From Nitrospirota bacterium (lineage in GTDB: Bacteria; Nitrospirota; Nitrospiria; Nitrospirales; Nitrospiraceae), in contig JACZQN010000010.1 of assembly GCA_022545705.1 (NCBI GenBank), positions 1-34,544 on the forward strand: a stretch of DNA of 34,544 nucleotides, written 5' to 3'. Both the position numbers and the translations under genes were made by a program. The notes under the pieces are model-generated. The model did not search any database. It saw only the letters and a program-made list of their open reading frames with translations, and was not told where the DNA came from. Below, piece by piece: positions 1 to 34,544 of this stretch (its first letter is position 1; each line of letters starts with the position of its first letter).

Positions 1-243
1 TCTGTCAAATGATCCAGATCCAACATAAGTAGGGAGCAGGTTTCCCCCGTTCGGGATGCCCGATGGACCTCGCGCTCAAGAGCCATGCGGAAATACCGGG
101 CATTGGCAAGGCCTGTGAGACCATCGTGCATCGAGAGTTCGCACAATCCGTCAATCACGCGCTGGAGCAGAGGCGTGCCCTCGATCCCCTCCAGGGTGGG
201 GTCCGGATAGCCGGCCTGGCGTAGGTTTCTTTGCCCCTCTCAT
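1..243 (-). pseudogene. GGDEF-domain (diguanylate cyclase-like) protein, N-terminal part, apparent frameshift
   Basis: Reading leftwards, the frame open from 239 to the window edge encodes the beginning of a GGDEF domain: the D-G-L-T-G-L-x-N-x-R-Y-F signature, then the amphipathic helix and the strand ending LMLDLDHL, which carries the metal-binding aspartate. The domain makes cyclic di-GMP when intact; the GGDEF motif itself lies beyond the window. A strong Shine-Dalgarno (AGGAGG, 7 bases before ATG at 243) marks the start, but the ATG frame stops after about 30 codons and the GGDEF frame is shifted by one. Removing one G from the four-G run at 234-237 joins ATG to the GGDEF frame perfectly. 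So the gene is either a frameshifted pseudogene, a phase-variable gene, or carries a sequence error. Domain call is strong; status of the gene is open. Confidence 0.75.
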
Positions 244-401
244 GGTGACGCCTCCTCAGCCATGAAGTGACTGATACATAGGCTCTCGGAGAGGCCGTCT
301 ACGGCCCGTTGAAGTTTGGCTTTCTTTTTATTGGGCAGATTCAAGCAGCCGGTGGAAAAGAGGGGAGCTTAACCTTCTCGTGAACCCGCACTGACTACCC
401 G
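244..401. other. Intergenic region between uvrC and the GGDEF gene
   Basis: This 158-base gap lies downstream of uvrC and upstream of the GGDEF gene, both on the minus strand. Apart from the Shine-Dalgarno of the GGDEF gene at its left edge and a short palindrome (CTCTC-G-GAGAG near 283-293), I see no gene, and no promoter or terminator that I would defend. Confidence 0.5.
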
Positions 402-2237
402 TCACTGTTTCGCATCACTCTTGAGCGCCTTGCGAATTTCAGCGGCAGTCCTGGCATCCACGCCGCCGATCTCGCGCAATTGGTCATCCGTGGCCTGAGC
501 GATCGTCTCCAGGCTGCCGAACTGCTTGAGCAGACGCTGGCGTCTGATTTCACCGACCCCGATGATGGCATCTAATCGGGAGCTAACCAAGGCCTTTCCC
601 CGAAGCTTGCGGTGATAGGTAATGGCGAACCGATGCGCCTCGTCGCGAATCCGCTGCAGGAGGTGCGTCGCGGGCGAAGAAGGCGCGAGGAGGATGGGAT
701 TCTTGCGGCCCGGGACGAAGATGCGCTCCTCCTTTTCACCGCGCGCTTTGGCCAGGCCGATGATGGGGAGGCCCGCGCGCCCGACCTGCCTGAGCCCCTC
801 CATCGCAGCGGCCAGTTGGCCCAGCCCGCCGTCGATCAGCACGAGGTCGGGAAGCGGAAGATTTTCAGCTTCGCCGTAACGCCGGACCACCACCTCCTGC
901 ATACTGGCAAAGTCATTGGCGCCTGTTACGGTTTTGATGCGGAACCTTCGGTAGTCCGATTTCTTGGCCTGCCCGTCTTCCCACACGACCAGTGAAGCGA
1001 CCGACTGGTCGCCCATCGTGTTCGAGATGTCAAACCCTTCGATCCGCCGCGGGGCTCGATCCAGCCGGAGGAGCCGTTTCAGTTCTTCGGTCGCCCGGCG
1101 GTCGGTCTCCTTGCTGCGGAGATGATCGGCGACCATCGCCCCCGCGTTTTCTTCCGCCAGCAGCAGCAGTTGATGCTTCGTCCCGCGTTCGGGCGCGACG
1201 ACGCGGACCGCCTCGCCTTTTTTTTCCGACAGCCACGCTTCGATGAGGGCCGCTTCGCTCAGCGGGCTAGGCACCAGGAGCTCCTTTGGCGGGAGTCCAT
1301 CCTTGTTGTAGAATTGCTCGATCGCTGACCTGACCAATTCTTCATCCGAGGCGTCGCCCACGTCTGACCAGAAGAAGTCCTTCCGTCCGATCAGGAGCCC
1401 GCCGCGAACGAACAGCATTTGCAAATCTACTGCAGTTCCCTGGCGCGCCAGACCGATCACGTCTTGGTCCGTGAACGATGTCTGGGCGACCCGTTGCTTT
1501 TCGAGTGTCCGCTCGATTTTGAAGATCCGGTCCCGCAGCCGCGCCGCTTCTTCGAATTGCTCACGCTCGGCCGCCGCGCGCATCTCGGCGCGCAACGTGT
1601 CCAGTAACTCGGTGTCCCGACCCTCCAGGAACATCCGCACCTGCTTGACAATGTGGTGGTATTCCTCGCTGGCTTGGTTCCCGATGCAGGGGGCCATGCA
1701 GCGTTTGATCTCGAACTCGATGCAGGCCCGCTCGGCCTTGCCGTCGATCTCGATCTCACACGTCGCCAGCGGAAACACTTTGCGGATGACCTTCAGCGTT
1801 TCCCGCAAGGCGCCAGCCGGGGTGTAGGGGCCGTAATACAGGGCGCCGTCCTTTTGGACCTTGCGGACGATGGTGAGGCGAGGAAAATTCTCCTTCACGG
1901 GTAGGCGAAGATAGGGATATTGCTTGTCGTCGCGCAGCACGACATTAAACCGAGGGCGGTGTCGCTTAATGAGGTTGCTTTCCAGGATGAGCGCCTCGAG
2001 TTCGGAGCGCGTCACGATGGTCTCAAGGTCAGCCACCTGGTTGAGCATCAGGTTGGTCTTTGCGGTATGGTCGCTGCCTTTCTGAAAGTAAGTCCGCACG
2101 CGATCGGCCAGGACGGTGGCCTTGCCGATATAAAGGATCTCGTCCCGGGCGTTTTTCATGAGGTAGACGCCGGGCCGGTCCGGGAGATGGTCCAGTTTCG
2201 CCTGGAGTTCTTGCGAAATGGCGGCTCCAGTACGCAT
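402..2237 (-). CDS. uvrC: Excinuclease ABC subunit C (UvrC)
   Basis: UvrC makes the dual incisions flanking a lesion in nucleotide excision repair, acting with UvrA and UvrB in the cytoplasm. The 611-residue length is normal. Domains in order: GIY-YIG nuclease (about 18-97, with PGVYLMKN and ILYIGKA) for the 3' cut; a four-cysteine set at C160, C172, C180, C184, whose spacing (11, 7, 3) matches the [4Fe-4S] site known in E. coli UvrC; a UVR motif (about 220-248) that contacts UvrB; an RNase H-like 5' nuclease (about 398-545, with GFDISN, LIDGG and RDEAHRFA); and C-terminal tandem helix-hairpin-helix (about 555-605). The ATG at 2237 is preceded only by a weak purine stretch. The VOC gene lies 126 bases upstream, separated by a period-7 repeat tract. 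All key residues appear intact. Confidence 0.97.
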   Translation of the reverse strand: MRTGAAISQELQAKLDHLPDRPGVYLMKNARDEILYIGKATVLADRVRTYFQKGSDHTAKTNLMLNQVADLETIVTRSELEALILESNLIKRHRPRFNVVLRDDKQYPYLRLPVKENFPRLTIVRKVQKDGALYYGPYTPAGALRETLKVIRKVFPLATCEIEIDGKAERACIEFEIKRCMAPCIGNQASEEYHHIVKQVRMFLEGRDTELLDTLRAEMRAAAEREQFEEAARLRDRIFKIERTLEKQRVAQTSFTDQDVIGLARQGTAVDLQMLFVRGGLLIGRKDFFWSDVGDASDEELVRSAIEQFYNKDGLPPKELLVPSPLSEAALIEAWLSEKKGEAVRVVAPERGTKHQLLLLAEENAGAMVADHLRSKETDRRATEELKRLLRLDRAPRRIEGFDISNTMGDQSVASLVVWEDGQAKKSDYRRFRIKTVTGANDFASMQEVVVRRYGEAENLPLPDLVLIDGGLGQLAAAMEGLRQVGRAGLPIIGLAKARGEKEERIFVPGRKNPILLAPSSPATHLLQRIRDEAHRFAITYHRKLRGKALVSSRLDAIIGVGEIRRQRLLKQFGSLETIAQATDDQLREIGGVDARTAAEIRKALKSDAKQ

Positions 2238-2283
2238 ACCTACAGTCTACGGTGCGCTTGCTCATGAGGGCAAGTGGCGCGTA

Positions 2284-2360
2284 CCCTTGCTTTATTGCCC
2301 ACTGCCTTGAGCCGCTCGCCCGTCGCTTTTCCCGCTACTCCCTTGCCCCTCGCCTGTAGC
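2284..2360. repeat. GC-rich degenerate heptamer tract between VOC gene and uvrC
   Basis: Read on the minus strand, this stretch falls into eleven consecutive heptamers of loose form with A at position 4 and G at the end, for example GCGAGGG, GCAAGGG, CGACGGG, CGAGCGG, CAGTGGG, GCAAGGG. It fills almost the whole gap. It resembles in style the AT-rich period-7 tracts in the nuo operon but has a different consensus. Confidence 0.65.
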
Positions 2361-2363
2361 TTT

Positions 2364-2762
2364 CTAGACGATTGCGGTGCCTGGCGGTCGCTCAATCAGC
2401 TCGATCTCGTATCCATCGGGAGCGTCGATGAAGATGAACCGGCTGCCGGAGGAAGTCCGGGTGGGACCATCAGTGATTTTAATCTGCTTGTCGTTCAAGG
2501 CTCGGATCGTGTCGTCGAGATTGTCTACTTCAAACGCCAGGTGGACCAGGTCTTCCTGGACTGTGACCGGTCCACTGGCAGGAAAGCTGCACAGCTCGAT
2601 CAGCTCCTCGCTGTTGGGAACAGCCAGAAACGCCAGGTGTGACCCCCGCGGCGAAGTCTTGCGTTCCAGCACTTCCAGGCCAAGGATGTCTGTGTAGAAT
2701 GTGATGGTCTGGTCCATGTCACTGACACGCATTCGTGTGTGCAACAATTTGTTCACTCGCAT
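2364..2762 (-). CDS. VOC superfamily protein, lactoylglutathione lyase (glyoxalase I)-like
   Basis: The 132-residue protein is a single glyoxalase/bleomycin-resistance (vicinal oxygen chelate) fold made of two beta-alpha-beta3 repeats. The family's four metal ligands are recognisable: His8 in LLHTRMRV, Glu56 in EELIEL, His74 in LVHLAFEV and Glu121 in YEIELIE. This is the glyoxalase I pattern, in which the enzyme isomerises the hemithioacetal of methylglyoxal and glutathione to S-lactoylglutathione in the cytoplasm. Methylmalonyl-CoA epimerase is a relative and cannot be excluded. The ATG at 2762 has GGAG about 8 bases upstream. It sits upstream of uvrC on the same strand, and repeat-rich DNA lies on both sides. 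No partner gene such as glyoxalase II is nearby. Confidence 0.88.
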   Translation of the reverse strand: MRVNKLLHTRMRVSDMDQTITFYTDILGLEVLERKTSPRGSHLAFLAVPNSEELIELCSFPASGPVTVQEDLVHLAFEVDNLDDTIRALNDKQIKITDGPTRTSSGSRFIFIDAPDGYEIELIERPPGTAIV

Positions 2763-2787
2763 GGGGTCACTCCGGGGCTAAGGTTGC

Positions 2788-2832
2788 AAGTAAAAAGGCA
2801 AAAGGTAAAAGGCAAAAGTAAAAAGGGCAAAG
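2788..2832. repeat. AAAAGGY-type heptamer tract
   Basis: Consecutive variants of AAGTAAA and AAGGCAA or AAGGTAA run for about six units just upstream of the VOC gene. The same unit recurs at 9160-9230, 11460-11482 and 17802-17855. It runs directly into the large hairpin at 2833. Confidence 0.8.
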
Positions 2833-2880
2833 CCGCCTGCGCCAAGGCTTCGGCGGCCAGCCGAAGCCTTGCGAAGGCGG
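2833..2880. repeat. Long palindromic REP-like hairpin
   Basis: A perfect 11-bp stem AAGGCTTCGGC / GCCGAAGCCTT (2844-2854 and 2860-2870) encloses a 5-base loop. It extends through CGC/GCG (2840-2842 with 2871-2873) and CCGCCT/AGGCGG (2833-2838 with 2875-2880), with only a bulge and one mismatch. There is no T-run on either side, so it does not look like an intrinsic terminator. It lies between divergently oriented genes, which fits a dispersed palindromic element. Confidence 0.8.
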
Positions 2881-3017
2881 GGGCAAAGGGACAACGAGAG
2901 CGCTTGGCTCCAAGCCTCACCATCGTATCACCTGTCCGGGGTTTCAGCTAGAGGCGCACGCTCTGAAAAAGTATCAGATTGACGAACGTGACCTCGACTG
3001 GTAAGGATGATGAGTGT

Positions 3018-4169
3018 ATGAACGGTTTCGACTGGCAGATCGGCCGCGTCCTGGGCATTCCGATCAAGGTTCATCCCTCGTGGTTCCTTGTGTTCGGGTT
3101 TGTGACGTGGAGCCTGGCCACCGGCTACCTCCCCGAGATGGTTCCAGGGCAGACGATGGCGCGCTATTGGGGGATGGGCGGGGTGGCCTCCGTGCTGCTC
3201 TTCGTCTCTGTGCTGCTCCATGAACTCGGGCACTCTTACGTGGCGCAGCGTTACCACGTGCCGATCGCGCAGATTACGCTGTTCATATTTGGAGGGATGG
3301 CCCAGATGCGCCGAGAACCACCAGGCCCCCGTGCGGAATTCCTGATCGCCATCGCGGGTCCGATTGTGAGTTTTGTGCTCGGCGTTGTCCTTCTGGCGTT
3401 GGTCTCCCTGGCTGGACCAGCTCCAAGTCACCAAGGCTTGGTCAGTCTGGGTTTGCTGCTGGGCTCGATCAACGTCCAGCTCGGGCTGTTTAACCTGATC
3501 CCAGGTTTTCCTCTTGACGGTGGTCGTATGCTCAGAGCCGGGCTTTGGGCTTGGTCGGGAGACTTCAACCGAGCCACCCAGCAGGCCTCCTTGGCCGGGC
3601 AAGGGTTCGGCCTAGCGCTCGGGTCATTAGGCGCGGTGTTGTTGATCGGGTCGGCCACAGGCACGATACCCGGCCCGTTGGCGGCCAACGGGGGATGGAT
3701 TCTCCTGATCGGTGCGTTCCTGTATATGGTCGCACAGGGTAGCCGGCGACAGGCCGGACTGCGAGCCTCGTTAGCCAGCGTACGGGTGGGTGAGCTCATG
3801 GTGAAGGATGTTGTCACGGTTACACCGGAGCTGAGCGTGCAGGAGGCGGTGGACCACTACTTTCTCCGCCATGGCTATGGGGGATTCCCCGTCCTGGACG
3901 ATGGGCGCCTGGTCGGGATGGTCACCGTGCGGGAGATTCAGGCGGCGCCGCAATCCGTCTGGCCGTGGCGCCGGGTGCGAGATATCATGAAACCTTGGTC
4001 AGCAGCTATGGAAGTCTCCCACGACACTCCCGCGATCACCGCTTTAGAGCGGATGACCGGCGAAGGGCAGGGCCGGCTTGTCGTCGTACAGGAGGGTCGG
4101 CTCGTCGGTTTGATTACCCGTTCCGGAATCAGGCAGTTTCTGCAGCTTCGCGGTCGCCTTGGGGCATGA
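3018..4169 (+). CDS. Site-2 protease family zinc metalloprotease (M50) with C-terminal CBS pair
   Basis: An intramembrane zinc protease of the S2P/SpoIVFB type. With the ATG at 3018 (AGGA 10 bases upstream) it has 383 residues; a TTG further upstream at 2979 is less convincing. Membrane helices surround the active site HELGH (68-72), and the third zinc ligand is Asp167 in NLIPGFPLDGGR. FGGMAQM and the AGP motif at 113-115 are typical of the subgroup. The soluble tail (about 255-375) is a pair of CBS domains, the second starting at VRDIMKPW. CBS pairs bind adenine nucleotides, so activity may respond to energy charge; that is inference from family knowledge. The substrate is unknown, and no sigma/anti-sigma pair is adjacent. 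The gene is isolated on the plus strand and converges on the next gene. Confidence 0.93.
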   Translation: MNGFDWQIGRVLGIPIKVHPSWFLVFGFVTWSLATGYLPEMVPGQTMARYWGMGGVASVLLFVSVLLHELGHSYVAQRYHVPIAQITLFIFGGMAQMRREPPGPRAEFLIAIAGPIVSFVLGVVLLALVSLAGPAPSHQGLVSLGLLLGSINVQLGLFNLIPGFPLDGGRMLRAGLWAWSGDFNRATQQASLAGQGFGLALGSLGAVLLIGSATGTIPGPLAANGGWILLIGAFLYMVAQGSRRQAGLRASLASVRVGELMVKDVVTVTPELSVQEAVDHYFLRHGYGGFPVLDDGRLVGMVTVREIQAAPQSVWPWRRVRDIMKPWSAAMEVSHDTPAITALERMTGEGQGRLVVVQEGRLVGLITRSGIRQFLQLRGRLGA

Positions 4170-4175
4170 TAAGCT

Positions 4176-4223
4176 CAAGGTAGGCCGCAGCTCTCCCCCA
4201 GACTGTCTCCGCCGCCTACCTTG
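4176..4223. terminator. Inverted repeat between convergent genes, possible bidirectional terminator
   Basis: CAAGGTAGGC (4176-4185) and GCCTACCTTG (4214-4223) form a perfect 10-bp stem with a 28-base loop. It lies between the stop of the protease gene and the end of the facing membrane-protein gene, overlapping that gene's stop codon. There is no strong T-run, so a terminator role rests on position and stem only. Confidence 0.4.
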
Positions 4224-5637
4224 GAACCGTTGACTCTACTTCGACCGCTTCCGCCTGCACGTCGTTCTCGTCCGCTAACTCGACAGGTGGGGTCGACTGC
4301 GGCCGCGCCATCGAGAGGTTTTGGGCGATCGCCATCCGGACGAGGTGGACGGCGAGCAGGAAGCCGTACACCACGCAGAAGAAGTTAAATGCCACGCCGT
4401 AATAGTTCTCAATGAGAATCGGAAAGCACAACACAAACACCGCGCTGGCGATGAGCGTCGCGAGGACCAGTCGCTGGCAGAATCGCTCATGGGGTTCTCG
4501 CTCAATGGGCTTTAATGCGGAGGCATACCTCCTGGCGCGCGCGTGACGCGCTTCACGAACGACGGCTTCCGGGGGACCCGCATGGCGGAGGCTGGAATAT
4601 CCGCTCAGGATAAACAGCCACGGCGCGGCCCAGAGCGGCCAGTAGAGGTGGCCCATGTAGATTTCGGCGAACAGCAGCGTGACAAACGAAGGAGCGTAGA
4701 GCAAACCAAGAAGCAAAGGAGTGATACGGTTGTCGCTTGGCCGGTTACCGCTGGCCCCCCCATGGATAAGTTCCCGTTCAAAGAGCGGGAAGCCATATTT
4801 AAGGATGATCAAGGCGATGGCGACGCTCATCGTTTTATCCGGAATGTATCGGAGCCAGTTGTGTAGCCAATTCACGGTGGCCCAACCCAGACTGTCCGCC
4901 CAGGCGACGCCGAACAGGGCCTCCAGCTGACCGCGCACCGTGGCCTGCCAGCCCTCAGCAAGACGCTCGAACGTGCTGACGACGTCGGGATTCAAGACGA
5001 GCTTGGTCTGGTCAGCCAACGCAGCCTGCACGAACGTGCCTGGCACGCTCATCACGCACGCGCCCATCACCCCAAACGTGAAGAGATACCACAGGTGGGG
5101 AATCGCCGACGAAGAGGTCTCACGCAAGTACTTGACGAAATTGGCGCGGCGAGCCATCAGGCCCCAAAAATACCCGCCCGTCATATTCACGATGGACCAG
5201 GGGAAGATAATCAGCTCAGCATCGGGGCCTGGATAGAGCAACCAATTGACCACGGAATTTGTCAGCAGGGCGACGATCGCTCCCCACCAAGGCCCCAGAA
5301 GGAACGCGGCGAACGCTGTCCCCATCATGTCCAGGTAGAGGACGCTTTGGAGGTGGACGCTCAGCACGAGACCGAGGTAATTCAGCACCACCCCGGCTGC
5401 AATAATGATGGTGACTTCGTGCAAGAAGAGATACGACATGGGCGGACCGAGGTTCTTGAACCACCCAGGCAGAGCCGCGACCCAGGCGGGTGGCGTCCGC
5501 TCCTTCTTGCGGGGGGCGTACCTGCGCCTGAAGATGTGGAAGCGTTTTCTCAGGCTGAGCGAGCGATCGACGATCGTCAAGACAGCCGCCACGATGGCGA
5601 TGATCGTCGCGGCCGAGATCAAGAATTCTCTGCTCAT
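4216..5637 (-). CDS. Polytopic membrane protein with ECF-transporter S-component-like segment
   Basis: I do not recognise a named family with certainty. The 473-residue protein has an N-terminal helix (about 5-25), a basic stretch (30-47), then several membrane helices. Residues 98-162 (LDMMGTAFAAFLLGPWWGA, then PWSIVNMTGGYFWGL) closely resemble substrate-binding S components of energy-coupling-factor vitamin transporters. A loop of about 90 residues (186-275) follows, then a helix near 276-292, two helices about 312-350 and two more about 395-445. The tail is acidic. No ECF ATPase or T component is in the window, so transport is unproven; a membrane sensor built on the same fold is equally possible. 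The ATG at 5637 has AGGGAG 11 bases upstream. It lies 376 bases beyond nuoN on the same strand, separated by palindromic repeats, so it is probably not in the nuo operon. Confidence 0.6.
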   Translation of the reverse strand: MSREFLISAATIIAIVAAVLTIVDRSLSLRKRFHIFRRRYAPRKKERTPPAWVAALPGWFKNLGPPMSYLFLHEVTIIIAAGVVLNYLGLVLSVHLQSVLYLDMMGTAFAAFLLGPWWGAIVALLTNSVVNWLLYPGPDAELIIFPWSIVNMTGGYFWGLMARRANFVKYLRETSSSAIPHLWYLFTFGVMGACVMSVPGTFVQAALADQTKLVLNPDVVSTFERLAEGWQATVRGQLEALFGVAWADSLGWATVNWLHNWLRYIPDKTMSVAIALIILKYGFPLFERELIHGGASGNRPSDNRITPLLLGLLYAPSFVTLLFAEIYMGHLYWPLWAAPWLFILSGYSSLRHAGPPEAVVREARHARARRYASALKPIEREPHERFCQRLVLATLIASAVFVLCFPILIENYYGVAFNFFCVVYGFLLAVHLVRMAIAQNLSMARPQSTPPVELADENDVQAEAVEVESTVPR

Positions 5638-6013
5638 GCTCCCATGCGCTCCCTGCGGCCTGAAAAGGTGCTCAGACGAGTGCTCCGCGTACCTGTGGGC
5701 AGCGAGTGATGATGCGGAGCAGACAGTCTCAGTTGAACGTCAATGATTCTAGCCCGAAAGGGGGAATCGAGCCAGAAAAATGTCAAAATCTTACTAGCGT
5801 GAATTACTCACTGAGCAGTTCACCTCGATCCGAAAGTCCTTTGGCTAGGTATGTGCCCGATCGTGGCTGATGCGGTGGAACACGGGGATCGCCCCTCGGC
5901 TGGGCTCGGGGCCCGACTCGGCCGAGGTCGTCCCTCGACTCTGCTCGGCTTGCGGCGAGCTCAGCCGAGCGGGACGGTGAGCTTGTCGAACCGTCGCGGG
6001 CTGAGGGTCGTGG
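5638..6013. other. Non-coding gap after nuoN, palindrome-rich
   Basis: The 376-base gap holds no credible gene. Its right half (5890-5996) is GC-rich and full of palindromes, described separately. The left half is more AT-rich and should contain the promoter of the membrane-protein gene. TTGACA and TAGAAT hexamers are present on the minus strand near 5785 and 5750, but they are not correctly spaced to each other. Confidence 0.5.
5890..5996. repeat. Cluster of GC-rich palindromes downstream of nuoN
   Basis: Three hairpins lie side by side: CTCGGC/GCCGAG (5895-5900 with 5921-5926), GCTCGGCT/AGCCGAGC (5943-5950 with 5963-5970, 12-base loop), and GACGGT/ACCGTC (5973-5978 with 5990-5995) around AGCTTGTCGA. 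Short modules containing TTCGAC or GTCGAA are common in dispersed bacterial intergenic repeats. Lying just past the last nuo stop, the cluster could protect or end the operon transcript. Confidence 0.6.
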
Positions 6014-7495
6014 TTACTTGAAAGGAAGCACCGCGGAGGTTGTGATGGATACCAGCGGGTCCGGGAAAAGACCAAGGAGGATGACGCCGGCGAAGGCGCT
6101 GGCCAGGACAAGAGTCAGTGCCGGGCTGGTGGTGAGGCGAGACACCAATCCGGCTGAGGGGTCCGGTTCTCTCATATACATCACCATCACGACCCGCAGA
6201 TAGTAGTACGCGGAGACGGCAGTGAGCAACACGGCGACAACCGCGAGCCACGTCAGTCCGGCGTTGACAGCGGCCATGAACACATAGAGCTTCCCGATGA
6301 AGCCGGCGGTCGGCGGGATGCCGGCCAGCGAGACCATGAACACGAGCATCAGGAGCGCGGCGAGTGGTTGCCGCTTCGCCAGTCCGGTGAAATCCTCGAT
6401 CTCCTCGCCCTCCAGGCCGCCCTTGCGGAGCAGAGCGACCACCGCGAATGCGCCGAAAGTCATAAAGGCATACATCGCTAGATACAGCATGACGCTGGAT
6501 AGCCCCAGCGCTCTGGTTTCATTGTCTGCCGCTGCCTGCCCGGCCACCACGACCCCGATGAGCGCGTAGCCGGCGTGCGCGATGCTCGAATACGCGAGCA
6601 TGCGTTTAATGTTGGTTTGGACAATCGCGACGACGTTCCCCAGGATCAGAGTGGCGACGCAGATGACGAGGAACAAGGCATACCACTTCTCCCTGAGCCC
6701 GCCCAGCCCTTCCAAGAACACTCGCAGGAACGCGGCGAAGCTCGCTGCTTTGGAGGCTACGGCCATGAAGGCGGTAACGGATGTCGGTGAGCCTTCGTAC
6801 ACATCCGGCGTCCACATGTGGAACGGAACGACCGCGATCTTAAAGCCGAACCCGACCACAAGCAGGATCATTGCGAAGAGCAGGGCCGGGTCGTCGAGCC
6901 CATGCGTGCCGACAGCGGCCGCGATGGCCGAGAGCCGGGTGCTACCGGCGACTCCGAACAAGAGGGAGATGCCGTACAAGAGGATTCCGGAGGAAAAGGA
7001 GCCTAAGACGAAATACTTCGCGGATGCCTCGAGTGAGCGTACCTCGAACCGTTTGAACCCGGCCAACACGTACAACGAGAGGGACATGAGCTCCGTGCCC
7101 AGGTAGATGACCAGGAGGTCGGCGGCCGAAACCATGATCATCATCCCGGCAAGGGACAGCAGAATCAAGCCGTAGTATTCGCCCAGATGGATGCGCTCCA
7201 CTCGGAGGTAGGCTAACGATAAGAGAATGGTGAGCGCGGTCACGACGTACAGCAGCAGTTTCCAGTAACCGGCGTAGGGATCGAGAATCATCAAGTCGCT
7301 GAAAGCTGTCACCGTGGCGTCCATCCGCGAGACGGTGATGCCAAAACAGGCCACCAACGACGCCACGCTGAGCCAGGCCAGCCAATGCGTTCGCGAGGGC
7401 GGGGTGATCGGATCCAGGACCAGGACCAGACAGGCCACGGTCGCCACGATCAGTTCGGGTATGATGGCTACCAAATCGCCGAGTGGGAGGGTCAT
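6014..7495 (-). CDS. nuoN: NADH-quinone oxidoreductase subunit N
   Basis: One of the three antiporter-like membrane subunits that carry out proton pumping in complex I. At 493 residues it is the usual length, with about 14 helices. The signatures are visible: the TM5 glutamate in YLGTELMSLSLYVLAGF, the lysine and the broken helix in FKIAVVPFHMWTPDVYEGS, and the lysine in AVASKAASFAAF. It is the last gene of the nuo operon, starting 23 bases after the nuoM stop. The start codon follows directly on a period-7 repeat (GTCAGTG, GTCATTC read on the plus strand), and no convincing Shine-Dalgarno is seen. Palindromic DNA follows the stop. Confidence 0.97.
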   Translation of the reverse strand: MTLPLGDLVAIIPELIVATVACLVLVLDPITPPSRTHWLAWLSVASLVACFGITVSRMDATVTAFSDLMILDPYAGYWKLLLYVVTALTILLSLAYLRVERIHLGEYYGLILLSLAGMMIMVSAADLLVIYLGTELMSLSLYVLAGFKRFEVRSLEASAKYFVLGSFSSGILLYGISLLFGVAGSTRLSAIAAAVGTHGLDDPALLFAMILLVVGFGFKIAVVPFHMWTPDVYEGSPTSVTAFMAVASKAASFAAFLRVFLEGLGGLREKWYALFLVICVATLILGNVVAIVQTNIKRMLAYSSIAHAGYALIGVVVAGQAAADNETRALGLSSVMLYLAMYAFMTFGAFAVVALLRKGGLEGEEIEDFTGLAKRQPLAALLMLVFMVSLAGIPPTAGFIGKLYVFMAAVNAGLTWLAVVAVLLTAVSAYYYLRVVMVMYMREPDPSAGLVSRLTTSPALTLVLASAFAGVILLGLFPDPLVSITTSAVLPFK

Positions 7496-7503
7496 GGCTA
7501 TCC

Positions 7504-7534
7504 GTTAGCGGTCAGTGGTCATTCGTCATTCGGG
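7504..7534. repeat. GTCATTC heptamer tract at nuoM-nuoN junction
   Basis: On the plus strand GTCAGTG, GTCATTC, GTCATTC run in register. The tract contains the nuoM stop codon (TGA at 7521-7519) and the last codons of nuoM. Confidence 0.75.
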
Positions 7535-9144
7535 GTTTGCGGAACGAGCGCGAGTGGCGCGACTGGCCTGTTTTGCGTGTCCCGCTTTTCTCGCGGCTTG
7601 CGACTGACAGTTGAGAATACTCGGTGGCTCGTCGGGCTTTGCTGATGAGTGAGCACCGGACTGCGGGGAGCTGCTTGCGCGATCACCTGGTCCACGCTCG
7701 TGTGCATCAGCGTCAGCAACGGATTCGGGAACAGCCCGATCCAGAAGACGAGGACCACCAGCGGCGCGAAGGTGGCCATCTCGCGTGCGTTCAGGTCAGT
7801 CAGGTGGCCGGCGCTCTCCTCTGTCGGGACCCCATAAGCGACGTGCTGCACCATCCGAAGGAGATAGACCGCGGCCAGGATAATGCCCAGGGAGGCAATC
7901 ACGGCGACAGCTTTGCTCCACAGGAAGGTCCCGATGAGAATGAGAAACTCCCCCACAAAGCTGTTCGTACCAGGTAGGCCCAGGGAGGAGAGCGCGAAAA
8001 TGACGAGGAGGGTCGCGAACCGGGGCATGGGACCCGCGAGCCCAGCGTTGTCGGCGATCATGCGGCTGTGGGTCCGTTCATAGAGGGCGCCGACGCAGAG
8101 AAACAGTGCCCCCGTCGTGATGCCGTGGTTCACCATCTGCATGATCGCGCCCTCGATGCCCTGGGTGTTGAGCGCGAAGATACCCAAGGTGACAAAGCCC
8201 ATGTGGCTCACGCTGGAGTACGCGATCAGTTTTTTCAGATCCGCCTGCGCCAAGGCCATGTACGCGCCATACAGAATCGCGACCAGTGAAAGTGCGACCA
8301 TCATCGGGGTGAACGTGGCGGTCGCCTCGGGGAGCATCGGAAGCATAAAGCGTATGAATCCATAGGCTCCCATCTTGAGCAGTACGCTGGCCAGGACGAC
8401 ACTCCCCGCTGTCGGGGCCTCGACGTGGGCATCCGGCAGCCAGGTGTGAAAGGGAAACATCGGAACCTTGACGGCAAAGGCAATGAAGAACGCCCAGAAG
8501 ATCCAGTGTTGGACGACGGGGTCGAAGTCCACTTGGGTGAGCCGCAGGATGTCGAACGTGTGCCCCCCCTGGAAGAACAAGACCAGGATCGCGATGAAGA
8601 GCAGGACGCTGCCCACAAGCGTGTACAGGAAGAACTTCACCGCCGCGTACAGCCGATTCGGCCCTCCCCAGACACCGATGATCAGGTACATCGGGATCAG
8701 CATGATCTCCCAGAACACGTAGAACAGGACAAAGTCCAGGGCCACGAAGACGCCCAGCATCGCGCATTCCATAACCAGGAGGACGGCCATGAATTCGTTG
8801 ATTCGCGTCTTGATGGAGCGCCAGGATGCCAGGACGCACAGCGGAATCAGGAACGTGGTGAGCAGCACCAGTGGGAAGCTGATGCCGTCCACGCCGAGGC
8901 TGTAGTTGATGGAGGGCGAGGTGATCCACGGCACGTGCTCGTGAAATTGCATGCGTGCTGTGGAGGGATCGAATCGGGACCAGAGCGGGAGTGTGAGGGC
9001 GAAATCGGCCAACGAGATGATCAACGCGATCCACCGCGAACTGGTCTCCCTGACGAAAAATAGCAGCACCGCGCCTAGCAGGGGGAGAAAGACGATGACC
9101 GAGAGCCAAGGAAACCCGCTGGTCTGGACGTTGAGGTCAGGCAT
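7519..9144 (-). CDS. nuoM: NADH-quinone oxidoreductase subunit M
   Basis: Antiporter-like proton-pumping subunit of complex I. It shows the conserved glutamate in FWEIMLIPMYLIIGVWG, the lysine and broken helix in AVKVPMFPFHTWLPDAHVEAP, and the lysine in LLKMGAYGF. At 541 residues it is about 30-40 longer than usual. The excess is a hydrophilic tail after the last helix (about residues 495-541) whose 3' end is encoded by the intergenic GTCATTC-type repeat, and which looks like read-through into repeat-derived DNA. The ATG at 9144 has a good Shine-Dalgarno (AGGGG, 7 bases). It lies between nuoL and nuoN in the operon. Confidence 0.96.
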   Translation of the reverse strand: MPDLNVQTSGFPWLSVIVFLPLLGAVLLFFVRETSSRWIALIISLADFALTLPLWSRFDPSTARMQFHEHVPWITSPSINYSLGVDGISFPLVLLTTFLIPLCVLASWRSIKTRINEFMAVLLVMECAMLGVFVALDFVLFYVFWEIMLIPMYLIIGVWGGPNRLYAAVKFFLYTLVGSVLLFIAILVLFFQGGHTFDILRLTQVDFDPVVQHWIFWAFFIAFAVKVPMFPFHTWLPDAHVEAPTAGSVVLASVLLKMGAYGFIRFMLPMLPEATATFTPMMVALSLVAILYGAYMALAQADLKKLIAYSSVSHMGFVTLGIFALNTQGIEGAIMQMVNHGITTGALFLCVGALYERTHSRMIADNAGLAGPMPRFATLLVIFALSSLGLPGTNSFVGEFLILIGTFLWSKAVAVIASLGIILAAVYLLRMVQHVAYGVPTEESAGHLTDLNAREMATFAPLVVLVFWIGLFPNPLLTLMHTSVDQVIAQAAPRSPVLTHQQSPTSHRVFSTVSRKPREKRDTQNRPVAPLALVPQTPNDE

Positions 9145-9159
9145 AGGCGACCCCTAGCA

Positions 9160-9230
9160 GGGCAAAGGGAAAAGGTAAAAGGGCAAAAGTGTCAGAACTT
9201 TTTACCTTTGCCCTTTATCCTTTTACCTGC
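9160..9230. repeat. Inverted heptamer tract between nuoL and nuoM
   Basis: The left half runs in GGGAAAA/GGTAAAA orientation and the right half in the opposite TTTTACC/TTTGCCC orientation. They meet at a perfect AAAAGT-gtcaga-ACTTTT hairpin (9185-9202). In the nuo transcript this would form an imperfect stem of about 30 bp between the two cistrons. Confidence 0.75.
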
Positions 9231-9233
9231 TGG

Positions 9234-11159
9234 TTAAAACAGCAGATACATGCTCAACATGACGACCACGCTGAGCATCATGCCCAAGGCATAGTGCTGA
9301 ACCTGTCCGCTCTGGAACAGCCGCATGAGCCAGCCCCACCAGGCTACGGCGCGGGCCATCCCATTGACGGCGCCGTCGATGAGTGCCACATCAACTCTTT
9401 TCCAGAGACCATCGGCCAGGCTGAAGGTTGGGCGCACGACCGTTCGGTCATAGGCCTCATCCACATACCATTTATTAAGTGAGAGGCGGTACGCTCGCTG
9501 CCAGTGTTGCGCCATCCGATCGGGCAACCCTGGCGACCGAACATAGAGGACATAGGCGGCAGCGATTCCCGCGAGTCCCAACAAGGTCGCGGTTCCCATC
9601 ACGCCGAAGGCTGCCGGGGTGGCGTGGTGGCTCTCGTTGCTACCGAGCACCGGCGCCAGGAAGCCGGTGATCCCCAGGTAACCGGCCGCGACGCTCAGCA
9701 CCGCGAGGATGACCAGAGGAACTACCATTGTTTTCGACGGTTCCTGAAGGTGATCGGCATGGTGGGCGTCCACCCGTGATGGCCCCCAGAAGACGACGAA
9801 CACGAGACGAAAGCTATAGAAGGCTGTTAACAGCACTGTCAGCAGTCCCAACACTGCCAGCGTTTTGCCGAGCGCGCCGGCTGACCATGCCGCCACCAGG
9901 ATCTCGTCCTTGCTAAAAAAGCCGGCAGTCAGCGGGAATCCCGCCAACGCCAACGAGCCGACCACGAAGGTCCAGTACGTGACCGGGAGCTTCTCCTTCA
10001 ACCCGCCCATCCGGCGCATGTCCTGTTCGTGATGCAAGGCGATGATCACGGAGCCGCACCCGAGAAACAGCAGACCCTTAAACGCCCCGTGGGTGAGCAG
10101 GTGGTAGATCCCCGCCGCGTAAGCGCCGAGCCCGCAGGCCATCATCATGTAGCCGAGCTGGCTGACCGTGGAGTAGGCCACGATGCGCTTGATGTCGTGT
10201 TGGGACAGCGCGATCGTGGCTCCCAGGACCATCGTCAGCGCGCCGACCACCGCCACCACATCCATCGCTGCGGGTGATAGGTTATACAGCGGCGACATCC
10301 GCGCCACCATGAAGACGCCAGCGGTCACCATGGTGGCGGCATGGATCAGCGCGGAGATGGGCGTGGGACCTTCCATCGCGTCAGGAAGCCAGACGTGGAG
10401 CGGGACCTGCGCCGATTTGCCCACGGCGCCCATGAACAGCAGCAGACAGATCAGGGTAAGCGTGGACACCTCCCACGCGCCTCCAATCGGCCCGAGCAGG
10501 TTGATCGTGTCGCCACTGAGCTTTGCAGCCTGGGCGAAGACGTGCTCGTACTCGAGCGAGCCGAAACTCAACCACACCAGGAGGAGTCCTAGCAGGAAGC
10601 CGAAATCGCCTATACGGTTCACAACGAAGGCCTTGGTCGCCGCCGCGCGGGCCGAGTCACGTTCATACCAGTGGGCGATCAGCAGGTACGAGCAGAGGCC
10701 CACCGCCTCCCAGAAGACGAACAACTGTAAAAAGTTGTCGGCCATCACCAGCATCAGCATGGAGAAGGTGAAGAGGGCGATATAGGCGAAGAACCGTGCA
10801 TAGCCGCGTTCGCCGCGCATGTAGCCGATTGTGTACACGTGCACCAGCGAACTGACGGTGGTCACGAGCACTAACATCGCGGCGGTCAGACGATCGATCG
10901 ACAGACCGAGGCTGACACGCAGGTCGCCCGAGGTGAGCCAGGTATAGAGCGGGACCGAGATGGTCTCACCGCCGGACACGTCGCGAAGCGTCGCCAACGA
11001 AAGCAGGAGGGATCCAAGCACCGCAGGGACGGCGACGAGATGAGCGCGTTCCTTGATCCAGTGGCCGAGCAGGCCGACGATCAGGAACGCGGCGAACGGC
11101 AGTAATGGAATGAGCGCGTACTGCATGGTAGAAAGGATGTCAGCGGAACTGCTTACCAT
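9234..11159 (-). CDS. nuoL: NADH-quinone oxidoreductase subunit L
   Basis: The distal antiporter-like proton-pumping subunit of complex I, 641 residues, including the C-terminal region that in known structures forms the long lateral helix and final TM16. Conserved elements visible: [56 protein letters not shown] and [11 protein letters not shown]. The start drawn here overlaps the end of nuoK by 7 bases (coupled translation). A second ATG at 11126 gives the more usual N-terminus [11 protein letters not shown] and cannot be excluded; neither has a clear Shine-Dalgarno. Confidence 0.96.
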
Positions 11160-11455
11160 TTCAGTAATTGGAACTCGTCCACGTTGATGGTGGACTTGCT
11201 CCGGTACAGTGCGATGATGATGGCAAGCCCGACCGCCACTTCAGATGCCGCGACAGTGAGCGCAAAGAAGACAAACACCTGACCGGCAATGTTCTGGAAG
11301 TAGTGGGAGAACGCCACGAAGTTGATGTTGGTCGCGTTGAGCATCAGCTCGATGGACAGCAGAATGATAATGATGTTGCGGCGGATGAGGACCCCAACGA
11401 CGCCGGTGATGAACACGACGGCGCTCAGAATCACGTAGTATGAGAGCGGCACCAT
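11153..11455 (-). CDS. nuoK: NADH-quinone oxidoreductase subunit K
   Basis: Small three-helix membrane subunit (100 residues, as expected) of the complex I pump module, homologous to MrpC. The two functionally essential membrane glutamates of the family occur at exactly the E. coli positions, Glu36 (LLSIELMLN) and Glu72 (AASEVAVGL). The gene starts 21 bases after nuoJ and overlaps the nuoL start. The upstream tract is a fragment of the TTTTACC heptamer repeat, and no clear ribosome binding site is seen. Confidence 0.97.
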
Positions 11456-11459
11456 CGTC

Positions 11460-11482
11460 GTTATCCGATTACCCTTTTACCT
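11460..11482. repeat. Short TTTTACC heptamer tract at nuoJ-nuoK junction
   Basis: GTTATCC, GATTACC, CTTTTACC run in register on the plus strand. The nuoJ stop codon (TAA at 11479-11477) is part of the AGGTAAAA unit. Confidence 0.6.
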
Positions 11483-11986
11483 GGTGAGGATGTCTTTCTT
11501 GGCCAGGATAATGGCCCCGATCATCGCCACCAACAGAATCAAGGAGGCGATCTCGAACGGGAGGAGGTATGTTGTAAAGAGGGACTCGCCGATCGCTTCG
11601 GTGTTGCCGGTGAATGAAAGCTCGCTGGTCGGCGGGCTCGGAACCACGTCTTCCGAATAGCCGCGTTGGATCGCCAGCACGACCGCCTCCGTCAAGATCG
11701 CCACGCCGAGAAGGGCGCCGATCGGGAATTGGTAGTGGTAGCGGTCTTCGCGCTTCACGTTCAGCAGCATGACCACAAACAGGTACAGCACGAGAATGGC
11801 ACCGGCGTAGACGATGATCTGCACAGCGGCCAGAAACTCGGCGTGGAGCGACACATAGAGGCCAGCCACGTGGAAAAACATGATGAGGAGGGACAGCACG
11901 CTGTAGATAGGATTGCGAAGCCCGACCACGAGAATCGCGGTCAGGACGATCACGCCCGCAAGGTAGAAGAAGAGGAGCTGTGCCAT
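11477..11986 (-). CDS. nuoJ: NADH-quinone oxidoreductase subunit J
   Basis: Five-helix membrane subunit of complex I (homologue of mitochondrial ND6), whose TM3 changes shape during coupling. The conserved EFLAAVQIIVYAGAILVLYLFVVMLL segment is present, including the pi-bulge helix. I start it at the ATG at 11986 (169 residues, MAQLLFFYLAG), because GAGGG lies 9 bases upstream; an in-frame GTG at 12004 adds six residues without a better site. The last sense codon is followed by a stop supplied by the heptamer repeat. It lies between nuoI and nuoK. Confidence 0.95.
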   Translation of the reverse strand: MAQLLFFYLAGVIVLTAILVVGLRNPIYSVLSLLIMFFHVAGLYVSLHAEFLAAVQIIVYAGAILVLYLFVVMLLNVKREDRYHYQFPIGALLGVAILTEAVVLAIQRGYSEDVVPSPPTSELSFTGNTEAIGESLFTTYLLPFEIASLILLVAMIGAIILAKKDILTR

Positions 11987-12065
11987 CGTGTCGGACCCTC
12001 TCACCCTCTGCGCGTCAGCTCACGTTGACTACTACTCGCCCACGGAGAGGGCACGGAGGATCACG

Positions 12066-12605
12066 CTAACTAGGCTTCTGGGGTAACTCCTTGAACGAAA
12101 CGTTGAAGAACGCGACGTTTGGATGTTGCAGTTCCAGTCTCTTCTCCCGGACCTGGAACGATCGGTCACCAATGGCTAAGAGTTGCTGCTTGTTCAGCAG
12201 GAGTTCCCGCTTGTCATAGACGGCCCATTCATATTCGCGGGTCATGGCCAGGGCGTCTACCGGACAGGCTTCGACGCAAAGCCCGCAGAAGAGGCAGCGG
12301 GTCATGTCCATGGAGTACTCTTTGGCGAAGCGCTTGGTGGGTTCACCAGGCACCTCCGAGCTGATCACTTTGATCACGCGCGAAGGGCAGGCAGCCGCGC
12401 AGAGATCGCAGCCGACGCACTTTTCCGTGTCATCGTCGTATCGGAGCAGCGCAAGCATCCCCCGGTAGTTGTCCGGGAGAGTCCGCTTCTCATGGGGATA
12501 CTGGAGCGTTACCGGCTTGTAGTTGATGAGGTGCTTCAGCGTGGACTTCATGCCCACGAGAATCTCGTAGAACGTGATGGTTTTGACCCACTCGCCGAAC
12601 GTCAT
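12066..12605 (-). CDS. nuoI: NADH-quinone oxidoreductase subunit I
   Basis: Ferredoxin-like peripheral subunit carrying clusters N6a and N6b, passing electrons from NuoG towards NuoB. Two CxxCxxCxxxCP motifs are intact: C63, C66, C69, C73 and C104, C107, C110, C114. The 179-residue length fits. The amphipathic N-terminus (GEWVKTITFYEILVGMKSTLKHLINY) lies on the membrane arm. The ATG at 12605 has GAGG 7 bases upstream, one of the clear ribosome binding sites in this operon. It starts 12 bases after nuoH, consistent with a tight operon. Confidence 0.97.
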   Translation of the reverse strand: MTFGEWVKTITFYEILVGMKSTLKHLINYKPVTLQYPHEKRTLPDNYRGMLALLRYDDDTEKCVGCDLCAAACPSRVIKVISSEVPGEPTKRFAKEYSMDMTRCLFCGLCVEACPVDALAMTREYEWAVYDKRELLLNKQQLLAIGDRSFQVREKRLELQHPNVAFFNVSFKELPQKPS

Positions 12606-12617
12606 CAGTCGTCCTCT

Positions 12618-13703
12618 TTACCGAGGGAAGAAGTACGCCGCGATCGCGGTGACCACGATGTTGCCCAGGGCGATCGGGAGCATCACCTTCCATCCGAAGC
12701 GCATGAGCTGGTCATAGCGCAGCCGTGGCAGCGTCGCGCGTATCCAGAAGAACAGGAACAAGAAAAAATAGACCTTGACCGCGAACCACATGATGCCTGA
12801 CAGCCAGGCGAGGTGTTCCAGGGAGCCATGGAACTGAAGAAACGGCGCTGGCGCGTTCCACCCGCCTAAAAAGAGCGCGGCGGCGATGCAGGAAACGAGG
12901 ATCATGTTCGCGTATTCGGCGAGGAAAAAGAATGCGAAGCGCATCCCACTGTATTCGGTGAAGAAGCCGGCCACCAATTCGCTCTCAGCTTCCGGGAGGT
13001 CGAATGGCAACCGATTGGTCTCGGCTACCGCCGAGATCACGAACACAACAAACGCGAGGATCTGCGGAATCGGGACTCCACCACCGCGGGGGACCGCCAG
13101 CCAAAACCAGTTCCAAATCCAGCAGCACTGGTCCTCGGTGATCTTCACGAGGCTCAAGGAACCGGCCAGCAGGAGTACTCCGACGATCGCCAAGCCCACG
13201 TTGAGTTCGTAACTGATCAGCTGAGCCGCGGCTCGCAGTCCGCCTAGCAGCGAATACTTGCTGTTCGAGGCCCATCCGCCCAGAATGATGCCGTATGCGC
13301 CGATCGAGGTAAATGCGAGGATGTAGAGGATGCCGATGTTGATATCACTGATCACGAAGGGCTGCACCTGAACTCCGAACACGTCCACGCGCATGTTGGG
13401 CCCAAACGGGATGACCGCGAAGCCGACCAACGCTGCGACCAGCGCGATGATCGGTGCCAGGGTGAACAGGTATTTGTTGGCGCCGGACGGAATGATGTCT
13501 TCCTTGAAAAAGAGCTTCAAGCCGTCGGCGATCGGCTGCAAGATCCCGTAGGGCCCCACTTCCATAGGCCCCATCCGATCCTGCATCCATCCGATCACCT
13601 TCCGTTCCGCCAACGTGAGGAACATCACTGTGAGCAAGACCACGCCCATCACGATGGAGATTTGGGTAAGCGAAACGGCTATCTTCACTCCAACTTCAAA
13701 CAC
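12618..13703 (-). CDS. nuoH: NADH-quinone oxidoreductase subunit H
   Basis: Membrane subunit forming the quinone channel where the peripheral and membrane arms meet. The family hallmarks are present: [14 protein letters not shown], the [16 protein letters not shown] segment, and the acidic loop [19 protein letters not shown] with [10 protein letters not shown] after it. The length of 361 residues is slightly above the E. coli subunit. The start is GTG at 13703 with GGAG 6 bases upstream. It lies 14 bases after nuoG. Confidence 0.97.
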
Positions 13704-13717
13704 GGTTTCTCCAAAGT

Positions 13718-16384
13718 TCAGACCTTCTCCACCTTCACCTGCGTCGTCTTGAAATACGGTGCTCCGGTCTGCGGGTCAGGGCTCACACTCAGCAGGCGCC
13801 GCACCTCCTGATCAAAATGCTCGGGGAACACTGCCTGTCCTTCAGGCACGCGGTCCCGCACCTGTACACTCGTGGTCATCTGGCCTCGGGCGTTGGAAAG
13901 CCGGACCTGGTCCCCCTCGGCAATGCCCAGCAGAGTTGCATCGGCCGGGTTCAATGCCAGCGCGCCAGCCTTCTGGAGTTCCAGCAGGCCCTTGGCGCGG
14001 GTGGACAGTTTCCCCGAATGAAAGAGGCTCTGCGCGACCACTAAGGTCAAATTCCCCGCTTGCCGGTCCGTCGAGCTGGACAAGCTATATCGGCTGGTCA
14101 CGTCTTCGGCGAACCCTTTCTTGAGATAGCCCTCGACGACTGCTGCATCAGGGCGTGGGGGGATCGGCGCCGGCCCCAGGAGGCCGTAGCCCGAAATGAG
14201 GCTCCGGATTTCCTTCAGGATCTCTCTGGGCTCGCGGTACTCAATCGGATAGCCGAGCAGTACCGAGAGAGCGGACAGGATCTCCCAGTCGGGACGGCTT
14301 TCGCCAACGGGTTCGATGGCTTGCCGGACTGACTGCACGTGGCCCTCAGTGTTGGTAAAGGTTCCTGACTTTTCGGCGTAGGAGCAGGCTGGAAGCACCA
14401 CATCTGCCAGTGCCGCTGTCTCGGTGAGAAACAGTTCCTGGCAAACGAGGAGCTCCAGACGCTCGAGTGCTTCCTTCGCCCGTGCGGCATGGGGCAGCGT
14501 TCCCACTGGATTTTCGCCAACCACAAACAGGACTTTGACGGTCCCCGCTCGTGCATCATCGAGAATTTCCATCAGGGTTCTACCGGGTGTCTGTGGCAAC
14601 TCTTCCTTCCAGAGACCCGCGATCCGCTCGCGAACGGCTTGGTCGGTCAGGTCACCGGGCCCCGGGAGAAATTCTGCGACGGTGCCCATTTCGACCGCGC
14701 CCTGGTCGTTGTTCTCCTCCGCCAATGGGGCAAGCCCGCACCCGGGACGGCCATGGTGTCCTGTGAGCAGCAACAGGTCGAGCAGCGTGGTGGTCACGCC
14801 GCTCCCGCCCGGTGCCCGTAGCACCCCCTGGCCGACGAGGATCACGGCTCGGGGGGCGTCCGCGAACGCGCGGGCAGCCGCACGGAGCGCGCTTGAAGTC
14901 GAGCCGGTCGCCTGTTCAATTGCCGACCAGGGAAGGCATCTCACCGCTTCACTGATCGCCTTTACGTATTCAGGGGCCCGTTGTGTGAGGGATGGATCCA
15001 CAAGCCCTTCCTCCACGACTCCTTTGATGAGGCCTAGGACAGCGTCCCCGAACCGCTCGGGGTGCGCGGTTACATGATGCGCCGCAAGATTCGTGATGTT
15101 GCTAATGGTCCCGATGGCCGGTTGCAACGCTTCAACCGTCACCAAGACGGCCCCACGCTTTTTGACCGCCTCTTTGACCTTGAGGCCGGTGATCGGATTG
15201 GTCTCGGTGATGTTCGTACCCACAAGCAGCAGAGCGTGGGCGGAAACGATGTCCTCGAACGCGATGGTCCAGCGATGGGTACCCTGCACCCGGAGGAGCG
15301 CCCGAACTCCATTGATGTGGCCGTAGCGGGCGCTGCTGTCGAGTTGGTTGGTGCCGATGACCAGGCGCATGAATTTCTGGAAGACATAGAGGTCTTCGTT
15401 CGTGCAACGGGACGCGATGAGGCCGGCGAACGCCGTCGGGCCGTGCGCGAGCTTCAAGCTGAGGCAGGTCTCCGCGATGAACTCGAGCGCTTCCTCCCAG
15501 GTGGTCTGGACCAGCGCCCCATTGCGCCGAATGAGCGGATGCTGCAGTCGGTCCGGATGGGTGCTCACGTGGTATCCGAAAAACCCTCGTGGGCACAGGT
15601 CCCCGTTGTTCCGGCCAGCTCCGTGGGAGGAGTTGACCTCGATCAGCTCGTTTTCCTTCGTTTGAATGGTGATCTGACAGCCATCGCCGCAGTAGGTGCA
15701 AATCGTGTCGGCGCGTTTGAGCATCCAGGGCCGAAACTCGTACATGGACAGCCGGCTGGTGATGGCGCCGACGGGGCAGATCTGCACGCACCCTCCACAA
15801 AATTCGCAGTCGAGCTCATGGATGGAGAAGTGTTTGATCTCGGTCATGGTCCCACGACCGGACGGCGCCAGCGCCTTCACATCCATCACCTCGTCGCAAT
15901 ACCGGACGCAGCGCAGACACTGCACGCACCGATTCATCTCTGTCTCGATCAGCGGGCTGAAGTATTCCTTCTGAAAAATCCGCTTGACCTCGACGAACCG
16001 GCTGGTGGTCGGGGTAGATTCATGGGAGAAATCTTGGAGATCGCAGCGACCGCCCTGATCGCAGACCGGGCAATCCAAGGGATGATTGGCCAGAATGAAT
16101 TCCAAGATGGATTTGTGCGCTTCGTTGACGACCGTGGTTGCCGTGCGGACGACCATGCCTTCAGCGACCGGCGTGCTGCACGAGGTCTGAAGCTTCGGCA
16201 CCTTCTCGATCTCAACCACGCACATGCGACAGTTGGCGTCGGGCTTGAGCTTGGGGTGGTAGCAGAAGTGAGGGATCATCACGCCCATCTGGCGCGCGGC
16301 TTCAATGACGAGGGTTCCCTTGAGGGCCGTGACCGGCACCCCATCAATCGTCAGCGTAACGGTTTCAATCGCGACATCCGCCAT
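13718..16384 (-). CDS. nuoG: NADH-quinone oxidoreductase subunit G, with additional Fe-S motif
   Basis: The large iron-sulfur subunit of the NADH-oxidising arm (888 residues). N-terminal ligands: [2Fe-2S] C41, C52, C55, C69; the His-Cys3 cluster H101, C105, C108, C114; then two full CxxCxxCxxxC sets, C153/C156/C159/C163 and C193/C196/C199/C203; then C229, C232, C236, C264 (the N7-type site leading the molybdopterin-like domain). E. coli and mitochondrial homologues have only three cysteines plus one in the third region, giving a single cluster; here eight cysteines predict two, as in FeFe-hydrogenase and formate dehydrogenase partners. Residues from about 225 form the molybdopterin oxidoreductase fold with its C-terminal dinucleotide-binding domain; in complex I this domain does not usually carry Mo. 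The start at 16384 has only a weak upstream purine stretch. An octamer repeat separates it from nuoF. Confidence 0.96.
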
Positions 16385-16396
16385 CGCTTTAGTCTC

Positions 16397-16487
16397 GCAA
16401 TTGATTCATTGTTTCATTGCTCCATTGAGTCATTGGTTCTTTGAGTCAATGATCCAATCGTCAATCACCCCATGACTCAATTCTTCA
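16397..16487. repeat. Octamer tract between nuoF and nuoG
   Basis: On the plus strand ATTGATTC, ATTGTTTC, ATTGCTCC, ATTGAGTC, ATTGGTTC, TTTGAGTC, AATGATCC follow each other in a period of 8. The first 18 bases of the array (16400-16417) recur exactly at 20855-20872. The right end contains the nuoF stop codon. Confidence 0.85.
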
Positions 16488-17792
16488 ATGCCTGGCCAAC
16501 GCGGGTTCCGGTGTAATGAGCTCCGCAGCTTCCGCTGCCTCGATCAACTCTTCATATTCGTGCCGCCAGTATTGGAGCGTGCTCAAGATTGGCGCGACCT
16601 CGGCGTCACCGAACGCGCAAATGGTCCGGCCCACAATGTTCTTGCACAACTCCGTGAGGGTATCGAGGTCCTCATGGCGTCCGCGTTTGGCCATGATGCG
16701 ACGCAGCGTTTGTACGAGCCAGGAGCTCCCTTCCCGACAGGGTGTGCACTTGCCGCACGATTCATGATAGAAGAACTCCATCAGCCGGAGCGCCGCCCAG
16801 ACCATGCTGGTCCCTTCTTCCATGACCGTGACGCCGCCGGAGCCCAGCATCGAGCCAGCCTGCGCGACCGATTCAAAGTCCAGCTTGACCTCGAGATGTT
16901 GGTCAGTGAAAAACGCGGCCGAGGCTCCACCGGGGATAATGGCCTTGAGAGGCTTATCGGACCTCATTCCGCCCGCGTGGTCAAAGATCAATTCGCGGAA
17001 CGTGATACCCATCGGCACTTCGTAGTTACCCGGCCGTTTGACGTGCCCGCTTACGCAGAAAATCCTAGTGCCGGTGCTCCGCGGGGGCGACCCGATGGAC
17101 GCAAACCACTCAGGACCCCTGTTCAGGATATGGGGCAGGTTCGCCAACGTCTCGACGTTGTTGACCACGGTCGGCTTGTTATAAAGACCGTGCGTGGCGG
17201 GGAACGGAGGCTTCACCCGTGGCAGACCGCGCTTCCCCTCCAGTGATTCTAACAAAGCGGTTTCCTCTCCGCAGATATATGCGCCAGCCCCTCTGTGCAC
17301 CCACACGTCGAGGTTAAAGCCAGTGTCCAGGATGTTCGTGCCGAGATAACCGGCTGCACGGGCTTCGCCTAGCGCTCGTTCTAAGATCTGGGCACCGAGC
17401 ACAAACTCACCGCGAATATAGATGTACCCGATCTCGGCGCCGATGGCGTAACAGGTGATGACGATACCCTCCAGCATCTGATGCGGGTCACGCTCCATTA
17501 ACTGGCGATCCTTGAAGGTGCCAGGCTCGCTCTCATCCGCGTTACAGCACAGGTATCGGGGGCCCTGGTAGTCCTTGGGCAGGAATTCCCATTTCACACC
17601 CGTCGGGAAACCCGCGCCTCCACGGCCACGCAACCCCGATTTCTTGACCATCTCGGTGACATCGGCCGGCGCGATTTTTCCCAGAACTTTACGCAACGCC
17701 TGGTATCCTCCGGCCCGCTCGTAGTCGGCCAGCGAACCCGTGTACCCGGGCGTCGACATGTTCTTCAGCAGTATCAGCTCGTGTGTAGGCAT
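16485..17792 (-). CDS. nuoF: NADH-quinone oxidoreductase subunit F
   Basis: The NADH dehydrogenase subunit, which binds NADH, FMN and cluster N3 and starts electron flow in complex I. It has 435 residues. GRGGAGFPTGVKW (56-68) is the NADH/FMN glycine loop, NADESEPGTFKDR (84-96) and AYICGEETAL (171-180) are FMN-site signatures, and C346, C349, C352 with C392 ligate the [4Fe-4S] cluster in the C-terminal four-helix domain. The ATG at 17792 has a modest GAAG upstream. A short C-terminal tail rich in Glu and Ala ends inside the octamer repeat. It lies between nuoE and nuoG. Confidence 0.97.
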   Translation of the reverse strand: MPTHELILLKNMSTPGYTGSLADYERAGGYQALRKVLGKIAPADVTEMVKKSGLRGRGGAGFPTGVKWEFLPKDYQGPRYLCCNADESEPGTFKDRQLMERDPHQMLEGIVITCYAIGAEIGYIYIRGEFVLGAQILERALGEARAAGYLGTNILDTGFNLDVWVHRGAGAYICGEETALLESLEGKRGLPRVKPPFPATHGLYNKPTVVNNVETLANLPHILNRGPEWFASIGSPPRSTGTRIFCVSGHVKRPGNYEVPMGITFRELIFDHAGGMRSDKPLKAIIPGGASAAFFTDQHLEVKLDFESVAQAGSMLGSGGVTVMEEGTSMVWAALRLMEFFYHESCGKCTPCREGSSWLVQTLRRIMAKRGRHEDLDTLTELCKNIVGRTICAFGDAEVAPILSTLQYWRHEYEELIEAAEAAELITPEPALARH

Positions 17793-17801
17793 TGTCTTCG
17801 C

Positions 17802-17855
17802 AAGGTAAAAGTTCGGACTTACATTTTTGCCTTTTTACTTTTACCTTTTTACTTG
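17802..17855. repeat. Inverted AAGGTAAAA tract between nuoE and nuoF
   Basis: A short left arm AAGGTAAAAGT faces a longer right arm of TTTTTGCC, TTTTTACT, TTTTACC units across AAGT-tcgg-ACTT (17809-17820). The last three sense codons of nuoE (Val-Lys-Arg) and its stop are made of this repeat. The layout parallels the tract at 9160-9230. Confidence 0.75.
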
Positions 17856-18377
17856 TTGTAACTCCGGCTGCGGGAACATGAACGGTCCGCTCTTCAAAGA
17901 GCATGTACCGTCCCGCTTCAGATCGGCGAGGATGCGATCGACTTTCTCTTCCGTCAGTTGCTCGTAATACTCCTCATTCACTTGCATCATCGGACCGGTC
18001 CCGCAGGAGGCCAGGCACTCCACCGTGCTGAGTGTAAACAGCCGGTCCGGAGTGGTTTCGCGGGGCCTGATCCCCAATCGAGCCTGGAGCCAACCGACTA
18101 GCGTATCGGAGCCGACCAGCGCGCACATGAGGGACCTGCAGACCTGAATATGGAATTTGCCGATTGGCTTCAGGTTCAGCATCGTATAGAACGTGACGAC
18201 CTCGTACACCTGGGAAGGCGTCAGACGTAAAATCCTCGCGATCTCCTTCATGGCCGACTCGCTGACGTATCCGTCTTCGCGCTGTGCGAGATTCAGCAGT
18301 GGCAGCAGCGCCGACCGCCGCACGGGATACCGACTCAGAATCTCGTTGATGTGGTCTGTATACTTTTCAAGCAACAT
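17841..18377 (-). CDS. nuoE: NADH-quinone oxidoreductase subunit E
   Basis: The 24-kDa thioredoxin-like subunit holding the off-pathway [2Fe-2S] cluster N1a, partner of NuoF. C80, C85, C121 and C125 match the family ligand pattern (CRSLMC and CLASCGTGPM). It has 178 residues, with the expected N-terminal helical domain (LLPLLNLAQREDGYVSE). The ATG at 18377 follows GGGT at some distance, a weak site. Its C-terminus QQVKR is encoded by the heptamer repeat. It follows nuoCD after 117 bases of inverted repeat. Confidence 0.97.
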   Translation of the reverse strand: MLLEKYTDHINEILSRYPVRRSALLPLLNLAQREDGYVSESAMKEIARILRLTPSQVYEVVTFYTMLNLKPIGKFHIQVCRSLMCALVGSDTLVGWLQARLGIRPRETTPDRLFTLSTVECLASCGTGPMMQVNEEYYEQLTEEKVDRILADLKRDGTCSLKSGPFMFPQPELQQVKR

Positions 18378-18403
18378 GAATGACCCGCTGCAACATTACT
18401 TTC

Positions 18404-18490
18404 ACCAGTCAATGGTCATTGGTCTATAGTCAATGGGTGAGGAAAATCCATGGAAGTGAAAGGGCCTTGCCTAACCAATGACCATTGACG
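18404..18490. repeat. Inverted TCAATGG tract between nuoCD and nuoE
   Basis: TCAATGG, TCATTGG, TCTATAG, TCAATGG run as heptamers on the plus strand. GTCAATGGTCATTGGT (18408-18423) has an exact 16-base inverted copy at 18474-18489, with a 50-base loop between them. In the operon transcript this would fold into a strong stem between the two cistrons. Confidence 0.85.
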
Positions 18491-18494
18491 TTCT

Positions 18495-20249
18495 TTAACG
18501 GTCGCACTCGCCCATCACGACGTCATAGGTGCCGAAGATCGTAATGATGTCTGAGATCAGATACCCCCGCGCCATGTGATCAAAGGCACCCATGTGGACG
18601 AAGGACGGAGAGCGGATTTTCATCCGGTACGGTCGCGGGCTCCCATCACTGATGAGGAAGAATCCCAGTTCTCCCTTCGGCGCCTCAGTGGCGCAGTAGG
18701 TCTCCCCCTTGGGGGGCTTAAAGCCCTGCGTGAAAATGATGAAGTGGTGAATCAGGCTTTCCATATCCCGCATCACTTTCTGTTTGGACGGGGGGGTGAC
18801 CTGGGGGACGTCCGCCACCAGCGGCCCGTCCGGCATCTGGGCCAGGCACTGGCGGATGATGCGGCAGCTCTGGCGCATTTCTTCCATTCTGACCCAGTAC
18901 CGGTCGTAGGTATCGCCGTTCTTCCCGATCGGCACTTCCCATTCGACTTTGTCGTACGCGTCGTAGGGTTCAAGCTTTCGGACATCATAGGCGACGCCGG
19001 AGCCCCTGAGCACGGGCCCGGTGAGCCCGAAGTTGATCGCGTCGTCCCCGGAGATCACCGCGACGTTCCTGGTACGGGCGAGCCAGATCCGGTTCGACTT
19101 GAGCAGCTCATCGTACTCGCGAACGCGGTCAGGAAAGGTGTCAAGGAATGCGTTCACTCTCGACACCAGGTCAGGCGTGAAGTCACTGTCCACGCCTCCG
19201 AAGCGATAGTAGTTGAGGGTCAACCTGGCGCCACACAACTTCTCGAACAGGTCCAGCAGAACTTCACGCTCTCGGAACGTCCAGAAGAACACGGTCATCG
19301 CGCCAATATCCATCGCTTGAGTCCCGAGCCAAAATAGATGGCCGATGATCCGTTGCATCTCGGCGACGAGTGTGCGGATGTATTGCGCCCGTTCGGGAAT
19401 CTGAATGTTCAGCAGCTTCTCCACGGCCCGGACGTAAGCATAGTTGTTGGTCATCGAGCAGACGTAATCGAGCCGATCCGTGTGCGGGATGATTTGCATG
19501 TAGGCCAGGCCCTCGGCCAGTTTCTCCACTCCCCGGTGCAGATACCCGAGGTCGGGCGTGGCCTTCACGATCCGCTCCCCGTCCAGCGCGAGCACGACTC
19601 GAATCACGCCGTGTGTGCTGGGGTGCTGGGGCCCCATGTTCAGCAACAGCTCTTCCTTGCGGTAGGGAGAGGAAACCGAGCCCGCGTCGGACGAGAAGAC
19701 TTGCCTTTGTGCCTCGGGTACTTCTCCGTGAGGGGGCCCACCCTCCTTGTCGTCCATGTTCGGAAGAAACTCGAACCGGCTCCGCCATCCCCTCCCCTCC
19801 GTCGGGAAGTCTTTCCGTAGCGGATAGCCCTCGTCGTAATCCTCAGGCATGAGGATCCGCCGCAGGTCGGGATGTCCGGTGAACCGGATTCCCATGAGGT
19901 CATAGACCTCGCGCTCCAAGAAGTTGGCCCCTTTCCAGATGCCCGTGACGGAGGCGATGGAGGCATCGTCCTCAGTGACGCGGGCCTTCAGGCGGATACG
20001 GGTGTGGTGGGGCAGCGAGAGCAGATGGTAGATGACCTCGAACCGCTCGGCGTCATCCGGATAGTCGGCGGAGCAGATGTCGGTGATATGGTCAAAGGCG
20101 GTCGTCGGATCGTCGTGGAGGAATCTGGCCACATCCACAATCCGGTCCGCGGCCACGCAGGCGGAGATTTCCGAGCGCGCTTGATCTTCGTGCACGGAAA
20201 GCACCGCCTCCGGGAATCTGCTGTTCAGGGTTTCGAGTACTGGATGCAT
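18495..20249 (-). CDS. nuoCD: NADH-quinone oxidoreductase subunit C/D fusion
   Basis: A fused 30-kDa (NuoC, about 1-165) and 49-kDa (NuoD, about 195-584) subunit, joined by a charged linker, as in E. coli. NuoC shows WKGANFLEREVYDLMGIRF. NuoD shows NMGPQHPSTHGVIRVVLALDGE (204-225), LGYLHRGVEKL (234-244), the conserved arginine in HTDRLDY (Arg259), and the C-terminal GDVV-type end MGECDR. NuoD lines the quinone pocket next to cluster N2. Arg259 corresponds to the arginine methylated by NDUFAF7 in mitochondrial NDUFS2, and a gene of that family leads this operon. The start at 20249 has no strong Shine-Dalgarno; the leader is heptamer repeat. Confidence 0.97.
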   Translation of the reverse strand: MHPVLETLNSRFPEAVLSVHEDQARSEISACVAADRIVDVARFLHDDPTTAFDHITDICSADYPDDAERFEVIYHLLSLPHHTRIRLKARVTEDDASIASVTGIWKGANFLEREVYDLMGIRFTGHPDLRRILMPEDYDEGYPLRKDFPTEGRGWRSRFEFLPNMDDKEGGPPHGEVPEAQRQVFSSDAGSVSSPYRKEELLLNMGPQHPSTHGVIRVVLALDGERIVKATPDLGYLHRGVEKLAEGLAYMQIIPHTDRLDYVCSMTNNYAYVRAVEKLLNIQIPERAQYIRTLVAEMQRIIGHLFWLGTQAMDIGAMTVFFWTFREREVLLDLFEKLCGARLTLNYYRFGGVDSDFTPDLVSRVNAFLDTFPDRVREYDELLKSNRIWLARTRNVAVISGDDAINFGLTGPVLRGSGVAYDVRKLEPYDAYDKVEWEVPIGKNGDTYDRYWVRMEEMRQSCRIIRQCLAQMPDGPLVADVPQVTPPSKQKVMRDMESLIHHFIIFTQGFKPPKGETYCATEAPKGELGFFLISDGSPRPYRMKIRSPSFVHMGAFDHMARGYLISDIITIFGTYDVVMGECDR

Positions 20250-20251
20250 AT

Positions 20252-20348
20252 CTTGGTCAATGGTCAGTTGTTATGAGTCAATGGTCGCTTGTGAATGCTC
20301 ATTGGTCATCTGTTATTCGAGCACCATTGACGAGTGACGGATGACGCC
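20252..20348. repeat. Heptamer tract between nuoB and nuoCD
   Basis: On the plus strand, ten heptamers run in register (TTGGTCA, ATGGTCA, GTTGTTA, TGAGTCA, ATGGTCG, CTTGTGA, ATGCTCA, TTGGTCA, TCTGTTA, TTCGAGC). After one extra base come units in the opposite orientation (CCATTGA, CGAGTGA, CGGATGA). It fills nearly the whole intercistronic gap. Confidence 0.85.
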
Positions 20349-20353
20349 TTTCC

Positions 20354-20833
20354 CTATTTCACGAAGACTTTCTCCCGTTGAATCTTCTCCTGCAGCTTGA
20401 GCAACCCATCCAGCAATGCCTCCGGTCTCGGTGGGCAGCCTGGCACATAGACGTCCACAGGAACGATTTGGTCCACGCCCTGCACGACGCTGTAGCTGTT
20501 GTAATGGTTGCCGGACGTGGCGCAGGAGCCCATCGAGATGACGTACCGGGGCTCGGGCATCTGATCGTAGATCCGGCGGATCACCGGAGCCATCTTTCTC
20601 GTCACGGTGCCGGCCACGATCATCAAGTCGGATTGTCGGGGAGAGGCGCGGAACACCCCTGCGCCGAACCGGTCGATGTCGTAGCGAGAGGCCACGGTCG
20701 CGATCATCTCGATCGCGCAGCAGGCCAGCCCGAAAGTCATCGGCCAAAGCGACGACTTGCGTGCCCAATTTGTGAATGCATCGAGGGTGGTCGTCATCAC
20801 ATTCGCTTCGAGTTGCCGCTCAAACATGCTCAT
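20354..20833 (-). CDS. nuoB: NADH-quinone oxidoreductase subunit B
   Basis: The subunit carrying cluster N2, the last electron carrier before quinone. The unusual tandem cysteines C38-C39 (GLACCAIEM), with C104 (MGSCATSG) and C133 (VPGCPPRPE), are all present, in a 159-residue protein of normal length. The conserved [11 protein letters not shown] segment is intact. The ATG at 20833 has a good GAGG 5 bases upstream. It lies between nuoA and nuoCD, with repeat tracts on both sides. Confidence 0.98.
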
Positions 20834-20844
20834 GGCTTCCTCAA

Positions 20845-20922
20845 GAATTGTCTCATTGATTCATTGTTTCATCGGATCAATGACGCCATCGTCAATCATC
20901 CAAATCTTACAATCGATGATTA
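20845..20922. repeat. Octamer tract between nuoA and nuoB
   Basis: ATTGTCTC, ATTGATTC, ATTGTTTC, ATCGGATC run in a period of 8, then degenerate AATGACGCC, ATCGTC, AATCATCC. It shares the exact 18-mer ATTGATTCATTGTTTCAT (20855-20872) with the nuoF-nuoG tract at 16400-16417 and ends over the nuoA stop. Confidence 0.8.
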
Positions 20923-21291
20923 CTCCCACTCCAAGGCTCCTTTTTTCCAGGCGTACCAATAGCCGACGAGCAGAATCCCGATAAACAATCCCATCTCGAG
21001 TAACCCTAACAAGCCAAGTTGTTTGAAGCCCACTGCCCACGGAAACAGGAATACGAACTCGATGTCGAAGATGACGAACAACATAGCGATGATGTAATAC
21101 CGCATCGGAAACGGAACCCGCGCGTCAGAGAAGAGCGGGCTGCCGCTTTCGTAAGGGGTCAGCTTGGCGGGGTAGGGATGACTGGGCCGGGCAATCGAGC
21201 CGATGAGCAGCGAGATGACGGCAAACGCCACGACGATCGCCATAAACAGGAGAATCGGGATGTAGTTGAGCGGGACCGCTTCGTTTGCCAT
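20920..21291 (-). CDS. nuoA: NADH-quinone oxidoreductase subunit A
   Basis: Three-helix membrane subunit (123 residues) next to NuoH at the quinone entry. PYESG (47-50 region), the RYYIIAMLFVIFDIEF helix with Asp76 and Glu78, and FLFPWA are diagnostic. It is the first structural gene of the operon. The ATG at 21291 directly follows a heptamer repeat, and no Shine-Dalgarno-like purine run precedes it, which is odd for the lead subunit of a large operon. The start is supported by the family's usual N-terminus length. Confidence 0.97.
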   Translation of the reverse strand: MANEAVPLNYIPILLFMAIVVAFAVISLLIGSIARPSHPYPAKLTPYESGSPLFSDARVPFPMRYYIIAMLFVIFDIEFVFLFPWAVGFKQLGLLGLLEMGLFIGILLVGYWYAWKKGALEWE

Positions 21292-21293
21292 AA

Positions 21294-21366
21294 ATTGGTC
21301 AATCGTAATTGGTCAATCGTCAATCGTGAAGAGTCATTTGACTAATGGTTATTGACCACTGACGCC
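21294..21366. repeat. GATTGAC/GTCAATA heptamer tract between midA-like gene and nuoA
   Basis: On the minus strand: GTCAGTG, GTCAATA, ACCATTA, GTCAAAT, GACTCTT, CACGATT, GACGATT, GACCAAT, TACGATT, all in a strict period of 7. The first two units encode the last residues (Ser-Gly-Gln) and stop of the methyltransferase. Confidence 0.85.
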
Positions 21367-22590
21367 CGCCACGGTGAGGGAGGACTCGAAGAACGGTTTG
21401 AATCGCAGGCCGTCCAACTCTGGCTGATCGAGTCCCTTGTGTTGGATGAGGACCTTGAACGTGCGGCCCATCCCTTCGGGTCGAAGCAACCGAACCACGG
21501 ACTCAAATTCCGATGAGTCGGGTTCGAGTGAGGCCAGCTTGTCTTCGAGACCCAGCCCGATGAGGAAACTCATTTGATTGGTGAATCCGGTCACGTGCAA
21601 GCCCGACTCCTGGCCGACGGCGGCAAGGGCGCTGAAGTCCACGTGAGCCGTCATGTCCTGACATCCCACCCGAACATACGGGTGCTCTGACAGCCGGTGC
21701 TGATGATAGCAGAGGAGGGTGCCGTTGCCCCGCTCGGGTGCATAGAGGTCCGGCGCCGTGTGCCCGTAATCAATCGTGATGACCACGCCATGCCCCAGGA
21801 TCCGCGCGACCTCCCTCATCCACGCCATCGCGTGCAGATTCATTTCCGTCGTGTACCCGTCTGCGAGCTTCACGCCCATCCGGGTTAAGCGATCGAGATA
21901 TTGCAGAAGTTCGGGGTTGGACACCGGGCGCAAACGTTCGCAGAACCGTCCTCCTTCATAGTCGACGAACACCTCTTCGGCTTCGCCCTGATCAACCCGG
22001 ATGCGATGCACCGGGAATGCGTCCACAAGCTCATTCGAAAGAGCCACCCCGACCAGACCGCCGGTGGCCAACCCTTCGAGCCCGTTGAGCCACGAGACAC
22101 GGCCAGCAGAGGCCATCCAAGGAGCTAACTGGCGCCGCTGACGGGCCTTCATGACCAGGCTTCGCTCGATGATGACATAGTGGAGTCGGGCAAAGAATGG
22201 CTCGGCGTTGACCTCGCAGTCCGCCAGAAAGTCACGGGCGAGCAAGCCTTTGCCCGCCCCCATCTCGAGCACCGTGAAACGATCGGGGCAACCGAGGAGC
22301 TCATCGACCTGACGCACCTGTCGTGCCAGGGCCTGAGCTAGGGCGGGATGGAGATCGCTGCTTGTGTAAAAGTCTCCCGACCAACCGATCGGTTCTCCCG
22401 CATCGTCTTCCCGGCCACGCATGTAGTATCCATGGAGGGGATGATAGAGTGCGAGTTCCATGAACCGCGCGAACGTGATTGGCCCGGTCCGCTGGATTTC
22501 CCCGGTGATTTCCCTGAGGAGCTGCGGATCACCTAACGACACACCAATCACCTTTTGCCGCGAAGCCTGATCAGCTCTGCCGGCATACAA
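21349..22590 (-). CDS. SAM-dependent methyltransferase, MidA/NDUFAF7 family
   Basis: A class I methyltransferase of the family that includes mitochondrial NDUFAF7, which symmetrically dimethylates an arginine of the complex I NuoD homologue and is needed for assembly. The 413-residue protein shows the family hallmarks: ITFARFMELALYHPLHGYY (38-56), GDFYTSSDLHP (72-82), the SAM loop LEMGAGKG (108-115), the SNELVDAFPVHR segment, and VITIDYGHTAPDLY. It is the first gene of the nuo operon, 57 bases upstream of nuoA, which points strongly to the same substrate. The start is uncertain: I use TTG at 22590 (AAGG about 9 bases upstream); GTG codons at 22551 and 22542 are alternatives. The catalytic role is family knowledge and the NuoD target is inference. 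Confidence 0.9.
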   Translation of the reverse strand: MYAGRADQASRQKVIGVSLGDPQLLREITGEIQRTGPITFARFMELALYHPLHGYYMRGREDDAGEPIGWSGDFYTSSDLHPALAQALARQVRQVDELLGCPDRFTVLEMGAGKGLLARDFLADCEVNAEPFFARLHYVIIERSLVMKARQRRQLAPWMASAGRVSWLNGLEGLATGGLVGVALSNELVDAFPVHRIRVDQGEAEEVFVDYEGGRFCERLRPVSNPELLQYLDRLTRMGVKLADGYTTEMNLHAMAWMREVARILGHGVVITIDYGHTAPDLYAPERGNGTLLCYHQHRLSEHPYVRVGCQDMTAHVDFSALAAVGQESGLHVTGFTNQMSFLIGLGLEDKLASLEPDSSEFESVVRLLRPEGMGRTFKVLIQHKGLDQPELDGLRFKPFFESSLTVAGVSGQ

Positions 22591-22754
22591 GATCTTCTAC
22601 CTTAGCCGTAGGTCTGAGGGCAAGTCAAGCCCAAACACCTTGAAAGGCCAAGAGAATTTGCCCGTTTACAGAGGAGGAAACCTGACCCCGGTTCGTAGTG
22701 AGGGAGTGGCCCGCGAGCGGTGAGGCCATGACGACTGCCCGCCCGAGAGGGGCA
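22591..22754. other. Intergenic region upstream of the nuo operon
   Basis: This 164-base gap between secA and the methyltransferase should hold the secA transcript end and the nuo promoter, both on the minus strand. A TTGACT hexamer lies about 18 bases from a poor TAAGGT, which I would not call a promoter. No repeat tract or strong terminator hairpin is evident. Confidence 0.4.
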
Positions 22755-25445
22755 CTATCGTCCGTGGCATTTCTTGTACTTTTTCCCGCTTCCGCAGGGG
22801 CAGGGATCGTTCCGTCCGACCTTCTCCTGGAGCCGGTGGACAGTTTGCGGAGGAGACGGTTGGTCACCGCGGTTGAGAGTCATCCTGGCGGGTCGCTGCA
22901 GTTGGGGTGCCGTTGGCGGCACCTCGCCCCTGACGGCCTTCACATGAAACAGGCGGTCGAGCACGTCGCCTTTGATCCGGTCCATCATCGCCGAGAACAT
23001 GTCGAACCCTTCCCGTTTGTATTCGATCAAGGGGTCCTTCTGCCCGTATCCTCGGAGACCGATGCCGTCTCGGAGCTGATCCATGCCCAACAGGTGGTCC
23101 TTCCAGTGGTGATCGATCACCTGGAGTAACACCATTTTTTCCAGTTGGCGAAGCAAGTCCGTGCCGAGTTCTTCCTCTTTGCCGGAGTAGACCTTCAGAA
23201 CCTGGTCCCGCAGCTCTTCCTTGAGCGCGTCTCGCCCCATGTCCTTGAGATCATCCGCCCCGTCGCTGAGGTCAAGTGCGAACTGTCCTTGCAGTGCTTC
23301 TCTGAGGCTCGAGAAGTCCCACTCCTCCGGATATTGATCCTTCGGGCAGTACGCGTCGACGAGGGAATCTATCACCTGGCCGAGCATGTCTCGAATTTCA
23401 TCGGAGAGGTTGTCTCCATCGAGGAACGCATGCCGATGTTGGTAGATGACTTCGCGCTGTTTGTTCATGACGTCGTCATATTCCAGAAGCTGTTTGCGAA
23501 TATCGAAGTTATGCGCTTCGACCTTCTTCTGGGCATTCTCGACTGCCCGGGTGACCATCCGGTGCTCGATGGGCACACCTTCTTCCATGCCAAGTTTCAG
23601 CATGAGACTTGAGACGCGCTCGGAGGCGAAGATCCGCATCAGGTCATCTTGGAGGGACAGGTAGAATCGCGAGGAACCGGGGTCCCCTTGCCGGCCAGAG
23701 CGTCCGCGAAGCTGATTGTCGATCCGTCGGCTTTCATGCCGTTCCGTACCCAGGATATGGAGCCCCCCTTGCGCGATCACCTCCTGCTTATCGGCTTCGC
23801 ACTGCTCTTTGATTTCTTCGTAGATGGCCTTTTTCCGGTCCTCGGAAAGGTTCTCGTCTTGATACAGGATTCGTTTGAACAGAAAATCAGGGTTGCCACC
23901 AAGGACGATATCCGTGCCCCGGCCCGCCATGTTGGTCGCGATCGTCACGGTGCTCTTTTGCCCAGCCTGTGCGATGATCTCGGCTTCCTTCTCATGGTGC
24001 TTGGCGTTGAGCACGTTGTGTTTGATCCCCTGCCGTGTGAGGTAACCCGCTAAGCGCTCCGAATTCTCGATCGAGATCGTCCCGACGAGCACCGGTTGGC
24101 CGCGCTCGTGACAATCCTTGATCTCTTCGACGATGGCCGTGAATTTCTCTTTTTCAGTCCGGTAGATGACATCGGGGTAGTCCGTCCGGATCATAGGACG
24201 ATTCGTGGGAATGACGTTCACATCAAGGTTGTAAATTTTCGCGAACTCACTGGCCTCCGTGTCCGCCGTGCCTGTCATGCCGGCCAATTTGCCGTACAAG
24301 CGGAAGTAGTTCTGGAACGTGACCGAAGCCAGGGTCTGGTTCTCGTTCGCGATCTTGACGCCTTCTTTTGCCTCGACGGCCTGGTGGAGCCCGTCGCTCC
24401 AGCGGCGTCCGGGCATCATGCGGCCGGTGAATTCATCCACGATAATGACCTCTCCATCCTTCACGACGTAGTCCACATCGCGCTTGTAGAGCGAGTAGGC
24501 CAGGAGGGCTTTCACGACATGGTGCACGAGGTCCATGTGGGCGAGATCATACAGGTTATCCACCCCGAGCAACTTTTCAACGCGGGCATTGCCTTCCTCG
24601 GTAAGGGAGGCAGTTTTGGTCTTCTCTTCGACCGTGTAATCGCGCTCGAACTTGAGCTGCGGGATGATCGCGTTGATCCGGTAATAGAGATCAGTGGATT
24701 CCTCCGTGGGGCCGGAGATGATCAACGGGGTACGCGCCTCATCGATGAGGATGCTATCGACCTCGTCCACGATGGCGTAATGTCTTCGCTGTACGCACTG
24801 CCTGATGTCGGCGACGATCAGATTATCACGCAGGTAATCGAAGCCGAATTCGTTGTTGGTCCCGTAGGTAATATCGGCCTGGTAGGCCTCTTGACGCGAA
24901 CAGGGACGGAGGTGCTGGAGCCGTTTGTCGGGCGCGTCATACCCGGGATCAAACAGGGCGGAGGCCTCATGCTGGCTCACGCCGACGCTGAGACCCAGGG
25001 CGTGGTACACGGGGCCCATCCATTGCGCGTCCCGCTTTGCGAGGTAGTCGTTGACGGTGACCAGGTGGGTGCCCTTCCCGGAGAGCGCGTTTAAATAGAG
25101 CGGAAGAGTCGCCACGAGGGTTTTGCCCTCGCCTGTTTTCATCTCGGCGATCTTGCCCTGGTGCAGCACGATGCCGCCCAGAAGCTGGACATCAAAATGC
25201 CGCATCGCCAATTGGCGCCGGGATGCTTCTCGGCAGACCGCAAACGCCTCCGGCAGCAAATCGTCGAGAATTTCGCCCGCCTCCAACCGCTTTCGGAAGG
25301 CTTCAGTCTTGTCCATCAGCGCAAGATCGGAGAGGGAGGTCACCGTGGGTTCAAGGCTGTTGATGTGTTCCACGGTCGGCCACAGGCGCTTGATCTCGCG
25401 CTCGTTTTTGCTCCCAAAGACCAGATTGAGAAGCGATGCCAGCAT
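22755..25445 (-). CDS. secA: Preprotein translocase ATPase SecA
   Basis: The motor that pushes preproteins through SecYEG. It has 896 residues, a normal length. Walker A is MKTGEGKT (102-109), the DEAD-box region reads [21 protein letters not shown], and the second helicase half holds [13 protein letters not shown] and [20 protein letters not shown]. The C-terminal zinc-binding tail that contacts SecB and phospholipids is present, with C882, C884, C893 and H894 in [13 protein letters not shown]. The ATG at 25445 has GGGG about 10 bases upstream. It is divergent from the small secreted-protein gene at 25605, and the two share a 159-base promoter region. It lies upstream of the nuo operon on the same strand. 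Confidence 0.98.
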
Positions 25446-25492
25446 CTCAGCTAACCCCTTCAGACTAAAGACTTATTCGTTATTAAAAAATC

Positions 25493-25498
25493 AGTATA
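25493..25498 (-). promoter_or_regulatory. Candidate -10 element for secA
   Basis: TATACT on the minus strand lies about 48 bases upstream of the secA start in an AT-rich stretch. It matches the sigma70 -10 consensus at 5 of 6, but the hexamer 17 bases upstream (TAGGAT) is a poor -35, so this is tentative. Confidence 0.35.
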
Positions 25499-25546
25499 CA
25501 GCAATTCGCACCTGAATCCTACTGGAAACGCCGTCCTGTGCTTATC

Positions 25547-25575
25547 TTGACACTCCCAGTCCGGTGGAATAGCAT
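25547..25575 (+). promoter_or_regulatory. Sigma70-type promoter for the small secreted protein-tlpA locus
   Basis: A perfect -35 TTGACA (25547-25552), exactly 17 bases, then TAGCAT (25570-25575, 4 of 6 to TATAAT). It lies about 30 bases upstream of the first gene of the locus, in the right orientation. Confidence 0.6.
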
Positions 25576-25604
25576 CCATACAGGAAAGTGGCTTCAGGAA
25601 CACC

Positions 25605-25904
25605 ATGACCCGTGCCGTTCATCGGTCGGTGACGCTCGGCTTGACGGCCTGTCTCATGCTGTTGAATGGGATGGTGTTTCCTCAAACGGTCGAGCATGCC
25701 ATCCACCATGCCCGACACCAGGCCGCGACCCACGCCACCGTGCTCTGCACCTGGATGTGCGCGGCGGGAGAAATTCTTGACGCCTATCAGGTTCCCTTTG
25801 AGAACAAGCCGTTAATCGCCGGCGAAGCCGAGACCTGGGTTCCCGTCCTCTCGCCCCCTCTTCTCTCCGTTGTTCCAGTTTCGAGACCTCCCCCGCTAAC
25901 CTGA
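25605..25904 (+). CDS. Small secreted His/Cys protein, copy 1 (uncharacterised family)
   Basis: I do not recognise a named family. The 99-residue protein has a hydrophobic signal or anchor segment (about 8-25), then a conserved block (26-55) with His31, His34, His35, His38, His43, Cys48 and Cys52 (C-T-W-M-C), and a C-terminal S-R-P-P-P motif at 93-97. Copy 2 (26620) aligns without a single gap, with every His and Cys above in the same position. It has AGGA 5 bases before the ATG and a good promoter. It lies 149 bases before a TlpA-like thioredoxin gene. The His cluster with C-x3-C suggests metal (copper, as in SCO proteins) or heme binding and redox control by the thioredoxin; that is inference. 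Location is predicted to be periplasmic or membrane-anchored. Confidence 0.8.
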   Translation: MTRAVHRSVTLGLTACLMLLNGMVFPQTVEHAIHHARHQAATHATVLCTWMCAAGEILDAYQVPFENKPLIAGEAETWVPVLSPPLLSVVPVSRPPPLT

Positions 25905-26053
25905 CGCAACCAGCCACCGTCGGCAAGTTACCCCATCGCCGGCCATAAGGGTAGGGATCCTTCTAAGGGTATCCGTGCCCGGGGATGGCGCGTGATAGGT
26001 TCCCTGTGTCGTCCAGCGAATGGCCACAGGATAGCTCAAGGAGTTCTTCGACC

Positions 26054-26623
26054 ATGAATGTGAAGGTAAGACCAGCGACTCTGTTGTTGTTCTTGACTTG
26101 TCTGGCGATCTGGCTTCTGGCTGGTGGTGTGTATGATTCCGTTTTTGGAATGGGTGCGCGCCCGCCGGTGGTTGGAACAGAAGCCCCGGAGTTCCAGTTA
26201 ATGGATCTCAATAGCCAAGTCCAGAGCCTCAAACAGTATCGTGGCAACATCGTGCTGCTGAATTTCTGGGCAACCTGGTGCAAACCCTGCACGACCGAGA
26301 TGCCGGCGATGCAGGCCGCGTACGATCGAATGCGGGATCAGGGCTTCGTGGTCCTTGCTGTCAACGAACTCGAGGACATCGAGAAGGTGACAGCACATAT
26401 CCAGTCGCACCACCACACGTTCCCGGTTCTTTTGGACACCGACAACCGGGTTGCGAACATGTATGGTGTCTATGGGTTGCCAGTCAGCGTGTTCATTGAT
26501 CGGAAGGGAGTGGTGCGCGAGTACGTCAAAGGCGGAGGCCTCACTGAAGAGATCATTGACCGGGTCGTCACCGAGCTGCAAACTCACTCGCTCACGACCC
26601 GTCCCCTGGATCGCGTGTCATGA
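26054..26623 (+). CDS. TlpA/ResA-like membrane-anchored thioredoxin
   Basis: A periplasmic thiol-disulfide reductase anchored by one N-terminal helix (about 8-26). I start at the ATG at 26054 (AAGGAG 10 bases upstream), giving 189 residues; an earlier in-frame start at 25985 would bury the signal anchor. The domain follows: APEFQLMDLNS, LLNFWATWCKPC with active-site Cys76 and Cys79, and the cis-proline loop GLPVSVFID (Pro143). Relatives reduce apocytochrome c or copper-site cysteines (ResA, TlpA acting on ScoI and CoxB). It is translationally coupled (ATGA overlap) to the second small His/Cys protein, and the first copy lies just upstream, so those C-x3-C proteins are natural candidate substrates. 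That link is inference from gene order. Confidence 0.93.
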   Translation: MNVKVRPATLLLFLTCLAIWLLAGGVYDSVFGMGARPPVVGTEAPEFQLMDLNSQVQSLKQYRGNIVLLNFWATWCKPCTTEMPAMQAAYDRMRDQGFVVLAVNELEDIEKVTAHIQSHHHTFPVLLDTDNRVANMYGVYGLPVSVFIDRKGVVREYVKGGGLTEEIIDRVVTELQTHSLTTRPLDRVS

Positions 26624-26931
26624 CCACTTCGTGCAAACAGCTTTTGGCCCTTTGTCTGGTCACATGCCTGCTCGTGCTGAGCGGGCTTGCGTATCCCCAA
26701 ATCGTCGCTCACGCCCTGCATCACGCCCACCACACCGCCGCCACTCATGCTACGGCCTTGTGTTCATGGGTGTGCGCGGCCGGGCAAATGGTGGAACCCT
26801 CAGGGCTGACCACGGATCATGTTTCCGAGTTGGTTGGTAGCATTGAGGTCCTTCACCACTTTGCCAACCCCACGCCAACGCACCGTACACCTGCTTCCCG
26901 AGGCCCTCCGCGCTTCCACCTGTTCTCCTAA
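26620..26931 (+). CDS. Small secreted His/Cys protein, copy 2 (uncharacterised family)
   Basis: The paralogue of the gene at 25605 (103 residues). It has a signal or anchor segment (about 7-25), the PQ-x-V-x-HA-x-HHA block with His31, His34, His35, His37, His38 and His43, then Cys48 and Cys52 (C-S-W-V-C-A-A-G), a variable middle, and S-R-G-P-P at 93-97, in exact register with copy 1. It has three further cysteines in the signal region (5, 12, 16). Its ATG overlaps the stop of the TlpA-like gene, so the two are co-translated. Function is unknown; a metal or heme ligand role coupled to the neighbouring reductase is the most economical guess. Confidence 0.8.
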   Translation: MTTSCKQLLALCLVTCLLVLSGLAYPQIVAHALHHAHHTAATHATALCSWVCAAGQMVEPSGLTTDHVSELVGSIEVLHHFANPTPTHRTPASRGPPRFHLFS

Positions 26932-27100
26932 GGGCTCACAAGCCCATCCTTGCTCTCTGTCTTTTGTGGTCCAGAGGGAGCTTGCTGGCCTGTCGCGCAA
27001 CTCCTTCGGGAGGGAGAGGCCGGCATCCGGTGTGTGTTGCATGTCTCAAAGGCTTGACGGGTGGATCACCGGGGACCAAGCCAAGCGTGGGGGACGCAAA

Positions 27101-28168
27101 ATGATGAAAGTCCGAGCCAGCCATCGAGCCATTTTTATAGCAACGAGTTTTGCCCTGGCTACTCTGCCTGTCCTGCCACATTCATTAGTCGAGGCATCTT
27201 GTGGGTCGACCACCTGCTTCCTCGTGATCGGTTCCCAAGCCGGAGTGTCCCAGAAAGGGCTTCTCACTGCGAACATGATCTACAACTACATCCCACAGGG
27301 AACACTGCTGGACGGCACAACGGGAATTATTCCGGCGGTCAAGGTCGATGACCGACAGATCGTTCTTGATGAGCACCGCGAAATCCGTACGATCAATCAG
27401 TTTTTCACGCTTGACCTCAACTACGGGGTGACAGAGCGGTTCGCAGTCCAGGTCACAGTTCCAACCATCGTTCGCTCGCACCGGCATCTCATCGAACAGG
27501 GGGCAACGAATGAGGAAGAGCAGTTATTTACCGATAATGGCCTTGGGGATATTCGGCTGACGGGGAAATACAATATCCTGCCAACTCTTCGCAGTCTGCT
27601 CGTGGTTGGGATTGGGATCGAGTTGCCGACGGGAAAATTCAATACCCAAACCAACGTCCCGAAAAACACACAGGAGCCGACGCTCCAACTCAGCCGTGGC
27701 AATGTCGGGTTGGTCGGAACGTTGTACCAGGCCTACGAGCTGCTTCCCCACCGACTGAACCAGTTCTCCTCGGTCTCCTATCGCCATACCTTCAGAAACA
27801 ACAATGGGTATCAGTTCGGTGACGAATACATTCTTAGCGGGGGTCTGAACTACCAGGCCCTAAACTGGTTAGTGCTCACCGGTCAGTTTAACTGGCGGTA
27901 TCTGGTCCACGATAATTTCAGTTCCTCGCTGAGGCAGCACGTGCCTGCTGGCGCGAGTTTTGACATCGACACCGCAATTCGTGATCGCCGCGTTCCAACC
28001 ACCGGATCGACCACGCTGATGTTTACGCCTGGCTTCACGTTGAACGTGCTCCCGCAAACAGCTCTCTACGTTAACGTCCAGATTCCCGTGGCGCGCGATT
28101 TCAACAATAATCTTGCCCAGGGCGTGAGTTACGTTTTTGGAATCACGAGGTCCTTCCAACTTTTCTAG
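27101..28168 (+). CDS. Outer-membrane beta-barrel protein, uncharacterised
   Basis: A secreted protein of 355 residues with a classical signal peptide (hydrophobic 10-24, likely cleavage after VEA near 32), a short N-terminal segment holding Cys34 and Cys39, and then many alternating amphipathic strands (FFTLDLNYGVTERFAVQVTV; GDIRLTGKYNILP; LLVVGIGIELPTG) ending in an aromatic residue (FQLF), as beta-barrels do. It resembles barrels of the phenol-degradation MetA-like/transporter type, but I cannot name its substrate. I chose the ATG at 27101 (GGGGG 7 bases upstream). It follows the His/Cys-TlpA-His/Cys genes on the same strand after 169 bases without an obvious terminator, so it probably belongs to that locus. 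The mature N-terminal Cys pair would also be a thiol substrate. Confidence 0.75.
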   Translation: MMKVRASHRAIFIATSFALATLPVLPHSLVEASCGSTTCFLVIGSQAGVSQKGLLTANMIYNYIPQGTLLDGTTGIIPAVKVDDRQIVLDEHREIRTINQFFTLDLNYGVTERFAVQVTVPTIVRSHRHLIEQGATNEEEQLFTDNGLGDIRLTGKYNILPTLRSLLVVGIGIELPTGKFNTQTNVPKNTQEPTLQLSRGNVGLVGTLYQAYELLPHRLNQFSSVSYRHTFRNNNGYQFGDEYILSGGLNYQALNWLVLTGQFNWRYLVHDNFSSSLRQHVPAGASFDIDTAIRDRRVPTTGSTTLMFTPGFTLNVLPQTALYVNVQIPVARDFNNNLAQGVSYVFGITRSFQLF

Positions 28169-28481
28169 GCAGGGAGTCGCGGCTGGTGGATCCGAGAGGC
28201 GTACGGCAGATCTAGCCCCGATCCGAAATGAGCTCGCCAGAGGGCTTCGCGCTCCCGGGCCTCCCAGAGCGGCCCTTCCGGGCCTTGCTGAGCGGAAGGC
28301 TTCCGGAATTCCCGTGGCTGTGGTCGCAGGCGACCACAGTGCCGTGGTCAGTTCCGGCTTTCCTGCTCAACAAGGCCGCGGTGAGCACCCCGCTCTTCCG
28401 GCGATGGTCGCGCTCACCCTCTCGGCAACGCCAGTTATTTTCGGATCAGGGCTAGGAACTTTTGTGGCAAGGCTCTCTGTT
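28169..28481. other. Gene-free gap between convergent genes, holding a large inverted repeat
   Basis: This 313-base gap separates the outer-membrane protein gene from the facing lipoprotein gene. It codes for nothing credible and is mostly occupied by the inverted repeat described separately. Confidence 0.6.
28232..28430. repeat. Long imperfect inverted repeat
   Basis: The centre is C-TGTGGTCGC-AG-GCGACCACA-G (28318-28339), a 10-bp stem with a 2-base loop. The arms continue outward with good similarity for about 47 bases each (28281-28327 against 28330-28377: both contain GGCCTTG, TGAGC, GGAA, CGGAA and a CCGTGG or CCACGG block). Similarity goes on more weakly for another 45 bases (shared AGAGGG, GCGC, AGAGCGG). 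No terminator T-run follows. It may be a decayed miniature mobile element or a dispersed palindrome. Confidence 0.7.
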
Positions 28482-29036
28482 TCAACAGCAATAAGGGTAG
28501 GGCCGCCAGCGTCCCCAGAACGGTCCCCAGTAGTAAGGGACGTAATGAGGGTAGGACCAGTGAGGCCGCATTTCCACGCGTGGCCAAACTTTCAGGTTCT
28601 TGATCTCAAGCGTCGGGTAGGTGTATTCGCTCTCGTCAAGCCTAAGGGTTGTCGAGCCAGTTACCTCACCGACAATCGTGACGCGCGTCCCGGGCGGCAC
28701 GGTGGCAGGGTCTAGGAACTCTCTCTGAAGCGCCATAAACCGCCCCTGTGATTTTGTGCGGTCGAGGCTAGCTTCCTTCAAGTGCTCCTCAGGAATTTGC
28801 AGCACCTCGAGGCGAGTGCCGGCTTGCAACAGCTTGGCGGTGAGGATCTCCCCGCTCAGCACGAGGTGGCGTCCTTTGTAAGAGTGGGGAGACTCTTTGA
28901 GCTGGCTGAAGGTGAGCGTCCGATCGATCTCGGTTTCGAGCGAAGAGGGCACGACGCTCTCACCGGCGCAGCCCGATAGGAGAGCCGTGACCACCAGCCA
29001 CAGGCTCGACGAAGTCCAACGGGGAGGAGCGACCAT
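28482..29036 (-). CDS. Slp-family outer-membrane lipoprotein
   Basis: A lipoprotein of 184 residues: signal peptide with lipobox LLSGC (lipidated Cys23), then a compact beta domain beginning TFSQLKESPHSYKGRHLVLSGEILTAKLLQAGTRLEVLQIP, typical of Slp, an outer-membrane lipoprotein known from starvation and acid stress in enterobacteria. The last 30 residues are odd: extremely rich in Trp, Tyr, Pro and His and ending Cys-Cys, as seen in Slp-like proteins of environmental bacteria. It is divergent from the DsbA-like gene with overlapping promoters, so the two may be co-regulated. The exact function in this organism is unknown. Confidence 0.82.
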   Translation of the reverse strand: MVAPPRWTSSSLWLVVTALLSGCAGESVVPSSLETEIDRTLTFSQLKESPHSYKGRHLVLSGEILTAKLLQAGTRLEVLQIPEEHLKEASLDRTKSQGRFMALQREFLDPATVPPGTRVTIVGEVTGSTTLRLDESEYTYPTLEIKNLKVWPRVEMRPHWSYPHYVPYYWGPFWGRWRPYPYCC

Positions 29037-29049
29037 AGCGGTTCAGGAG

Positions 29050-29078
29050 TTGAGACGCCTTCCCACAAGATGTACATT
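29050..29078 (+). promoter_or_regulatory. Promoter for the DsbA-like gene
   Basis: TTGAGA (29050-29055), 17 bases, TACATT (29073-29078), 47 bases before the start codon. It matches sigma70 at 5 of 6 and 4 of 6. Confidence 0.5.
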
Positions 29079-29105
29079 ATAGGAGCGTACTCCAGGGCAG
29101 CACAA
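29076..29105 (-). promoter_or_regulatory. Promoter for the slp gene, overlapping the divergent one
   Basis: On the minus strand a perfect -10 TATAAT (29081-29076) has TTGTGC 18 bases upstream. Its -10 shares three bases with the -10 of the plus-strand promoter, so the two polymerases cannot bind together. Confidence 0.5.
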
Positions 29106-29124
29106 CAGAGAGGGGGCAAGGCGC

Positions 29125-29766
29125 ATGAAGTATTGGGGAAAGTCGCTCGGCTTCCGGCTGGCGATCACCGTCATCATCTTAACTCTCGTAGGATTCGCGT
29201 CCACGACGTCAGCAGAGCTGACCGGGCTTAAAGGCAAATTCAAAATCCTTGATGAACCTTCCACTCACGTCCGGGGGAAGGTGAAGTTGACAGAGTTCGC
29301 CGATTTCTACTGCCCGCATTGCCACATGTTCGAACGAACCGTCTTGCCCGCTCTGAAAGATGAGTTTGGGGACAGCTTGGAGGTGACGTTCGTGGGGTTT
29401 CCTGTGATTCCGGGGAAGCTGCCGACCGCGTTCGAAATGTACGAACAAGCCAGGATGATGGGGAAGGGCGCGGAGATGAAGCGGGCGCTGTTTCGTACCA
29501 TCCATCAAGACCGTACGCACCTTCTTGATCGGGTGATTCGGGGATCACTCATCAAAGAAGTTGGATTGGATCCTGTCGAATTCGAGGCCGGACTCGCCAG
29601 CGCCAAGCCGGCCAGAGCGTTGGAGGTGGGGAAAAAATGGGGGGAGCGCGTGAATGTCGAGTATACCCCTACCGTGCTTTTGGACGGGAACATCAAAGTG
29701 GAATCAGTAAACCCTCGCAATCTCAAGACAGTGATCCAGAGTATCCTGGATTCTGACAGCAAGTGA
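29125..29766 (+). CDS. DsbA-like periplasmic thiol-disulfide oxidoreductase
   Basis: A secreted thioredoxin-fold protein of 213 residues with a signal peptide cleaved near Ala30 (STTSA). The active site is F-Y-C-P-H-C (Cys63 and Cys66), the classic DsbA CPHC dithiol, followed by the inserted helical domain (about 100-165) and the cis-proline loop in YTPTVLLDG (Pro182). It should oxidise cysteines of exported proteins; a DsbB partner is not in the window. The ATG at 29125 has GAGGGGG about 10 bases upstream. It overlaps the start of the DNA glycosylase gene. The neighbouring thiol-rich locus makes a shared oxidative-folding role plausible but not shown. Confidence 0.9.
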   Translation: MKYWGKSLGFRLAITVIILTLVGFASTTSAELTGLKGKFKILDEPSTHVRGKVKLTEFADFYCPHCHMFERTVLPALKDEFGDSLEVTFVGFPVIPGKLPTAFEMYEQARMMGKGAEMKRALFRTIHQDRTHLLDRVIRGSLIKEVGLDPVEFEAGLASAKPARALEVGKKWGERVNVEYTPTVLLDGNIKVESVNPRNLKTVIQSILDSDSK

Positions 29767-30392
29767 CGGCACGATTTCCATCCCTCCAACCACCTGAACC
29801 TTTACCAGTGAAAGCCACGAGAACCAGAATCTTGTCCCGACCCGATTTCAGCCGCCCGACGCTGGAAGTGGCAAGGACGCTCCTGGGCACATATCTGGTG
29901 CGACGTAACAAGTCTGGCGTCCGCTCCGCTCGGATCATCGAGGTGGAAGCCTACGTCGGTCCTGAGGATCGGGCCTCCCACGCCTCCCGAGGGAGGACGA
30001 ACCGGACCGGGGTGATGTTCGGGCCGCCGGGGATCGCCTATGTGTACCTGGTCTACGGCATGCATCATTGTTTGAATGTCGTTACGGAGCGGGAGGGATA
30101 CCCTGCGGCCGTCCTGATTCGGGCTGTCGCACAGGATTCGACGCTGATCGACGGGCCGGGCCGTGTCACCCGGCGGTACGAAATCGATCGGAGCCTGAAC
30201 GGGCTTGATATGACGATGGGGCAAGTCCTCTGGATCGAAGATCGCGGCGAGCGTGTGGCAACCGATCAGATCGGGGCCTACCCACGGATAGGAGTGGACT
30301 ATGCGGGCAAGTGGGCGGCCAAACTGTGGCGGTTCCGTTTAGAGGCGCGCAACGAGCGGAAGCCGCCCGCACGGCGCCTCCGGACTCCCTGA
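29763..30392 (+). CDS. DNA-3-methyladenine glycosylase (AAG/MPG family)
   Basis: Base-excision repair enzyme removing alkylated purines, of the mammalian AAG fold. The 209-residue protein carries RIIEVEAYVGPEDRASHASRG (catalytic Glu in the VEAY motif), RTGVMFGPPGIAYVYLVYGMHHCLNVV and the GPGRVTRR segment, all standard for the family. The GTG at 29763 overlaps the TGA of the upstream DsbA-like gene; a second GTG at 29808 would remove 15 residues that do not look conserved and may be the true start. It is followed by a bidirectional hairpin terminator. Confidence 0.95.
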   Translation: MTARFPSLQPPEPLPVKATRTRILSRPDFSRPTLEVARTLLGTYLVRRNKSGVRSARIIEVEAYVGPEDRASHASRGRTNRTGVMFGPPGIAYVYLVYGMHHCLNVVTEREGYPAAVLIRAVAQDSTLIDGPGRVTRRYEIDRSLNGLDMTMGQVLWIEDRGERVATDQIGAYPRIGVDYAGKWAAKLWRFRLEARNERKPPARRLRTP

Positions 30393-30425
30393 ATCACAGG
30401 CCACAAACAGTGATGGAAAAACACG

Positions 30426-30458
30426 AAGGGGAGGCTCCCATGAGGGAGGCCTCCCCTT
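30426..30458. terminator. Bidirectional rho-independent-type terminator
   Basis: AAGGGGAGGC-TCCC (30426-30439), loop ATGA, then GGGA-G-GCCTCCCCTT (30444-30458): 14 base pairs with one bulged G. On the minus strand it is followed by CGTG and five Ts (30421-30417), a proper terminator for the small gene at 30488. On the plus strand it lies 33 bases after the glycosylase stop, with only a short T-run. Confidence 0.8.
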
Positions 30459-30487
30459 CACGTTTGATCAACAGTGCAGCGCGTGAG

Positions 30488-30736
30488 TTATTTCATCCGC
30501 GTGGCTTCTTTCACCGGCGGCTCGATCTTGATTTGCGGACCCTGGACCTTGGGCAGGCGTCCCGCACCGGGCTTTGCCAGCACCCGCTTATTATTTTGAT
30601 TGATCGAGAGGTTTTGCATCGAGTGCGAGTCATCGAACTTCGCCGCACTTGCCAAGGCATCGTCCCCGACTGCGTTGGCCTGGCCGGTGTCGTTTGCAAA
30701 TCCAGAGGCCGGATAGCCTGAGTGCGTGGGGAGCAT
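30488..30736 (-). CDS. Small hypothetical protein
   Basis: I do not recognise this 82-residue protein. It is hydrophilic, with no signal peptide or membrane segment; the N-terminal half is rich in Gly, Ala, Asp and Asn, the C-terminal half is basic and proline-rich (RLPKVQGPQIKIEPPVKEATRMK). Codon use looks like real coding sequence (third positions mostly G or C), and a strong terminator begins 30 bases after the stop. The ATG at 30736 has no clear ribosome binding site, and the protein may be the remaining part of a longer secreted protein. A TTGACA lies on the minus strand at 30772-30767 without a matching -10. Confidence 0.5.
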   Translation of the reverse strand: MLPTHSGYPASGFANDTGQANAVGDDALASAAKFDDSHSMQNLSINQNNKRVLAKPGAGRLPKVQGPQIKIEPPVKEATRMK

Positions 30737-30814
30737 GGATGGATTCGCGAAAGCGAAGGAGGAGAGGTGTCAAGAGTGAAGGATGTGGAAAGGCAGTACG
30801 GGGACGATGCTCGC

Positions 30815-32668
30815 TCACCGCCTGCGTGGCGGGCGCTGCCTTCTTCCCCGCCGACGATAGAGGCCGCCTCGCGGAGCTGAGGTTGGGAGGCTGATGATCA
30901 CGGATGTGCCCTGGCCAGGTCCACTGGCGATGGAAATCTGCCCTTGGTGCTCTTCCACGATTTTCTTCACCGAGGCCAGCCCTAAGCCGGTCCCCGCCCG
31001 CTTGGTGGTGAAGAACGGTTCGAACACTTTCCCGACGTGCTCGATCGGGATCGGGGCACCATCGTTCTGGATGGTCATCTGAAGATAGTGACGCTTCGAT
31101 TTCTGCCGGGCTACCTCGATGTGGAGATGCCCCCCGGGTATCATGGCTTCGAGCGAGTTCTTGAAGATGCTGAGGAAGACTTGCTGCATCTTCGTTTCGT
31201 CGCACCGCACCAAGCCGAGGTTGGCGCCGTAATCCTTTGTCACGCGAATACGGTTGGCCTCCATCTCGGTGGCGACCACCGTCAACGCGTTCTCGATCAA
31301 ATCTGGCGCGCGGCATGGTCGCCGATGAAGCTCTAGCGGTTTTGCAAAGTCCAAGATCTCGTTCAGAATGGCCTCGACACGGATAAGATCCCGCATCGCA
31401 TTTTCAACTCGGGTCTGCGGGTCAAAATCGAGAATCCCCTCGCCCGTGACCTCCTCCATTTGGGCTCTAATGGACGCCAGTGGCTCCCGGATCTCGGTCG
31501 CCAGAAAGGCGCTGAACTCGCCAAGGGCCGCCTGCCGTTCTTGCTTCCTGATTAGGGGTTCGGAAGGAAGTGGGGCACCAGGCGCCGCAGCGACTTCTCC
31601 AGCCTCTTCGGTTTCCGGTCGAGCGCGCTGGGCGGGTGACGGCTCCTGAAGAAGCTCGACAACCTTCGAGATCAAGGGTTCCAGCAAGCGTGCGTCCGGC
31701 ACCGCGTACTGCATCTCAGTCATGGAGGCCAGCGTAATCGTTCCTCCCACTTGACCTCGTACGAAAAAGGGCACCACGATGGCCGATCGAAACTGATCAC
31801 GGTATAAAGGCTTATGGTCTAGAAAGCGTCCCTGAGTCGAAGCCAGGCCGTGGTCCAGGCGAGGCTTCCGATGACGGACCGCCCAGCCCGACGCTGAAGC
31901 GTCCAGGGCCCACCGCTGGCCTGGCTTGAGGTCTTTTCGATGATCCCCCTTTTGTGCAACCTGGTGTTCATCTGCAATCCCGAGAACTTCCACCGTCCCG
32001 GCGAGGGGATCGTACGTTGTCACCCAGGCGCGATCGAAGGGCAGGATAGTCGCGGCCTCAAGGAGCAGAGCGGCAATGCGTTGTTGCATCTCCGGCGTTG
32101 AGTAGGAGGGTGTCGGCGCGAGTTGGGCCCCGCCAAGGGAGGCGGTCGAGGTCATGGGTTCTGAAGCCACGAGGGGAGGACTGAGGATCGAGGTTCCATC
32201 GAATAGGGCTGCCTTGTCCAGGGCATTCGTGATGTCTTCCCCTGCGCTCTCCAACAGGCTTTTCTCTTTTTTCGCAAAGGCGGCAGTCTCTTTTCGCCCG
32301 ATAACCAGGGTCCCGTAAGTCCGCTGTCTGTATCGGAGCGGAATTCCGAGCAGGGACTTCACCCCTGGGACGATCATGCGCAGACGGACAACCCTGGACG
32401 ACTCCCTCTCGGGAAGGGAAGCCAAGGCGCTTTCCGCCAGCACCTCCTGAATCGAAAGCGTTCTTAGAATCGCCTCGACTTCACGGGGGGAGAACCCGAT
32501 GGACCCCTGGAGCATCAGCGGACCGCCCTCCCGGTCGAAAATGGCAATGAGGGCGGCGTCCACCCCGAGCTCGTTCAATGCGGTGGTCAACGTTCTCTGA
32601 AGCGTCGTCTGCTTGTGTTGTTGGATCGTGGACCTGCTGACGCGTGGTTGTGGGGCGGCTATGTCCAT
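30815..32668 (-). CDS. Two-GAF sensor protein of histidine-kinase architecture, phospho-acceptor His missing
   Basis: A soluble 617-residue protein: GAF domain 1 (about 20-150), linker, GAF domain 2 (about 190-340), a dimerisation helix pair (about 375-445) and an HATPase_c domain (about 452-595). The ATP-binding boxes look sound: N box IFKNSLEAM (Asn504), G1 NDGAPIP, F box FEPFFTTK, G2 GTGLGLASVKKI. In the H box, however, where relatives read H-E-I-R-N-P, this protein reads T391-E-I-R-E-P, so the phosphorylated histidine is replaced by threonine. The protein may be a pseudokinase, a signalling ATPase, or a partner in a heterodimer. The C-terminus is strongly basic (RRRGRRQRPPRRR). No response regulator is adjacent. 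A promoter with correct spacing lies upstream. Confidence 0.88.
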   Translation of the reverse strand: MDIAAPQPRVSRSTIQQHKQTTLQRTLTTALNELGVDAALIAIFDREGGPLMLQGSIGFSPREVEAILRTLSIQEVLAESALASLPERESSRVVRLRMIVPGVKSLLGIPLRYRQRTYGTLVIGRKETAAFAKKEKSLLESAGEDITNALDKAALFDGTSILSPPLVASEPMTSTASLGGAQLAPTPSYSTPEMQQRIAALLLEAATILPFDRAWVTTYDPLAGTVEVLGIADEHQVAQKGDHRKDLKPGQRWALDASASGWAVRHRKPRLDHGLASTQGRFLDHKPLYRDQFRSAIVVPFFVRGQVGGTITLASMTEMQYAVPDARLLEPLISKVVELLQEPSPAQRARPETEEAGEVAAAPGAPLPSEPLIRKQERQAALGEFSAFLATEIREPLASIRAQMEEVTGEGILDFDPQTRVENAMRDLIRVEAILNEILDFAKPLELHRRPCRAPDLIENALTVVATEMEANRIRVTKDYGANLGLVRCDETKMQQVFLSIFKNSLEAMIPGGHLHIEVARQKSKRHYLQMTIQNDGAPIPIEHVGKVFEPFFTTKRAGTGLGLASVKKIVEEHQGQISIASGPGQGTSVIISLPTSAPRGGLYRRRGRRQRPPRRR

Positions 32669-32711
32669 CGTGCTGCGTCCTCAGTGTGTCGCTGGATCAT
32701 GCTTGGGCGGC

Positions 32712-32740
32712 ATTCTAGCAATGTTGTGGGATTGATTCAA
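32712..32740 (-). promoter_or_regulatory. Promoter for the sensor gene
   Basis: On the minus strand TTGAAT (32740-32735), 17 bases, TAGAAT (32717-32712, 5 of 6), about 44 bases before the ATG at 32668. It lies just after the end of the YvlD-like gene, so the sensor gene probably has its own transcript. Confidence 0.55.
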
Positions 32741-32746
32741 ATTGGG

Positions 32747-33142
32747 TTAATTGATCACGCGGGGCGGCTTCGGCCGATGGATGACGATCTCCATGCGCCC
32801 CTGTTCCGAAACCCATAGGTTCAGGATGCCGCTGACCAAGCTGATCAAAATGGCACCGCCGATCGATGACCAGAACCCAGTGACCACAAATCCCTTGACC
32901 AGGAAGGCGACCAACAGCAGAAGTAGGGCGTTGATCACCACCATGAACACCCCTAGGGTGAGAACAATGAATGGAAGCGAGAACAGGTACAGAATTGGCC
33001 GGACCAGCGCATTGAGCATCGCAAGCACGATGACGGCAGCGAGGCCGGCCGAGGCGCTCTCCACTTCAATGCCCGGGATGATCGCGCTGGCCAGGAGCAC
33101 AGCGACGCCGGTGACAGTGAAGCGGATCAGCAGGCCTCTCAT
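32747..33142 (-). CDS. YvlD-type membrane protein (phage holin family 4 superfamily)
   Basis: A small protein of 131 residues with four predicted membrane helices and the family pattern I-P-G-I-E-V, then LAMLNALVRPILYLFSLPF and LTLGVFMVVINALLLLL. Databases call this family 'phage holin', but members such as YvlD are chromosomal membrane proteins of unknown role, and nothing else here is phage-derived. Its ATG overlaps the stop of the upstream cytochrome gene (ATGA), so both are co-translated. A role in envelope stress is known for some members of the family in Gram-positives; here it is open. Confidence 0.85.
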   Translation of the reverse strand: MRGLLIRFTVTGVAVLLASAIIPGIEVESASAGLAAVIVLAMLNALVRPILYLFSLPFIVLTLGVFMVVINALLLLLVAFLVKGFVVTGFWSSIGGAILISLVSGILNLWVSEQGRMEIVIHRPKPPRVIN

Positions 33143-34254
33143 GACGGGCTCATGAAGTCCACAGTCGCTTGACGCTTGGCCACTTTGTCATTGGGATCGT
33201 AGTTCGCGACGATCTCTTTTTGGAGGCCGCCCGCGGAGACTGCGATCCGGACGCCCGCGTCTTCATTGTGGAGGTGGATGAAAATTTCATAGTAGCCTTG
33301 CTCGTTTGCCTTCGCGCTTGCCGCATGACCGTGTTTCTTGAGCGGCGTGGCCTTGACTTCGACTCCCGGGAGCGGCTTCCCAAGCCTGTCCCTCACGTAC
33401 CCATAGACAATGAAGCCATGCTCCACTTGGGTTTTCAGGAACACGGGGCGGGGCGTCTCGACCGCCGGATTTTTCAGCGTACTCATATAGGCAGCCAGCG
33501 CGTTGACTTCTTCGTCCGACATCAGATCCTTGTACTTATCGGGCATCTGCCCTTTTTTGTGTTGCTTTTCAAAGCCCTCGGCATAGAGGTAGGCGGGATC
33601 GAGCACCTTCTTCTTGAGGTCCTCGATGGTCAGGAGGCTGCCAATATTGTCCAGCTTGGGACCGCGTTTCTTCACGCTCCCCTTGCCGCCGATCTTGTGG
33701 CAGTTGTAGCACTCGTAGAGATCATACACTTCTTGGCCTCGCGCAACCAAGGTCATCGGCCCAGAGGTAGGTTTCAGTGAGTCCGCAAAGGTTCCTGCAT
33801 CGGGGCTTGCGGCTGGAGCCAGCCGGTTTAGCCGTGCCGTGAGAGATCGGAGCTTCGCCTCCAGGGCTTCTGCCTGCCTCAGGGACTCGTCGAGGCGCTC
33901 CCGTTCAGGCAGCACCTTCGCCCGTTTCGCCTTCAACAGTTTCGCGATCTTCCCCTTTTCAACCTCGGGATCGTATTGCGGCCACAGCGACGCTCCGCCG
34001 ACGTAGACAACGGAGAGAATGGCATAGAAGACCACAAGCGCGATAAGGGCCTTGACTCCACTCACCGGCTTCACCGGAGGGGCATCCAAGAGAATGAACA
34101 CCGCGGCTCCCAGCATCGCGTAGGTAAAGAACATCGCTTGAAACACGGGCGGAAACGCCAACGCCTTGGCCAGTGCGACGAGGATGCCCCCGACCACGAT
34201 ACCAACAACGCCCTTCTTGAGGATGATCTTCATGAAAGTCATTTGCTTCGCCAC
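33139..34254 (-). CDS. Membrane-anchored cytochrome c fused to a carboxypeptidase-regulatory-like domain
   Basis: A 371-residue protein with an unusual order: three N-terminal membrane helices (about 14-35, 40-57, 67-88), a charged coiled coil (about 97-145), a class I mono-heme cytochrome c domain (about 165-262) with heme site C182-Y-N-C185-H186 and candidate axial Met237 or Met245 (GQMPDKYKDLMSDEE), and a C-terminal beta-sandwich (about 278-366, GYVRDRLGKPLPGVEV... GYYEI) of the carboxypeptidase D regulatory type. It should sit on the periplasmic face and carry electrons; the partner is unknown. The start is GTG at 34254 (GGGAG upstream); the ATG at 34242 with GAGGT is equally likely. It is translationally coupled to the YvlD-like gene. 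A candidate promoter lies upstream. Confidence 0.88.
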   Translation of the reverse strand: MAKQMTFMKIILKKGVVGIVVGGILVALAKALAFPPVFQAMFFTYAMLGAAVFILLDAPPVKPVSGVKALIALVVFYAILSVVYVGGASLWPQYDPEVEKGKIAKLLKAKRAKVLPERERLDESLRQAEALEAKLRSLTARLNRLAPAASPDAGTFADSLKPTSGPMTLVARGQEVYDLYECYNCHKIGGKGSVKKRGPKLDNIGSLLTIEDLKKKVLDPAYLYAEGFEKQHKKGQMPDKYKDLMSDEEVNALAAYMSTLKNPAVETPRPVFLKTQVEHGFIVYGYVRDRLGKPLPGVEVKATPLKKHGHAASAKANEQGYYEIFIHLHNEDAGVRIAVSAGGLQKEIVANYDPNDKVAKRQATVDFMSPS

Positions 34255-34544
34255 CTCGCTCTCCCTCGGCTCGCACTGGGTTGCCGCTGCGCGGGCTCAG
34301 TCCCAGTATACAGGTTCTGGATCGGGATCGCCAAGGATGAGAAAGGACGACGCAGCGAATATGCTAGCCCACATTATTCATGACGGTTCGTCGCGAAATC
34401 GCGGAGTCGCGCAGCGAGACGGGCGCGTGGAGCCGCGAAGGACCGAGGCGTACTGGAACAGTACGTTGAGGGACTGAGTGGCGAGCCCGCCCGCCTGCAT
34501 GCAGCAGTAACCGCATGCAGGCTTGTCGCAGCCGCGAATCCGAG
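34255..34544. repeat. Non-coding, palindrome-rich right end
   Basis: The last 290 bases hold no credible gene. Besides the cytochrome promoter, they contain CGTACTG-gaa-CAGTACG (about 34450-34466, 7-bp perfect stem) and CCTGCATGC / GCATGCAGG (9-bp stem, 10-base loop, about 34492-34519), in GC-rich DNA with repeated CGCG and GAGCCGCG modules. It looks like a dispersed intergenic repeat or a structured RNA; I cannot tell which. Confidence 0.5.
34305..34334 (-). promoter_or_regulatory. Candidate promoter for the cytochrome-YvlD operon
   Basis: On the minus strand TTGGCG (34334-34329), 18 bases, TATACT (34310-34305, 5 of 6), about 50 bases before the start of the cytochrome gene. Confidence 0.45.

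Follow-up and report, generated by a model that had tools for sequence, protein, structure and literature searches.

A probable GAF-GAF pseudo-histidine kinase with threonine in place of the phospho-acceptor histidine, conserved across an order of Nitrospirota

The kinase-like gene and its neighbourhood

The window, by which we mean the whole stretch of DNA that was analysed, is 34,544 bp long and makes up the entire contig on which it lies. On its minus strand it carries a gene for a 617-residue protein, with GAGGA, a ribosome-binding-like sequence, 5′ of the ATG. Pfam places two GAF stretches, HisKA and HATPase_c on this open reading frame, in agreement with the original prediction of a two-GAF histidine-kinase-like protein, and the resulting domain order is GAF-GAF-DHp-CA. 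The HATPase_c match is clear (82.6 bits) and the HisKA match borderline (27.5 bits against a cut-off of 26.9); no PAS domain was matched at E ≤ 0.001. The features of the locus are as follows.

30815 to 32668, minus strand: pseudo-histidine kinase gene, an ORF of 617 amino acids
32216 to 32611, minus strand: GAF domain 1, residues 20 to 151 (Pfam PF01590/PF13185; a folded domain in the structural model)
31655 to 32083, minus strand: GAF domain 2, residues ca. 196 to 338 (second Pfam GAF stretch, with borders set by us)
31331 to 31555, minus strand: DHp (HisKA) helical hairpin, residues 372 to 446 (Pfam HisKA at 382 to 443, with the helices of the model)
31496 to 31498, minus strand: codon of Thr391, which replaces the phospho-acceptor histidine (sequence and orthologue alignment)
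31484 to 31486, minus strand: codon of Glu395, which replaces the HisKA phosphatase Asn/Thr at H+4 (alignment)
30881 to 31201, minus strand: HATPase_c (CA) domain (Pfam; N504, F and G2 boxes kept, G1 Asp changed to Asn535)
30818 to 30874, minus strand: Arg-rich C-terminal tail, residues 599 to 617 (net charge of the last 20 residues)
30491 to 30769, minus strand: remnant of a small exported protein gene after the kinase gene, with start and signal peptide missing here
32747 to 33142, minus strand: upstream neighbour, a PF04020 (phage-holin-4-like) membrane protein (Pfam)

The AlphaFold model (mean pLDDT 80, pTM 0.38) has the same order of two GAF domains, helical hairpin and CA domain, with the DHp helices at residues 373 to 409 and 415 to 442. 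When the whole length of the model was searched with Foldseek, bacteriophytochromes and WalK ranked first; matches to the kinase core include ZraS-ADP, DivL, HK853 and ThkA. In GAF2, G261, W262, R265 and H266 are invariant in a 49-sequence alignment, and His266 is present in all 95 rows of families f1 to f3 (of four, f1 to f4) that have letters there. When the family alignment was used as a profile against the PDB, the best 60 of 71 matches were all to the kinase core, and so gave no hint as to the GAF ligand. An apparently invariant N-terminal motif, S-T-I-Q-Q-H-K, was suggested by a conservation line and then rejected, given that 96 of 97 f1 to f3 rows have a gap at His18.

Downstream of the kinase gene, the remnant frame starts about 50 bases past the stop codon. 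Relatives carry intact copies of the gene for this small exported protein (...ANPALLPKHPGYP...), and a second copy is present in the window genome (G000:C78). The protein is encoded within about 0.8 kb after the kinase in 66 of the 75 loci counted (48/50 in f1, 10/14 in f3, 8/8 in f2 and 0/3 in f4), a count that takes in those of 101 loci with at least 700 downstream bases or a hit and is thus slightly biased to hits. It was matched in 37 of the 148 phylum genomes sampled, each of them f1 or f3. On the upstream side, the first shared ORF is the PF04020 gene in 15 of 16 long f1 or f3 regions, and farther upstream an annotated relative has cytochrome c, carotenoid-synthesis, epimerase and polyprenyl-synthetase genes. 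A functional hint from linkage to respiration or lipid synthesis was considered and dropped, as the neighbours have no clear common role; their linkage suggests co-inheritance and gives no indication of function.

Within the window, positions 33139 to 34254 encode a cytochrome c with, as judged by eye, an apparent N-terminal membrane part and, at the C terminus, a weak carboxypeptidase-regulatory-like match (22.4 bits, below the cut-off). A cytochrome c gene of this type also lies about 3 to 5 kb upstream of the kinase gene in two mapped f4 regions. A cluster for NADH:quinone oxidoreductase (nuo) occupies positions 6014 to 21291 on the minus strand, near secA (22755 to 25445).

The original prediction had also remarked that no response regulator is nearby, and indeed no Response_reg match at E ≤ 1e-5 was found on the window's contig (34,544 bp). 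Receivers were searched for in four genomes, namely, the window genome, which has 18 receiver-domain matches, G155, G041 and G006. In G041 the closest one is ca. 36 kb distant and in G006 ca. 85 kb, and there is none on the 45-kb contig of G155, in which the gene sits near the contig end. The lack of a linked response regulator speaks only weakly against an orthodox kinase; orphan kinases exist.

Residues of the kinase core across the order

Orthologues, some of them cut by contig ends, were found in 222 of the 235 genomes of the order and in all 37 genera, a match being defined as E ≤ 1e-40. At this threshold, 13 of the 235 genomes had no match, some of them more than 90% complete. In G267, the match is split into two pieces. 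The gene is kept in small, kinase-poor genomes, such as G155, G006 and G203, which have 8, 10 and 9 first-look kinase candidates, respectively. In a phylum-wide sample of 245 genomes, the matches listed from outside the order covered the kinase core only, at ca. 31 to 40% identity. Two close relatives with named records carry the label Nitrospirae bacterium, and two other records match the core only, at 27%. We aligned 101 orthologues, drawn from the 222 matching genomes, over half of which lie outside the alignment; it leaves out two fragments (L069 and L116), two named records that are apparent duplicates (L040 and L041, of L012 and L013) and orthologues that were not fetched.

The H box of the window protein reads F-L-A-T391-E-I-R-E-P, with Thr at the phospho-acceptor position as originally read. 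Alignment with homologues, proposed at the time as a check, confirmed that this is not a peculiarity of a single strain: among the 101 orthologues, residue 391 is Thr in 84, Gln in 7, Ala in 4, Gly in 2, Ser in 2, Met in 1 and His in 1. By family, the site is Thr in 71, Ala in 2 and Met in 1 of the 74 f1 sequences; Thr in 13 and Ala in 2 of the 15 f3 sequences; Gln in 7 and His in 1 of the 8 f2 sequences; and Gly in 2 and Ser in 2 of the 4 f4 sequences. All four Thr codons are used for Thr391 across the orthologues, which indicates that Thr is kept at the protein level. Nevertheless, in a tree of 66 of the 101 rows, built with the site column omitted, Ala or Met arose on at least three separate branches within the Thr clades. 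As a rule, then, histidine is absent from the site, and Thr is preferred yet dispensable.

Close homologues with His would have made Thr391 a strain-specific loss. None was found: the sole aligned orthologue with His is L063 (from G055), a partial sequence of another family (f2) cut by a contig end, in which the G1 box is altered too and H+4 is Arg. Its sister in the tree is a Gln sequence (SH-aLRT support 88, although the program cautioned that the long f2 and f4 branches might be joined falsely), and the two codons are CAC for His and CAG for Gln. On these sequences, the histidine of L063 could be either a reversion or an ancestral relic.

The position after the site (H+1) is acidic throughout, being Glu392 in the window protein and Glu or Asp in 101/101 orthologues. 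The H+4 residue, which PMC3510030 describes as needed for phosphatase activity in HisKA kinases, is Glu395 in the window protein and, across the 101 orthologues, Glu in 88, Arg in 9, Pro in 2, Asp in 1 and Gln in 1; Asn or Thr occurs there in none. Nor did we find, by sequence, a different histidine that might serve in the DHp of the window protein (residues 372 to 446). A DHp histidine occurs in 19 of the 101 rows, with no more than 5 rows sharing any single position. The sequence of the window protein thus excludes autophosphorylation on a DHp histidine.

For comparison, we took 49 control kinase cores, comprising 9 kinases of the window genome, the ten nearest from outside the order and 30 of 145 HisKA matches in four relatives. 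The histidine is present in 48 of these cores, the G1 Asp in 49 and Asn or Thr at H+4 in 48, figures to be read with the fact that the 30 relatives' cores are higher-scoring matches and so lean towards canonical boxes. Identical cores, a fragment (L158) and those HATPase_c matches of the window genome that the core profile missed are not among them. Two cores depart from the rule, namely, L010, which is a second degenerate kinase of the window genome, and L189, where the His is present but H+4 is Glu.

The N, G1, F and G2 boxes had all been taken as conserved, and this holds for three of the four. The window protein keeps N504, the F box (FEPFFTTK) and the G2 box (GTGLGLA), while its G1 reads N535-D-G-A-P539 rather than the usual D-x-G-x-G. 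The first G1 position is Asn in all 96 f1 to f3 rows that have letters there, against Asp in 49/49 control cores; N504 is likewise kept in 96/96 such rows. We did not take this Asn to prove that ATP is no longer bound, however, because the solved kinase ThkA reads N-S-G-P-P-I-P at this place; since ThkA shares this G1 type, nucleotide binding can be compatible with an Asn-type G1. In f1 to f3, the N, F and G2 boxes are kept better than a pure scaffold would require. With an Asn-type G1 also found in ThkA, their retention leaves room for binding of ATP and even for phosphorylation of a partner in trans. In f4 (L065 to L068), 4/4 rows have neither the His nor the N box (with Cys in place of N504), and G1, F and G2 are lost in the 3 rows that cover them; these 3 rows have a Pfam GAF match in the second position and a partial HATPase_c match below the cut-off. 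Given that the f4 gene persists without ATP-binding boxes, the function that the families have in common does not have to rely on catalysis with ATP.

Within f1, mean dN/dS was 0.018 for the DHp, 0.044 for the CA domain, 0.065 for GAF2 and 0.094 for GAF1 (75 to 77 close pairs, which are non-independent), making the DHp the most constrained part of the protein. In ten genomes, DHp identity averages 0.92, as opposed to 0.82 in an orthodox kinase of the same ten genomes (the type of G000:C90, the single orthodox type used); the corresponding values for pseudokinase and control are 0.71 and 0.68 for the CA domain and 0.60 and 0.63 for the N-terminal part. On sequence identity, the surface around the lost phospho-site is held more tightly than in the orthodox control, although strong conservation of the DHp does not by itself identify what is bound. 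The C-terminal tail is also distinctive. The last 20 residues have a net charge of at least +5 in 99/99 assessable orthologues (2 of the 101 have ends that run off and were skipped), and in f1 it averages +7.8. By comparison, 58 control kinase ORF ends average +0.4 and reach +4 at most; this set contains some duplicates, some hybrid kinases and some ORFs truncated where a locus ends. The basic tail is kept in f4 too, in the three rows whose end is present.

Known histidine kinases and possible modes of action

NifL works by binding, not by phosphotransfer, and its sensor domains differ from the GAF-GAF arrangement of the window protein. It is a sensor with a histidine-kinase-like core, solved in complex with the regulator NifA (9qq6), and its match to our protein is weak (E 3.2e-12 by sequence). 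By name, the best sequence matches of the core are of the ZraS and AtoS type (185.8 bits for AtoS and 146.7 bits for ZraS), and ZraS (9jfj) is also the best PDB match by sequence; these scores are nonetheless far below the curated cut-offs (646 bits for AtoS and 479 for ZraS), and the His, the G1 Asp and the H+4 Asn/Thr are all replaced in the window protein. ThkA of Thermotoga (3a0r) has a similar core and the same Asn-type G1 but has His at the aligned place, and was solved in complex with the response regulator TrrA.

DivL of Caulobacter and other Alphaproteobacteria (PDB 4q20) likewise has a HisKA-type DHp-CA core with the phospho-acceptor replaced, and the window protein's core matches it both by sequence and by fold. 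According to PMC4211667, DivL homologues have Tyr at the acceptor position, with an Ala exception, and DivL lacks kinase and phosphatase activity, binds TNP-ATP weakly and recognises a phosphorylated response regulator. The two differ in that our family has Thr, with Ala and Met exceptions, and in that DivL has PAS sensors, where the window protein has two GAF domains, an altered G1 box and an Arg-rich tail. Moreover, DivL is not the nearest solved relative, as ZraS, ThkA, FixL chimaeras, KinB and others score better. The window protein is not a member of the DivL family proper.

Compared with an orthodox HisKA kinase, the window protein keeps the acidic H+1 residue and the N, F and G2 boxes and lacks the histidine, the H+4 Asn/Thr, the usual G1 and, on its 34.5-kb contig, a linked response regulator. 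It fits a pseudo-histidine kinase in that it has the histidine kinase fold, with the acceptor replaced in its orthologues and a core under selection (in f1 and in the ten-genome comparison). Its sequence describes what would be a soluble GAF-GAF sensor on a histidine kinase dimer scaffold, devoid of both the autophosphorylation histidine and the HisKA phosphatase residue.

We think it probable that the protein, whose core is kept by selection, is a pseudo-histidine kinase that works by binding partners, as DivL does. Because the His-less form is kept in nearly all sampled relatives, signalling probably proceeds by partner binding rather than by phosphate transfer. Most likely, the protein would be a catalytically inactive cytosolic dimer in which GAF1 and GAF2 sense a small ligand. 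The ligand signal would alter the conformation of the DHp/CA scaffold, whose DHp surface would bind a partner, which might be another kinase, a response regulator or some other effector. In f1 to f3, the CA domain has probably retained nucleotide binding, with the nucleotide in a structural or regulatory role, and the Arg-rich tail probably adds a contact to a polyanion or an acidic partner. Among the three modes first proposed for the protein, interaction gives the best fit, phosphorylation of a partner in a heterodimer stays on as a lesser candidate and phosphorylation of Thr is improbable as a general mechanism.

One bolder, albeit rather unlikely, version is an order-wide, phosphorylation-independent sensor in which a GAF ligand, and perhaps ATP or ADP, would be read out by the His-free DHp dimer together with a polyanion-binding Arg-rich tail (the polyanion being nucleic acid, membrane lipid or other). 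If so, a two-component kinase would have been turned into a one-protein switch in the core regulation of the order.

It is unlikely, in our estimate, that the CA domain is instead active and phosphorylates the histidine of another kinase in a heterodimer, the protein then being a one-way kinase subunit. Retention of N504 in every f1 to f3 row with letters, of the F and G2 boxes and of Glu or Asp after the site would suit such a role, as would the Asn-type G1 of ThkA. Heterodimers are also known; PMC12189002 and PMC9491836 describe them for RetS/GacS and for ChrS/HrrS, respectively, the latter reporting that a catalytically dead, laboratory-evolved truncation of ChrS alters signalling via a second kinase, with heterodimers seen by two-hybrid assay. 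A linked kinase is possible in some relatives, since G029 has a HisKA match ca. 7 kb from the pseudokinase gene. Against this, no other HisKA lies within 10 kb of the gene in G018, G050 or G041 among the matches listed, the window's contig has no other HATPase_c match, and f4 keeps the gene without the ATP boxes. Partner kinases of the same GAF-GAF type, which the original prediction had proposed to look for, were not found in the window genome at E ≤ 0.001. The ten other matches to the protein at this threshold comprise nine to the kinase core and one (G000:C79) that reaches into GAF2, with 28% identity over residues 293 to 443; G000:C79 is cut by a contig end and, when read by eye, shows a single GAF-like region along with a normal His box.

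That Thr391 is itself the phospho-acceptor, signalling through an O-phosphate, we consider very improbable. Thr is found in 84 of the 89 aligned f1 and f3 sequences, with all four of its codons, as might be expected of an acceptor. The remainder of the 89, however, have Ala (4) or Met (1), on at least three branches, and Gln, Gly and Ser occupy the site elsewhere; the replacement of Thr by Ala and Met on several branches makes Thr phosphorylation unlikely as the mechanism. We know of no precedent for HisKA chemistry on Thr. Still less probable is an ordinary kinase that uses a different histidine: His266 in GAF2 and His574 in the CA domain are conserved, but His574 belongs to a CA helix that follows the G2 box, outside the DHp, and within the DHp the window protein has no histidine and its orthologues share none widely. 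A decaying gene or a strain-specific loss, finally, is scarcely credible, in that the degenerate ATP boxes of f4, the 13 genomes without a match and the split match of G267 stand against dN/dS far below 1 in every domain within f1, retention in 222/235 genomes and Thr in 84/101 aligned sequences; the selection data refute decay in f1 and the distribution does so for the order, and the distribution, together with the residues at the site, likewise led us to reject strain-specific loss of the histidine.

Significance and a second degenerate kinase

Regulation in Nitrospirae has been little studied. We found no description of the GAF-GAF pseudo-histidine kinase family in the open-licence PMC literature among the matches listed, in which DivL predominates in papers on bacterial pseudo-histidine kinases. 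The present family, spread through an order and not closest to DivL, adds another deeply conserved pseudo-histidine kinase, with natural Thr, Ala, Met, Gln, Gly, Ser and His variants at the site. These variants, together with the graded loss of the ATP boxes, make histidine kinase function without phosphotransfer testable by comparison. The occurrence of Thr is more general than the view from a single genome could show.

The window genome also encodes, outside the window (L200, positions 770 to 2773; G000:C53), a second degenerate kinase, in this case a hybrid. Its H box reads G-V-V-V-E-H-F-Q-N, with Glu at the aligned His position. Its receiver is weak, scoring 26.7 bits in one scan (below the 30.2 cut-off) and 31.1 bits (just above) in another, and contains the stretch T-N-V-L-M-P, in which Asn stands where the phospho-Asp would presumably be expected.
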